Assembly: GCA_001600175.1 (NCBI GenBank)
Contig: BCJC01000005.1
Location: 724,471 to 788,470, forward strand
Length of the DNA stretch: 64,000 nucleotides
Direction: 5' to 3'
Origin: Erythrobasidium yunnanense
Lineage: Eukaryota; Basidiomycota; Cystobasidiomycetes; Erythrobasidiales; Erythrobasidiaceae
Made by a program: the position numbers and the translations under genes. Each line of letters starts with the position of its first letter. Within the stretch, counting starts at the first letter, position 1. Positions 1-64,000 of the stretch are shown in pieces. The notes beneath the pieces are model-generated. The model searched no databases and was not told the origin of the DNA. It saw only the letters and a list, made by a program, of their open reading frames with translations.

Positions 1-449
1 CCCATCGCCATCAAACAGGTGACTGAGGCATCTCTCTTGCTTTCGAGTAAGATATACGAAGTCTCCCAAGCTGCCGCTACATCTTTGACACGAAGATTAC
101 GAGCCGAGATCGGCAAGCGTGTCCAATCGTCCCCAGGCAAGCTATAAAGCAGGTCTTGTATAGAAAGAGGTGTGAAAGTGAAGTGACAGTCTTGCGAACT
201 CTTCCCTAGCTGCCGGCAGTAGGAAGCGCCAGCGACAAGTACGTCTCTTCTGTCATCAACCTGAACGAGCATCAAAGTATGGTTCGCCCCGGCGACGATC
301 TTGACTTTGAGATGATTGAGCTGGCTGTCTTGTACTTCATAGTCGGTTTCCAGCGGGCATAGAGTCCAAGTGTGCGCATCATCGCGGTTGCCGGTCCCGA
401 GCTGGCCATGAGAATTTGAGCCAGCTGCATAGATGACAAGCTTGGGCAT
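1..449 (-). CDS. RCC1-repeat protein (Ats1-like), 3' part missing
   Basis: The reverse strand is open from an ATG at 449 to the window edge, giving 149 codons without a stop. The start reads M-P-K-L-V-I-Y-A-A-G-S-N-S-H-G-Q-L-G-T-G-N, the classic opening of an RCC1/beta-propeller repeat. A second repeat-like segment follows (K-I-V-A-G-A-N-H-T-L-M-L, then V-A-G-A-S-Y-C-R-Q-L-G). Short fungal proteins of this type include yeast Ats1, which is linked to diphthamide and tRNA wobble modification; that assignment is inference. The gene is divergent from the release-factor gene, with about 120 bp between start codons. Only the N-terminal third or so is present. Confidence 0.7.
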   Translation of the reverse strand, partial: MPKLVIYAAGSNSHGQLGTGNRDDAHTWTLCPLETDYEVQDSQLNHLKVKIVAGANHTLMLVQVDDRRDVLVAGASYCRQLGKSSQDCHFTFTPLSIQDLLYSLPGDDWTRLPISARNLRVKDVAAAWETSYILLESKRDASVTCLMAM

Positions 450-571
450 ATCGCGCGCACAAGGTAGCTCCAAAGCTGTTCAAGCCGGATGTACCGGAGT
501 CTTGAAGGTGTTCGTCTTCGGTCAATGTTAGCAAGAGAAAGGGTTGATCTTCTGGCTATTGAAAGTGATTG

Positions 572-1991
572 ATGAGTCTGCGAAGATGTTGCTGCCAATT
601 TGCGCGCAATCGCTACAGAGCTGCTGAGCTCAAGAAGACTACTGGAATATACTCCTCCTCCTCCCTCCGCTATGCAAGCTCTTCGACATCTGCTGGTCCC
701 TCGACCTCTACCGAAGACAAGCTCGTCAGGCTCGCAAGACAGACGCTCAACAAAGCTAATGCAGAGATCCAAAGCGGTTCTAGCAATGAGATTGAGAGTG
801 CCAAACGGACGAAACAGCTGGAAGGCCTGAAGCAAGCACTCAAGAACTGGGAGGAAATCTTCAAAGTATGTCGTTCGCACATACTCCTAGCAGAGATAAA
901 TAAAGCGAGAGCATTGATACGATCCCTAGTGAATGCGCTAGCTCCGCCGAAGTTTGCAGGATGTCCTGGATAACGACAAGGACAAGGAAATGCAAGAACT
1001 GGCAGCAATAGACCTAGCCTCCGTTCGCGAACTGCTCATAGAAGCTTCAGATCGGCTACAAACAGCACTCTTACCGCAAGATGACACCTCTTCCCTTGGC
1101 TGTCTGATGGAAATCAAGGCTGGTGTCGGTGGATCAGAAGCAAGCATATTCGCTGGCGATCTTATGCGAATGTATTCCCGCTATGCGACGAGTAGGCAAT
1201 GGACGAGCGACATCGTCGATGCCTCCGCTGTGGGCGCAACAGGAGGGACCGATGCTTTTCGAGAAGTCATTTTGGAAGTGGATGGTCAGGGCGCATATTC
1301 TGCTTTGAGGCATGAGGCTGGAGTGCACAGAGTTCAAAGAGTGCCTGCGACCGAGACGCAAGGAAGATTGCATACCAGTACGGCATCTGTGATCGTGAGT
1401 GCCAAATTATGCGGTCGTGGCATGCGCTGATAACGATAGCGGCAGGTCTTACCCTCGGGGTCTGAATATGATCCATCTATGGACAAAGTACTGGATGAAA
1501 AGGATGTGAGGGTGGAAGTGATGCGATCAGGCGGAGCAGGCGGCCAGGTCAGCAAATTCGCACTGTATCTAACATAGATTACGCTGACATGCCGATCACA
1601 GCACGTCAATCGAACAGAGTCTGCTGTGAGATTGACGCACATACCCAGCGGCATCACAGTGTCTATCCAAGAAACGCGATCGCAGCATAAGAACCGCGCC
1701 AAAGCGTATCAAGTCCTTCGCGCACGCTTGTTAGCCGTACAGCTCGCCGAGAAAGAAGCTTCCGATCGAGCACAGCGGCGTGCGCAAGTGCGCGGTCAAG
1801 ATAGAAGCGAGAAGATCCGGACATACAATTTCGCGCAAGATAGAGTCACGGATCATAGACTGCCGTTGACGCTTTCGGGCGTGCAAGGATTCTTGGAAGG
1901 CGATAAAGGAACAACGGACATCATGGTCAATGAGCTGCAACAATGGAGCCTGAATCAACAGATAGAAGACCGTCTGGAGGATTCGCAATAA
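572..1991 (+). CDS. MRF1: mitochondrial peptide chain release factor 1
   Basis: Exons 572-865, 960-1394, 1446-1547 and 1602-1991 give 406 residues. The protein is a class I release factor that hydrolyses peptidyl-tRNA at stop codons on mitochondrial ribosomes. Visible features are the domain 2 stretch [10 protein letters not shown] near residue 140 and the catalytic GGQ motif (S-G-G-A-G-G-Q-H-V-N-R), which spans the third intron. The basic C-terminus contains [13 protein letters not shown]. The first about 40 residues are Arg/Ser-rich, as in a mitochondrial presequence. The ATG at 572 is the first in frame. All introns are phase 0 with GT..AG ends. Length and motifs match mtRF1/Mrf1. Confidence 0.93.
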
Positions 1992-2572
1992 GAGAAGCTT
2001 TGCGAAAGCCCCGAACAGCTTTCCCTGTATCGTTAAGATACAGTGGTAAGATAAAAGCCTTAATCGCGCCTGCGAAGCGTACCTATCCTCTCTGCTCCGA
2101 TCATGGTTCTGCATGATAGGTTGTTCCGGACGCCGAAGAGCAGCGTGCAGCTTGTCGTGTTGGTTGTTTCTTAGCATTTTGACAATTCTCTACCAAATAT
2201 GAATGCTTGCGCCTATACTCGGGAGAGGATGTCGAACGTTTGTCGGCGGAGCAATCTTTCTTCGACCTCAGAAAGCTTGGGACGCCTTTTCTCACAAGAG
2301 CAACAGCTTGCGAACAGCTAATAAAGCCAACGAACAAACAAGACAGTCACACGAACTGTGACAACGTTATACACCCCACGAACGCCGACCACGCTGCTCT
2401 CGAAGACAGATCTTGGCGATTTGAAGCTATCGTCAAATACTATTCTGCACGTTCGCACGACCGGACGGTCTGCTCCATCAGATAGCCGTATCTCGAGCAC
2501 CCACAACTAGCTCATCGAGCGAGAAGGCCATCCTGTTTTCCGACCGGACTCGTTGAGCATCGATAGTCGGTC
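1992..2572. other. intergenic, release factor to MTHFR
   Basis: 581 bp between two + strand genes. It should hold the 3' end of MRF1 and the MTHFR promoter. Short open frames on both strands look like chance; I see no RNA gene or repeat. Confidence 0.6.
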
Positions 2573-4638
2573 ATGCGAATTTCAGAAAGGCTAGCTGCAG
2601 CCGAGACGAAGGGCAAGCCATGGTGGTACGTTATCTCACGAGGATATATACATGCACATTCACTGACAAGAACGACAGGTCCTTCGAGTTCTTTCCGCCA
2701 AAGTACGAGCCTGCATATAGATTATCACGAACTCCGCTGATCTTCGGCTCGCAGGACCGCAGATGGTGTGCAGAATCTATACGCTCGCATTGAGCGAATG
2801 CGTGAACTCGGTCCTACCTTCATCGATATCACCTGGGGAGCTGGTGGAAATCGAGCAGACACGACTGCACAATTTGTCAAAGCTGCTCATGAAGACTTCG
2901 GACTCGAAACGTGCATGCATCTGACATGCACGGATATGTCTCGGGACATGATTGAGAAAGCTCTCGAAGACGCATACGAGTCTGGGTGCCACAACATCTT
3001 GGCTCTCCGTGGAGATCCACCTAAAGGACAGACTGAATGGGTCGCACCGGATAACGGCTTCAGGCATGCCATCGATCTGGTCAAATTCATTCGAGCAAAG
3101 TACAATGGCCACTTCGACATTGCGATCGCTGGCTTTCCAGAAGGACACCCAGACCGGGAATCCAAGGAGATCGAGATGAGACACCTAAAAGCCAAAGTGG
3201 ATGCAGGAGCAACGTTCATCTTTACTCAGATGTTCTATGACTTCGAGATCTTCAAGGAATGGGTCAGCGATGTGCGTGCGGCGGGCGTTCACATCCCGAT
3301 CATTCCAGGCATTATGCCCATCCAAAACTACGCTTCGTTCAGGAAGACTACGAAATGGTTCGGCACCGTCGTACCACAATCTTGGGAAGATGCATTGTCG
3401 CCTTACCAAGACGATGATGAGAAAGTCAGGCAGATCGGTACAAACTTGGTCTCGACGCTGTGTCGGAACATCCTGGAAGGCGGCTTGGACATTCACGGTC
3501 TACACTTCTATACCATGAACCTGGAGAAGGGCACTCGGATGATTCTGAAGGACCTTGGCTTCTTGCCGGAGCGAGAGCTTGTCAGCCCAATGCCTTGGAG
3601 AATGGTGCGCAGCCTGAATACAGCCGTTTAGCCCTTGCTGACGCTTTAACAATAGTCACTCACCAACAAACGCCGAGGCGAAGCTACACGGCCTATCTTC
3701 TGGGCAAACAGGGCAAAGTCGTACCTCGCACGCACAGAGACCTGGGATGAATTCCCGAACGGCAGATGGGGAGACTCTCGGTCACCTGCATATGGCGAGA
3801 TCAGGCCAGGTGTTGGTCTAGGAATGAAGCAAAAACCTGAAGAGGCTCTGCAGATCTGGGGCAAGCCTAGCACGCTCGAAGAGGTTCGCCAGCTCTTCGC
3901 GGCTTTCTGTATGGGCAAAGTCACTGCTCTGCCGTGGTCAGAAGGGCCCGCGGCAAAGGAGACAAGCTACATCTCGGCGCCGCTGGCCAAGATGAACGAG
4001 CTGGGATACCTTACGATCAATTCGCAGCCGGCAGTAGATGGAGTCAAGAGCAGCGATCCTGTTCATGGCTGGGGTCCGAAGAACGGATATGTCTATCAGA
4101 AGGTAATATCTGCCGCTACTTGCTTTCCAAGATCTCAAACTGATATAGGTGGTTGTAGGCATACTTGGAGTTCTTCGCGTCTCCTGAAGCTGCAGAGAAG
4201 CTCTTTGCTGTCTTCGAGAAGGACGAAGATGTAACATATTACGCTATCACCAGCTCAGGCGATCTCTTCACCAATGTCTACACCGAGGCTGCAAATGCAG
4301 TCACTTGGGGTATCTTCCCTGGAAAAGAGATTGTGCAGCCGACAGTCGTTGAGAAAGTCAGCTTTGAAGCGTGGAAGGTGAGAATTGTTCGCTGGCAGTG
4401 TCAGACATGGCAGCTAACGCCGCGCGACCAGGACGAGGCTTTCCAGCTTGGCCAGCAGTGGGCGAACTTGTACCCGGCAGGCTCTGACTCGAATAAAGTC
4501 TTGTCAGAGATCTTCTCGACCTACTACTTGATCAACATCGTACACAACGATTACAGGAACCCAGACCCGCTGGCCATCTTCAAGCCTTTCCTTAACTCAA
4601 ATGAGCAGGTCAACGGTGTCAATGGCTCAGCCCACTGA
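2573..4638 (+). CDS. MET13: methylenetetrahydrofolate reductase
   Basis: Exons 2573-2625, 2679-2702, 2755-3604, 3656-4102, 4159-4377 and 4432-4638 give 599 residues, the usual size for fungal MTHFR. The enzyme reduces 5,10-methylene-THF to 5-methyl-THF for methionine synthesis. The N-terminal TIM-barrel FAD domain begins with S-F-E-F-F-P-P-K-T-A-D-G-V, assembled across two short introns. L-R-G-D-P-P and the G-F-P-E-G-H-P motif follow. The regulatory half begins P-W-R-M-S-L-T-N-K-R-R and contains R-P-I-F-W-A-N-R and D-E-F-P-N-G-R-W-G-D-S. Splice junctions were chosen because they restore these conserved blocks in frame. Yeast has two paralogues (MET12, MET13); which one this corresponds to is not certain. 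Confidence 0.95.
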
Positions 4639-5221
4639 CAACGCTCGCTTGAGTCTGCATATGCAAATTGTCTTGGTCTGTTTGGTATAAGTGGTATACC
4701 TCGTCGTTAGCTTCAACCGCATCGCAGAATACGTACCCTCGTTGTAAGGTCACGCAGTCTTAAAGCAGTCTTCATGTAGCATTTAGGGCTGCTGCAAGGC
4801 TGAGAACACCCTCAACGGGCAACCCAAAATGACCATGTCAGAAGCCTTTTTCTGAAGCGCTTCGCCTGCCAGTCCCGCTTTTTTAGCACTTGTGAAGAGT
4901 AAGACGCGTCCCTGTGAAATTCAGCCGCTTTGTTGAGGAATGCAACCCGATCATATCTTGATCTTATCAGATCCGCCGGTTCGTCCGCTGCGATTAGGCC
5001 AAAGCGTGCCTCAGAGAATCGCGCTCAGGCTCTGCTGAGAGCTGACAGCTTCTCTCTACTCATACTGTATCGATCTGCTATCTGCTTGATCGTAGGACTG
5101 CTCTTATCGCTAGTAGCATAGGTCACGCGCAGCGATCCTCGGTTATAGAAGGTACCGAGTCTATCTCGAATCTCGACAGATTCCAAGCTCCCTTCTAATC
5201 CTCACGATACTTCTGACAGAC
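4639..5221. other. intergenic, MTHFR to F-box gene
   Basis: 583 bp between two + strand genes. A 63-codon open frame inside has no recognisable content. Nothing else seen. Confidence 0.6.
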
Positions 5222-6118
5222 ATGCCTGGCCTACTTGATCTACCGACCGAAGTCCTTGAGGATATAGCCTTTCATGCAGCTGGTGAGCGCAAGAACTGGT
5301 GCTCGACCAAGCAGAAGACGGTCGCATGGGAGCTTTCCCTTCGTCTCATCCATCCTCGCCTCACTGCTATATTCACAATCTCCTTCTTCAAGCACTGCAC
5401 CATCGTTATAAACCCCCGAAATAGCGATGCTATCTCGAGCTTATCGGCCTTTTGCGCATCTCAGGATGTAGAGCGCTACGTTACATCCTTAGTTCTTCAC
5501 GCTCCCAACTTCATTGAGAGGACTACTGGACTGGAGGAGGAGGCGCTTGAGCTCGTTAGGCAGTTTCACCAGCTGGAGAAGCTGGATCTCAGTTTGGATG
5601 GACATTTCCTCGGCTTGGATATCTTTCCACCTATGAACCATCTTCGCAGTCTCACATTGCAGGGAGAATCACTCTACTGCGAGCTGCAGTCATTGCCAAC
5701 AGTTGCGCCCCGCTTGTCGCATCTTCAAATCCTCAGCCCATCCATCTCGGCGACTCCGCCATCGAGTCCATCAGAGGAGTATGCACAGGTCACCAAAGCG
5801 ATGAGCCTGGAGAGGAAGGATAGCTCAAACCATCTTACCCATCTTCATATCTCGAACCTCAATAATCCAAATGTGCAAACGCTCTTGGTGGACCTTCCCT
5901 TTCAGCCTGTCTACTTTTCCTTCTCGCTCATGCACAACTACGATCTTACGGAGTTGGGAAGTCTCTTGTGCAGAGACACCTTCTGCCAGAGGACCGTTTC
6001 GGTGAAGCTTATTAGCAGTAAGATGGTTGCGCCGGGCAGACTGAAGGACTTCAAGGCGTTGCTGCATGAGGGTCTTTCGAGAGCACAGAAGCCAATATGC
6101 ATAGGATGGTCGGAGTGA
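5222..6118 (+). CDS. F-box-like protein
   Basis: An intronless frame of 298 codons with an ATG at 5222. The N-terminus M-P-G-L-L-D-L-P-T-E-V-L-E-D-I-A is the typical start of an F-box, the segment that binds Skp1 in SCF ubiquitin ligases. The rest is Leu-rich with LRR-like pieces (for example L-E-K-L-D-L-S-L-D-G and L-R-S-L-T-L-Q-G), as in many fungal F-box/LRR proteins. The F-box is weak beyond the first helix, so the substrate-adaptor role is inference. No intron is needed, unusual among its neighbours. Confidence 0.7.
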   Translation: MPGLLDLPTEVLEDIAFHAAGERKNWCSTKQKTVAWELSLRLIHPRLTAIFTISFFKHCTIVINPRNSDAISSLSAFCASQDVERYVTSLVLHAPNFIERTTGLEEEALELVRQFHQLEKLDLSLDGHFLGLDIFPPMNHLRSLTLQGESLYCELQSLPTVAPRLSHLQILSPSISATPPSSPSEEYAQVTKAMSLERKDSSNHLTHLHISNLNNPNVQTLLVDLPFQPVYFSFSLMHNYDLTELGSLLCRDTFCQRTVSVKLISSKMVAPGRLKDFKALLHEGLSRAQKPICIGWSE

Positions 6119-6297
6119 AGGAAAATCCAGCAGATGGTTGCGCGTAATTCTCCTTCAGACTGTTCATATCGATGTAGGAAGCGCGAGAATAGGAAGCATG
6201 TAAGCATAGTAGACGTCTCTTGTAGCATCACCTCAAGTATTGTTGTATTGTACTCTTCTGCTGTTGTTCTTTGATCAACCTCTAAACTTGCTTGAAA

Positions 6298-6936
6298 ATG
6301 CAAGCGAGCATACAAAATCAGCTTTTGCGACGAGCAGCGACGTCTTACAGCGCATTTACAGCATGCGCAAGCTGCAACTACAGCACGACAGTCACCAAAA
6401 GGACAGCTCCACCGCGTTCAGCGGATTTCAAGACGAGCCCGCGATTTCACGATTCCCTGGCAGGGCCTTCAGCTCCCAATGCAAAGCATTTCTTGCTACA
6501 AGATAGACCCAACGTAGCCTTCACCATTCGGCCAGCTCCTTCTCCTCTTCCTCCCACCATGCCTCCCTTACCTGCGGCCGTTTCTGGCTCGAATCAAGAT
6601 GGAACAGTAGAGCTAGATGAAGCAGCGTTGCCGCCGAGGTTACATCCAGAAGCAGAGACTGCGAAAGCTACTTTGAGTCCAGAGCAAATACAGGAGATGC
6701 AGGACTTGAGATCTTCAGACCCGACGAAATGGACAAGAAGCCGGCTCGCAAAGAAGTACAACGTATCGCCATTCTTTGTAGGAATCACTGGCTTTGGAGA
6801 GGGCACTCAAGCGAAGATGGCGGAGAAGCAGGCAGTCGCGAGGAACGAGCGCAAGCAGGAGCGAATGCTGGAAAAGTACGGTCTGCGGAGGCGCATAACC
6901 AGCGAGGTCAGGCGGCTCAGGAAGTTGCATTGGTAG
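6298..6936 (+). CDS. MRPL20: mitochondrial large ribosomal subunit protein mL58 (MRPL20-like)
   Basis: A single exon of 212 residues from the ATG at 6298. The Arg/Ser/Ala-rich N-terminus (M-Q-A-S-I-Q-N-Q-L-L-R-R-A-A-T-S-Y) fits mitochondrial import. The conserved core lies in the last 80 residues: L-R-S-S-D-P-T-K-W-T-R-S-R-L-A-K-K-Y-N-V-S, then S-P-F-F-V-G-I-T-G-F, then a long basic helix ending R-R-L-R-K-L-H-W. This arrangement is that of fungal Mrpl20/mL58. The gene lies 180 bp after the F-box gene on the same strand. Confidence 0.85.
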   Translation: MQASIQNQLLRRAATSYSAFTACASCNYSTTVTKRTAPPRSADFKTSPRFHDSLAGPSAPNAKHFLLQDRPNVAFTIRPAPSPLPPTMPPLPAAVSGSNQDGTVELDEAALPPRLHPEAETAKATLSPEQIQEMQDLRSSDPTKWTRSRLAKKYNVSPFFVGITGFGEGTQAKMAEKQAVARNERKQERMLEKYGLRRRITSEVRRLRKLHW

Positions 6937-7434
6937 ACGGACAAGGAAAGGCACGTAAATCTTCTACTCGCGCTCGTGTGTAAGATCGCTTATCATTGAA
7001 GTTTATGAAATTTAGCACGCATTTCATGCCTGGCGGACCAGTCGGCATGCTGTGATGCGATGTAAAGCCGTCAGTGTGGTGTTGGCGTAGTAACCTGTAA
7101 GCCGTGCAGCCAAGATTTCAATAACAGCCCTTCTGATCATCGTTTCGAAACTAGGTGATCTACAAGAATCGCTCGCCAGGCTTGTGTATTCGTGGCTCCT
7201 CTACTTCCTGCACTCAGTCAATGCAAATGGCAATCAGAGGGCTTTACGTTCCGACTGTTCCGCTGACCCCGCTTTGACACTTTCGGCTGACCTCCAAGCA
7301 GGTTTCACTCAGTCCAACTCGTTAGCAAATCCATTTCTTTTCTCTTTCTCTTTCTGTTCTTGGAATTCCCGCCTCTTCGTCCCCACTGCCGCTTACGACC
7401 TTTCACGCTCATACTCACGAAACGCACACCCGCG
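6937..7434. other. intergenic with pyrimidine-rich tract
   Basis: 498 bp upstream of the small secreted protein gene. A CT-rich run at about 7325-7360 lies 75-110 bp before the start codon, a common feature of fungal core promoters. No gene seen. Confidence 0.5.
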
Positions 7435-8215
7435 ATGCGCTCAAGCCTTGTCTCAGCTTTGACCGCTTTCTGCAGCATACAGACTCTCCATGTAGCAGGT
7501 GCTCCCGTCAAACGACAAGGTATGCTGATCGATCAGAACTTGCTTGAGAAGCCGCTGAAGAAGAATATCGGTTTTCGCTCAAGCAGCCGCGATGACATAT
7601 ACCGACAATGCTGGTGTATTTCCCGAATGGACATCTATAGCGGGCTCCCTCTTCGGCGAAGCGACTAGCAAAGCGGTATCCGCTAGTAAATTGCCGTACT
7701 CGCCTATGAGAAGCCTCACCCTAACCTTTGACCATAGTCGCCGGCATAGACACATCTGAAAGATATCAGGGACCTGCGGCTACACAAACTACTTGGGCAC
7801 CCGAGCCATCTCCTACCGAAGAGCCCGCTACCTGGTCTAGCGATTCGCAGAACTGGGCCGAATCGCAGTGGTCCGGTGCCACAGATGCAGTCGGTGGAGC
7901 TTGGTCTTCATATACCTCAGCGTGTAAATATGCTGTCTGCACGCCCTTGAAACCTACTCGCTGACGATGATCCATATTACAGACGATTCAGCAGCTAGCT
8001 CTGCGGAATCTGTTCCCACAAACATGACAAGTACCCCTGTAGCGACTGCTACGGGTGCTACAGTACCTACGTCTTCCACTACAGGCGCTGCCTTCAGGTG
8101 CGCGAATTTGACAGAGGGTCAGACAATTCTGATTGCCTCCCGGTTCCACAGACAACAGCCCTTCTGGTTCAGCAGCTCCCTCCTCGTCATACCTTTGGCT
8201 TATTTATTGGTCTAA
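7435..8215 (+). CDS. small Ser/Thr-rich secreted protein, probable GPI anchor
   Basis: Best model: exons 7435-7519, 7587-7675, 7770-7923, 7983-8097 and 8152-8215, 168 residues. The start M-R-S-S-L-V-S-A-L-T-A-F-C-S is a signal peptide, followed by A-P-V-K-R-Q with a Kex2-type KR site. The mature part is rich in Ser, Thr, Pro and Trp. The last residues (F-S-S-S-L-L-V-I-P-L-A-Y-L-L-V) form a hydrophobic tail typical of GPI attachment, and the residues before it are Thr/Ser-rich. The acceptor of the second intron is the least certain: the nearer AG at 7737 would give a stop, so 7769 is preferred. Specific function unknown; probably cell wall or surface. Confidence 0.55.
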
Positions 8216-8601
8216 CGACATCCATTCTTCAGTATTTCGATTTCCCTCCTGCTTTGGCATGGTTGGGCTTGATTTTACGAATATTACGGAGCGTTTTATC
8301 TACCACTTTACGAATACTTCACGACGATATCTGTTGTTTCGAGATACCTGACTTGGTTATAGGCCTTCGGTATTGTACCTTACAAGCCAAACACGATTAC
8401 GATGAAACGATACATAGAGCTTGCAAAGCATCATGACGTTCTGAAGCGGTAGTCATACGATGGTACACCAAATGCGTGTATGATTGCGACAAAGATAGGA
8501 GGTCGTTCGCGCCGATGTTGCTTCTCCTTGGCTGATTCAGGGCTGTGCTGAGGCACCATTCGGTGTTTGCCTATGACTTATCTTCTCTCTTCTACAAGTT
8601 C
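8216..8601. other. intergenic
   Basis: 386 bp between two + strand genes; AT-richer than its surroundings. Nothing else recognised. Confidence 0.5.
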
Positions 8602-10074
8602 ATGAGTCGTTACGAACATCTCTATACGCTGCTATGCAGTTCCAGCCCGTTACGGCCAGACGATATCGACCTCGTAGAATGCGACTCCAACGGGACCCTG
8701 TTAAAACGACCTGAGATCGACCAGCCAGACGAGCCAGCAGCATACACCGTGTCCATGGATCCAGCTGCGCAGACTCTGAATGTCCTGGATTCCCTGTCTT
8801 CGAGTACACTGGTCACCGTGCAGAGCGTAGTTGCAAACAAGCTACGAAGCATTCAGCTGCACAACCCCGAAGAAGTCATCGAGCTGAAGAACAAGACGTT
8901 GATCTCGTTCGACTGGTCGTTCAAATGGCAAGATATGAAGTTCTCGTGGAATAGAAGCAGAGACGCGTTATCAGCGCGAGATGACGGCTACACCCTTTCA
9001 GCCAGGCGGAAACCCGATCCAGACATTATGCTTTGCGTGTGAGAGGCTTTCACTTCAATTTCAGTACTTCATGCTGACTGTCATACCCAGATACAAGCAG
9101 ACCAAGCGCGGTACACTTGTCCAATTGTGCGAGACCATTTTGGCCCAACAAATCCATATGCTTATTCTATGCCTTTCTCTAGTCTTGACTATAATCTCAA
9201 TCGCTTCGAGTTCGAAGATCGCAAAGGTAGGTCTTCCAAATGCCACAACGGCTTTAGCTAAGACTGCTGTTCAGGCTTCGAGACCGTTGCGATCGCATCA
9301 CTCTTCTCTCTTATCAACGCAGTCAAGCTCGATGACATCAATCGTGCTCAGAATCAGCTCGATGGCAACCCTTTCAGAGCAAGTCCTGCCGTGACACCGC
9401 AGCCTGCTGTGCCCGACGAGGTAGAGACGGGCGATCCAAACGAGATCATAGTCTCGGATCATCTGTCCGAAAGTGCCTATGTAGACCACTGCCTGCACTT
9501 GCTTAGCGTGAGCCAAATGCTCTACCCATCCTCAGCCATACTGGAACTTACACGTTGCTGTGGCTAGGACCCTAATCTTATATATCTATCGCTATGCGCC
9601 TCTACTCCGAGCACTGTCTCTCGTGCCATCTCGATAGCAAGCGAGGTCAAGAGGAAGCGCATGAAAGAATCGGTCGAGCGGGAAGAAGTGCAGCAATATA
9701 TCGACTATCCGGGGAGAGGACAGCCCGCTACTACCGTGGCAAACGCACCAGGAGCTCGTCGCAATTCAGGCGGGACTCGCGAACGTGAACAGATAGCTAC
9801 GCCCAGCGAGATCAAGATTTATCTCTCTCGTATACCCCTGGAGGAACTGGTACCCAAGAAGCCCAACGAGAGGAGATGCACTGGGCCATATCCTTCCGAA
9901 AAAGCTGGCCTCGCGAGAGTGTCAACCACGAACGCGCCTCAGATACCTGCTCGAGTGCAGAAGATTCCACCTCCTCCTCTTCCGCCAAAGAAGCTGTCAA
10001 ACACGTCAGCTGGCCGTGATGAGGCAGAAAGTAGCTCCAGGATGCGAAGCTTTTGGCAGAAAGTCACCTCATGA
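8602..10074 (+). CDS. conserved hypothetical protein (basidiomycete family)
   Basis: Exons 8602-9036, 9091-9226, 9275-9507 and 9568-10074 give 436 residues. The core contains F-D-W-S-F-K-W-Q-D-M-K-F-S-W-N, then R-K-P-D-P-D-I-M-L-C, then L-D-Y-N-L-N-R-F-E-F-E-D-R-K-G-F-E-T-V-A-I. I recall this pattern (Trp-rich strands, a K-P-D-P block, then D-Y-N-(I/L)-(E/N)-R-(F/I) and E-D-(R/K)-K-G) from uncharacterised basidiomycete proteins, but I know no function. The C-terminal 150 residues are low-complexity and basic, with a polyproline stretch (I-P-P-P-P-L-P-P-K-K) that could bind SH3 domains. All three introns are short GT..AG and keep the frame. Confidence 0.75.
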
Positions 10075-10273
10075 TCTCGGGGTCGATTATTGCAGCGCCT
10101 TTCCTTTCGTACCCGTCCTTCAGTTTTTGCTATCGCATAGGTGTTATTATTTGCAGACTCTGTGCCTCGTAGTTTTGCATTATAGTCTATCATTCTTTGC
10201 AGAAGTTCTGAGTAGTTCTTTCAGAGCTTCATCCATGTATTAAACAGTGTTAGTGACGTGACAACAATGTAGC

Positions 10274-11984
10274 TTAGTCTTCTATTTCTACAAGTGCAAC
10301 TTCCTCTCTCCAGCCTTTCCAGTCTAAGCCTTCTTCTTGCCCTTGATCACCATCTGCATCCAAACAATCCGCCGAGCATACATAACACCACAGCGTCGCC
10401 CATCCTAGCTCTTTGTGCTGTTTCTCATCTGCTTCGTCTTTGTTTAGGCTTCGCTCGATGACTGAGACGGCGTGAGGCATGATCTGCAGCTCAAACGTCC
10501 GCGGGCTCTGACAATATGGACATTTTGCGACCCCGGAGCATGAAGAATCGTATCTCCGAACTTGACTCGTAATAGCAGGCGTAGCTGCATGCCCTCCGCG
10601 CGTGATCGTACTGGAACTGCCAGGCGGAGGCGCTGACGGGTAAAGCAGATTATATGGCTGGGATTTGCCAGAGAAAGGAAGTGGTGTTCCGCCAAACTCG
10701 TATCTGCAGCAGTCAAAGTAAGTCTTTGTTTGACCGCAGACATGTACCGAGACCCACCTAAGCAGCTGCTCCGGTGCACCAGAGTTTTCCAGCCTCTCTT
10801 GAAAAGCCAGAAAGACTTCTTCTACGCCTGATAGCTTCATAACCTCGTAACCTTCGCCAGCCCATCCATCGTTGTCGCTCGCAGCCGCTTTGCCCTTGCT
10901 AGATGACCCGTTTGCGACACGACCGCCTTTATGAGGCTTCTTCGGCTCTTGATCGCTTTCAAGGTCGAGAGATCCCATCTTCTTGGCTAGTTGACCTAAC
11001 TTTGTCTTGCTAGACGATGATATAGCAAGCTGTTCCGCCGCGGTATCGATATAGTGCGCTTCTAGGGTTCTTGTCTCCATTGGTGTCCACAGGCTGGTGA
11101 TAGGGGCACCTTCCGCAGGAATAGCATGGTGATCACTGCTTGAAGTGGTGACTTCCGATTCATTCTGGCTGGTGGAAGCAGGTGCTTCAGCCGGTCCTCC
11201 GAATATCAGAGAGCCGAAGTCGGATGATGTGCTTGCGAAAGGATTAGCCATAGACGTCTGATGTGGAGCACCTTCAGCTCGATTTTCCTTCCTTACGAAC
11301 TTAACGACTAAACTTACTGAAGATGCGCCTGTTGCAAATGGGTTCAGACTTCTCTCTGAAGCTTTCCGCCTGTCTTCTTTCTGTTTCTGCAGCGCTTTAC
11401 GCTCACGATCCTGTTTCCCTGCCTTGGCCCATTCTGCATCTCTTTGAGCGGACCTGAGGCATCTGACGCCGGTGCATCCCTTCTCTATGCATGCTAGGAT
11501 ATGTAGAACTCTGTTGAACTCTTCACGGTGATGGTTATGAGGATAGGGACTCTTCAAAGGCTTCACGAGGTCATCGGACAAGGGAGTATAAAGCTGGACG
11601 ACCAGGACCATAGCTTTCTCGCACTTGGGACATGTATACATGCTCGCAGGAGGGAGTTCATCGTGTTGCAGCGGGAAGAGCTGCGATAGAAGGCAGCGAT
11701 GTCAGGATTTTGTCGATGATGGTTTTCGGTTCTTTCTGGACTGATTTAGGGACGGTTCATGGTTTGTCTCTGCTCGGACGACTGCATTAAGAAACTTCAA
11801 AAATACTTACGGCTTGCCCTCCTATGCGCGATACATCCAGTCTTGCTTCATCGCTGGCTTCAGAAATCTTTCCATCGTCAAAGCCCAAGATCACGCCGCT
11901 GTTGGACGTCGATGGCGCAGTCGAGCTCTCGCCTTCTCCATCAGAATCGTACGCTGAACTGTCGGTATATGTCACGGCTTGCAT
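10274..11984 (-). CDS. TSR4: PDCD2/Tsr4 family protein
   Basis: Exons (reading down the - strand) 11984-11811, 11680-10758 and 10703-10274 give 508 residues. PDCD2/Tsr4 proteins are chaperones for ribosomal protein uS5 and act in 40S assembly. The first exon carries G-V-I-L-G-F-D-D-G and S-R-I-G-G-Q-A, matching the family N-terminus. The second begins L-F-P-L-Q-H-D-E-L-P-P, then C-P-K-C-E-K-A-M and L-V-Q-L-Y-T-P-L, with C-T-G-V-R-C-L-R-S further on. The C-terminal PDCD2_C domain has L-L-R-Y-E-F-G-G-T-P-L (restored by removing a 54-nt intron at 10704-10757) and C-P-Y-C-Q-S-P-R. The middle is a low-complexity linker. The start at 11984 is the first ATG of that frame; an upstream exon is not excluded. 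Confidence 0.9.
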
Positions 11985-12661
11985 CAATCTGTCTCGGGCC
12001 AAGAAGCGCGTTCAACCAGCCAGTGAATCGACACCTGCACATTCCACTACTCTGGTCGTATCCCCTTCTCTGAGACTTTCAAATCGCGGTCTCATCGTGG
12101 TCCTTCTCAGCGGCATACCTGTAACCGAAGCCATCCTGCCGTTCTTCACCTGCTACTCTAAATCCGGATGTACAAGTGGATTATCCATCTGTTGAGTATG
12201 ATAATGGCGCCCATCTGTTGAGTATGATAATGGCGCTTCTCTCTTTGAGGCCGTCTGCAAGACGTATATTTGGTAATCTTTCGGACCGAACCTGACGAGA
12301 CGTGGGATTCTTCCTGCAGCTGGGCGAGTAACACTGGAAAGCAGCCCTTAAGACGAGTGTTTGAATTATTATATGTCTGGTCACTCAACCTCCGCTTATT
12401 CTACGACACGGAGAGGCGACTCCCGCAGATCCTTTCTGGGTTTCCATGGCCGTTACGCCTATTTCCTGATTACGTTAGATAATCGAGTACAGAGTATCTC
12501 TCACAACTTTCAGAGTTCGACAGAGTGCATCAATACCATCCAGTTTCGAAACCTAAATAATACCTAGGCAAAGACTGCTACATTTATGGCTACATAATCT
12601 ACAGTAGACTTGTGTTGCACTACGTCCCCTTTATACATAAAGTTGGCTGGTCTACCGACGA
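11985..12661. other. intergenic between bZIP 3' end and TSR4 promoter
   Basis: 677 bp holding the end of the bZIP gene and the TSR4 upstream region, both on the - strand. It contains the 26-bp duplication listed separately. Other short open frames look like chance. Confidence 0.55.
12185..12236. repeat. 26-bp tandem direct duplication
   Basis: Two identical adjacent copies of a 26-bp unit beginning CCATCTGTTGAG, at 12185-12210 and 12211-12236. It lies about 200 bp upstream of the TSR4 start. The copies are perfect, so the duplication is recent or was produced by slippage. Confidence 0.85.
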
Positions 12662-13975
12662 TCACTTGGACCAAGCCCAAGCAAGGTCCGCCTCAGTCAG
12701 GCTGGGATCGTCGCCTGAAACTGTAGGGCCTCTGTAAGTCTATACCCCATACGGAGAAGTCGATCTGCGAATACTCACATAATACATTGCCCATAGGCAT
12801 TGGACTCTTCGCGACCATATCGTTTAAGAAGCCTTGAACATCGAAGCCTTTGGCGAAAGGCTGAGGGTACGGTATCGACCACGGCGAAACTGGCGCATCC
12901 ACTGCAAAGCCACCCGTGTATCCGCCTAACATTGGCGGATCAGTGATTAGGTGTGTATATCCTTGTTCGCTGCTGCTACTCTCGCTACTACCGCTACTAT
13001 TGTTCCTTGAGTGTCTTGCAGCTTCTTGAAGAGTCTTGACAAGCTCTTTAACATTTTTGAGCTCTATCTTTTGGCTCTCGACCAGCTGTTTCAGGTGTTG
13101 GTGCTCTACCTCGAGGTCACTAACATACTGGAACGGCAGAAGAGCATATCAGTTACGGCTCTTCAGGATTGCTCGGATGGCAGCAACGCTTACGGTATCT
13201 TTTCGAGCTCTAAACGCACGCTGGTTGGTTCTGTTCTGCGCTTTCCTCTTCTCGGTGGGCAAACGAATCCGCTTTCGAGGGCCGGCTATGGACAAGACAA
13301 GACGGTGACAATAAGATGAGTTATGTCAGCAACCGAGTTATTGATAGCATCATGCGAGAGCCCAAGCTCCGCCCTGATGAAACCATGCAGATCAGGCACC
13401 GGCGATCGCTCACCTTTGGGTTCATCGGGCTGTGTTCTCCTCCGCTTCGCAAATGGTGTATAGGCTTCCGACGCTGCTCCATCTTCTACTTTACTCATCT
13501 TAATCTCGTCCGTTGCTTCTCCTTCCCCATTTCCAGCTTCGTTCCCTTCCAACACTTGATGCGACTCTTCATGATCAGACCCCGCAGCCTCAGCTACAGC
13601 AATCCTCAAGCCAAGCTTTGATGTAGACCTCGACTCTGTAGAATTATTCCTCTCTGTTGCCGCATCGCCCGGCAGAACCTTGGATCTCAACACCCTCCTT
13701 CCGTCCTCTTTCACCTGGCATTGCGGCCTTGGGAAGACTCCCAAGGCACGGCTCAGATCTATGCAGCTGCGAGGAGGGTCCAGCGGGTGAGACGCTCCTC
13801 CTTCTGGTTCGCCAGCAGCGTCCGACACGTTGTGCATTATGGGATAATACCCAATCCAAGTGGTGTAGTCTGGTTTCTGTCCCGGATGTGCAGGCTGAAC
13901 GTCATTCTCTGGTGATAAGGAATCTTTTGCCTTTCTCCGACGAGCCGCCAGGGCATTCTCGATGTGAAGCTTCAT
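12662..13975 (-). CDS. bZIP transcription factor (Yap/Pap1-like basic region)
   Basis: Exons 13975-13334, 13271-13194, 13127-12779 and 12729-12662 give 378 residues. The basic region reads K-R-K-A-Q-N-R-T-N-Q-R-A-F-R-A-R-K-D-T, with the N-x7-R DNA-contact spacing of fungal AP-1-like factors. The coiled coil Y-V-S-D-L-E-V-E-H-Q-H-L-K-Q-L follows after an intron. The Q-N-R-x-x-Q-R-A-F-R core is that of Yap1/Pap1 proteins, which govern stress responses; no clear Cys-rich redox domain is visible, so oxidative-stress sensing is not claimed. The N-terminal 210 residues are acidic and low-complexity. The C-terminus ends D-L-A-W-A-W-S-K. The first intron (13272-13333, GTTGCT donor) is the least certain boundary. 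Confidence 0.85.
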
Positions 13976-15117
13976 TATGCTATCCCGTCAGGGAGCAGCA
14001 ACTATATCACGCCCCGATACTATCCGTCTGCACAGCTTGTTTACGCTGTGGCTGCAGGTCGAGGGTTTTGCAATGCTGCCAGGGATCGACGAAGAGCTTC
14101 AATGGACGGAGTGAGGGTGGAAGTCAACAGGAAAGCAATTGGACAAGCAGACCGAGGTGTCTACTCTTTCATGAGAGTACGGCTTGGTTCTTCCTGCACA
14201 ATGCATGTTCTTTGCAGCAGCTCCTTGCCGTACGCCACAGAGTGGATCGTCCGCCGCCGTGCGTGGAGACATATAAAATGCTCGTCGGCTGGCTGTCAAT
14301 CCTTGGTCCAGTCAGGAGTTTAGCAGCGGAAAGGTTTCTCATCTACCCAAAACGTATACATCGATACGGGATCTGCACCTTTTACCAGCAATTGCTTATG
14401 CGAGAGGGATTGACAAATCCTGGGCCGGCACACTACTGGTATGCGCGGGATCACACTACGAAACACCTCGCAAACAATACCGTGCTTTTGGAGAAAGTAG
14501 TCCTCTCTGCCCCGTTGTGCCGCTCCCGTGTCAATCAGGGCTCTCCACTCTTCGAAGTCAGGGTGTGTATGGTGAAATTATTACATATAGGCTTCTGTCG
14601 TTGGCGGCACATTCCAAAGAGATCCACATCCGAATTACTGGCGGCCAAGCCTGGCTTCCATGCTTTCGGACGATCCTGACGATCACTGGAAGTCGTCGAA
14701 AGACTCGAGGACTTGTCGCCTTGCAGAGCTGGAGGTCTTTCGAGTGCTTACATTGTTACTGATACACAATGCAACGACTTGTCAAGCTTTGTTACAATCC
14801 CGCTTATTGCATCAAGGAGCGTTTAATTAACAAAGTAACTCGGAAAAGGATCAACCTCCTCAACAGCGTAAAAGATGGGAGGCGTTTAGGGCATACACCC
14901 ACAAAAAGAAAAGCTTGATCTCCTTTTTCCCGGTGCCCTTTGTGTGCTGGCCACAAAGGACCTTTCCCGTCAAGGGAATGCCAGCAGAGGTGGTGCCGCT
15001 ACCAACGTCCGCTAAGCTCCTCTTGCTTCTGTACACCACGCAAAGCTGGTCATTTCGATCTCGGACTCGCTCAGCTCAGGTTCATCGTTCATCAGCTCAC
15101 TAAACCTGCACGCAGCC
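13976..15117. other. divergent intergenic region, bZIP / VWA genes
   Basis: 1142 bp between two diverging start codons, so it holds both promoters. A + strand open frame covers 13657-14679 but is mostly antisense to the bZIP gene and has no recognisable content. CT-rich stretches lie before the VWA start. No RNA gene seen. Confidence 0.55.
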
Positions 15118-16520
15118 ATGCCCCTCAATCCGTTCAGTAAAGAGGCAAAGGCAAAGCGCGCAGCAGAAAGGCTACAGAGGCAGCAACAGCAGCAATCGAG
15201 AGCTTCGACCTTCTTGCAGACGCCGTCCATTCCTGTTCAGAGGAGCTACAGCAACCCTTCGCGTTCTAGCTATAACCCCTCTCATAATGGGGCGGTGCGT
15301 AAAGAGACTGTCCGTGCCAGCTCACTGACTGAGACTTGCTTTTGTTGAACAGACCCCAGGAAGCCGTCGCTCTTCAGCCAGCTCCCGGAGCTCTCTTCGA
15401 AAAGTCCCGTTCTCGAACAACGGCGGGACTGGTTACGGCGACGTAAATGCTCTTCCTCCTCCACCAGCTTACTCGGCAGCAGTTACACCAAATCTGCAAA
15501 ATGCGATTCAGGCGAATCTCTATGCGGGTCCATCTCCACCATCCTCGGGGCGCAACTCGGGAGACCAAAAGACTGGCTTTTTCAACAGAGCACTCACCAA
15601 GAAGCAGTCGCACGAAACACTTCGAAGAATGCAGTCCGGAGATGGCCAGCTGACCGCATACAACATGTTTCACCAGCTGAAGAAGAACGTTCTGGACAAG
15701 AATCTAAAACGCTTCTATGATGATAGCGCGCTCAATTTGCATGTTAGGAAGCTATTCAAGGACCGATCTTGTCAAAACCTCAAGAAATCATGGAAATTAA
15801 CAGATGAAGAAAGCTCCGAATCTGCAATCTTGAGCCTCTGGGATGTGTGGCTTTTGATTGATGATTCTGGAAGCATGGACTACTATCCTGAAAGAAAAGA
15901 ACATCTCGTAGACTACGTGTCTCGAATCACGCCGGCTCTGACATACTTCGATAGGGACGGCATCGATCTTTACTTCATGAACAACACGGACAAGGATTGC
16001 AAAGAACAAACCGATCAGCAGGTAGTGGCAGATCTCATCGAGAACGTGGAGTGCACAGGTGTAGTACGTTCTTCACCCAGTAACCTTTTGACATCGCTGA
16101 CAATCGTTCCGCACCATACAGACCCCTCTTGGAAACACGCTGAAGCGGATGATCGACCCTATCAAGAAAAGCATTGCACACGGCCGACACCTCAAGAAGC
16201 CTATCCAAATTCTGATAATAACTGATGGCGAACCTCAGGGGGACGGCCCCCGGCAGGACCTCCGCGGCAAAGATGCGCAAAGAAACATTGAGCAGTACAT
16301 TGCGGACACTATGAGATGGTTCGAACGACATGGGTACTCTAAATACACGATCACTTATCAGTTCGCACAAGTAGGCAACGACCAAAAGGTCGAGGATTGG
16401 TTCAAAGAGCTCGACAATCACCCCATCATAGGCGACATTATCGACTGTACCAGTCGTTTCGAAGCCGAATCAAAACAGGCCGGAGGCCTCAAGTTATATC
16501 AATATCTGCTCAAGCTGTGA
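15118..16520 (+). CDS. von Willebrand factor A domain protein
   Basis: Exons 15118-15294, 15353-16063 and 16122-16520 give 428 residues. A Gln/Ser-rich N-terminal region of about 160 residues precedes a VWA domain. The metal-ion-dependent adhesion site is visible as L-I-D-D-S-G-S-M near residue 230, with a later I-I-T-D-G-E-P that supplies the second loop. Fungal cytosolic proteins of this build (disordered N-terminus, lone VWA, no signal peptide) are common but mostly uncharacterised; partner binding through the metal site is inference. The two introns are phase 0 and 58 nt each. Confidence 0.85.
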
Positions 16521-16848
16521 GTGTCTCGCAGGGACACCTGTGTTCGAGCTGATATCTTCCCCTTAGACTACTTGGTGCTATCGGAGACCGCGACAAGGTC
16601 GATGAGCGATAGCTCCCTGCCATCTAGCCGCCCGAACATGCTTGTAGTCTGCGAAGAGAGCTATGTTACTGCATTCCTCCATCGGTGTTTGTCTCTTGTC
16701 GTGTATGTGTTTGAATGTATGTTGAGACTTGAATGCTCTTGTTGACCGACACGAAACAACAACAATCACCACATAATCAGCTACATAAGACTAACCTATT
16801 TCCACCCACTCCGCAACTCATCTGCTGTACATTCTGCTCACGTCTCAC
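16521..16848. other. convergent intergenic region
   Basis: 328 bp between the converging 3' ends of the VWA and BRAP2 genes. It should contain both 3' ends; no other feature seen. Confidence 0.5.
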
Positions 16849-19337
16849 CTAATGCTTCTTGCGCGACTTCGGTTTTGCTGCAGTCTGCTTAGGTTGGATC
16901 ACGACATCACCGCCTGCACCTCCCTGTTCTGCTATATGTGCTTGTGCAGATAGCGTGAACATCACATCTTGCAGCTGTTCCGTCAGGTCCTTGACCTGTG
17001 ACTGCAAAGTATCGCTTTCCGCCTTTCTTTTCTCGTTCTCGTCTTTTAGGTTCGAGATATTATCCATTAGACCTTTTGTCAAGCTTCTTTCGCTTTGAAG
17101 ATCGGAGAGTAGCGTCCGAGCGAGCTCAGTTGCCTTCTCCAACTTCTTCTCGGTCCGCAGACGTTCTCTCTCCAGATTTGGAATGACGGTCTCCTCCAAC
17201 TTCTGCATACGCAACTTCAGTGCTGATTCCTCTATCTCACGCAGACTTTGTTCTTCAGCCTGCTTCCTCCGTAGATCCTGCAACTGCTTGCTAAAACCCT
17301 TCGCCTCTAATACTGCCTCGTCCCGCTTCGCTTCCGCTTTCGACAGATCTTGCTTGAGCTTTGTGACTTTCTCCGCAAAGACTCTTCGTTGTAGATCGAG
17401 CTGAGAGCTTAGCAGGTCGGAAAATTCGATGGAAATAGCTTCGATTTTGGCGATATCGTCGTAGGCATCGCCATGCGGTCCTGCTTTAGGCTTGACGCCC
17501 AATGTATTTGCAGAGCTCGACGGTAACTGTTCGACTCGGGCAACTCAGCCAGGTGTGCAAGATTAGGAACGAGGAACCGCTGCTCACTTCAACTAGCTTT
17601 CCATCCGTCTTACTCTGGATCAGTCTATGTACGTATTGATCGCCTGCATAGTCCCAGACTCGCTGCGTTTCCAGCTCGAATGCGAATGTATGTCCGGTCT
17701 CTTCGAAGTGATCGGCGGCATGACGGCCAGAGAAACGGCCGCAGCCTACATGACCGCAAATGAGGCACATCCATAGACTCTGTTCAGATACTTGCGTCAG
17801 CTCTTTTTATCCTATGAAGGTTTGTTCAACATCGTCATTCACCGTCGTGGCAGCACAGACAGCGCAAGAGTCTGGAAGGGTATCGCCCCATTCGTGATCG
17901 CCTTTCGTACGTCCTTGAGAGTATCGACAGACTGGGCAATTATTGTTCGCCCAGCCTTTGAGACACATGCAATGAAATGTATGCGAGCCTGCAACAATAC
18001 TTAGTTTCAGGCTAAGCCACTCAGAAGGATAGCAGCAGGAAGAAGCCCACATTGTACGGTTATCAGCCCCGATACGCTAGAATCCATGCGCCTGTTCGAA
18101 TGAGAGCTCAAGTTTAGCCGATACGCCGACTAAAAAGATCGCTGACTCACTCTAAGCAGACAGGGCACGTAGGCAGCTCGTTCAAGCCCTTCTCCTTCTT
18201 CGTGAGTGCATCTCCACTCCCTTCCAGATTTTGCGGAAACGCAAAAGTATACGGTGCAGTTGAGGATGAACGGATTTCGACAGCCGAAATGCGGACTACG
18301 TGACAGCTCTCGTCGAGTAGCATCTCGCTGAAGGGCTTGCCGTCGTATGACGATTGGAAAGATGATGCTTGTGCTGATGTGCGGAACTTGATTAGGACCA
18401 TGTAGCGGTTCGGCAGGGCATCGCTGTGAATGTCAGGCGATAGATTAGATTACGACACTTGTCGGGTAGATTTGAATATAGACACCTACCGCATTATGCG
18501 CATTTGCTCGATGTCTGGCACCACTTCAGACACGAATTCCAGGAAGTCTGCAGTCGGCCAGTTCGCAGGTACCGCTAGCACAGCTACCATTGTACCCTCA
18601 CTTTCCCTCTCGACTGTATTGCTAGCTGCTGCTGCCAGTGTCTTCTCGTCTGTCTTCTCACTTTGCTGGTCTGTCTCCTCCTTATATAGATGTACGATTC
18701 CATAGCCCAAGTCTAGGGTTCCTGCACCGCCTGGTATTGGCCGTCCCTTCCTATCCTCTCCCGATAGCTCAAGTGTCTTTGCTCTCTCACGACTCTCGAA
18801 GATAGCCGGCAACTCGAGCATTGCTGCCTTCTGCGCTTTCGGACTCAGCAGCGATGACGATGGAGTATGTTCTATAGGACCTTCGAGATAGTCTATATGT
18901 ATTGGACCGAAGCGCCAGTCGAGGGTGCGTAGTGGTGCGAAGACTGGCTGGATCGTCTCTGACACGCTTCTCCCACCTCCAGCTGGTTGTGGATGGCCTG
19001 GCGCTTTCTGACCGGGCGTGAAGGGAGCTGCGTGTGCGTTGAGCTGTCTTGCTCTGTCGTTTGCAGCAATAATAGGAGCTGTCTCTCCAGCAGCGAAGGT
19101 CTCGGGCTTCGATAGGTCGTCCCAGATGGATACAGGCAGTCGCAATTGCCGTTTATTCTGATGCTCAGGGTAGCACTTGCTCAAGACTTGCTGTTCGAGC
19201 TCAAATGGCAGCCCGGTGAACGTATCGAGCGACGTAAGATCGTGCCCGGCAACTGCAGACTGGCTGATGAAGGCGCCGCTCGCTCGTCGTGCTGCGCTGG
19301 CTGCCCGATGGTCGAAGATGTCGATGACTAGACGCAT
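16849..19337 (-). CDS. BRAP2: BRAP2/Etp1-type RING and UBP-zinc-finger protein
   Basis: Exons 19337-18490, 18423-18151, 18091-18051, 17988-17843, 17779-17588 and 17526-16849 give 725 residues. Domains in order: an N-terminal BRAP2 region ([10 protein letters not shown], then R-Y-M-V-L-I-K-F-R); a RING finger from C-P-V-C-L-E-R-M-D near residue 370 through [11 protein letters not shown] to C-P-V-C-R-Y; a UBP-type ubiquitin-binding zinc finger ([17 protein letters not shown]); and a long C-terminal coiled coil ending in a basic tail. Human BRAP2 is a ubiquitin ligase and yeast Etp1 acts in ethanol tolerance and turnover of transporters. The ATG at 19337 is the first one in frame; a splice-like sequence just upstream leaves room for a short extra 5' exon. 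Confidence 0.92.
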
Positions 19338-19510
19338 GCGCGCCCAGCTACTTGCTTGAGTCAGTTGGTGAAAGGAAAGCCGGGTTGCGATATTACTGGA
19401 TCGAAACAGACTCGGTCTATGCGTACAGATAGGACGTATAGATAGCTTGAGCACTTCCTGATCTTACAACAAGGCTAGACATAGCAATAGTGAAACGAGT
19501 CGAGTATGGG

Positions 19511-20188
19511 TCAGCCCTTCTGGAAGCCCATATTGGATCGCTTTCGCTCGTAGAACATGTCCGTTCTGCAGAAAGACAACGATATCAGTATTCATTACTG
19601 TAAGCACACGCAGAAGGCTGGCAACATACCTCGAGGCTCCCAGATTAACGATCTTAGGGCAGCCGTCTCTATCCTTCTCGAGCCTACGATATTCGGTCAG
19701 TAGGGAGTTCTTCAAATGGAAGAAGTAACGCACCTTGTACACTCCGCACAGTAGTATGCATCCGAGATTCCAGGACTTCCGCAGACGCAGCATCGGCCGC
19801 CGTAGGTTCCAAAGTTGCACTCGTCACAAATGCGAACGAGGGTTTCCGGTCGTACGTATGAATCACAGATAGGGCTGAAGAGGAGGAGCGTCAGTCTTGT
19901 TTGCGCTGTCTATGCGATATCTGAGCCGGCTTACCACTTTCCATCGCACCTCTCGCACATTCGCCCAATGGCGATACCAGGCTGCTTCCTGCACATCAAC
20001 AGATCTCTGTGGGGGATAATGATACAGTAGTGTAGAGAAATAGGAGGGAAATGATCAGTATCTTCGTCAGAAAAGGTTAATTCTCGCGCGGGCTTCGCTT
20101 ACGGATGCTGTAAAGTAGCACAATTAAGCGTCAGTATATATCACATCTACACTCATGCATGCTGACTGCAACTTACATGCTTCGACAT
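19511..20188 (-). CDS. RDS3: PHF5A/Rds3, SF3b subunit of the U2 snRNP
   Basis: Six exons, 20188-20177, 20107-20103, 20006-19935, 19874-19734, 19683-19630 and 19565-19511, give 112 residues. The protein is a knot of zinc-binding CxxC motifs and part of SF3b, which recognises the branch point. The reading [40 protein letters not shown] and [14 protein letters not shown] follows the family almost without gaps. It ends M-G-F-Q-K-G. Exon 1 is 12 nt and exon 2 only 5 nt (CATCC), placed by conservation of H-P-D-L. Five introns in a 339-nt coding region is dense even for this locus. Confidence 0.95.
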
Positions 20189-21126
20189 TTTGTAGGATGA
20201 TTGCTCGTGCTGCCTGGCGTAAGGAAAACAGCTTTGTCAGAAACCGATTCTTGATGAAAGTCGAGATGCAAGAAAACTGAAAGAACACGGTGGAACAACA
20301 TACCGATGCACGACAGTACATGCCCACGAAGCTCTGACTGGCTCCCCTCTGATCCTGCTGATGCTTGCTCACCTAGCTATCGATGCCTGGACCTGCTCTC
20401 AGTTGACGAACGGTGATTGCTAGTCTCTGCATCTCGATATGCAAATGGAAGTGATGCTGCGGTAGCTTCCCTGGCCCCATTCGGGCCATACCACTTGCCT
20501 GGACATACGATAACTTAAGCAGCAAGCTCCTGAGCGGTCGCTGGACTCACTTTATCTCTTCGCCTTCTTCTCCTCCGCTGACAGTACCCTTCTAGGTTTC
20601 TACATCCGAGCAATCCTCTGCAGAACTCGGCTCAGAACTTTGGCATGACCACCTCGAAAGCAATCTCACAGAAAGCTTTTTACTTGCATTCGCTATGCTA
20701 ACACCCGCAGCTTATCATGCTCGATATTCGAGTCTTTGCGTTGCCCAAATCGCGCGAGACAACCCGTCCGATAAGTGCGAGTATTCACGATTCCGCAAGC
20801 TAATCGGGTCAAGCACGATCTGCACTGGCTGCTGCGACCATCGTGTACTACATCCTATGTTGTCAAGTGCCCTTGACGGTCTTTGTCCGCTCTCTACCTT
20901 GTCGTTTTGTACCAGCAACGTTGCTAGCTCCTATTCTTGACTCCACTCCGCGTGCAAACGAGATAGGCGCAGAAGCGATGGTCTGAGGAGGGTAGACCTC
21001 TTCCTCTGGATCTAAATCACATCAAGATCTGTATCGACAACCGAAGACTCGCCTCGAGGTTGGATCTCATATCATAGCCTCGAGGGTGTCGCTCGGGGAA
21101 TACGACTATCAGATTATTAGGGCAAG
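20189..21126. other. divergent intergenic region, RDS3 / M48 gene
   Basis: 938 bp between diverging starts. Only chance-like short open frames (for example 20695-20940) and no recognised RNA gene. Confidence 0.5.
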
Positions 21127-23420
21127 ATGACCTCGCGAACGGTCTACGATGCCTTTAGAACAGCGTTTCAAAAGGCAAGAGTAGCTTCGAAACAACAGAG
21201 CAACTATCGCAGCGCTTTCAGGCATTCACATGGCTTCGCTAGAGGGTCCGCATGGTCGACAAGAAGGGACGTCAAAGCATCCCTGCTGGACTTCGCACCT
21301 CGTTTGAAGCTATCGCAACAGACGAAACATTGTCCAGAGTGGCTCAGGGATGCCCAGAAGCAGCAACACAAGTTCAAGGGATGCCCTACCGACCCAAACA
21401 TGCCATGTCCAAATGCATTCGTGCAGACTATCAAGATGTACTTGCTCGAAGCACACATGACTACGTCTCAACGCAGACATCCTAAACAGTGCCCTGCTCA
21501 CGGTAGACAGATCACTACCCCTCATGTAGGAGGCTGCGGAGGAGGAAAGGCCAGAGTCAACTACACGCTTCTGAAGGAACAAGAAGCTTGTAAAACACGC
21601 AAAGCATACGAGAGCGCTACCTTGCATGCTCAAAGATCGCAAGGCACCCTTCAAGCCCATCTTCCGTACTCAGGCTCGCAAGATAGCTCAAGACGTCCTA
21701 CTTCCCGCGCACATCCATTCTACATTCCTACATTCTCATCACTTCACATCAAACCTCCTCGCGCGCCTGTCGGACGCTCTACCGACATCTCATTCTGCCG
21801 TCTCTTCAGCACATCTCGCCCGCAGAAGGGCTTACACGTAGTCCTTTCGGCTGCAACTCAAGCTGGGCTCCTTTTGAAGAGCTCTACTGCTCTATCCTAC
21901 ATCAATCTCCTCTTCCGCATAAGCGTCTCCTTCATTCCTCTATCCATTAAACGAGCTGCGTGGGTGCGCAAAGCTAGATTGGCAAGCCTAGCTGTAGGAG
22001 CCACTTTCACGCCATCTCTAGGTGCGACACTCTTCAAGCTACTCTGCAAGACTGCCCTTGCACTTCCGTTCGTGCTTTTAGCAGCTGCTCTACTAGCTAG
22101 TTTGGAGATCACGCCTATCTCGGGAAGGTGGAGATTGCTCCTCCTGAGCGAGGCTGAAGAGATGGATATCGTTCACAAAGTACTAGAGATAGGCACCACG
22201 GCTGAAGTCGCGGACACAAGAGGAGCAATCGTAGATGAAGGAAAGCGCGACTGGGTCGGCATCATGAGAGCCGTCCTGAACGAGGAAGATGCTCCGGCTG
22301 GCACCTTACTTGGCGGAGCGGTGTTGGACAGCAAGACGGACTGGCGAGCCCAACTGGCTGAGAGCATTTTGGCAAGATTGGAAGATGGTATTCCAGCCCT
22401 GAAAGCCAGTGCTCGCGGCGAAGAGGCAACTTTGCAGAATATCTCCTTCTCCGAACTGTCTCCTCCTTCCCTTCGCTATCCCCTAGGAACCGCGGCTCGT
22501 ACATCCCGCCTGAGCCAGCGGAACGCAATTCTGGTTGTCGACAGGCCAGAGAGCAACGCTTTCAGCTTTGGCTTCTACGGCAGTGTGGACAGAAGAGAGC
22601 CTGGAGTCATCATTGTCTTTGCAGGAGCGATTGAAGAAATCGTGAATGCAGAACGTGGCGATCAGTCGATGGCACCGCAAAAGCCCTATTTACCGCTGTA
22701 TGAAGCTCAGCAACAGCTCGATATCTCTAGCGAACCGAGCTGGCTCAAGAATTTCTTCGCAAGTCTAGTACCTCACCCACCGTCTGGACAAAGTGGCCAG
22801 AGACAGCAGATAAGCCATGTCACCAAGCAACATGAAGAGGCACTGGCTGTGTTGTTGTCGCACGAACTTGCGCACCTCGTTCTGTCTCATACGATAGAGA
22901 GCTATGCCAACACGGCGCTATTGTGGCCACAGCTGGAGAAACTCGGGTGGGATAGTAAGTCGCCTTGAAGGTTGTCTAGCGAACCAAATGTTGATAAGAC
23001 TTGTCTTTAGTGCTACGTGTGTTCATCTACCCTATCACTGCACTTCTTGGCCCTTTCGTACAAGATGCAGTCAGTGCCACCGTCAAAGCGGGGTACGAGG
23101 AATCTTCCGGCCTCTTACCGTCTCTTACCTCTTCATGCGAGTCGCGCAAGATGGAGACGGAAGCAGATATCGTCGCTCTTCGTTTACTAGCCAATGCAGG
23201 TATAGACCCTCGCCGAGCTATCGGATTCTGGGAGGCCAGGATGGCAACCCATTCGCATGGAGATGCGCCAGAGCATGCGCATGGGTCTGAGAAGCTTCAC
23301 GATACTCATGCTCATTCAAGCAACCCAAACGCGACGGAATCGAGCTTTATGCGAACACACCCGGCCGACTTGGACAGGATCCAGGCCATCCGAGCTGAGC
23401 TCAAGAGATGGGAGAGATGA
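21127..23420 (+). CDS. M48 zinc metallopeptidase, Oma1-like
   Basis: Exons 21127-22954 and 23011-23420 give 745 residues. The catalytic motif H-E-L-A-H lies at about residues 579-583 (L-L-S-H-E-L-A-H-L-V-L-S-H). The third zinc ligand sits in M-E-T-E-A-D-I-V-A-L about 100 residues later, the E-x-x-x-D pattern of family M48. Hydrophobic segments around residues 310-335 could anchor it in a membrane. Oma1 is the stress-activated peptidase of the mitochondrial inner membrane. At about residues 223-232 there is C-R-L-F-S-T-S-R-P, which looks like a presequence cleavage region, so the 220 residues before it are an unusual extension. A His-rich patch follows the E-x-x-x-D motif. Confidence 0.85.
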
Positions 23421-23762
23421 GTACTATGATTTATAGAAGTTTTATCAGACAAGAGAAGAAGAAGAAGACCCTCAGTCATTCGTTTAGATTCATTCAGTAT
23501 TATGCTGGTTTGTTGGTGTATCATGCCGACACTGACCCATTTCCATGTCCTCCTTTTTAGCTTTCTTTTTAGATTTGATTGCTTTACTGGACCTCTGTGT
23601 ATACTAGTCAACTAGCTTTCATGCTCCCCTCCTGTACAATCTAGATTGTTGGGATTGCCCTGCTCCTATTGGCCAACTTCGATAGGGCCGTCTCTCACAC
23701 AGCCAGGCCGTTTTCTCGACTTTGAGCTTTTGGCGACAAAAAGTCAAACGAAACAAGCAAGA
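23421..23762. other. intergenic, M48 gene to CYT1
   Basis: 342 bp between two + strand genes; no feature recognised. Confidence 0.5.
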
Positions 23763-25129
23763 ATGTCGATGCTGGGGCGAGCAGTCGCACGTACGGCCAG
23801 ACAGCAAGTTGCAGGAGGACGAGTTGCGTCGCGATGGATGAGCTCGTCGAGCTCTGCGGGCGCTCGAGCTGGCGCTGGTGCAGAGGTCAGCCGGGTCAAC
23901 CAACGCCGTTTCTAGTCAGATACTGATGTTATATCTTCATACTACTCCTTTCCTGGCTATCGCTACGCTTTTCCTGCATCCGATTTTGGCCCATCTTTCT
24001 GTGGCTCTCCCGAAATGTGCGACTCGCTTCAACGCTATCTAGATCCCGCTGTATGCATCAAAGTCGAGCATTGCATTCTTCTCGTTGGCTTCAGCTGGGT
24101 CTCTCGCCTGGTACACCCACCTCTATGACAATCCTCTGCTCGAAAAAGCAAAAGCAATGACTGCCGCAGAAGAAGGTCTGCACCCACCTCAGTACCCTTG
24201 GTCGCATTACGGAGCTCTCAATTCATACGATCACGCTAGTATTCGAAGAGGCTACCAGGTCTACAGAGAGGTCTGCTCCACCTGCCATTCGCTGGACAGA
24301 ATCGCCTGGAGAAACTTGGTCGGAAGCTCGCACACAGTAGATGAAGTAAAAGCTATGGCAGAAGAAGTAGAGTACGAAGATGGTCCTGGAGATGATGGAG
24401 AGATGTTCCAGAGACCCGGAAAGCTGGCCGACCCTATGCCGTGGGTCAGGACCTCATGCAGAGCTTGAAGGATAGCTAATGCGCAAACTCCCAGGAAACC
24501 ATACGCAAATGATGAATCCGCCCGAGCTGGTAACGCTGGTGCACTTCCTCCTGATCTTTCACTTATCGTCAAAGCCAGGCACGGCGGCGCGGACTATGTG
24601 AGCTCGGCCAGGCGCAATCAATCGACAAGCGCTGATACAGCTCTACGCCTGTCCACGGGTGTTCGCGCTTTTGACCGGATACACAGATGCTCCTGCTGGC
24701 AAGTCTATCGGCGAAACTCAGAATTTCAACCCATACTTCCCTGGAACGGCCATCTCCATGGCTCGTGTGCTGTACGATGGACTAGTAGAATACGATGATG
24801 GCACTCCTGCAACTACAACTCAAATGGCGAAAGATGTGTAGGCAACGATTGAATTGCTGGAGTGCGGTTTAGTCTGACTTGGGAAATTCGCAGAGTGACC
24901 TTCCTCGCTTGGGCAGCGGAACCTGAGCTCGATGACAGGTAAATACCTTTACCATATACGTTGTGCATTGCTGACGAAGTGTCTTCCTACCTACAGAAAG
25001 CGAATGGGTATGCAAACCGTCATCGTCCTCTCAACTCTTACCGCCATCTCCCTCTACGTCAAGCGATTCAAGTGGGCTACACTCAAGACCAGAAGGTTGC
25101 AATACAACCCTCCTCCTGCCAACCACTAG
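23763..25129 (+). CDS. CYT1: cytochrome c1 of respiratory complex III
   Basis: Exons 23763-23885, 24043-24440, 24495-24597, 24641-24837, 24894-24938 and 24997-25129 give 332 residues. The haem-attachment motif C-S-T-C-H-S is preceded by [10 protein letters not shown]. The axial Met is in [13 protein letters not shown], and the C-terminal membrane anchor follows [11 protein letters not shown]. The N-terminus is Arg/Ser/Ala-rich, then a bipartite sorting region with [13 protein letters not shown]. The first intron is 157 nt, long for this locus. The third is only 43 nt, and its acceptor leaves six extra residues (L-Y-A-C-P-R) between D-Y and V-F-A-L-L-T-G-Y, which usually adjoin; this boundary is uncertain. 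Confidence 0.93.
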
Positions 25130-25570
25130 ACGAGCCTGCAGCAAGCTAGTGCGCCAGGCTGGGCGCGCTTGTTTAGGTCAGCTTGTGCGGGGATGCTACA
25201 GTACTTGCAATATCACTCTGCAGTTGTATACAATTTTAGGTGCTTTCTGCTGCCTGCAAACGTTTCTTTCCTGAAGAAGCCGGTCAGCTCATGCTGCCAG
25301 GATATCGATATCGAGATTGATCTGTTACGCGTTACTACATCATCTGGCTTTTCGGGATTTTCAACTACATATGTATACTCGCATACTACTGACGGACTTC
25401 GAAGGCTACTTACTAATTATCTGGAATACTAACTGTCTGACTGAAACTTCCATCCTTTCTGTACCTACAGTTGCTTCATATCTATTTCCTCACTGCATAC
25501 ATCGGATGATGAGTTACGACACCTGATAGCAACATCCTTTCGTTCACAGAGCCATTCTGTTGCGCAGATC
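25130..25570. other. convergent intergenic region
   Basis: 441 bp between converging 3' ends of CYT1 and the coiled-coil gene; nothing recognised. Confidence 0.5.
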
Positions 25571-26554
25571 TCAGTCAGACAGGCCTGGTTTGTACTCAGG
25601 ACTCTCAGAGCCTCCATGCAGACCGAATGAGGGCGAAGATGGAGGAGATTCGAAGTACTGCTGTGATCCTCGAGTTGCAGGACGCGGACTACGCAAGCGG
25701 GACGAACTCCACGTATTTGCAGTAGGGATCTGATCGTCTATGAATGGAGCATCGAGGTTGCCAGGGTATGACGGGCTTCTTCCCCATGCGGGAGAGGCAC
25801 CCAATTTGCCAATATGTGAAGGGCTCCCTGGGTGTCCGTAGCCGGGAGAAGCATTGAAACCGCCAGTGTAGGAAGGGCTTCCATTGTCATTGTAAACGAA
25901 AAAGGGACTGAGGCTGCCACGGTGTGCAGGACTCGTTGGGATATATACGGGAGAAGCACTGGCTTTGTGTAAGGGTGATGGGCTTTGAAGATCTGGCTTG
26001 CTCTCGTCGTCCTCGGAATCTTCAGTGTCTGTTCTCTGTCTTTTGTTGGGGCTGTATTCTTCTTTTACTCCCTTGATACTGGGAGACGCAGGACTGAATT
26101 GATCTGGACTACGTGAAGACCTGTGATCATTATTGAGAAACGGATTTAGGGCACGCTTTGCCTCGTTTCTAGCTTCAGCAAGCTCCTTCTCCAATTTGAG
26201 CTTTTTTTTGTTTGCTTGATCTCGTTCTTTCTGCTTCTTTATCATTCTGGCCAGGGCCGAGCCGTGCTGATCTTTGGAGTGTTTAGTCTGTGACTCGAGG
26301 AGCCTCATAGCACGTTGACTGTATTCTTCGAAGAGCGCTAGCAAGGGTCCCTTAGGTTCTTCGTTGTCTGCGGCGCTGTCGTGTTCCTCGTCAAGGTCTG
26401 TTACAAACTCCTTGACGTGCTCGTTGTATGCAGAGATTGCAGCTCTGTACGTCTGGTTCTGTTGCTTAAGTGACGTGTTCTCTTGCTCTGTTGCTCTGGA
26501 CTGTTCTTCTACTTTGCGCATGGCGTCAAACATCTTTTGCAAAGAATCCTGCAT
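25571..26554 (-). CDS. coiled-coil protein with Ser/Pro/Gly-rich repeats, unknown
   Basis: A single exon of 327 resid­ues from the ATG at 26554 (M-Q-D-S-L-Q-K-M-F-D-A-M). Residues 1-135 are strongly charged with heptad-like Leu, Lys and Glu and should form a coiled coil. The remainder is disordered, with loose repeats such as S-P-S-Y-T-G-G-F, S-P-G-Y-G-H-P-G, S-P-S-H-I-G-K-L-G and S-P-S-Y-P-G, and a basic K-R-Q-R-T patch that could be a nuclear signal. I recognise no family. The frame stays open above the ATG, and a GTAAGT there hints at a possible 5' exon. Confidence 0.65.
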   Translation of the reverse strand: MQDSLQKMFDAMRKVEEQSRATEQENTSLKQQNQTYRAAISAYNEHVKEFVTDLDEEHDSAADNEEPKGPLLALFEEYSQRAMRLLESQTKHSKDQHGSALARMIKKQKERDQANKKKLKLEKELAEARNEAKRALNPFLNNDHRSSRSPDQFSPASPSIKGVKEEYSPNKRQRTDTEDSEDDESKPDLQSPSPLHKASASPVYIPTSPAHRGSLSPFFVYNDNGSPSYTGGFNASPGYGHPGSPSHIGKLGASPAWGRSPSYPGNLDAPFIDDQIPTANTWSSSRLRSPRPATRGSQQYFESPPSSPSFGLHGGSESPEYKPGLSD

Positions 26555-27948
26555 TTTGGGTTTGCTTCGTATGAAGGATTGTAAGGTAGGATGGTAGGAT
26601 GTGTTGTCACTCAGAGATATAGAGAGCACTTACTGGTGCACAGCATGTTACAGCACAGTCGAACGAATTGGAGCGAAGGAAACCCGTGTCGAAATGAGAT
26701 GGCAGATTAAATAGGGCAGAACAACAGCGAGAAAGCATGACGTATCGCGTACAACACTGTATGAACGCCTAGATGCTGCTACAAGACTATAAGGCACGCT
26801 GACAGCTTGCCATCATGAGGCTTCGACGCGTTTGTTTGGGTCTGTTTGGATCTCGCTATCACGCAATGTCGTATGGCGTACGAAGACGTGACACTGTTTG
26901 TGGGTTGTTTCTTTTACTGCAGTTCCAAGTTACGTGCTGCTTCTTTCCTCTGCTTTCTTCAAATTTGTCGTGACTTTTTGGAATGGATTCTGGGGCTGGC
27001 TTTCTGCTGCCACTTGGGGATGACAAGATGCTCAACGAATAATAGACGTGCTTCAATAGCATGCAGATATCAAGGCTCGTTTGCAAGAAATCCTCGTTTC
27101 AAGCGACCGAAACCAGCACCTTTCCACGGCCTGCTTCTGACATTCCAGTACATGGCCTTCATTACTGACTGCCGTACTACTGTATAGCATCAGCCTTCCG
27201 TTTCCAGGGAAGCTCCGTAGCTGGAAGGCAGAAGCTCTTCTGGCATCGCCGTCTGGGTATGATGTTCGCAATTCCGCGAAATGTAGCAGGCAATTCTAGA
27301 TGCTTCTACATGGTATGGCAACAGATCTAGAGAACGCTATTACAAGCCTCGCCTCCCTGGCAGTCTTGGGCTATTCCGCGTCGATAAGGCATCGATGATC
27401 GTTGCGGAAATGCATGCGCAAGCTCGAGTGTCTGTGCTGGAGCGTCTTCTTGAAGCTACGAATGGCGTTTCTGAAGGTACAGCTCGCTAGGCTCATCGAA
27501 CGAGAAGGACGGTTTTATCAACTAGCTGAGCAGGAGAGGCAGCTGTCAGCGTGTCCTGCTGTTATGCATCTCCCTTCAAGACAGCCAGAAAGTGGGAACG
27601 AGCAAAGTTACCTTTGAACGGACGCACAACCCTCTTGGAGCGCCTCGACCTCCTCCGACCAAGGGAATTGGATGTGACGGCACAGAACGGCCTAGCTCCA
27701 TGCGCTTCTCGGCTTGAATGGGCATTTCTTGAGAAATTCTACCCAACCTCTCCTTCGCTTTGCTTTCATTCCTTTCAACCTTCACTTCCCTTACTTCCCT
27801 CCGTTCCCTTCACTCTTTCCCCTCTCTTTGTCTAGGTTGCTTTGAGCATACCATTCGCACCACATTCTTTACTAGAACCCTCATCTCGTCTGACCAGGCT
27901 TGATTCTTCAACATCCACTCTCATTTTCACCCCTAAAAGAGCACAGCA
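26555..27948. other. long divergent intergenic region
   Basis: 1394 bp between diverging starts. The last 170 bp before the CPL1-like gene are strongly pyrimidine-rich (about 27765-27835), typical of a strong fungal promoter. Open frames at 26846-27187 and 27402-27617 have no recognisable content and are not called. Confidence 0.55.
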
Positions 27949-29824
27949 ATGCGCTTCACACTCTCTCTAGCACTCAGTGCACTCGCACTGGTGTCGTCTA
28001 CCTTTGCGAACGATGTATCACCCGTCGACTCGCACCTTGAGGCCCGTGATGAGGTCCCAACGCTCATGAAGCGCACCTTCGGCAACCACAACACCTACAC
28101 CTGCTCGAGCCAGAAGCACAAGCTATGCTGGAACAAGAACAGCAACTCTTGTGACTGCAAGGTGAGCTCTACGCCTCGTTTGATCCTTTTCAACTCGCTC
28201 TGACCCGCTCTCCCCCGATCGTACCTTCGCACAGGCCGACTTCAAGCGCACCTTCCACCACGATTGGAATATCTGTGACGGACCCAGGACGCATGGAACT
28301 GGAGATGCTGTCTGCGGTCACGGCGGATGCAACATCGAGTGCCACGGTGCGTGAAGTCCTTCTTTCATTGAACTTGCTCGATCGAGACTGACTTTTCTTC
28401 ATCTATCTTACAGCTGGAATGATCTACGACAAGAAGTCAGTTTCCTTCGCTCTCATCTTTCATCCAAAAAATTCTCCGCTGATTACCGCTCCGCTATAGG
28501 TCGAAGGACTGCGTGTGCCAGCCGAACTACCAGCTCCACCGCACTGGCTCCTACTGCGTCCCGCAATGTCCGAAGAATCAAGAGCTCGTTGGTGGTGTCT
28601 GCGTCACACCTTGCAAGGGTGATCTCGTCCGCAACTGGAATACTCGTGCATGCGAATGCCCAGAAGGCTTCGAGCTAAGCGGAAAGCGCACCAACAATAA
28701 CAACAAATGCGTGCCAAAATGCAAAGCTACCGAAGAGCTCATCAACGGGCAATGCCAGCCCCTCTGCAAAGGAGACTTCATCCGTGATCCCCTCACCAAG
28801 GTCTGCCGATGCCCAGACGGAACACAGCAGAGCCAAGCAAGGACCATCCACAACAACAAATGTGTACCTATCACATGCCCACTCGGTCAGCAACTCTCCA
28901 AGGACAAGAAATCGTGCGTCTGCGCATCCAACTTCGAGCTCGTCAACAAGGTCTGCGTTCCTATCTGCACCCGTCACGAAATCCGAAACAAGAAGGGCGA
29001 GTGCGAGTGCAAGCCTACCTGCGGACGAAGAAAGAATGTGTGCGAACCCAAATGCCCTGAACACTCCGTCTGGTCAGAATGGAAGGACAAGTGTGTTTGC
29101 GCTGAGGGTTTCACCAAGTACGGTCAGCAGTGCGTGGCCGAGTGCAAGAAGAACGAGATCTGGAACGGCAAGCAATGCATCTGCAAACCTGGTATGTCGA
29201 GCATAAGCTTCCACTCTTACTTATTTCAGCTAACTTGAGATCTTCTTGCACAGGATGCTGGAAACACCCAAGCAAGAACGAGTGTGTTCCAGGTGCATCT
29301 CAGCTACCTCACGTCCCCGGCACTGGCAACCACGGTGGAAACCATGGCGGGAACCACGGAGGTCACGGCCACGAACATGGCCACGGCTGGTGGAAGCGAG
29401 ATGAGGCACCTGTCTGGTCCAGCAAGCTCCATCAACGCGACCAGGATGCTCGTGAGTCATTCTTCATCTGGATTGCCTGATATACACACTGACTTCGGAT
29501 TCTTTCACAGTCTTCTGCCCTGACGGTCTGTCTGCATGCCCTATCCCTGCCACTCTAGGCGGATACGAGTGTGTCGACGTCAAGACTGAGCTCGAGCAAT
29601 GCGGTGGCTGTCTCGCAGACGGTGTCGGCCAAGATTGCACCCAGATCGCCGGTGTCAGCGGTGTCGGATGCCAGGCCGGAAAGTGTGTCGTTTTCTCGTG
29701 CGACGAGTCTCATCAGCTCACCGGTAAGCTGCCATGTCCTTCGCTTCCCCTACACCTCCACTGACTAGTCCCTCTCTCAGCCGCCGGAGAATGCACGCCT
29801 TCGCTTACGAAGCGTTCCGCATAA
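27949..29824 (+). CDS. secreted cysteine-rich protein with CPL1-like domain
   Basis: Exons 27949-28161, 28235-28346, 28414-28435, 28500-29191, 29254-29451, 29511-29723 and 29781-29824 give 497 residues. A signal peptide (M-R-F-T-L-S-L-A-L-S-A-L-A-L-V-S) and L-M-K-R propeptide site come first. Then about eight Cys-rich modules of 30-45 residues follow (for example C-V-P-K-C-K-A-T-E-E-L-I-N-G-Q-C), resembling EGF/TIL-like repeats. A Gly/His stretch (H-G-G-N-H-G-G repeated, then H-G-H-E-H-G-H-G) may bind metal and ends W-W-K-R, a second Kex2 site. The C-terminal domain has C-P-D-G-L-S-A-C-P-I and L-E-Q-C-G-G-C, then G-V-G-C-Q-A-G-K-C-V-V-F-S-C, the signature of CPL1-like proteins; Cryptococcus Cpl1 is a secreted factor. 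The role here is inferred as extracellular. Confidence 0.88.
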
Positions 29825-30503
29825 GGATGCTTTCTCTTCTCTGCTGTCTATAAGTCGCATAAGTTTCTCGGGGAAGTATTCAGTCTTAGAGGTTTGTTAG
29901 TTCTCTTTAATATTGTTCATTCGTACTTTTACTTCTTTCTAGTTTCCTATTGGGCAGTACTTTTCGTGGTATGGACTCTCTTCCTTCCGGCACACAAGTC
30001 CCTGAAGCGTAGCGGTGCCATAGCTATATGGACACTCTGAACTACCTCCTAGACAGCCGTTCCTTTCTTCACTTCATCAACGTAGACCTATAGTAACCTT
30101 CTCTTCCCATACATGAGGTGGACAAGCAAGCTGTTAGGCAATCTATTACTTTTCTTTCACCTTTTTCCGCCTCGGTCGATTAGTAGTAGACTCTGTACTC
30201 CAATCGCTGTAGGCTAGAATAGGACAATTACTTTCAAACCTACTTCGACCTTGTTGCAGATTCAGCAAGACTGTGCACTTGATGGTAGGCAAGCGAGACC
30301 TGCTCAACTGGTTTGTGATGCAAACGTACGATTAGTTGCATGTATGTGCTACTTATCCTGGGTACAACACAAAGAACGACCGATATGAAAGACTGCTATG
30401 CGCCGATGAGTGCTGCAGCTCCAGCTAGCCCAGCACTTACATCATGCTACGTAAATCCAGATGAAAGACGAAAAGCTTTGCGTGCGTGTCTTACGAAATG
30501 CGC
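29825..30503. other. convergent intergenic region
   Basis: 679 bp between the converging CPL1-like and HMG-CoA reductase genes; AT- and T-rich after the CPL1-like stop. No gene seen. Confidence 0.5.
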
Positions 30504-33500
30504 TCATCGCTTGCCAGAGGGAGCGAGAGTAGAAAGAGGAGTCATTAAGGGTAGCTGGCTGACCTGCCTGCTAGGAGAAGGAGTTCCAGGTCGGCTTGGT
30601 GCTGGAGTGAGATAGGAGTGTCCTGTGACTTGGACAGTGGCAGGTGTTGCTGGTGCTGAGCGGTTGAGAGCCATATGTGACTGCACAAGTGAGCCTTGAG
30701 CGAGAGCGGACATTAGAGAAAGCTCTCCTGCTACTACAGCTGCGCAGATAATGCGCGCAAGCTGACGAGCGTTGTGACCGGGGTTTGTAGGATGAGGGCC
30801 CTCGACGCCAAGCATAGCAAGCATAGAATGTTGTGGTGGTAGGACTGGAGAGAGGCATGTCAGTACACTCATACAGAACGTTCCTGCAGATGGGACTCAC
30901 TTGTGCCACCTCCGATAGTGCCCACTTCGATGCTGGGCATGGTGCATGTAATGAGCAGATCCTGGCCGTCGTTGATGCTAAATCTTCACGTCAGCCGAAT
31001 GTTTAGTTAGATGCGTTTTAGTACTCACGCCTCCATCAGCGTCATACAGTTTGAGCTCTCAACGTTCTGCGCTGGATCTTGCCCAGTTGCTAGGTATATA
31101 GCCTGCAAGCTACTGCTTAGTCTGATGCAAACAAGCATAAATCTGAAAAGTGGCTTACGGTAAGGATATTACTACTATGAGCGTTATTGCCTCCCATAGT
31201 TCCGGCCATCGCACTTCCAACCAAGTTCTTCGCGATATTGACACGGACTAGATCGGATACCGTAGTCTTTAGGATCGTCTTGACGATGTTACCAGGGATG
31301 ATTCCTTCGGCGACAACGCTCTTGCCTCTACCTTCAATCCAGTTGATGGCGGCTGGCTTCTTGTCTGTGCAATAATTACCAGATAGCGAGAGAATCCTCA
31401 TATCTGGGAAATGATCTGTGCCCATAGTCTCTAGGGCTCGTTCTGTGCCCTTCGAAATCATATTCATTCCCATAGCGTCTCCTGTCTGACAGAAGAAGCG
31501 GATATATAGAGTACGACCGGCCATGGCTGTCTTCAGGTGAAGCAGTCTTCCGAATCGTGTAGTACTGTTGAAAGCTGCTTTCATGATTGTTGAACCTTCC
31601 TCGGAAGCTATCCATGCTTTTGCGGCAGCGGCTTGAGTGACTGATGGGAACTCAATAGCTGGTCCTCGTGTCATTGCGTCTTGAGTGACCACAGTAGTGA
31701 CACCACCGCCTGCGTTGAGTGCTTTGCATCCTCTTGAAGTCGAAGCTACAAGAGCGCCTTCGGTGGTAGCCATCGGAATCGGGTAAGCTGTGCCATCAAT
31801 TCTGAGCGGACCAGCGACTCCAACTGGGATAGGAGTGTAACCGATAACGTTCTCACAGCACTGTCCGATGACTTTGCTGTAGTCGTAGTGGAGATAAGGT
31901 AGCTTAGAGTGTTCGAGCGAGTTTGTCATCGAGGCACGCGCTGCGGAGGACAGGATATCAGAACAAGTTCGAAGCGATCGGCATAAAGAGAAGACACGTA
32001 CAGATAAGCGATCTACGGATGCTGACTGCACGGATGTTATCCTTCAGGAGCTTCTCCAGAGCATATGCTGCCACTTTGCCCTTCTGCACAAGCATGATAA
32101 CCTCCTCATCATTGACTGCATTTGCACCTTTTCCGTGATCAAAGATGGCTGCAGTGACCTCAAGCGGTCGCACAGCCTTTGTATCCGGTGTAGCCGCGAT
32201 GAGATTGACCGTAGGCGTTTCAGCGTTGCTCTCTGTTTCGTCCAGGACAGTTGTAGCAGGAGTGTCTGTAGCGGCCTCTGACGATGTTTCCGATGCCGAT
32301 ACGGGAGTGTGCACTTTGCCGTTTTCACTGGGCGTCATAACGAGCTGAGGTACCGCGCCATTTTGCAGATCTTCATTGGCTGAGACAAGTCTGCCGGAAA
32401 GATGAGGTGTGCGAGGCTTCTTGGTAGCCATGAAGAGAGGAGAACCAGGTGTCGAATCATCGGATGAGACTGAAGAGGAAGGCTTTCGGGACTTCTTCTG
32501 CTTGAGTGCTTTTGCATGTTCTGCATCTCGCTCCTTCTCGCCGGCAATTAGCTCCTTTCTTCTTTCTTTAGCCATCTCAGCAGCATCTGCCAGCGTCCAC
32601 TCAGTCTGCATGCGAGACAGGCCTTCGATTCCGCCACTCCACCTCCTCTTCACCTTCTGCTGCTTGCTCTCTGCATTACCAGCTAGAAGAAGTCTTGTAG
32701 CAGCTTCAGGCGCTGAGGATGGAACGAAGCCCTGGCCTATACCTTGATCTCCCGATGCGATACCTTTTAGAAGATAGCCGTTCAAGAAGACGCTGACGAC
32801 AAGAACGATCACGATCCATTTGCTGAGTACTGGATCACCGACCAGCATGGTCCAGCTGCTCATGAAGCGATCGAGGATAGCCATCGAGCTTCCTAGATTG
32901 CTTCGGTCGGAGACGTTCGAATATACGTTGCGAGTGATTTCTTCAACCGATTGCCCAGGTAGAACAAGACGGAAAACGATCGCTGATGGCAGAGAAACCA
33001 CAAGAGGCACGTCGGTCTGAGGGAAGGAGGCGGATAACTGCTCGAGAATGGGAGCTAAGGCAGGACTACTTGGGTCTGTCTGAAGGTAGTCGTGGTAAGA
33101 TTGTGAGGTAGATGACTGCACAGCATTGACCGAAGTAGCAGCTGAGTGACGCGTGAAAGCAGTCTTGGCGGTGAGCGTAGTGAGAAGGTTCGTCGTGTGG
33201 AGGATGAGGAAAGCGCTGATGAGCAAGAGCTTGAGACGGACGGTAGGGTTTTCGTTCTTGCTTCCATCTGATCCAAGAACAAGCTTGCTGAGTTTCTGGC
33301 GGATAGTCTGGTTTTCATCGCTGACTTCGGGTGCGTTCAGGTCGGGTGTCGTTCCGTCATCGAGTATATGAGCTAGATCTGCTGAAGAATCTACTCTGCG
33401 TAGATTTCGCATGATGCGGATACGGCGGACCTATGTTAACACAGGCATGAGTACGCTGATTGATGAAACAAACAGAAGAAAGGGAAACGGCTCACCTCCA

Positions 33501-35176
33501 CCATGACAGTGAGTACACTTGCAAAGAATCCGAAGAGGAAGAGACAGTCGAAAAAGAGGATAAGAGCAGCCAGTTGGCAGAACTCCTTTAATCCCGGTAC
33601 GCCCGCGAAGGATCCAGCGAGAAGCACGGCGATCTCGACTGCGTAGTCTCTGACGATGGGTTTACCAGTCTTGTCGAATGCTTGAATAACAATATCACGA
33701 GCTGGGACAGGTGTTCCCCATCTGATTCCATTCGATCTCAGCGGCTCCGAAGATGGGTAGAAAGGCTCATCTAGATCGCCTGGTCCAGTAACAGTGACGC
33801 GAGCAGCTGAAGGAAGATTCATACGGCTTGGTACTCGGGATTTCAGGTAAGAAGAATTGCCGGAGACAGGCGCTAAGGCTGGGTTCTGGAAGACTGATTT
33901 GGCGAGAACGAAGGGTTTCTCGAAGCCGACTGTGATGACGAGGAAGGGAAGTGCTTCGGATAGAATTACGGGGTTGATACTGACGCCGAGCAAGTATGCA
34001 GTGAAAAGAGCGAGAAGAAGTGCGAATGTTCCGGAGACGAGAGTTGAGCAGCCTGTTAAGCCGAAGGCAGTCAACTTGCTGGAACTGAAAGACAAATCTG
34101 TGCAGCTTACCTAGCCAAAATTTGCTACCTAGTTTACGCATGTTGATGAACAGATTGATAAAGGTAAGATGCATGAGGAGGTATCCGATGAGCATGACGA
34201 ATATATCTGCAGAGTCTGCCTTCTTTGCAAGTGCATAGAAGCGCATGATGAATGCCCTGCCTGCATATAGCATCCACTTAATATTTCTTGGTCCATCCTG
34301 GTTGACGAGGTTTGCAGATCTGGAGGAAGAAGAGGAGGGTGCACTTGTTCTTGGGAAAGCTTTGAAGCTCAAACCTAGTCCCGCATCTTCTCGCTTGCCA
34401 TGCAAGAAAGAAAGAGGCACGTATGAGTAGCCTTTGCTATCCGTGACTGGCTGTGAAGCCAGAACATGGTGTGCCCACTCCGAAGCATCGCTACTTGGTT
34501 GTAACCCCAAAGCAAGGATACCTGATCTAGAAGATGAAGCTGGGTTGAAGGAAGCTACGAAGCATTCGTTCGAGGGAGTCGTTCCTAGCTGCTGGCATAG
34601 CTCCGGATCGAAGTGAGAAGTAGTGCTTCCAAATGTACTCGTCTTGAGGTAGTTCTCAAAGTCTCGCAGGGAAGCAGCTATCTCTGGATCCTGCAAGCTA
34701 TCTCGACGCGCACTAGCAGCGGAGTCTTGCTGTTGCTGATTTGCACTACGACTGGCTTCCGCGATGCCTACGGGTGCTGAAGAAGGGTTTGCTGGGTATA
34801 CTAGGAGATTACGATCGTCCATATGTTCGGGCGAGAGACCAAGATCTGCATCGAGTGATACGACTACTCTGACGAGATGCATAGATATCGGTTCGCTGCT
34901 TCCTCCAGGCTGTATGCGCTCCCAATGCGAACTATCACCATCTTTGCGAACGAGTAGAGAAGCCACCTCCTGCGACTGTGATGTCTGCAGTTCGGGCGCC
35001 AGCAAGGATCCATCGAGACTAGCAGGATTCAAGAATTCCGAATGCTTTACGGCGTGAAGGAGTTGGAAGTATGCGAGAGTTACGACGATGAAACCCAGTA
35101 CGACCGCTTCGATGGAGCGCGTCGCCGCTGCCATCGTGAGCAGGCGCAGGGGATTTCGAGAAGCAGAAAAGGCCAT
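30504..35176 (-). CDS. HMG1: HMG-CoA reductase
   Basis: Exons 35176-34111, 34052-33496, 33430-32002, 31940-31159, 31102-31029, 30977-30901 and 30844-30504 give 1441 residues. The enzyme makes mevalonate, the committed step of sterol synthesis, in the ER membrane. The N-terminal half carries a sterol-sensing type membrane domain ([15 protein letters not shown], then [16 protein letters not shown]). A Ser-rich linker follows, and the catalytic domain starts near residue 1000. Visible landmarks are [37 protein letters not shown] and the His in H-M-A-L-N-R-S. The 58-nt intron at 34053-34110 was chosen because shorter options hit a stop. The protein is longer than most fungal reductases, mainly in the linker. 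Confidence 0.95.
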
Positions 35177-35842
35177 AGCTCGGGACTTGGACGAGGAGAT
35201 AGGGGACTTGCTCCACCGTAATACGACACAGTCTTATGACCTGTCCAAGCTGTCGTCGTCGTCGCTGTCCTTCTGCGAACCTCTAACTTTCTCTAGCTTC
35301 AAAAACGCTCGGAGTCTTTGTTTTTGTTGAAGGTGGGCCTTGTTGAAAGGGTTGAATAGAAGTGTACTCCTTGTTGTTGCTGTTTGAAATACTCCCAAAA
35401 GCTCGCGCAACTTCTGACACCTCAGCCCTGCTCCCTCTCCCTTCCTGACTGCGCAAGAACCAAAAGTGTTGAAGTCGGCAAAGATGCTGGGTTGGCTCTT
35501 TACGCGTCGCAAAATGGTGAAAGAAACAACAGAAGAACAGTGAAAGCTAAGCTACACATCGCGAAGAATCAACGTACGTGGCCTTGCATACTTTCTGGCG
35601 CATAAAGTCGGACCACCTATGATCCTGGCCATAAACGATGGCAAAGCTGTGCCGGAGCACGACTTCCACAATTTCAAGACCTGTTTCTCTGCTTTACACT
35701 ATCTTGCGAACCTGTCAGAAGAGCTGTCAAGAAAAGCTAGAAGCACCCAGAAGCTGTGACATCTGCCGATCTTCCCCTTCCGTGGCTCACGACTAACAGT
35801 ACTGCATCTGTCAGAGATCGTTGCAGCTGATTCTAGCTCGAG
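35177..35842. other. intergenic, HMG1 promoter side
   Basis: 666 bp between the HMG1 start and the 3' end of membrane protein A, both on the - strand, so mostly the HMG1 upstream region. I could not recognise a sterol regulatory element by eye. Confidence 0.5.
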
Positions 35843-37148
35843 TTACACTTTGGATGCCGTCTTCGTTACTTTCTTATCCGACAGACTCATGCCGTCCGTA
35901 TCTTCGACTCGGACATCGTATCTCTGCGTGAAGTATGTCATGTTGAGGAGAAAAGCGCTACAGACATCCATCAGCACAAATACCCGTCCTCTCGTTGGTA
36001 TCGGGCGACTCACGCTGAAAACTCGGGAAGGACAGTCAAGCAATACTCGATCGCTACGAAGCGACTAGTGAAGCCCTGGCCATTGTAGTTCTGAAAGCTA
36101 TAGTAGGAAAGCTGTCATCAAGAAGCGACAAGGGTGAGTCAACCAAGTCGATCAGGCGTTACAGAAAAGCAGGGCTCACGCTTGGGACTGCCGCCTGCAG
36201 AACTCCGAATAGACCTCTGATGTTGAGCCAGAATGCCACGACTACCAACATTATCAGGGTCGGATGGATTCCCTTCCGCGAAGTTCTTCCCTGCTTCCGG
36301 TACTGTCTATTGTCGATGAATGCTTTCGCCAGACAGAGGTTGAAGACGAATGTCATTGCGTAAAACATGGCGGATCCGGCTGTACGAAGATCTCGTGCTA
36401 TACGCTCGTGGTCTGCCACTTCTCCAGTCGCCAAATCCGTGCTGATCCCGACTGAAGTAGCCAAGTAGGCACCTCCGGTGATGATCAAGATACTGACAGA
36501 CTTGGAGTCAACCGGTCAACCCCCGCTACCCTGCCTTCTGAAATACGGATCAACCTACTTGGCTGGCAAAAGAATCGACTCGACAATCGACAGGAACTCC
36601 GTCTTGTAATACATCCAGGGCATGAAGAGAGGCTGGAGCGTGAAGATCCGCAAAGCCGTCAAGCGGGCTTCTTGTCTCGTCCGCTCCTGAGGCCGCAGGA
36701 AGGAGCTTCCGAGGTTTACGATCTGCCAATTCTTCAGGAAGTGGTAGGAAGCGACCGTCAACGTGAAATAGCCCTCGGCGCCTATCCATCATCAGGTATG
36801 TGAGGGAGTTGTCTTGATAGGCCATGTTAACAATTGACTGTCTCACCTAAGATCAGATATGCGATGAAGACATTCGTATTCTGGAAGGCTAGGATGCCGA
36901 AAGCGACACCGCACGCCTGTTTATAAAGTCACATAATCTCATCAGACAACAGCCCATGATCATCTAGCTAGACCGCTGCCCCTCACCTGGGATGCCACTC
37001 TCACGATCGTATGGAAAAGAAGAATCGTCCACCTGGACTTGAATGTATATCTTCCCGTAGCATAGCATATAGCCATCCATATTGACAGTGCGAAGTAAAG
37101 GCACGTAAAAAGCAAAGCTACACTAGCTTCTTTTGCGAGGTGGGCCAT
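35843..37148 (-). CDS. multi-pass membrane protein A, tandem paralogue
   Basis: Exons 37148-36987, 36916-36847, 36781-36559, 36492-36180, 36111-36014 and 35957-35843 give 326 residues. About seven hydrophobic segments are visible, starting A-L-L-F-T-C-L-Y-F-A-L-S-I-W-M, then V-F-I-A-Y-L-I-L-G, I-L-I-I-T-G-G-A-Y-L, T-L-I-M-L-V-V-V-A-F-W-L-N and L-P-E-F-S-A-A-F-L-L-N. The seven-helix layout with Y-C-L-T-V-L-P-E resembles fungal families of RTA1/DUF3112 type, but I cannot name it. It is about two-thirds identical by eye to protein B next door, with matching intron positions. A TATAAAAG box lies about 80 bp before the start. Confidence 0.8.
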
Positions 37149-37946
37149 TGTATGTTTGTTGTGGTGGTAGAGCAGTGTGTGATGAGTGCAATGAGGAAGA
37201 TAAGATGGAGCATTTTTGCTCCTGCTTTTATATCAGGTTTCGCAGAACAAGGTATAAATAGAGACGCATCAGCAGAACCGAGCAGAGCCGAAGAGTCCCT
37301 ACTGCTATGCGGTGCAGAGCATAAGGACGCGTGCGTATGGAACGTGTAATGCAGTTTTAGCGCAGCGTAGTGTCATGCTGAAGGGTGAAAGGATTGTGCA
37401 GTGCCTTGTTACTTCATCTGCTCGTTTGCCTTGCTCGTTGTGTCAGCTTCCAGACGCTTTCGAACAGATCGTTACCGTACCTATCGTCAAATCCCTGCTG
37501 TATACTGACCGCCATTCGAACAGGAAAAGGGTCACCGCAGGTTGGCTTTCCACTTGCATATAGCATAGCGCATCAAAAACCCTCACCAGCATTTGCCTCA
37601 TCAGCACTTGCACTGAAGTTTCAACAGCAGTGTAGCCGGGACCTCGAATGCACACGCCTGCATTGGCTTCTCCTCACAAAAACAAAGCTTTCTACGATCT
37701 CGCCGCAGGCAAGGAGACTCAGCTCTGCATGCAAGCGCTTCGCACTGCTGGTCCACCTATTTGTCCCTGCGCGGGTCAGTTCAAGCAAAGAAGAAAGCTC
37801 TGAGGCAAAGCAAACTATCATGCTTGAAGGCCGCTTGATTGGTCGACATTTCACCTGCTTAACCAGACCGACGGACGTATAGGGATTACAGACTGAGACT
37901 AACTTGATCTGACTTGAACTGCTTGGACGTACTGGCCGGGAGCGCC
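37149..37946. other. intergenic between the two membrane paralogues
   Basis: 798 bp containing the promoter of gene A (TATA box listed) and the 3' end of gene B. No other gene seen. Confidence 0.5.
37225..37232 (-). promoter_or_regulatory. TATA box of membrane protein A
   Basis: TATAAAAG on the - strand, 77-84 bp upstream of the ATG at 37148. Gene B has a matching box, which supports function. Confidence 0.6.
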
Positions 37947-39246
37947 TCAAACTTTGGAAGGCGGGATTTCTGACGATTTCTTCTCCAGCACATCGAAATT
38001 GTCTGATCCCTCCATTCTGACGTCGCGTTTTTTGGTGAAGTACGTTATGTTGAGCAGGAAGGCGCTGAGTACACTCGTCAGCAAGGCCCTCACTCTTCCT
38101 GCGATAAAATAAACTTACGCGGAGAACTCAGGAAGAACAGTCAGGCAGTACTCAATTACGGTGAACCTGCTAGTGAAGCCATCGCCCTTGTAGTTTTCGC
38201 GACTGCTATAGGAGAGCTGAGGAAATTGTCAGCCGGTCAGCGTTGCCGGTGCCGAAGCAAAGAACGCAGACTTACGCTGGGAATGCCAGCCTGAAGTACA
38301 CCAAAGAGAACCCTGACATTGAGCCAGAAAGCCACGATGGCCAACACGATCAAAGTCGGATGGACTCCCTTTCTCGTGATCCTTCCTTCTCTCTGGTATC
38401 TTCGCTCGTCGAAGAACGTCTTGACCAAGCAGATGGTGAAGGCCACTGTCATTGAGTAGAAGAGGGCTGAGCCGGTCGTTCGGAGAGCTTTAGCTATGTT
38501 CTCTCGATTCTCCAGCTGGGCGGCAGTAAGATCTGAGCGAGTCGAGCCGGCTAAGTAGGAGCCTCCAGTGATGATAAGCGCGCTGGAATCACATGTCAGC
38601 CGCTATACTGGAGTATTAGTCGACCTGCATAGCCTACTTGGCTGGAATCAGGACGGTCTCGACAATAGTCAGGAACTCGGTCTTGTAGTACTTCCAGGGC
38701 ATGAGGAGAGGTTGGAAGGTCAAAGTCTTTCCGAACATGCGCCATGATTCTGCTTTGGTCTGCTTGCTAGGGCGAAGGAAGGAGAATCCGAGGTTGACCT
38801 TCTGCCAGTTCTTGAAGAAGTGGTACGAAGCGAGGGTCTATAAGAAACATCAGAAAGGACACTCATCGAGGAAGGGGTTAGTGTATACCAAGGTGAAGTA
38901 TCCTTCGGCGCCTGCGAACGTCTTGTTCAGCAACCAGTTCACTTCCGAGCGAACGTACGTACCTAAGATGAGGTATGCAATGAAGACATCAGTATTCTCG
39001 AATGCGAGTACTCCGAAAGCCACGCCACATGCCTGTTTCAGATTCTTATCAGATCAAGCTCGCGTGTCTCAGATGATGACCCACCTGTGAAGCTACTCGG
39101 ACGAAGGTATGGAAAGCTAATATAGCCCATCTTGATCTGATCTTGAATCGGTATGTCGAGAAACAGAATACCATCCATACTGCCAGGCCAAAATAGAGGA
39201 TTGCGAATAGGAGTGCTACGCCAGCTTCTGCGCCGAAATGGGCCAT
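37947..39246 (-). CDS. multi-pass membrane protein B, tandem paralogue
   Basis: Exons 39246-39085, 39032-38963, 38911-38889, 38837-38638, 38582-38276, 38216-38119 and 38064-37947 give 325 residues. It aligns with protein A from the first residue (M-A-H-F-G-A-E-A-G-V-A-L-L-F against M-A-H-L-A-K-E-A-S-V-A-L-L-F) to the C-terminal S-K-V. Exons 1, 2 and the penultimate one have identical lengths (162, 70, 98). Gene B has one intron more: A's third exon (223 nt) is split into 23 and 200 nt by an intron at 38838-38888. Function unknown; an integral membrane receptor or transporter-like protein is likely. Confidence 0.8.
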
Positions 39247-39585
39247 CTTGTATACTAACTAGTGTGAAGAAACAAAGATATAAGACTTCACTGGTCTGTT
39301 TTATAGTCAGGATACGGCTACCGAGCAGAGCCGAAGCGTCCGTTCGCACGTCAGCCAAGAAATCACAGGACGCAACAGCCTACATTTAGACCAAGCATCA
39401 GAACTGAAAGAATGAGATGCAATGTAGTCTGCCGATGTAGCTATATCTTGCTTGATTTTGGCTTCAGAGACCGTTCCTGTGCCTGGATCACTCCACTGCG
39501 TCTGTGCCTCCTTCAACTGGGATTCTCTGCTTTCGCCTCTTTCCTTCGCTCCAACTCGTTCGATAAGGATAAGGGATAAGTCAAG
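39247..39585. other. divergent intergenic region
   Basis: 339 bp between the start of membrane gene B and the start of the RRM gene; it contains the TATA box of B and a shared short promoter. Confidence 0.5.
39298..39305 (-). promoter_or_regulatory. TATA box of membrane protein B
   Basis: TATAAAAC on the - strand, 52-59 bp upstream of the ATG at 39246, comparable to the box before gene A. Confidence 0.55.
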
Positions 39586-42500
39586 ATGGAGAACAACAAC
39601 ACATCTGCAAACGAAGCCTTACTGGCTCAAGAAGCCGAATCTCACAAGCAAATCGAGGACTACATAGCTACTTTAGACCTCGAAACAGCGTCAAATGAGC
39701 TGCGTATCGATCTGATAGAGTTTGTAGAAGCTGCTCAGGCTTTGATGGGTCCAGGAGGTCAGGAATACTACGTTACCTGCAACCTGCAACGAAAACAAGC
39801 TGACGCGGGCTGCAGACCTGTCATTCGATTCTGAGGATGCAAACAGCGAGAGCTCACGAAGTAGCGCGTCATCCGTCAAGTTCCTCATAGCTGCACCTCT
39901 CAAGGACGTTCCCGAAGCATGGAAATCTGCATTCACGACGACACCGAATGATTCTCGAGAAAACAGCTTCGTGACAACAACACCAAGCATAAACTTCAGC
40001 AAACTATCAAAGGACATCATCTCTTCGAACTTCAAGAAGACGGACGTGCCGGCTCCGAAAGCGTCTGCTATCATGTTTATTCGCTCCCCAGCTGAGAGCA
40101 CCACCTCATCATCATCATCATTGGCCGACGCGTCAGAAACGTCTGTTATCAAGCATTTCAAGCAGATTGGGGGTACGAAGGAAGCTACGTTATCACCATA
40201 CTACGAGGCCAGAGACGGAAGTAAGAAAGCTGTCCTCGTCCTTCGAACAAATCACGCTACTCCACCTTCGCCTTCGCCGAATACTGGAAAGAATACACAA
40301 GAAGCCTCTTCTTCAGAGGAAGAGCAAGGAAACGAATCAAGTATCAACGTCGATATTATCCCTCTCAAGAGATTCCAGAAAGACGAGAATGAGAAAGAGA
40401 CAGCGGCGAAAGCAGCCGACACAACCCTTTCCTCAACAGATCTCAGCACCTCGGAAGGTCAATCGTCACCTTCATCGGCCGCCGAACCTTCTGTTCGCCC
40501 TGCGGCTGTCTCCCCTCCCAAGTCAAGCTTTCCCAAAGCTGCTATCAATCTTTTCCCAGCAGCTGCCACATGCGCTCATGCAGCTTCCAAGACTACTGTT
40601 TTGAAGATTACAAACATTCCCTGGACGCTCACGAACGCACAGCTTATTCGCTGGTTCGGAAGCGCACTGGAGAAAAGCATGCTCCCACCTGAATTACAGA
40701 TTATGAGCGTACATATCTGCTGTGATCGGTATGTCTTTCTTATCATTTACGCTTCCATTTCTTCACTAACATGAGGTTCGCCGGACGACAGATTCAAGGG
40801 AAGGACAAGAGTCCCTGCCTTCCTCGAAGTTCTCTCTAGCAAGACTGCTCTGAAGGTCGTTAACGAAAAGAGCGGCAAACTACTCAACAAGCGAGACATC
40901 AAGATCAGTATAGCAAGCAAACGGGAACTGATGACAGCCGTGAGTGCAAATATGATCAATGTTGAAAGCGGTTTGCCTACTCATCTGAGTGTGTTGTGAT
41001 GGCAGATCTTCCCTACTTGGGCCGCATCAGCCTTCTCAACGAAAGAAAGAACACCTATCTTATCAGACAATGAAATCGCAGGCCTTAAGGAGCTTTGCAA
41101 GCTGAAGGTTAGCTTGTGAAACCTTTACCTGGATCAAATACTTTAAATAGCCGCTTATGCCTGTTTTTGGCTTTCTTTGCAGGCTCCTTTCGTCAGACAG
41201 ACTCCAGAAAGACCATTCGTGAACATCCTCAGCATCGCCGCCAAAGTAAGCTTCTTTCCGCCGATCAAGCGCTGTTTCAGCTTGAATGCCATCCTTTCTT
41301 TTTTCTTCGCAGTTCCCATGGAAGAGCAAAGATACTCTTTCTTCGCAGGGTGACGAGCAGAACAAGGCACTTCAGCTGATCAGAGGTAAGCCCACCGAAG
41401 TCCGATATAGCTTTTAAGGACACGTTGATCGCTTCTTTGCATCTTTTTCGATTTCCATGCAGACGGCTACAAGCTCCTCAATCAGTACGGCAAGCGGATT
41501 GAAGACTATGACACTATTCGTTCTCTCTTTCATCAGTTCTTAGAGACTCACGGTGGAATCACAGGCTCTTTACGCAGCGTCTCCGTCTCTCCTGCCATAT
41601 GTGCAACTTCAGGTCCTCTGGCGCCTTCTACAAATGCCAACACATCAAGTTCATCAATAGAAGACAATTCCTCTTTCTCAGTATCAAATTCAAGTAGTTT
41701 CGCATCTTTCTCATCACCATACAAACGAGCTCTTCTCTCTAACCCATCCACGAGACGAGAAGTAGTGATCGAGATGGATCTTCCGGATAACGCACCTGCT
41801 GCACCTCCCTCATCACACGTCTCGTCGTCGAGAGAAGCGAGCCCAAAGTCGTCTTCCCTGCTTTCGGGGACACTATCTACGAATACTAGATCGGGAAGTC
41901 AGGATAGTGGAAGTAATACCAGCATAAACGTGGAAATGCTACTTAAGATACTCCAGAAATGCTCAGAAGAGAACAAACACCTGGTCTCTTCACAAACCAA
42001 GTACACAAATAAAGTACATACAGCAGAGACCACTCCCGATCCGAAGGAGCCATTGAAAGCTAGTAACAACGAGACCGTCAATCTCAACCATTTGACCGTC
42101 CAGAAACCCCAGATGGCCATTACACCAGAAAGAAGCGAGAGTATCCGAGGGATCACTCAGCTCAACGCAGAGTACGAGAAACAAGACATGCTAGCTAGAA
42201 AGCAGGCCAAACAGAAAGAAAGAGAGTCTCGCCAACTGCGAGAAGCGGTCAAAGCCGCTGGCTATCAGAGACAGGCGCCGTCTCACCATTACCATCCATA
42301 CCAGCATCATCATCACCAGCAGTATCAGGAGCAGCAGCAGACGAATACCGAAGCACTCCTTTCAAATTCATACTTCAGAGATTCGCTCCTTTCGGCGAAC
42401 TCTCCCTACCACAAACAGTTACCTGCTCTTCCTGTCATTGCAGAAGCTAAAGAAGAAGCCTACACACCGAATTACCTCTCCTCTACTCCAAATGATCGTT

Positions 42501-42895
42501 TCGGGTACGCTGCTCAACGAGCTCTCGGCGTTTCCTCCATTTCCAACACCGCCAACACGAGTGCAAACACTTCTTTCTCTCCAAGAGTCATTGGAAAGCC
42601 AAATGTCCCAGAAAGTCTCTTCACACCAGACGCGCCGTACAAGCATACGAATTATCCACTTTACCCGCCAGGCCTGAGCCTGCCTCAGTATGCTACTTCG
42701 CCGACGCATGCACATATGAATGCTCAATCTGGCTTTCCATATGGCTTCATGACACAACAGCAGCAGCATGCAGCTCAGATACAGGCGCAGAATAGCAGTG
42801 GTGGCGGCAAATTAGATAATCTGGCGAGCGAGTTCGGTATGAACAAAGATCAGCTTAGGATGCTTATGCAGAGACTAGTTAGCATCGTGGAGTGA
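39586..42895 (+). CDS. RRM-domain RNA-binding protein
   Basis: Exons 39586-39757, 39816-40728, 40792-40939, 41006-41107, 41183-41245, 41313-41385 and 41463-42895 give 967 residues. An RRM lies at about residues 315-405: the RNP2-like strand is V-L-K-I-T-N-I-P-W-T-L, the second helix and strand run R-T-R-V-P-A-F-L-E-V-L (RNP1 position), and K-R-D-I-K-I-S-I-A-S-K closes it. The following 150 residues (F-P-T-W-A-A-S-A-F, Q-L-I-R-D-G-Y-K-L-L-N-Q-Y-G) look conserved, perhaps a second degenerate RRM. The C-terminal half is Ser-rich with a His/Gln tract near residue 770 and ends in a short helix (M-L-M-Q-R-L-V-S-I-V-E). Domain build suggests a post-transcriptional regulator; the specific family is unknown. 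Confidence 0.85.
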
Positions 42896-43306
42896 ATCGA
42901 GTGGGTGTTCAGCGGAAGAAAGTCGAGATTTTCCAATTTCAGAGATTTTAATGTGTCGTGTATAGCGATGTTATGCTGTAGCGAATGTTGTCGTAGCAAG
43001 TGGTTAAGTGTAGTTAATGCTTAGTATTCGTGTAGGTAAATGCAGGCTTTTCGCAAACAGAGTTACGCGTGTCAGGTTCAGCGCGTCTTTGGCGCGTCTC
43101 CCGTTCAAACATTTCACAGAGTCTGAGCAGAGTGGGTATAAGCTTGCATTCAAGACTTTACGACTTCAACACTTTCCTTTACACCACTTTCATTACCTTC
43201 GACATCATTGTCCGGCTCCTCACCGCGTCTCTTTGGCCTTCTCGTCAAAGCTTTGGCCGTCGATAATTCTCTGGCTTGAATTTCTGACGATTCTGCGACT
43301 GCCAGA
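42896..43306. other. intergenic
   Basis: 411 bp between two + strand genes. GGTATAAGC at about 43136 could serve as a weak TATA element of the downstream gene. Confidence 0.4.
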
Positions 43307-46150
43307 ATGGACATTCAAGCATCTCCAGAGCCATCACCATCGTCGCAGTCATCTTCTGGACGTCGTGCGGGCCATCTCAAGCGTCTCAGCTTGTCCGTTG
43401 CTCCGCGCGACTTTGCTGGCGAAAGTAGCAGTTCGAGCAGCCTGTTCTCGCCAGAAAGGTCGTCGATATCACCATCTACAAGAAGTAATATTAGTCGTTC
43501 AGATGCCAACTCCCTTCCTTCACCTTTGAACCGCTCTTTGGGCTCCTCGTCAAGGCGTCAGAGGCCACTTTCGCTCTACAGCAACAGTAGCAGTGGTTCG
43601 CAAGGCGCTCTGGATGGCCTCACTGGATCTCCATCTCCTGTAGTGAAAGGTCTGCCAGTGTGCGACGAAGAAGGCTCAGCGCAAGAGGCTACTTTCACGC
43701 CTACCAGCAGCACCACCGCTTCACGTGCTTCGCCTGGTCTACCCTTGACACCTCTGGGTGCAGGAAGATCAGAATTTAATAGCAGTGTAGGGAGGAGGAG
43801 CATATTGGGCCGGTCAGCACATGCGAGGAGGCAGAGCAGTATATCGTACGCAAGATCCCCTTCGGCCGTATCGCCCCTCAATGGCAGCATCAGTGGACCT
43901 TCTACACCCAGGAGCGCAGTCAGCACGCCTAGAGATACACCTGGGCATCCAGGTCTTCCTTCTTCAGCATCATCCGGAGCAAACGTAGGAGATAATGCAG
44001 CTCAGACACCCGCGAGGCTAGACTACTTTGGGGCAGCGAAACCGGCTGCCATCAAGCCGCCCAGTCATATTGCTGAAGAGCGTAACTCTGAAAGCCCTAA
44101 AACAAGCCCTTACAACGAGCTCAATGTCGGGATTGGCGCAAAGAGCGCGGATCTCCTCACTTTCATAGCAAAAAAGGAGCGGAGATGTCTGGATCTCAGA
44201 GAGGGTGAGCGTGCATCTCCCTCCTCTTTAAGATCTTTCCGGCTGACGCGCATCTTCGTCAACAGAACTCAAGCGGAACGAGGAGGAACTAGCGACTCTG
44301 AAGAAGAAATGGGAAGCCATCATCCAACGAGAGATGATGTCCGCAGCAGCAGCAGCATCCTCTGCCGACCAGTCGAGCTCTCCGGCAAGGTCTGATTCCG
44401 CTTCACCTCAACAAAGCACGCACGCGACATCTTCCGCGGGTGGACTTTTCTCCTCCATCACAGCCAGTCTTTCCGCTTCTACTTCCCCCTCTTCCACTTC
44501 TTCAGCTACTACAGCTTCTCCTTCCCCTTCTTCCAGACCTTCATCCGCATCAGCTGCGAATCGAAGGTTATTGACATCTCGGCACAGCATCTCCATCAGC
44601 CCCACCGCTTCCCGTTCTTCAACTTCCGACTCGTATTCCGGAGGTGCGAATCTATCACTACAAGAATCGCCTACTGAGCGAATCGCTGCTACTTCACCGG
44701 GCGGAACCAGCCAAGCGAACTACGATGTTTCGAAGGTAGCGAAGTCGTGGTTGGGAGGAGTCATGAAGCATGCTTCTTCCGTGTTGGAGACACTCGCTCC
44801 GCCTCCCTCAGCTACCTCGGCAAACGATCTAGGGACGGTTCGCGAGGAGGAGGAACCTGAGGAAAGCGATGAGGAGACTAGCGATACCAGACGCCGGCAT
44901 ACGGAGGAAGATAGCAGGAGGATAAGCACGGCTACTGAAGCTACGCTTTCGTCCACGACAAGCAGTAACAGCCCGTCTTCAAGCTATGACACCGAAGAGG
45001 ATGGCAGATTCTCGTCGACTGCAACCAGCAGGTCTAGCAGTATCTCGAGCATGGACACGCACAGTGACTCTTTGCACTTGTCAAAATCGGAAGAATCTGT
45101 TGGGACGCTCAAACAAGGCGGAGACGACATCACGCCCGTCTCGACTCCTCTTCTGCCAGATACGACTCCCCGGGCTGGGAAATCACCAAATACCGAAGTC
45201 GATGACCTATGGGGCCTAGACGGCTTCGAAGATTCTTCAGCTCGTGAGAATAGGGAGAAGCTGGAGCAGGCTAGAATTGATGAAGTGCATACTTCGCCCC
45301 AGAAGAGTAGGACGCCTGTGGAAGCTACGAAGCCGAGTCACGGAAGGAGACGCTCGACTGCCTTTGAGCTAGGTGGTGCTTGGGGAAGCATGATGGGCAA
45401 GAAGTGGAGCGAGGTTGCCAACAGCGAGACGTGAGTAAAGTCGGATAGGTCATAATCAGGAAGTATACTGACTCGGGTGCTCTACACAGTTTCAAGACAT
45501 CCAAGCGGGCTACCATGAACTTTGTCGATACTTTCGAAAGGACACTCGGCGATGCTCTCTTCGAAGCTCCAAACGCCAAGAAAGCATCTCCTGACTCCAG
45601 CCAAGGGTCAATGATGTATCTCAATGGCGAATACGTCCCTTCGTCCGTGGCGGAATCGCCTTCTCCCTCCGAGCGTGAGCGGTCCCTTCCATCTGGCATT
45701 GGAAGTGCAGGAGCATGGAGCACTCTTCTCGGAGGAGGGCGCTCAAAGACTACACCCAAGACCAAAGGCGAAGAATGGACTGCGCAAAGCCCGAATGGCG
45801 ATTTGGGCGAGACGAGTATGTCTCCTTCTTCAGCTTCTGCTCGCAGTCCGGGCGGAAGCAGAAAAGCGAGGATTGCACTCAATGACAATCCGCTAGAAGA
45901 GGATGACGAGTCTTTCGATACCTTCTCCTCCTCTTCTCCCGTTCAACATGCGACTTCTCGCCCGATCTCGACGAAATCGATAAATCTACGACCAGGAGCT
46001 ACGAGGACTAAGCACTCCAAGCGAATGAGTCTGCCTAATAATCTGCTAGTAGGCGAGCCAAGAAAACCTTCCAGCTCTGCTTTCGGACTAGGGCTAGAGA
46101 ACGTCAGTGAGGAAGATAAAGCAGAGACGGAAGATGCTTGGGGGTGGTAG
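43307..46150 (+). CDS. Ser-rich protein with DUF4048-like segment
   Basis: Exons 43307-44204, 44266-45430 and 45490-46150 give 907 residues. Most of it is low-complexity Ser/Thr/Pro. The conserved spot straddles the first intron: A-D-L-L-T-F-I-A-K-K-E-R-R-C-L-D-L-R-E, then E-L-K-R-N-E-E-E-L-A-T-L-K-K-K-W, a charged helix that I associate with fungal DUF4048 proteins. Further short conserved-looking pieces are K-S-W-L-G-G-V-M-K-H near residue 440 and the C-terminal D-A-W-G-W. No enzymatic domain is seen. It is the last gene before the MYND array. Confidence 0.8.
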
Positions 46151-46507
46151 ACATACATACGCAGTACAGACAGGCTTCTGCAGGGATAGGGTAATTTATG
46201 CTCATAGCGGTAACGACTGTGCTAGACCTTTTGTTGCAGTACTTTCTGTTGGACTGTAGCATTTGTATGCATGCAGTCATTCAGTAACAGCATTATCCTT
46301 CTCGCCCTGGTAAGAGGTGAAGCTGAAGTCATTTCTACAAAGGTTTCCCCTGATGTTGAGCTCGGGCCTTCTGGCTATGATCGGTCTGTTTGGGCATCTC
46401 AACACCGATTCAAGCAAGACATTACGCAGGCGCTACATCTCCTTCCTTCGTTCCAATCACTTCGCAATTTCTGTCTGTCGAAGACGGATGCTCCCATCTT
46501 CTTCAGG
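46151..46507. other. intergenic, left border of the MYND array
   Basis: 357 bp between the DUF4048 gene and the first array member. No repeat or mobile element is visible at the border. Confidence 0.5.
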
Positions 46508-47468
46508 ATGTTCGTACACCCAATGCTGCTGAGGGCAGAACTCGAGCAGTTCCCCTACTCGTACTGCAAGACACATGGACAAGGTATGTCTGGAGATGCA
46601 ACGATCCGCGCAGCGTGTGCTTACAAAGGATTTGAACAGAGGTCAGCAGCGAGGTCTGGCTCAGTACTATCGAAGGTTTCGAGTTGGCACTATCGAAAGG
46701 AGTAGACATCAAGGACTCCTCGCTCCAGAACATTATCATGACGGTACGAGTGGCCAACGCTCTTGCCGGCTGGCAGTGCCCAGACAGCGTGCGCATCTAT
46801 CAGGCTATAGCGCATGAGGTGCAGCATCCTTTGCGCTGGTCAAAGCTCAGCGAGGAGAACAAGCGAAGTATGGACGAATACCTCAAGATCTGCGAGAAGT
46901 CGGGCTGCATTGATTCAGACATGTCATTCGATGTCAGGCCGGCGAATGGCAGGGAATGGATTGAAATGGCATGTCGCAAGCAGGAGGATGCACCAAGTCT
47001 AGCTATCGCGGCTGCGATCAATAAAATCTCGGATCCCTCGCTTCGTGAGGAGGTACACATGCAAGTAACCGTCAGTGATATGCAACTATAATATACCGGG
47101 ACTTAATGCTCAGAAGCAACCCTGCTGCAGGCACGAAAGATCAGCAACTTAATGCTCAACAGCCCTCTGTGCAATAAACAGACTTCTAGAACTTGCAGTC
47201 AGTGCCGTAGCACAGATGCTTCCGCTTTGCGAAAATGCTCTAGGTACGATGTCCCTTTGTCGATCTATCTCAGCTGCTTGTTCTGATGCATCCTGCTGCA
47301 AGTTGCCTGGTCCGAGAGTACTGCAGCAAACAATGTCAGAAGAAACACTGGGCTGAGATTCACAAGAAAGAGTGCCCTATCTTTAGCAAGGTCACCAAGA
47401 TACGCATTCCGGACGAGTTAGCTAGAGCTCTCGATGCTTACAATGCTGCTGCTTCTCCCACCTCTTAG
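46508..47468 (+). CDS. MYND array gene 1 (subtype I)
   Basis: Exons 46508-46583, 46640-47064, 47131-47243 and 47303-47468 give 259 residues. The start is M-F-V-H-P-M-L-L-R-A-E-L-E-Q-F-P. The central domain holds L-A-G-W-Q-C-P-D-S-V-R-I-Y-Q-A-I and S-M-D-E-Y-L-K-I-C. The zinc finger begins C-S-Q-C, then K-C-S-S-C, Y-C-S-K-Q-C-Q-K-K-H-W and H-K-K-E-C, so all eight ligands are present. The second intron's acceptor (47130) was chosen to keep phase 0 as in the paralogues; exon 3 is the longest of the array (113 nt). The protein ends in an Ala/Ser tail. Confidence 0.85.
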
Positions 47469-47749
47469 TCTACGTTCAGCCTCAGGCAGGATAGGTGAAG
47501 GCGCATCAAGCAGAGATTAAGATCGCTCTAATTAGTGATCTGGCGTGTCGAGATAGAGAGTCCTTATGCTTGTGACATGCTAAGCGATCTACGTCCCCTA
47601 CCGGAGCCTTCCTCTCTCCGCACGGACCTCCTTACTGTTGATCGCTCTGTTTGGCACATCGAAGAGTTCTACATGCTGATTCCCGCAGGTCTCGCTTCTG
47701 CCCAACTCTCCCACGACTTTCCTCAAAAAGGCTGTCGCAGCACTCCACA

Positions 47750-48724
47750 ATGTTCCTTCAGCCTATGCTCTTGAGAGAAGAGCTTGAGCAGTTCCCTCTC
47801 TCGTATTGTCGGATGGAGGGATTAGGTAAGATGCAGTCGCTGAGTGCTCTAGTAAATATGTTGAGCATGCCTTTGACAGACGCACAAATGAAGAAATGGT
47901 GCAGCGTCGTATGCGGCCTCGAGTTGGCGCTCAAGATGCCGCTCGGGCTGGAAGACCCTATGCTGCAGAACATCCTAAACGAAGTGCGCGCATCAAATGG
48001 CTTCGCTGGCTGGAAATGCCCCGATACTGTTTCGATCTACCAAGCAATCGCACGAGAAGTGCAAGGTCCTCTCAACTGGCACAGCCTCAGCGAACAGACC
48101 AAGCGGAGCATGCACGACTATCTTCAGCACTGCCGGGACAGAGGTGTCGTAGGAGCCGAGTTACTCGTTCAAATGGATGAAACAACCACGACAACGGATC
48201 CCGAAACGGGTGCTCGTTACGTAGAAATGTCTCGCAAGAATGCCGACCCTCAAGATATAGCACTCGCGACTGCGATCAATAAGATCTCGAATCCAGAAGT
48301 CAAGGAAGAGCTCCTACGTGAGAACATGGTAGGTCGAGCTATCTCCGAGTTGCGAAGAAGGGCAAATCGCTGAGACGTCTTTTGAAACGAAAGACTCGGC
48401 GCATGATGCGTATGCGAGGCGAAGAAGACACTTTGAGAATGTGCAGTGGCTGCGAAAGCACGGCCTTGTCAGCGCTCAAGAAATGCTCGAGGCACGTCGT
48501 TTCCGTTTTCGCCTGATTCTATGCTTGCAAACAGCTGACAGCGTTCTCTCTTTCACAGATGTCTTGTGAGGGAATACTGTAGCGTACAATGTCAGAAGAA
48601 ACACTGGTCAGATGGGCACAAGAAGGAATGCTCACACTTCGTCGAAATTACCAGAATACGCATATCGGAAGAGCTGGCGTCGGATCTTCAGGTATACAAT
48701 GCTGCTATGGCTCGCAATTTATAG
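47750..48724 (+). CDS. MYND array gene 2 (subtype I)
   Basis: Exons 47750-47825, 47880-48328, 48394-48491 and 48559-48724 give 262 residues. It is closest to gene 1: M-F-L-Q-P-M-L-L-R-E-E-L-E-Q-F-P, F-A-G-W-K-C-P-D-T-V-S-I-Y-Q-A-I, I-N-K-I-S-N-P-E-V. The finger runs C-S-G-C, K-C-S-R-C, Y-C-S-V-Q-C-Q-K-K-H-W, H-K-K-E-C. Exon 4 is 166 nt, as in gene 1. The last intron begins GC (GCACGT) rather than GT; all other array introns begin GT. Exon 3 starts with a Met/Arg-rich stretch. Confidence 0.87.
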
Positions 48725-49095
48725 TCGCTGTTGGAGAAGCTAGTTAGGCGCGTCTAGGCGGGAGCAGACTCAGGAGAGCAGTCAACTTTCTCGTTCGCCA
48801 ATACGACCTCTGGATTGCATCCCATCATCCCATCATTCCACCGTTGCACCCAAAGCGCACGATGCTTCTCGTCTTCTACTGCGGGCTTTAGCATCGCGGC
48901 CTCCAGAGCACGGACCTCTCCTCTCGCTGCGTCTTCCCGGTCGCTATGTCTGGCTCGTCAAACAACTTCTAGCGCCTTCGCAGCACAATTTCGCTCTCTT
49001 CTTTCTTGTCCTCTTTCTTCGCTCACATCGCCAAACTCGACTCGCTTCTATCACGCGTTGTCTCTCTTTCCTCGAGCAGCACGCAAGCTTCGAAG
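48725..49095. other. spacer, array genes 2-3
   Basis: 371 bp, CT-rich toward gene 3. A frame here resembles a mitochondrial presequence but is not continued in frame into gene 3, so it is not called. Confidence 0.5.
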
Positions 49096-50068
49096 ATGTT
49101 TGTCCAGCCAATGCTGCTGATCGAGGAAGTCGAGCAGGTCCCGCACTCGCTTTGTAGGAACATGGGACAAGGTATGTAGGAGTGTCGGGTGCTTCATCGC
49201 GGCTTTGCATGGCTCACCTCGTCCTGCAGACGTTTCAGTTGCGATCTGGAACTCGTTCTTGGAGGATATACAGAGTCTGCTCAAAACCGCACAGCTTTCG
49301 GATGACGCACTGCAGAACAAGATTATCTGGGCTCGCGCGATCAATGGCAAATCCGATTGGCGCGCTCCTTTCCCCAAGCTCGAACCATACCAAGAGATCG
49401 CACGCGAAGTCCAGACTCCAGTAGATTGGCTTTCGCTGAATATCGGAGATCGCGAAAGTCTGGACGATTACATACAGTCCTGCCTCTCTTGTCCCATCGA
49501 ATCAGCACTTCGAACGGGCGCAGCGCTTCCAGGTCCCATTTACGCTCAAACACAGGCGGATAAGACGCGACTCATCGTACCCGACGGATTGGCGCGACCT
49601 TTTGAAGACGTTATAACGGCTTTTTGTAAGGTCGGCAATCGGGATTTGATGAAGAAGATTATGCAGGCCAACATAGTAAGCGGCGACTCTGAAACCATCC
49701 CCGAGCATTGAAGCTTACTGATCAATTGATGACAGAGCACCATCGTGTCCCTGACCTCTTCATCAGTCTCCACCGGACGAACTTTTGGGAGATGCTTTAG
49801 CTGTGCCGCCAAGTGTGATCCTCTACTCAGATGCTCCAGGTGAGTTGACAAGCTGTCGAAGGCCACGAAGGTATACTGAGTAGTGGCTTTCAGATGCAGA
49901 ATAGCAGAGTATTGCGGAGCTTCATGCCAGAAGACAGGCTGGAAGAGTGGGCACAGCAAAGAGTGCGCCAAGTTCGTAGAGGTGCTCGACATCATGGTGC
50001 CAGCTAGCATCTCAGACTTGCTCAAGAAGCATCGCCCGGACACTCTCAAGGTCCTTGGTCAGGCTTGA
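49096..50068 (+). CDS. MYND array gene 3 (subtype II)
   Basis: Exons 49096-49171, 49230-49675, 49736-49839 and 49894-50068 give 266 residues. The start is M-F-V-Q-P-M-L-L-I-E-E-V-E-Q-V-P. The central part has Y-Q-E-I-A-R-E-V-Q-T-P and S-L-D-D-Y-I-Q-S-C. The finger is C-F-S-C, R-C-S-R-C, Y-C-G-A-S-C-Q-K-T-G-W, H-S-K-E-C. The C-terminus L-L-K-K-H-R-P-D-T-L-K-V-L-G-Q-A defines subtype II and looks like an amphipathic helix. Intact. Confidence 0.88.
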
Positions 50069-50495
50069 ACGACTTGGGACGCGATAGAGCCGGTTCTGGA
50101 GACAGCCTGTAAGTTACCGGTATGCGAAGCCGCTGCCAATGTGGTGATGGCCTGAGACGTAAGATGATGAACCGAATAGCTTCTGAACCCGATGTACAAA
50201 ATGTCGCATTCGCCGAATGAAGAGGCTCTCCTTTGTCTTTCTCCTTCGCATACGAAGCCCACAGTCTGTTTCAGGGAGACTTGAGCGAAGCTCATCTAGA
50301 ACGATGCTGTTCATCGCAATACAACTGCCCTACCATCCATGCAAAGAAGACGCGTCAATGACTTTTGCGGAACCGTACCTCACAGTCACAGACCGTCGGA
50401 TCTCAACCTAGCTGAAGAATCGCGAGCAGCAGAATGCTCGAAGGTTGCTTTCGCTCACCTATCTCACTGCTGCTATCACTCGGCGCTGTCCGCAA
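50069..50495. other. spacer, array genes 3-4
   Basis: 427 bp, nothing recognised. Confidence 0.5.
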
Positions 50496-51497
50496 ATGTT
50501 CCTACAACCCATGCTGACCGTCGAAGAGCTCGAGCAAGTCCCGTATTCTCTGTGCAAAACTGCGGGAAAGCGTGAGCATCGCGACTCAACATCGCTAGAC
50601 CGCAACATCTACTGTCCCTGCATCAGAAACCAATCCCGAAGTCTGGCAGACCTACTTGGCAGACTTGGGCCAGCTGCTTGAGGCCAACACACCTTTGGCC
50701 GATGAGCGCTTGCAACGAAAGATCACATGGGCTCGTACTGTCAATGGTCAGGCTGGCTGGATCGCTATCTATGGCCTCACCGACTATCAAAATATCGCCC
50801 GCGAGGTCCAGTTTCCGACGGATTGGCACAATCTGAGCACAGAGGATCGAGAAAGTCTGGGTGGTTACATCGAGTTGCGCCTGACAGGGCCAACGGATAG
50901 CGAGATGGCAGTCAAGCCCAACTCAAGCTCGCTGCATGTTGGAATCGCGACGGGCCCGCATCGACATCACCTCAGCGTCTCAACGGAGGCTGCAAAGCCA
51001 CTGTTTGCTCAAACTATGCAAGCCTTCGGTCGCATCAAGAAGAGGGAGCTTTTGGACAAGATCATGGGCGCTACGAGGGTGAATAGCCTGCGCTGATGTC
51101 GTTCCGGTTCGCATTGTGCTGACTTCTTTGATTGTGGTATCAAGACACAGTTGGAGGTCAACGCGCCTTTCATGTCTCCGTATGAAGCGCGATGCACAGC
51201 TTGCAAGGCCCCTCAAGCTGCTAGCGAGTTGCAGAGATGCGCCAAGTGAGCTGGCTTCCATAGCTATGAAGCTACATGCTGACAATTTATATTAATACTA
51301 GATGCAAGGTGCCTCGATACTGTGGAGTCGCTTGTCAGAGAGCGGACTGGAGGGAAACACACAAGGCGGACTGTGGCCTTTTTACGACAACAGTATCCAT
51401 CAAGGCTCCGGACTTTGGAAGCACTCAACAACTACCGCACGGAGACTCTCAAATTTCTCGGACGTGCTTGAGGGATTGGCCGCTTGTCATGTCCTAG
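50496..51497 (+). CDS. MYND array gene 4 (subtype II), tail frameshifted
   Basis: Exons 50496-50571, 50627-51078, 51151-51245 and 51302-51497 give 272 residues as read. The start is M-F-L-Q-P-M-L-T-V-E-E-L-E-Q-V-P, and the middle has Y-Q-N-I-A-R-E-V-Q-F-P. The finger is complete (C-T-A-C, R-C-A-K-C, Y-C-G-V-A-C-Q-R-A-D-W, H-K-A-D-C). After K-A-P-D-F near 51413 the in-frame tail (G-S-T-Q-Q-L-P) is unlike its relatives. The +1 frame instead reads L-E-A-L-N-N-Y-R-T-E-T-L-K-F-L-G-R-A then stop, the subtype II C-terminus. So one small indel has changed the last about 25 residues; the finger itself is unaffected. Confidence 0.82.
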
Positions 51498-51949
51498 GCT
51501 ACTTCATCGCTCTGAAGGGGATTGTTGCGTCTGTCTAGATTGACGACCAGACCAATCATAGCGTCCGTAACTTGATTGATTGCTAGAGGAACGTTGTCGA
51601 ATCGATCCGAAGTGATTTGTATCTCTTCGACTCCTGCACATAGCTTCATAATCGGCGAAGACTGCAAGCCTTGCACAATGCAATGAATGCCACATTGAAC
51701 ACGATGCTGCTTGCTCGTGAGTGCAGCGTTTCAGTCCTGCCGACCTGCACCATCGACAAGCCCGTGGGCCTTCGGAGGCCTTCCTGACTCGAGAAGCGAT
51801 GCCAACTGTCCGCTGAGGTTGCCCTTCCATCGACTCTGACACTGTGACACCTCTGCTGGTCGCTGCAAACCGTACTTATTGCAATAGACCTGCATCCCAC
51901 GACCTCCTCGTCTGGGCGGCACACCGTCTGAACGTGTAAACACGGAACT
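51498..51949. other. spacer, array genes 4-5
   Basis: 452 bp. Cys-rich frames on the - strand do not make a proper zinc finger and are not called. Confidence 0.5.
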
Positions 51950-52918
51950 ATGTTCACTCAGCCCATGCTTCTGAAGGAGGAGCTTCAACAGTACCCTATG
52001 TCGTACTGTATCCTTCACAGAGATGTAGTTGCTGAAGGTGCGGCTCCCTATACCCGTGCCGATTGCTATATCTGACCCAGCCACCATGGAACTGCAGACT
52101 TCAAGCTGAATATCTGGTCCCAAGCTACCGATATTCTAACGTCAGCATTGGTTGCTCGAGAACCTGTTCCGGAGGCTGTGATCCAGTCTTTGATCACTCA
52201 GATCCGAGCAACTCTCTTCAAGTCTGGTTGGATGTGCCTATCAAATATCCGTTACCACGTTTACCAAACCTTCTCTGCCGAAGTGCTCTTACCGCTGTGC
52301 TACAGCTCGCGCAGCGTCGAAGATCAGGATAGTATGGCCGACTATCTTCAGGTTTGTCTGTACGCTGGCAACGCAGCAGCTGCATTGTATCAGCTCGTGG
52401 AAGGTATGGGACCGAGCCCAGGTGAAGAATTTGAGGTCGAGATATGCCGTACCGTGGGAGACCTCGCTAAACCCGCATCCAAGATGGTCACCGATGCGAT
52501 CAGCAAGATTAAAAACACGGATATCATCAGCGACATTGAGGCTGAACACAGGGTAAGCTTCGGGGTTTCAAATACTAGGGACCGGAAAGGCTGAAAGCTG
52601 TTACAGCCCGGCCTCATGCTGAAGATACCATACGGTGGAGGTGTGGTATTGGTCGAATGCAGCCAATGCTGCAACGAAGATTTCGAGAAGCTGCAGCGAT
52701 GTGCCAGGTAAGCCGTCCATACAATGTTGTTGCCGGTCAGCTCTTTTTCTGAGTCCCAACTTCACAGATGTCGGCTCAGGAATTATTGCGATCCAGAATG
52801 CCAGAAGGCACATTGGAACAGCATACAAAAAGAGGAATGCTCTCGCTTCGCTGAAGTTATGAGCTGCCAAGTACCCGGCGCTCTAGCTGCTGAGCTTGAT
52901 GCTCTCGCAGCCGATTAA
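51950..52918 (+). CDS. MYND array gene 5 (subtype III)
   Basis: Exons 51950-52037, 52098-52552, 52607-52707 and 52768-52918 give 264 residues. The start is M-F-T-Q-P-M-L-L-K-E-E-L-Q-Q-Y-P. The central domain closely matches gene 7: D-I-L-T-S-A-L-V-A-R, F-K-S-G-W, Q-D-S-M-A-D-Y-L. The finger is C-S-Q-C, R-C-A-R-C, Y-C-D-P-E-C-Q-K-A-H-W, then Q-K-E-E-C where the nine relatives have H: the usual His ligand is Gln here. The C-terminus A-L-A-A-E-L-D-A-L-A-A-D marks subtype III. Confidence 0.88.
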
Positions 52919-53152
52919 TATAGCCAACCCAGCTATGAGCGGACAGTCCTTCGTCTGCATCACAGAATGAGGAAGAGGGAACAAGAATCACAAGAACTAC
53001 TAAAGCTTAATCAGATGTTGTCATACGTTTACCAAGGCTGCGTCATCTCCGCGACGCGCGCCTAGCTCGGCAAAGCGCACGGACCCAACTAACGTTTTCG
53101 CGTCGAACGCTTGCCTTTGCAGGTTGTCTTCCTACGATTCAGTTCTCCCAAA

Positions 53153-54145
53153 ATGTTCTTACAGCCAATGCTTCTTATCGAGGAGCTCGAACAACTTCCA
53201 TACTCTTTATGCAAGTATTTGGGCAAGGTTGAAGGTAAGGCGTCCACTGATGCCATATGCTGCGCTCTGGCTGATTAAGAACCTCCCTAGGCGGGCCTAT
53301 GGGCTTCTGGACTTCGTTTCTAAAGGACTTGCAGAAGTTCGTCGGTACCGCGCCTCTTTCAAGCAACGAGGTCCAAAAGCAGATCATCTGGGCTCGAACA
53401 ATGAACGCCCGAGCTGGCTGGCGAGCACCGTTCGGCCTTATTCCTTATCAAATTGTCGCGTGCGATATTCAAACAACGATCGAATGGTGGTCCCTAGGCG
53501 AATCAGACAAAGAGAGTCTAGATGATCATATTCGCTGCTGCCGATCAGCTCCGACCCATGCAGATCTCCTTCCGAAAGCTTCTGGATCTTTGGAGTTTAC
53601 GCTGGCACATGGCAAGAAGGACTCATTGCCCCTCTACATGTCATCCGAAGTCGCGGACCCACTTATCTTGGAAATTCGAAAGTCGTACCGCAAGATCAGT
53701 AATCCGACAATTCGGAAGAAGCTTCATGATCATTCCGACGTAAGCAATTCAGATTACTTATGCACAAGATGGGAGAAGCTCACTTCCTGTAACGTATCTA
53801 GGATAGTGACAAGAATTGTAATGATCCGTACGACTATACGGCGCGATGTGTATGCTGCCTTGCACGCGATGGTCTCGTAACGCTGCTCAGATGCTCCAGG
53901 TTAGTGCACGCTTTATCGAGCTTGCCAGCGCCTGTCGAAGATAATGCGGCTCCTCCTTCGTCTTCAATAGGTGCAAGGTTCCGCAATACTGCGGTTTGAA
54001 GTGCCAGAAAGAAGATTGGAAGCAAGGCCATAGGCACGCTTGCAGTACCTTCGGTGCTTTGACTGCCATCAGAACCCCAGACTCTCTTGCAGAGATGCTG
54101 AAGAAGTATCGCGCAGACACACTCAAGACGCTTGGAGTTGCATGA
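53153..54145 (+). CDS. MYND array gene 6 (subtype II)
   Basis: Exons 53153-53234, 53291-53739, 53802-53899 and 53971-54145 give 267 residues. The start is M-F-L-Q-P-M-L-L-I-E-E-L-E-Q-L-P. The middle has R-A-G-W-R-A-P-F-G-L-I-P-Y-Q and S-L-D-D-H-I. I-S-N-P-T-I-R-K-K-L precedes the second intron. The finger is C-V-C-C, R-C-S-R-C, Y-C-G-L-K-C-Q-K-E-D-W, H-R-H-A-C. The C-terminus M-L-K-K-Y-R-A-D-T-L-K-T-L-G-V-A is intact. Exon 1 is 82 nt, two codons longer than in other subtype II members. Confidence 0.88.
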
Positions 54146-54643
54146 GGGACTATCGCAACCGCGGTAGACATCGGCAGCTGGGAAGTTTGCTGGTCAAAGG
54201 GCGCTTACTGTAAATGTCGGAGGAAAGACAGCGCCTGAAGTAGACTACTACATCGATGTCTGCATGTAGTGTAGAAGCTGTCAAAGTTGCGCGGTGTCGA
54301 GTGCCTGAAAGCTAGCTTTGCTTTCTTCTAGGTCTACTTTCTTCTGCTCTCATCATGGATCATCAAGACTCGCTAGCATGAGGCAGCAGATACACCATGC
54401 GAATACAGACGATGTTGCTAAGATCGAATATGCATCGCATCGCGCTGGATGCTGTCAAACTCGCAATCCTGGCTCGAGCCTCGACAACTCGGAACACTAC
54501 CTGAGCTGACGAACGCGCGCCATCAGTCTTCGCAGCTTGTCTTCGTGCCAACCGCGACTTCTACTTCTGCAAGCTGATCTGCACCGTCCCGCATCAGCAT
54601 TTACGTCTCGCACGACCTTCCATCTACCAGCATCCTCGCAAGC
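54146..54643. other. spacer, array genes 6-7
   Basis: 498 bp, nothing recognised. Confidence 0.5.
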
Positions 54644-55648
54644 ATGTTCATTCAGCCCATGCTTCTAAGGGCGGAACTCAAGCAGTATCCTATATCGTAC
54701 TGTATCGTTCACGGTGACGTAGATGCCGAAGGTGCGATTTCCGTCTATCCTGCCCGTTTGGCATACCCGACTTACCTCCCATCAACTGCTGTTGACAAAG
54801 GCTTCAAGCTCACCACCTGGTCAAAAGCTATTGATATTCTGACGTCAGCACTGGTCGCTCGAGATAACGTTCCGGAGGCTGTAATCCAGTCTCTGCTTTC
54901 TGACATCAGGGCAACCAATTTCAAGTCTGGCTGGACGTGCCCGCCGAGTGTAGAGCGTTACGTATATCAAACTCTCTCAGCAAGAGTACTCCTACCGCTG
55001 CGCTACAGCTCTCACAGTACCGAAGATCAGGATAGTATGGCCGACTACCTTGAGGTCTGTCTGCATGCCGGCGGCCTTGGAGCTACGATGTGCCAACTCG
55101 CGACAGGTCCGGGACAAAGATTGGGGGAAAAGTACAAGCGCAGCATATACACTGCTGTGTCAGACCTCGCGAAGCCCAAGTCCAAGAGCGTCGTTGCCGC
55201 TATCAGCAAAATCAAGAACCCGAAGATCATAAAGGACATCAACGCTGAACATAGGGTGAGCGGAGTGTTCTCGGTATCTATGAGACACAGAGACACAGTG
55301 GTCGCTAAGAGCACTTACAGCCCGCCCTGATGCTCGGCCTCCTGGGCGGCGATGATTTCACTCGCCTCGAATGCAGCCAATGCTGTGTCGGGGACTACCA
55401 CAAGCTTCAAAGATGTGCCAGGTAGGTCTTATCTGGCAGACTTTCTAGTCGACTGGATTCGTCTCTGACTTTCTTCAATCAGATGTCGGGTTAGGAAGTA
55501 TTGCAGTCAGGAATGCCAGAAAGCACATTGGATCGACAAGCACAAGGAAGAGTGTCCTCGCTTCGCTGCAGTTACAAGCTATAAGATACCCAGCGCTCTA
55601 GCTGCCAGACTCGACGCGATTCAGGCCGCCGACAAGATCAAACCGTAG
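54644..55648 (+). CDS. MYND array gene 7 (subtype III)
   Basis: Exons 54644-54731, 54801-55255, 55321-55421 and 55483-55648 give 269 residues. Exons 1-3 have exactly the lengths of gene 5 (88, 455, 101). The start is M-F-I-Q-P-M-L-L-R-A-E-L-K-Q-Y-P. The middle has F-K-S-G-W-T-C-P-P-S-V and Q-D-S-M-A-D-Y-L-E-V-C. The finger is C-S-Q-C, R-C-A-R-C, Y-C-S-Q-E-C-Q-K-A-H-W, H-K-E-E-C. The first intron is 69 nt and stop-free, so its retention would only add 23 residues; homology favours removal. Confidence 0.88.
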
Positions 55649-56222
55649 CTGAAAGACAATCGAGGAAGGAGAGGGAATTCAATGTCATCTGTATGAGAAG
55701 TAACCACCCACTCTCTGCAGCCGCTCGGATACGCGTGAATGCCTAGCGATGCCACAGCCCGTTTCGATTCCGCAGCTGGATGTCGTAAAAAGAGAAAGAA
55801 TGATTTGGAGTAGAGATCCGATGGCTTCTTGAGCACTATTCTCATCGTCTGTAAATGCTAGTGAAGCTTGCGATGTCTGAGTCGAAGTCGAAGCTTCTCC
55901 GCCTGTCTTTGTTCTTCGTACATCTTCACATAGCAATTCGTGTGTTTGCAATTCTCGACAAAACGCCAGAGATTATGATTGAAGACCATGCTGTTCTTAC
56001 GAAGACAATGAGCAGTCTTGAAACGCCAACAACTGGATGATACGGCTCGCAGACCTAGGCCTGGGTATAGCGGATCGCCAGAAGTGAACAGAACAATATC
56101 GCGCCGACCATCCGCAGCTTGTCTCTGCCTCAACTGTCCTCTCCTGAATCCTTGTCTTGACGAGCCTCTCCTCTAGGGAGGCGTACAGCTTCTACCGTCT
56201 CAAGCTGGCTTGCAGCGCTGAC
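55649..56222. other. spacer, array genes 7-8
   Basis: 574 bp, the longest spacer in the array; nothing recognised. Confidence 0.5.
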
Positions 56223-57245
56223 ATGGGCAACGAGCAAAGCATGGCTGCTGTAAAGATGCACTTAAGCATGGCGAAACAGCCAATGATCACGAAAACGGAG
56301 CTCAAGCAATACCCTTACTCCTACTGCGTTGTGCAGACTGTGAACCCGTCACTGAAAGGTGCGACTTTCCGATTTTTACAGCCAAGCAAACGCTGAATGG
56401 GACCAGCAATGTCTTTCACTGTCCAGCTATCACTCTGGAGCACTGGCAACTGGTCATACACCTCTTCTTGTCAACGTTGGTCAAGGGGGACGAGAGCTCC
56501 TATGCTTTGGCCCAAGACTACGTTACCAATATCAGGGCAATGAATTACTGGGCAGGATGGAAATGTCCTGAATCAAAGCGGCCATACCAAGTCGTATGCG
56601 GCGCCGTTCTTGCGCCGCTCTTGCCTATGTTGCGCAGTGCAGAAGACGAAGACACCGTCTCCGACTATCTAGATCTATGTTTACACATGGCCATGATGGG
56701 ATCCGCCATGCCAAATATGGGCGGAAACTCTGACCTTGTCGCCCACGATGCTGCCAGAAGCGATAGGGCCTACAATGCTCTCAAAAGAATCAAAAATCCC
56801 GACATACTGAAACACCTGGAGGGAAAGAATCTGGTAATGCTTGCTAACACCGCATGGAGGGGTATGCTGAGAGCTTTCGTAGCCCAAATTGGTCTTCGAT
56901 ATTTTGAAAGAACCGCATCATACTCCGCTATTCTGCAGCCAGTGCCACATCGAGGATGCTTCGAAATTACAAAGATGCTCGAAGTAAGTACAAATCGAGA
57001 TTCCTTCAGAAAGATTCGTGCTGACGTGAGAGGCCTTAAGATGTCGGATTAGAAACTATTGCAGTCCGGAATGCCAGAAAATCCATTGGGCTAGCAAGCA
57101 CAGAGAAGAATGTCCGCGCTCTGCGGAAGTCACGAGCTATAAAATACCTAGCGCTCTAGCTGTCGAACTTGATGCGATCGAGGCAGCCGCAAGCGAAGAA
57201 TCTGCAGCCCGCAGACAAGCATCGCAAGCTTCAGAGAGTGTCTAA
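56223..57245 (+). CDS. MYND array gene 8 (subtype III)
   Basis: Exons 56223-56358, 56427-56833, 56883-56983 and 57041-57245 give 282 residues; starting at the ATG at 56268 would give 267 and fits the relatives better (M-A-K-Q-P-M-I-T-K-T-E-L-K-Q-Y-P). The middle has W-A-G-W-K-C-P-E-S-K and I-K-N-P-D-I-L. The finger is C-S-Q-C, R-C-S-K-C, Y-C-S-P-E-C-Q-K-I-H-W, H-R-E-E-C. It has the longest last exon (205 nt), adding a Ser/Ala/Glu tail. The acceptor at 56426 was chosen because nearer ones give a 23-nt intron or the wrong frame. Confidence 0.82.
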
Positions 57246-57433
57246 TTATGTAGTTCTCTGTGTTAGCCATCTGTTGTCGATACATCCACCCAGCCAAACT
57301 TCGTCGCGTCCCTTTACGCGTCTTCGGCGCCGTTTGCGCACACTCCATCCGTGTCAACAAGGCTGCAAAAACTAGACGAGTCGTTCTTGCAGCTTTCCTT
57401 CTGCCATCTACTACTCTCGCGATCCTTTCGAAA

Positions 57434-58340
57434 ATGTTCTTGCAGCCAATGCTTCTTATCGAGGAACTCCGCCGCTTCCCTTACTCGCTCTGCACAGATG
57501 ACGAGCGAGGTATGATCTTTGGTGCATTTCTGCGCAGCTTGAATTCTCATTGACACGCTGTTCGCAGCGCCGTCTCTCCAGCTCTGGACAGACTTCCTTG
57601 AATCTCTCGAACGCCTCGTTGACAAAGCTCCCCTTTCCGATGAACTTCTGCAGCAGATCATCATCTCTGTTCGCAGCTGGAATAACCAAAGGACCTGGTC
57701 AGACTCGTATGGCGTCTCTCGCTACCAAACCGTTGCTCGCGCCATTCAAGAACCGGCGAAATGGGAGACTTTGAGCAAAGAAGATCGCGACAGCATGGAC
57801 GACTACATCCAGTACACCTTATCTCACACTCTTGGTGACGGCAACGTCTGTAGCGATAGGATGTTCGCAAAACTACACGAGGCGCACGACAAGATCAGGA
57901 ACCCTGCAATCAGACGGGCCATTGACGAATACATGGAAGTGGGTCATGACATTTCTCGTCTCATTGATCTGCAGGGATTTATGCTGATGTGGTATGCGCC
58001 TTCTAGGCAGACATGGCTCGCTGGAGTTTCTTAGACCCTTCCGATTAACAATGTTCGTTCTGCCAAGAAGTAGGCACGTCAGTGGACCTGCAGAGGTGTG
58101 CAAAGTGAGCTTCTTCTGCGAGTCTGAAGATAACCAGCGGTGCAAAGCTGATAGCGGCTCTTCAGATGCAAAGTCTCGATTCATTGCGGACCCGAATGCC
58201 AGAGGGCGCATTGGAAGGAAGCGCATAAGCAGCAATGCAGCGACTTCGTAAAGATGTTCGCCATCAAAGTGCCGCCCTCGCTCGTCGAAGCTCTCAATAG
58301 GCATCGGCCAGCGACTTTGAAAGTACTGAAGGCCGCATGA
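57434..58340 (+). pseudogene. MYND array gene 9 (subtype II) with in-frame stop
   Basis: Exons 57434-57509, 57568-57938, 58007-58104 and 58166-58340 would encode 239 residues. The start is M-F-L-Q-P-M-L-L-I-E-E-L-R-R-F-P, with R-Y-Q-T-V-A-R-A-I and S-M-D-D-Y-I in the middle. A TAA at 58046-58048 lies one codon before the first zinc-finger Cys (C-S-F-C). Everything after it is intact: C-A-K-C, C-G-P-E-C-Q-R-A-H-W, H-K-Q-Q-C, then T-L-K-V-L-K-A-A and a normal stop. Exons 3 and 4 have the same lengths as in gene 6 (98, 175). As read, the product is about 160 residues without the finger. Young pseudogene or a truncated form. Confidence 0.75.
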
Positions 58341-58769
58341 GCCTTCGCATTGGAGAAGCGGTGGTCTGAGGAAAGAAACACAATCCTGTTAAGGCTTAAC
58401 ATGTTGTCTTTGAAGGCCAGTGTTGTATCTACAGTTTTGTCTAAAAATGGGATTCCCGTCTATTCTTCTTCTGCTCAACTGACATCGACGAAAGACCGAC
58501 AAGCGATGCTGTTATAGTCGGAAGCGCAACTCAATCACTTTGATTACCATCACAGTTGCAAGCCTGGCTTCACTTTCGACGGCTCTGAAACTCCGATACA
58601 CCTTCGCTGATGTACGCGACCCTCATGCAGCTTGTCATTCAGGCGATTGCGAAGATTTGATACACTGCTGAGCGCATCTTCTCACAATGTCGCAGTATCT
58701 TCTGCGGATCACAGCACGACCAGTATCACGCACCTTTGCTGGGGTACGCAAGATTGAAGCGAGGACAGC
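58341..58769. other. spacer, array genes 9-10
   Basis: 429 bp, nothing recognised. Confidence 0.5.
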
Positions 58770-59748
58770 ATGCTGAGCCAACCGATGCTTCTCAAGTCGG
58801 AGCTCTAACAGTATCCTCTTTCCCACTGTGTCGTGCATGGTAACAACCTTTGGGAAGGTACGAGAAGCTACAACTCCATTTCTATATGCCCTTGCCTGAC
58901 TAGTGTGAACATTCTTGGTGGCACAGATTCTGAGCCAGCTTTCTTAAGGCAGAACTTAGACTCTATGCTGTCAGCGCTAGTCGACGGAGTCATATCGGCT
59001 CTCAAATTGCAAATCATGATTATTCAAATCAGAGCAGTAAACCACATGGCAGGCTGGCAATGCCCGTCATCCGTACAGATCTATCAAGCAGTGTCTGGCA
59101 TGGTCCTGTTCCAGCTACTGCCCATGACACGCAGTGAAGAAGATCGGGAGAGCCTGTCCGCCTTTTCCAAGGTCTGCTTTCAAGCCGCCATCCTGGGAGT
59201 CAGGTTGCGAGAATTAGACCAGGAGTCTTTACAGAATCTTAATCCCGAGACTATGGCGAAGGAACAGCTCGCAAGAGAATTTACCAATCCAAAGGGCAAA
59301 ACCGTCATCAATGCTATCAAGCAAATTACATGTCCGGAGATTTTGACTAGGGCCGATCTGGAGAATCTTGTAAGGAGCATACATCCAGCCTTTCGCCTGA
59401 CATTGCTGAGCGTCCTCGTGCCAAGCCCAAGGAAGTGCTGGATTCGGTCAGAGGAATGGGTAATATTCCTATACCCTGTAGCGGGTGCCGGAGCATCAGC
59501 AAACCTGAGTTGCAAAGGTGTGCTAGGTAGGCTGTATCCGCAAGTATCTTCGGATGTTTATGCTCAAATCCACTTTAAACAGATGTCGTGTTAGGAATTA
59601 CTGCAGTCCGCAGTGTCAGAAAGATCACTGGGTAGAGACGCACAGGGAAGAGTGTCCTCGCTTTCAAAAGATCACGAGCTGGAGAATGTCGCCCGCTGTA
59701 ATCGCCAAACTCGATGCGATTGCAGCCGCCAATGCGGCTAAGCCGTAG
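58770..59748 (+). pseudogene. MYND array gene 10 (subtype III) with in-frame stop
   Basis: Exons 58770-58857, 58927-59369, 59426-59526 and 59583-59748 keep frame throughout. Codon 13 is TAA (58806-58808): M-L-S-Q-P-M-L-L-K-S-E-L-stop-Q-Y-P. The relatives have CAA, CAG or AAG there. Downstream is complete: M-A-G-W-Q-C-P-S-S-V-Q-I-Y-Q-A-V, C-S-G-C, R-C-A-R-C, Y-C-S-P-Q-C-Q-K-D-H-W, H-R-E-E-C, and an Ala-rich end. Exons 1, 3 and 4 have the lengths of gene 7 (88, 101, 166). Initiation at the in-frame Met near 58972 could still give a protein without the N-terminal motif. Confidence 0.75.
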
Positions 59749-59994
59749 TACCAAGACTGGCAAGGGAGATCGCGTGAACATCTATACGCTAAACAGCTCG
59801 GAACACTTTTCCAGTGCGTACGACAGAGTCTCGTTGTTCTCTAAGAAGCACCGCCTACGAAAATTCACAAAATTCGTCAAGTGCAGTCACATCATCTTTT
59901 GTGGTCTCACGCACACAAACATATACGCAGATATTCGGGCGATCTCGCCATCGTCTGCCTCACAATCAAAGCTTCGCAATCCACCACTCCAACT

Positions 59995-60468
59995 ATGTCA
60001 GGCCGTCGGGAGGACGTACGCATGATCCCGCTCGGGTTACAGGGAAGACCAGCCCCGCTTGTATGTGAATACTTCGAGATTATCAGGCTTGAGGAAGAGA
60101 AAGGAGCCTTCGTCATAGTGTGGACAGCGGACACATTCGTGGAGCGTAAGCTCCGAATATCCATTCGCGATCCTCTCTTCACTAGGCGCACACGTGGAGG
60201 GTATGGAACTACTCTGCCTGAGGCCGAGCAGGAGCTTAAGCAAAACTGGCTAGTCGAGAGTCACGGCTATTGGCTGTCAGCCAAAGGGCTAGCAAGTGGA
60301 AGGGTTTGGCAATCTCATATGGGAGACGACAGTCTTATTGAGCGTCCCCATGGTCTGGTAGGCGCAGAGATAGTCGCGGGCGCTCGCTATGGCAAGTACA
60401 CTGGTCAGAGGCTCACTCCTCAACGAAGGCGACGTAGACGACGTCAGTTCAACTCTGGCATGTCGTGA
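59995..60468 (+). CDS. small unknown protein, first of a related pair
   Basis: A single exon of 157 residues from the ATG at 59995. The core is Y-F-E-I-I-R-L-E-E-E-K-G, then F-V-E-R-K-L-R-I and a Trp-containing middle (Q-N-W-L-V-E-S-H-G-Y-W), then S-L-I-E-R-P-H-G-L-V-G-A-E-I-V-A-G-A-R-Y-G-K-Y-T. The tail is a run of Arg. The same blocks recur in the frame at 60898-61305, which argues for real coding. I recognise no known family. No signal peptide or membrane segment. Confidence 0.6.
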   Translation: MSGRREDVRMIPLGLQGRPAPLVCEYFEIIRLEEEKGAFVIVWTADTFVERKLRISIRDPLFTRRTRGGYGTTLPEAEQELKQNWLVESHGYWLSAKGLASGRVWQSHMGDDSLIERPHGLVGAEIVAGARYGKYTGQRLTPQRRRRRRRQFNSGMS

Positions 60469-60897
60469 TGGGTCACTATCGTGCCGCAGTCAGTGTGCGA
60501 GTCTCGAACCAAAGTTATCGATTTCAGCCGAGCATCTCATAGCGTTTTTGTTGATCGTGAAATATAGCCGTAGCCTTCATCAGCTTGATCTGACAGCCTG
60601 GCGAAGATGATCAGTCATTTAGGACATATGGGATGCATCTCGTCTGAGTTTCGTGTACACTGTCAGACAGATGATCCACAAACTTCTCCCGTACGTATGA
60701 CGTTGAAATGGTCTTCCTTTGATAGTGCACCGCCTGCAAAAAGTTGCAAGAATCGTCAATGTGGATTCACACCCCTCTCTCTTACCTGCTTTCTCTCTCG
60801 CGCGTGTCAACATACGCATAATAATTCGGTTAATCTCTTCATCCGAAAACGACGGACAGCTTCATAACAGGCCTTGCAAACATCACAGACTTCTTGA
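60469..60897. other. intergenic between the small related pair
   Basis: 429 bp. A strong donor-like GTACGT at about 60690 after a short frame from an ATG could belong to an upstream exon of the second copy, but no join gives a clean frame. Confidence 0.4.
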
Positions 60898-61305
60898 AAC
60901 GCATCCATAATCCAGACGAGGCTGGCTACGGAGCCATCGATCCACCCTCGGGCAATCGTAGAACACTTCGAGATCCTCAGACTTGAGGAGAAGGATGGGG
61001 TGCTTTCGATAGTATACAGATCAGTCACGTTCAGGGAGCGAAGACTCAGATATCCTGGTCGCTCTCTTCTCGCCCTTCTTCCTCCGGGGCAGCGTAGTAT
61101 GGCTGAAGCCGCCGCTGAGTTTAAGCGAAGATGGCCAGTTGAGGACATAGGCCATTGGTACCACGATAAGAAGGGGGGAGGTGGACGAGTATGGGGCGGT
61201 AGTGACAGCCCAGTTCTCATCGAGCGTCCTGAGGGTTTGATTGGGGCAGAAGTAGTTAAGGGCGCTCGATTTGGCCGATACACTGATCGCAGACGTAACA
61301 GGTGA
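60898..61305 (+). pseudogene. second copy of the small unknown gene, no start seen
   Basis: The open frame runs from just after a TGA (60895-60897) to a TGA at 61303-61305. It matches the upstream gene: H-F-E-I-L-R-L-E-E-K-D-G, F-R-E-R-R-L-R-Y, E-F-K-R-R-W-P-V-E-D-I-G-H-W-Y, V-L-I-E-R-P-E-G-L-I-G-A-E-V-V-K-G-A-R-F-G-R-Y-T. No in-frame ATG precedes the conserved block. Either an upstream exon supplies the start or the copy is 5'-truncated. Confidence 0.5.
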
Positions 61306-61558
61306 AGCGAATACCTTCATTGTAGCCTCACCTGACGGTGCCTCATTATCTTTCTCGAGGTCAGAGCGCGCGCGCAGGCAACGTAGTTTCGTATCAACCG
61401 AGTCTGTACGAATCGAGGATTTCGTCATATGCTCTCTAATTTGCATCTCGTTACTGTGTCAGCTACCAGTTGCGTTAAGGGAGATCCAGGCGTCTTCGAA
61501 AGCATATAGGGCATCATCGGTTCTTGCTTCTTGCCATCATCGTATCTCAGCAGTGACC

Positions 61559-63968
61559 ATGTCTGATCCGAATGGAGTGCCGTTTACAGTAGCGCCAGTA
61601 CGCGCAGAGGATCCAAAGGACAAGAAGAAGCAGGAGAATAGCGACGACAAGGACGGCGATGGATCAAAGGACAAGGCAAACGGCGTCGAAACAGCAGCGA
61701 CGATGACAAAACAGAACGGCGTAGATGGTAAGGAAGAGGAAGAGCTGGTGAGCAATACTACATATACACTGCTCAGATCAAACGCTGATTTCAAACGGTC
61801 ATTCTACGCCAATTGCGCGTCGTTCACTCGCTGCAGTCTGATGAAGATATTCAGCTCAAAGGAGAGCTCGAAATGCTCGTAGAACGTTTAAAGGTAGGTC
61901 TATCTATCAGCTATCCCAGCCTGGCCAGCCCTGAGCATCCTGGACTGACGCATCATCGCCTGCAGGAACCAGACACGACGCTGTACCAGCCAGCATTGGA
62001 GTCTTTACGGACGCTTATACGCTCAGCAACAGCAAGCATGACATCTGTGCCCAAACCGCTAAAGTTCCTAAGGCCTCACTACCCGGACCTGCAAGAACTG
62101 TACGAGAAATGGCCATCGACGTCGACAGCTGGAGGAGCCAGCAAAAGCCTCTTTGCAGATATCCTATCTGTGTTGGCGATGACATACTCGGATACGGGAA
62201 ACCGAGAGACGCTCAGCTATAGACTCAAAGGCGGAAGTGACGAGGATCCCGGTACCTGGGGTTACGAGTATGTGAGGTGAGTAGCTTGTTCTCTCATATA
62301 CTACATCATACATCTGTTCTAATACCATAATGGCGTTGCTGCAGACACCTCGCCGCCGAAATCGAAGAAGAGTACGCCGCACGGTCCGAAGAAACAGCTT
62401 CATCGCCCAAATTCACTGCATCCCAACTCCACGCCCTCGCACTCCGACTCGTTCCTTTCCTACTCTCCCACAACGGAGAAGCCGATGCCGTCGACCTTCT
62501 CTTAGAGCTCGAATCCATCGACTCCATCATTCCCTTTGTCGACGAAAACACATACGCAAGAGTGTGTCTGTACATGACTTCGTGTGTAAACTTGCTGGTC
62601 CCGCCTGATGATAGGGAGTTCTTGAAGACCGCGAGGAACATCTATAGGAAATTCGAGAGATACTCGCAGGCTATCGTGTGCTCGCTGAGGCTAGGCGACC
62701 CAGAGTTGATCAAGGAGGATTTCTCTAGTCCCAAGAATGCGTGGGTCTTGTTCTCTGGCTGTATTTCGAACCCTTTACTGATCAATGCGCCTTTCGGTAC
62801 AGCTCATTCAAGCGCCAATTAGCCTACATCCTCGCTCGCCAGCAGTTCCACGGTGCCGACGAAGAAGTGGACGACGAAGCGCTCCTCGAGATTCTCAACA
62901 ACACCAAACTTTCTGAATACTTTTCTTCCTTCGGCAAAGAGCTTTCGCTCATCGAGCCCCGTTCGTTAGAAGACATCTATAAATCCCATCTCGAGAACTC
63001 GCGCGTAGGCAGTTCTTCTACGAATGTAGATTCGGCGAAACAGAACCTGGCTGGAACATTCGTCAATGGATATGTGAACGTAGGGTTCGGAAACGATAAA
63101 CTGATGGCGAAAGCCGAGGAAGGCCAGAGTTGGATATACAAGAATAAAGATAGTGGAATGCTAAGTGCAGCGGCGTCGTTGGGCTTATCGTTCCTCTGGG
63201 ATCCGGAGAATGGCCTGGATGCTATAGACAAGTATACGTATGTGCCGGAAGAGTACATCAAGGTGAGCAGCTTCTCCCTTTCTCAATATATCGCGCTAAT
63301 GACTGTGCAATATGCAGGCCGGTGCGATGCTTGCAAACGGTATTGTCCACTCTGGCGTAAAGACAGAAGCCGACGCTGCGTTCGCGCTTCTCGAAGAGCA
63401 CGTCGACAGCAATTCCGTCCCCATCCGTACTTCCGCAATCATGGGTATCGGCATAGCCTACGCCGGCGCCGGCCGCTTGGACATTCTCGAAAAGCTCCTT
63501 CCCGTGATCAGCGATACGGCTATCTCAATGGAGATTTCCTCTCTGGCTGCACTAGCAGTCGGGTTCATTTTCGTAGGCACGGGTAATGGAGATGCTACAG
63601 GAACGATTCTACAAGCCATGATGGAGCGCGAAGCGAAAGAACTCGATGAGAAATGGTCTCGCTTCATGGGCTTGGGGCTTGCGCTTCTCTATCTAGGCCA
63701 ACAAGACAATTCAGACGCGACTATCGAGACACTCAAAGCTATCGAACACCCTATCTCGAAATCGGTGCAGATCCTCGTGGATGTATGCTCATTTGCGGGC
63801 ACGGGTAACGTCCTCAAGATCCAGACGCTTCTGCACCATTGTAATGACCACCTGGATCCGGAGAAGGACAATGATCTGCATCAGACGATAGCGACTATCG
63901 GAATCGCGCTCATTGCGATGGGAGAAGATGTTGGAGCCGATATGAGCTTGAGGCAGTTTGACCATTTG
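61559..63968 (+). CDS. RPN1: 26S proteasome regulatory subunit Rpn1, 3' part missing
   Basis: Exons 61559-61747, 61837-61893, 61966-62276, 62345-62740, 62803-63262 and 63318-63968 give 688 residues; the next intron (GTGAGT) runs off the window. Rpn1 is the large scaffold of the proteasome base that docks ubiquitin shuttles. The N-terminus is charged and disordered (M-S-D-P-N-G-V-P-F). Then come [23 protein letters not shown] and L-A-Y-I-L-A-R-Q-Q. The PC repeats are recognisable: [24 protein letters not shown], and [10 protein letters not shown]. Length so far is consistent with a full protein of about 900-1000 residues. It bounds the array side of the window with a housekeeping gene. Confidence 0.95.
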
Positions 63969-64000
63969 GTGAGTCGTGTCCTGTTTTCATGAACGCTACT

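What the first reader, a model, noticed from the sequence alone, without database searches (positions are those of the whole stretch)
46508..59748. Ten-gene tandem MYND zinc-finger array with an undescribed N-terminal module
All ten share a short N-terminal motif (Q-P-M-L-L-x-x-E-L-x-Q-x-P) and an about 150-residue central domain that I cannot match to any known family, joined to a C-terminal MYND finger. Same strand, same four-exon layout, same intron phases (1, 0, 2), and the last intron always splits the finger after its third Cys pair begins. This is a single expanded family lying as a block between conserved genes (DUF4048 gene and RPN1). MYND fingers bind proline-rich peptides; a set of diversified adaptors for regulation, self/non-self recognition or host interaction is possible but is inference.
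Basis: partly seen in the sequence, partly recalled or inferred. Interest (0 to 1): 0.9.

Follow-up and report, generated by a model that had tools for sequence, protein, structure and literature searches.

The report
Ancient tandem MYND-finger gene array
A fungal-looking chromosome piece carries ten old, diverged side-by-side copies of one gene that join a strongly kept start motif and a fast-changing, probably helical middle to an ordinary zinc finger of a peptide-gripping kind; the parts outside the finger matched nothing in the libraries searched.

Summary
The array is real. Ten paralogs lie head to tail at 46508-59748, + strand, with a MYND finger (Pfam E 4.5e-6 to 1.2e-9 in the eight scanned in full). 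The central domain (exon 2) has no credible match in Pfam, NCBIfam, PHROGs, PDB sequences or PDB/viral folds; a moderate model (pLDDT 72) is all-helical. The copies form groups A (g3,g4,g6,g9), B (g5,g7,g8,g10) and C (g1,g2). Silent change is saturated or nearly so in most pairs, yet exceeds amino-acid change in 45 of 45: an old family. Two copies look broken (g9, g10); g4 has a shifted tail. The striking feature is the conservation profile: the first 20 residues (0.67 mean column identity) are kept better than the finger (0.48), while the middle drifts (0.27). Peptide-groove residues of BS69/ETO/DEAF-1 are kept (Y 9, Q 10, W 10 of 10). Best reading: intracellular MYND adaptors with a common anchor, common groove and divergent middle; function is inferred. 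MYND expansion in basidiomycetes is already on record as counts. DUF4048 was not confirmed; RPN1 was. No fungal proteome could be searched, so novelty is provisional.

The parts
46508..47468 (+). g1 (group C): exons 46508-46583, 46640-47064, 47182-47243, 47303-47468; 242 aa, open
   Evidence: corrects; zf-MYND E 3.9e-9
47750..48724 (+). g2 (group C): exons 47750-47825, 47880-48328, 48394-48491, 48559-48724; 262 aa; intron 3 has a GC donor
   Evidence: zf-MYND E 2.8e-8
49096..50068 (+). g3 (group A): exons 49096-49171, 49230-49675, 49736-49839, 49894-50068; 266 aa, open
   Evidence: zf-MYND E 2.6e-8
50496..51497 (+). g4 (group A): exons 50496-50571, 50627-51078, 51151-51245, 51302-51497; 272 aa; finger present, C-terminal tail frame-shifted against siblings
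   Evidence: zf-MYND E 1.2e-9
51950..52918 (+). g5 (group B): exons 51950-52037, 52098-52552, 52607-52707, 52768-52918; 264 aa, open; zinc-ligand His is Gln
   Evidence: zf-MYND E 4.5e-6
53153..54145 (+). g6 (group A): exons 53153-53234, 53291-53739, 53802-53899, 53971-54145; 267 aa, open
   Evidence: zf-MYND E 3.4e-8
54644..55648 (+). g7 (group B): exons 54644-54731, 54801-55255, 55321-55421, 55483-55648; 269 aa, open; intron 1 has no stop in frame
   Evidence: zf-MYND E 2.2e-8
56268..57245 (+). g8 (group B): exons 56268-56358, 56427-56833, 56883-56983, 57041-57245; 267 aa, open; diverged start, start codon uncertain
   Evidence: zf-MYND E 3.4e-9
57434..58340 (+). g9 (group A), probably broken: exon pieces 57434-57509, 57568-57938, 58052-58104, 58166-58340; no acceptor usable for the first Cys pair, TAA in frame two codons before it
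   Evidence: finger not scanned by Pfam
58770..59748 (+). g10 (group B), probably broken: exon pieces 58770-58857 (in-frame TAA), 58927-59369, 59411-59526 (acceptor uncertain), 59583-59748
   Evidence: finger not scanned by Pfam
54803..55255 (+). central domain of g7 (exon 2), the stretch that was folded with the other nine exon-2 translations as alignment
   Evidence: A1; model pLDDT 72.2, pTM 0.70, seven helices

Best explanation
An old tandem family of intracellular MYND-finger adaptor proteins, evolving by birth and death. Each protein has three parts: a 20-residue start motif under the strongest constraint, read as a docking tag for one partner shared by all copies; a divergent, predicted all-helical middle of about 150 residues, read as the part that sets each copy's own partner or pairing; and a C-terminal MYND finger whose peptide groove is kept, read as binding a short proline/leucine motif in a regulatory protein. 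Shown: the copies, the architecture, the conservation profile, saturated silent sites with slower amino-acid change, the damaged members, the kept groove residues. Inferred: the adaptor role, the shared partner, intracellular location, and that the middle gives specificity.
For: Zf-MYND in 8 of 8 full proteins. Y194, Q200, W204 (g1 numbering; 9, 10 and 10 of 10) have the spacing of BS69 Y540, Q546, W550, which PMC4742278 calls strictly conserved non-zinc residues important for the interactions of BS69, ETO and DEAF-1 (passages read); the Gln+Trp double mutant of ZMYND8 lost nearly all binding to a PPPL-motif peptide (PMC13196413, passages read). Mean column identity: residues 1-20 0.67 (95% bootstrap 0.52-0.81), finger 0.48 (0.37-0.59), finger without zinc ligands 0.36, core 0.27 (0.23-0.31), tail 0.30. 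Fourfold sites at identical residues agree in 0.32 (start, 39/122), 0.33 (core), 0.30 (finger), so the start is kept as protein, not by recent DNA copying. Silent exceeds amino-acid change in 45 of 45 pairs. A and B groups 100/99 each, C 80/83. Yeast Mub1 is a MYND protein of a ubiquitin-ligase complex (PMC3567142, passages read).
Against: From my own knowledge Y/Q/W are common to many MYND fingers, so they show competence, not a ligand. Of two fingers compared with the PDB, that of g7 finds SMYD proteins only and that of g1 finds ZMYND12, ANKMY1, SMYD3 and ZMYND10 ahead of DEAF-1 and ETO; these act in varied ways. A drifting middle could be a loosely constrained scaffold. The bootstrap intervals of start and finger overlap. 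dS is below 1 in 1 of 45 pairs only (g5/g7), so other ratios are rough. No expression or localisation data.
Confidence: 0.5

Rival explanations
1. Transcription or chromatin co-regulators of development, as MYND genes of mushrooms are annotated: each copy recruits a co-repressor at a stage of growth.
For: In Ganoderma lucidum 50 zf-MYND genes annotated as transcription factors were expressed across three stages; 13 were differentially expressed and 10 of these were highest in primordia or fruiting body (PMC9386254, passages read). MYND grooves bind co-repressor motifs in animals (passages).
Against: No DNA-binding domain reached its cut-off in the eight full proteins (a sub-threshold Repressor_Mnt at E 0.21 in g6); 'transcription factor' in that paper rests, as I read the passages, on domain annotation. 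This is a sub-case of the adaptor reading.
Confidence: 0.2
2. Substrate adaptors of a ubiquitin ligase, like Mub1 with Ubr2: the start motif docks to the ligase and the middle or finger picks substrates.
For: Mub1 precedent in yeast (PMC3567142, passages); a constant tag plus a variable middle is what a set of substrate receptors would show.
Against: Similarity to Mub1 outside the finger was not tested. No ligase showed up among the 20 flanking ORFs given to Pfam, but the window was not scanned in full (79 ORFs of 110 aa or more) and no neighbour is required.
Confidence: 0.12
3. A recognition or effector repertoire (self/non-self or host interaction) diversified by selection.
For: Tandem array, damaged copies beside open ones, very divergent middles.
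Against: Silent exceeds amino-acid change in 45 of 45 pairs; highest finite whole-gene dN/dS 0.55 (g5/g6), with 21 of 45 pairs giving no finite dS; highest finite regional value among five pairs 0.42 (g3/g6 tail). Divergence is old. Secretion was not tested by a predictor.
Confidence: 0.06
4. A relic array, drifting towards loss.
For: g9 and g10 look broken, g4 has a shifted tail, g2 a GC donor.
Against: Eight of ten models are open from start to stop, seven of them without a shifted tail; amino-acid change lags silent change; start and finger are kept. Lesions could also be assembly errors.
Confidence: 0.08

Closest known systems
MYND zinc finger (PF01753) as in BS69/ZMYND11, ETO/CBFA2T1, DEAF-1
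   Same: Zinc ligands with MYND spacing and the groove residues Y, Q, W
   Different: Here the finger is C-terminal to an unmatched domain and a kept start motif, in ten tandem genes
SMYD lysine methyltransferases (SMYD3 finger is the best PDB match for the g7 finger, E 2.4e-5)
   Same: Finger sequence
   Different: No SET domain match at E<=1 in any of the eight full proteins
Mub1 of yeast (SamB as its filamentous relative is recalled)
   Same: Fungal MYND protein that acts in a complex (passages)
   Different: Whole-protein similarity, size and layout were not compared here
Lineage-specific zf-MYND expansions of basidiomycetes
   Same: Counts run from 1 (Malassezia globosa) and 2 (Ustilago maydis) to 11 (Sporobolomyces roseus), 26 (Rhodotorula glutinis) and a mean of 41 in seven Agaricomycetes (PMC4469406 Table 3; part 1 of 3 of that section read)
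   Different: That table gives counts only; whether those proteins share this start motif and middle is unknown

Membership tests
MYND zinc finger proteins (PF01753) | Pfam gathering score reached | tested here: met
   8 of 8 full proteins, 27.1-38.5 bits against 22.7; g9 and g10 not given in full
MYND zinc finger proteins (PF01753) | C4-C2HC zinc ligands | tested here: met
PxLxP/PPPL-binding MYND subgroup | groove residues Tyr, Gln, Trp | tested here: met
   9, 10 and 10 of 10 against BS69 Y540, Q546, W550
PxLxP/PPPL-binding MYND subgroup | binds such a peptide | not testable with these tools
   needs a binding assay
SMYD methyltransferases | SET domain split by the finger | tested here: not met
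   no SET match at E<=1 in eight full proteins
Mub1-type ligase adaptors | similarity to Mub1 outside the finger; ligase partner | not tested
   no fungal protein collection at hand; Mub1 sequence not fetched
Known family for the central domain | significant profile, sequence or fold match | tested here: not met
   nothing credible; fungal protein databases and AlphaFold DB were not available
DUF4048 (flanking gene) | Pfam match | tested here: not met
   unspliced ORFs 43280-44392, 44247-45431, 45449-46147, none at E<=10; a spliced model was not tried

The most novel reading that the evidence does not exclude
The kept start motif Q-P-M-L-L is itself a ligand for the family's own MYND fingers (P-x-L, as in PxLxP and PPPL motifs), so that copies close on themselves or link head to tail with sibling copies. 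The array would then encode a self-assembling or self-inhibiting set of adaptors in which the divergent helical middles decide who pairs with whom. For: P-M-L or P-M-I stands at residues 5-7 in 10 of 10; PPL occurs in none of the ten, and PxLxP in one (g3, residue 74). Against: P-x-[L/I] also occurs one to five more times elsewhere in 9 of the 10 proteins; the double proline whose loss, together with the next two residues, abolished ZMYND8 binding is missing; residue 8 is Thr in g4 and g8. No structure or binding test was made.
Probability: 0.1. Interest if true: 0.65.

Novelty: new variant of a known kind. Interest (0 to 1): 0.42.

Why it matters
Basidiomycete genomes differ many-fold in MYND gene number, and none of the passages I saw says what most of these genes do. 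A compact array of ten old paralogs, with a start motif kept better than the zinc finger, gives a handle: it points to a docking site that all copies share and that can be tested with short peptides, and to a middle domain that may define a new family.

Tried and rejected
Profile and fold matches for the middle domain: Pfam best E 0.018 to DUF2268, one member of ten; PHROG 11752 E 0.0085, one member; NCBIfam E 0.014 and 0.016, one member each; PDB sequences one chain at E 0.85 (repeated by oversight); Foldseek nothing at E<=0.001 in PDB or BFVD, best 0.87 and 0.77. All read as chance. In the full proteins the best match besides MYND families was TackOD1 in g2, E 0.0014, 18.6 bits against a cut-off of 32, overlapping the finger; not accepted. 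Relatives in viral contigs (query g2 only: one stretch matched a pattern, none confirmed) and prokaryote genomes (query g7 only: 40 stretches, none confirmed).

Co-duplication of A-B gene pairs (order C C A A B A B B A B) was considered: g5/g7 has dS 0.87 while g4/g6, the A pair that should match it, is saturated, so no block duplication is claimed. Trees on my alignments of full proteins and of exon 2 also give A and B (bootstrap 100/100 and 99/99); order inside A and B is unsure.

Papers: ten searches, the cap; among the papers listed (lists are capped) none was, by title and start of abstract, about a tandem MYND array of this kind. Beyond listings I saw passages of PMC4469406 (and part 1 of 3 of its section 8), PMC2644716, PMC7499883, PMC4742278, PMC13196413, PMC3567142 and PMC9386254. 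PMC3555993 was seen only in a listing, as one search failed.

In one search my groove pattern also caught the wrong site in g3, g5 and g7; the alignment is the count used.
Full report
Observation. The window holds ten head-to-tail genes on the + strand between 46508 and 59748, 188 to 619 bases apart. None of 213 tblastn HSPs of the ten modelled proteins falls elsewhere in the window. The 3' half of the finger, written as a pattern with the copies in view, occurs 10 times on the + strand, never on the - strand and never in 100 mononucleotide shuffles. My first automatic model of g1 had a wrong third exon with a stop; it was corrected. Splice sites were chosen with the siblings in view, so the common phases 1, 0, 2 are partly built in; still, 29 of 30 introns start GT, 29 of 30 end AG, 19 of 30 hold CTNAY, and the median length is 60 (range 41 to 117).

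The last intron separates Cys 3 from Cys 4. g9 reads TAA-CAA-TGT into its first finger Cys, with no AG between TAA and Cys. g10 has a stop in exon 1. The g4 tail reads in another frame than its siblings'. g2 intron 3 begins GC. DUF4048 was not found in three unspliced flanking ORFs at E<=10; RPN1 was found. Two small paralogous ORFs (43-44% identical) lie between array and RPN1.

Parts of the protein. Zf-MYND was found in 8 of 8 proteins scanned in full; g9 and g10 were given as exon 2 only, where no finger lies. The middle, exon 2, was scanned for all ten: no Pfam, NCBIfam or PHROG match is credible, and a profile of it finds no PDB sequence (one chain at E 0.85). AlphaFold2 with the ten-row alignment gave seven helices, pLDDT 72.2, pTM 0.70, without a Foldseek match at E<=0.001 among PDB chains or viral models. 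With ten sequences the model is only moderate, so a missing fold match says little.

Evolution. Pairwise identity of the middle is 16-64%. The tree splits the copies into A (g3,g4,g6,g9) and B (g5,g7,g8,g10), each at 100/99, and C (g1,g2) at 80/83. Silent change per site exceeds amino-acid change in 45 of 45 pairs; only g5/g7 has dS below 1 (0.87, dN/dS 0.30), and the highest finite ratio is 0.55 (g5/g6). Fourfold sites at identical residues agree no better in the start motif (39 of 122, 0.32) than in the middle (0.33), so the start is kept by selection on the protein. Mean column identity is 0.67 in residues 1-20, 0.48 in the finger, 0.36 in the finger without zinc ligands, 0.27 in the middle and 0.30 in the tail; the intervals of start and finger overlap. 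The best 20-column stretch of the middle reaches 0.40.

Mechanism. In BS69, ETO and DEAF-1 three non-zinc residues, Y540, Q546 and W550 of BS69, matter for the peptide (PMC4742278, passages). The same places hold Y in 9 of 10, Q in 10 of 10 and W in 10 of 10 here. So the groove looks competent. A tag-like start kept across copies, a groove kept across copies and a drifting, probably helical middle suggest a set of adaptors that share one partner and differ in another. Those last steps are inference. The bolder thought, that the start motif is the finger's own ligand, rests on P-M-L/I at residues 5-7 in 10 of 10, and is weakened because P-x-[L/I] occurs elsewhere too in 9 of the 10 proteins.

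What is known. PMC4469406 Table 3 lists zf-MYND counts of 7, 11, 26, 3, 7, 4, 2, 2 and 1 in nine Pucciniomycotina and Ustilaginomycotina species and 41 on average in seven Agaricomycetes. Moniliophthora perniciosa has 25 gene models (PMC2644716, passage). Expansion as such is therefore known. Whether those genes carry this start motif and middle could not be tested: no collection here holds fungal genomes or proteomes. The ten searches of the paper library, named in Tried and rejected, listed no paper that by its title or start of abstract deals with such an array.

Verdict. A real, old, partly decayed tandem family with an ordinary finger and an unmatched N-terminal two thirds. The start motif is the most interesting part and the easiest to test.

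Noticed in passing
60067-60465 and 60961-61293, +: Two small tandem paralogous ORFs, 43-44% identical, no Pfam match at E<=10, between the MYND array and RPN1.
   Followed up: partly
about 36162-37232 and 38240-39258, -: A second tandem gene pair; three ORF pieces 59-63% identical; function not looked at.
   Followed up: no
54732-54800: Intron 1 of g7 has no stop in frame, so its retention would add 23 residues.
   Followed up: no
49315-49329 (approx., g3 exon 2, residue 74): g3 alone carries a full PxLxP motif, the classical MYND ligand, in its middle domain; window place estimated, not computed.
   Followed up: no
10277-11701, -: PDCD2 C-terminal domain gene; PDCD2 proteins often have their own MYND finger (recalled).
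   Followed up: no
2741-3628 +, 6286-6933 +, 31120-32043 -: Landmark genes for placing the window: MTHFR, mitochondrial ribosomal protein L20, HMG-CoA reductase.
   Followed up: no
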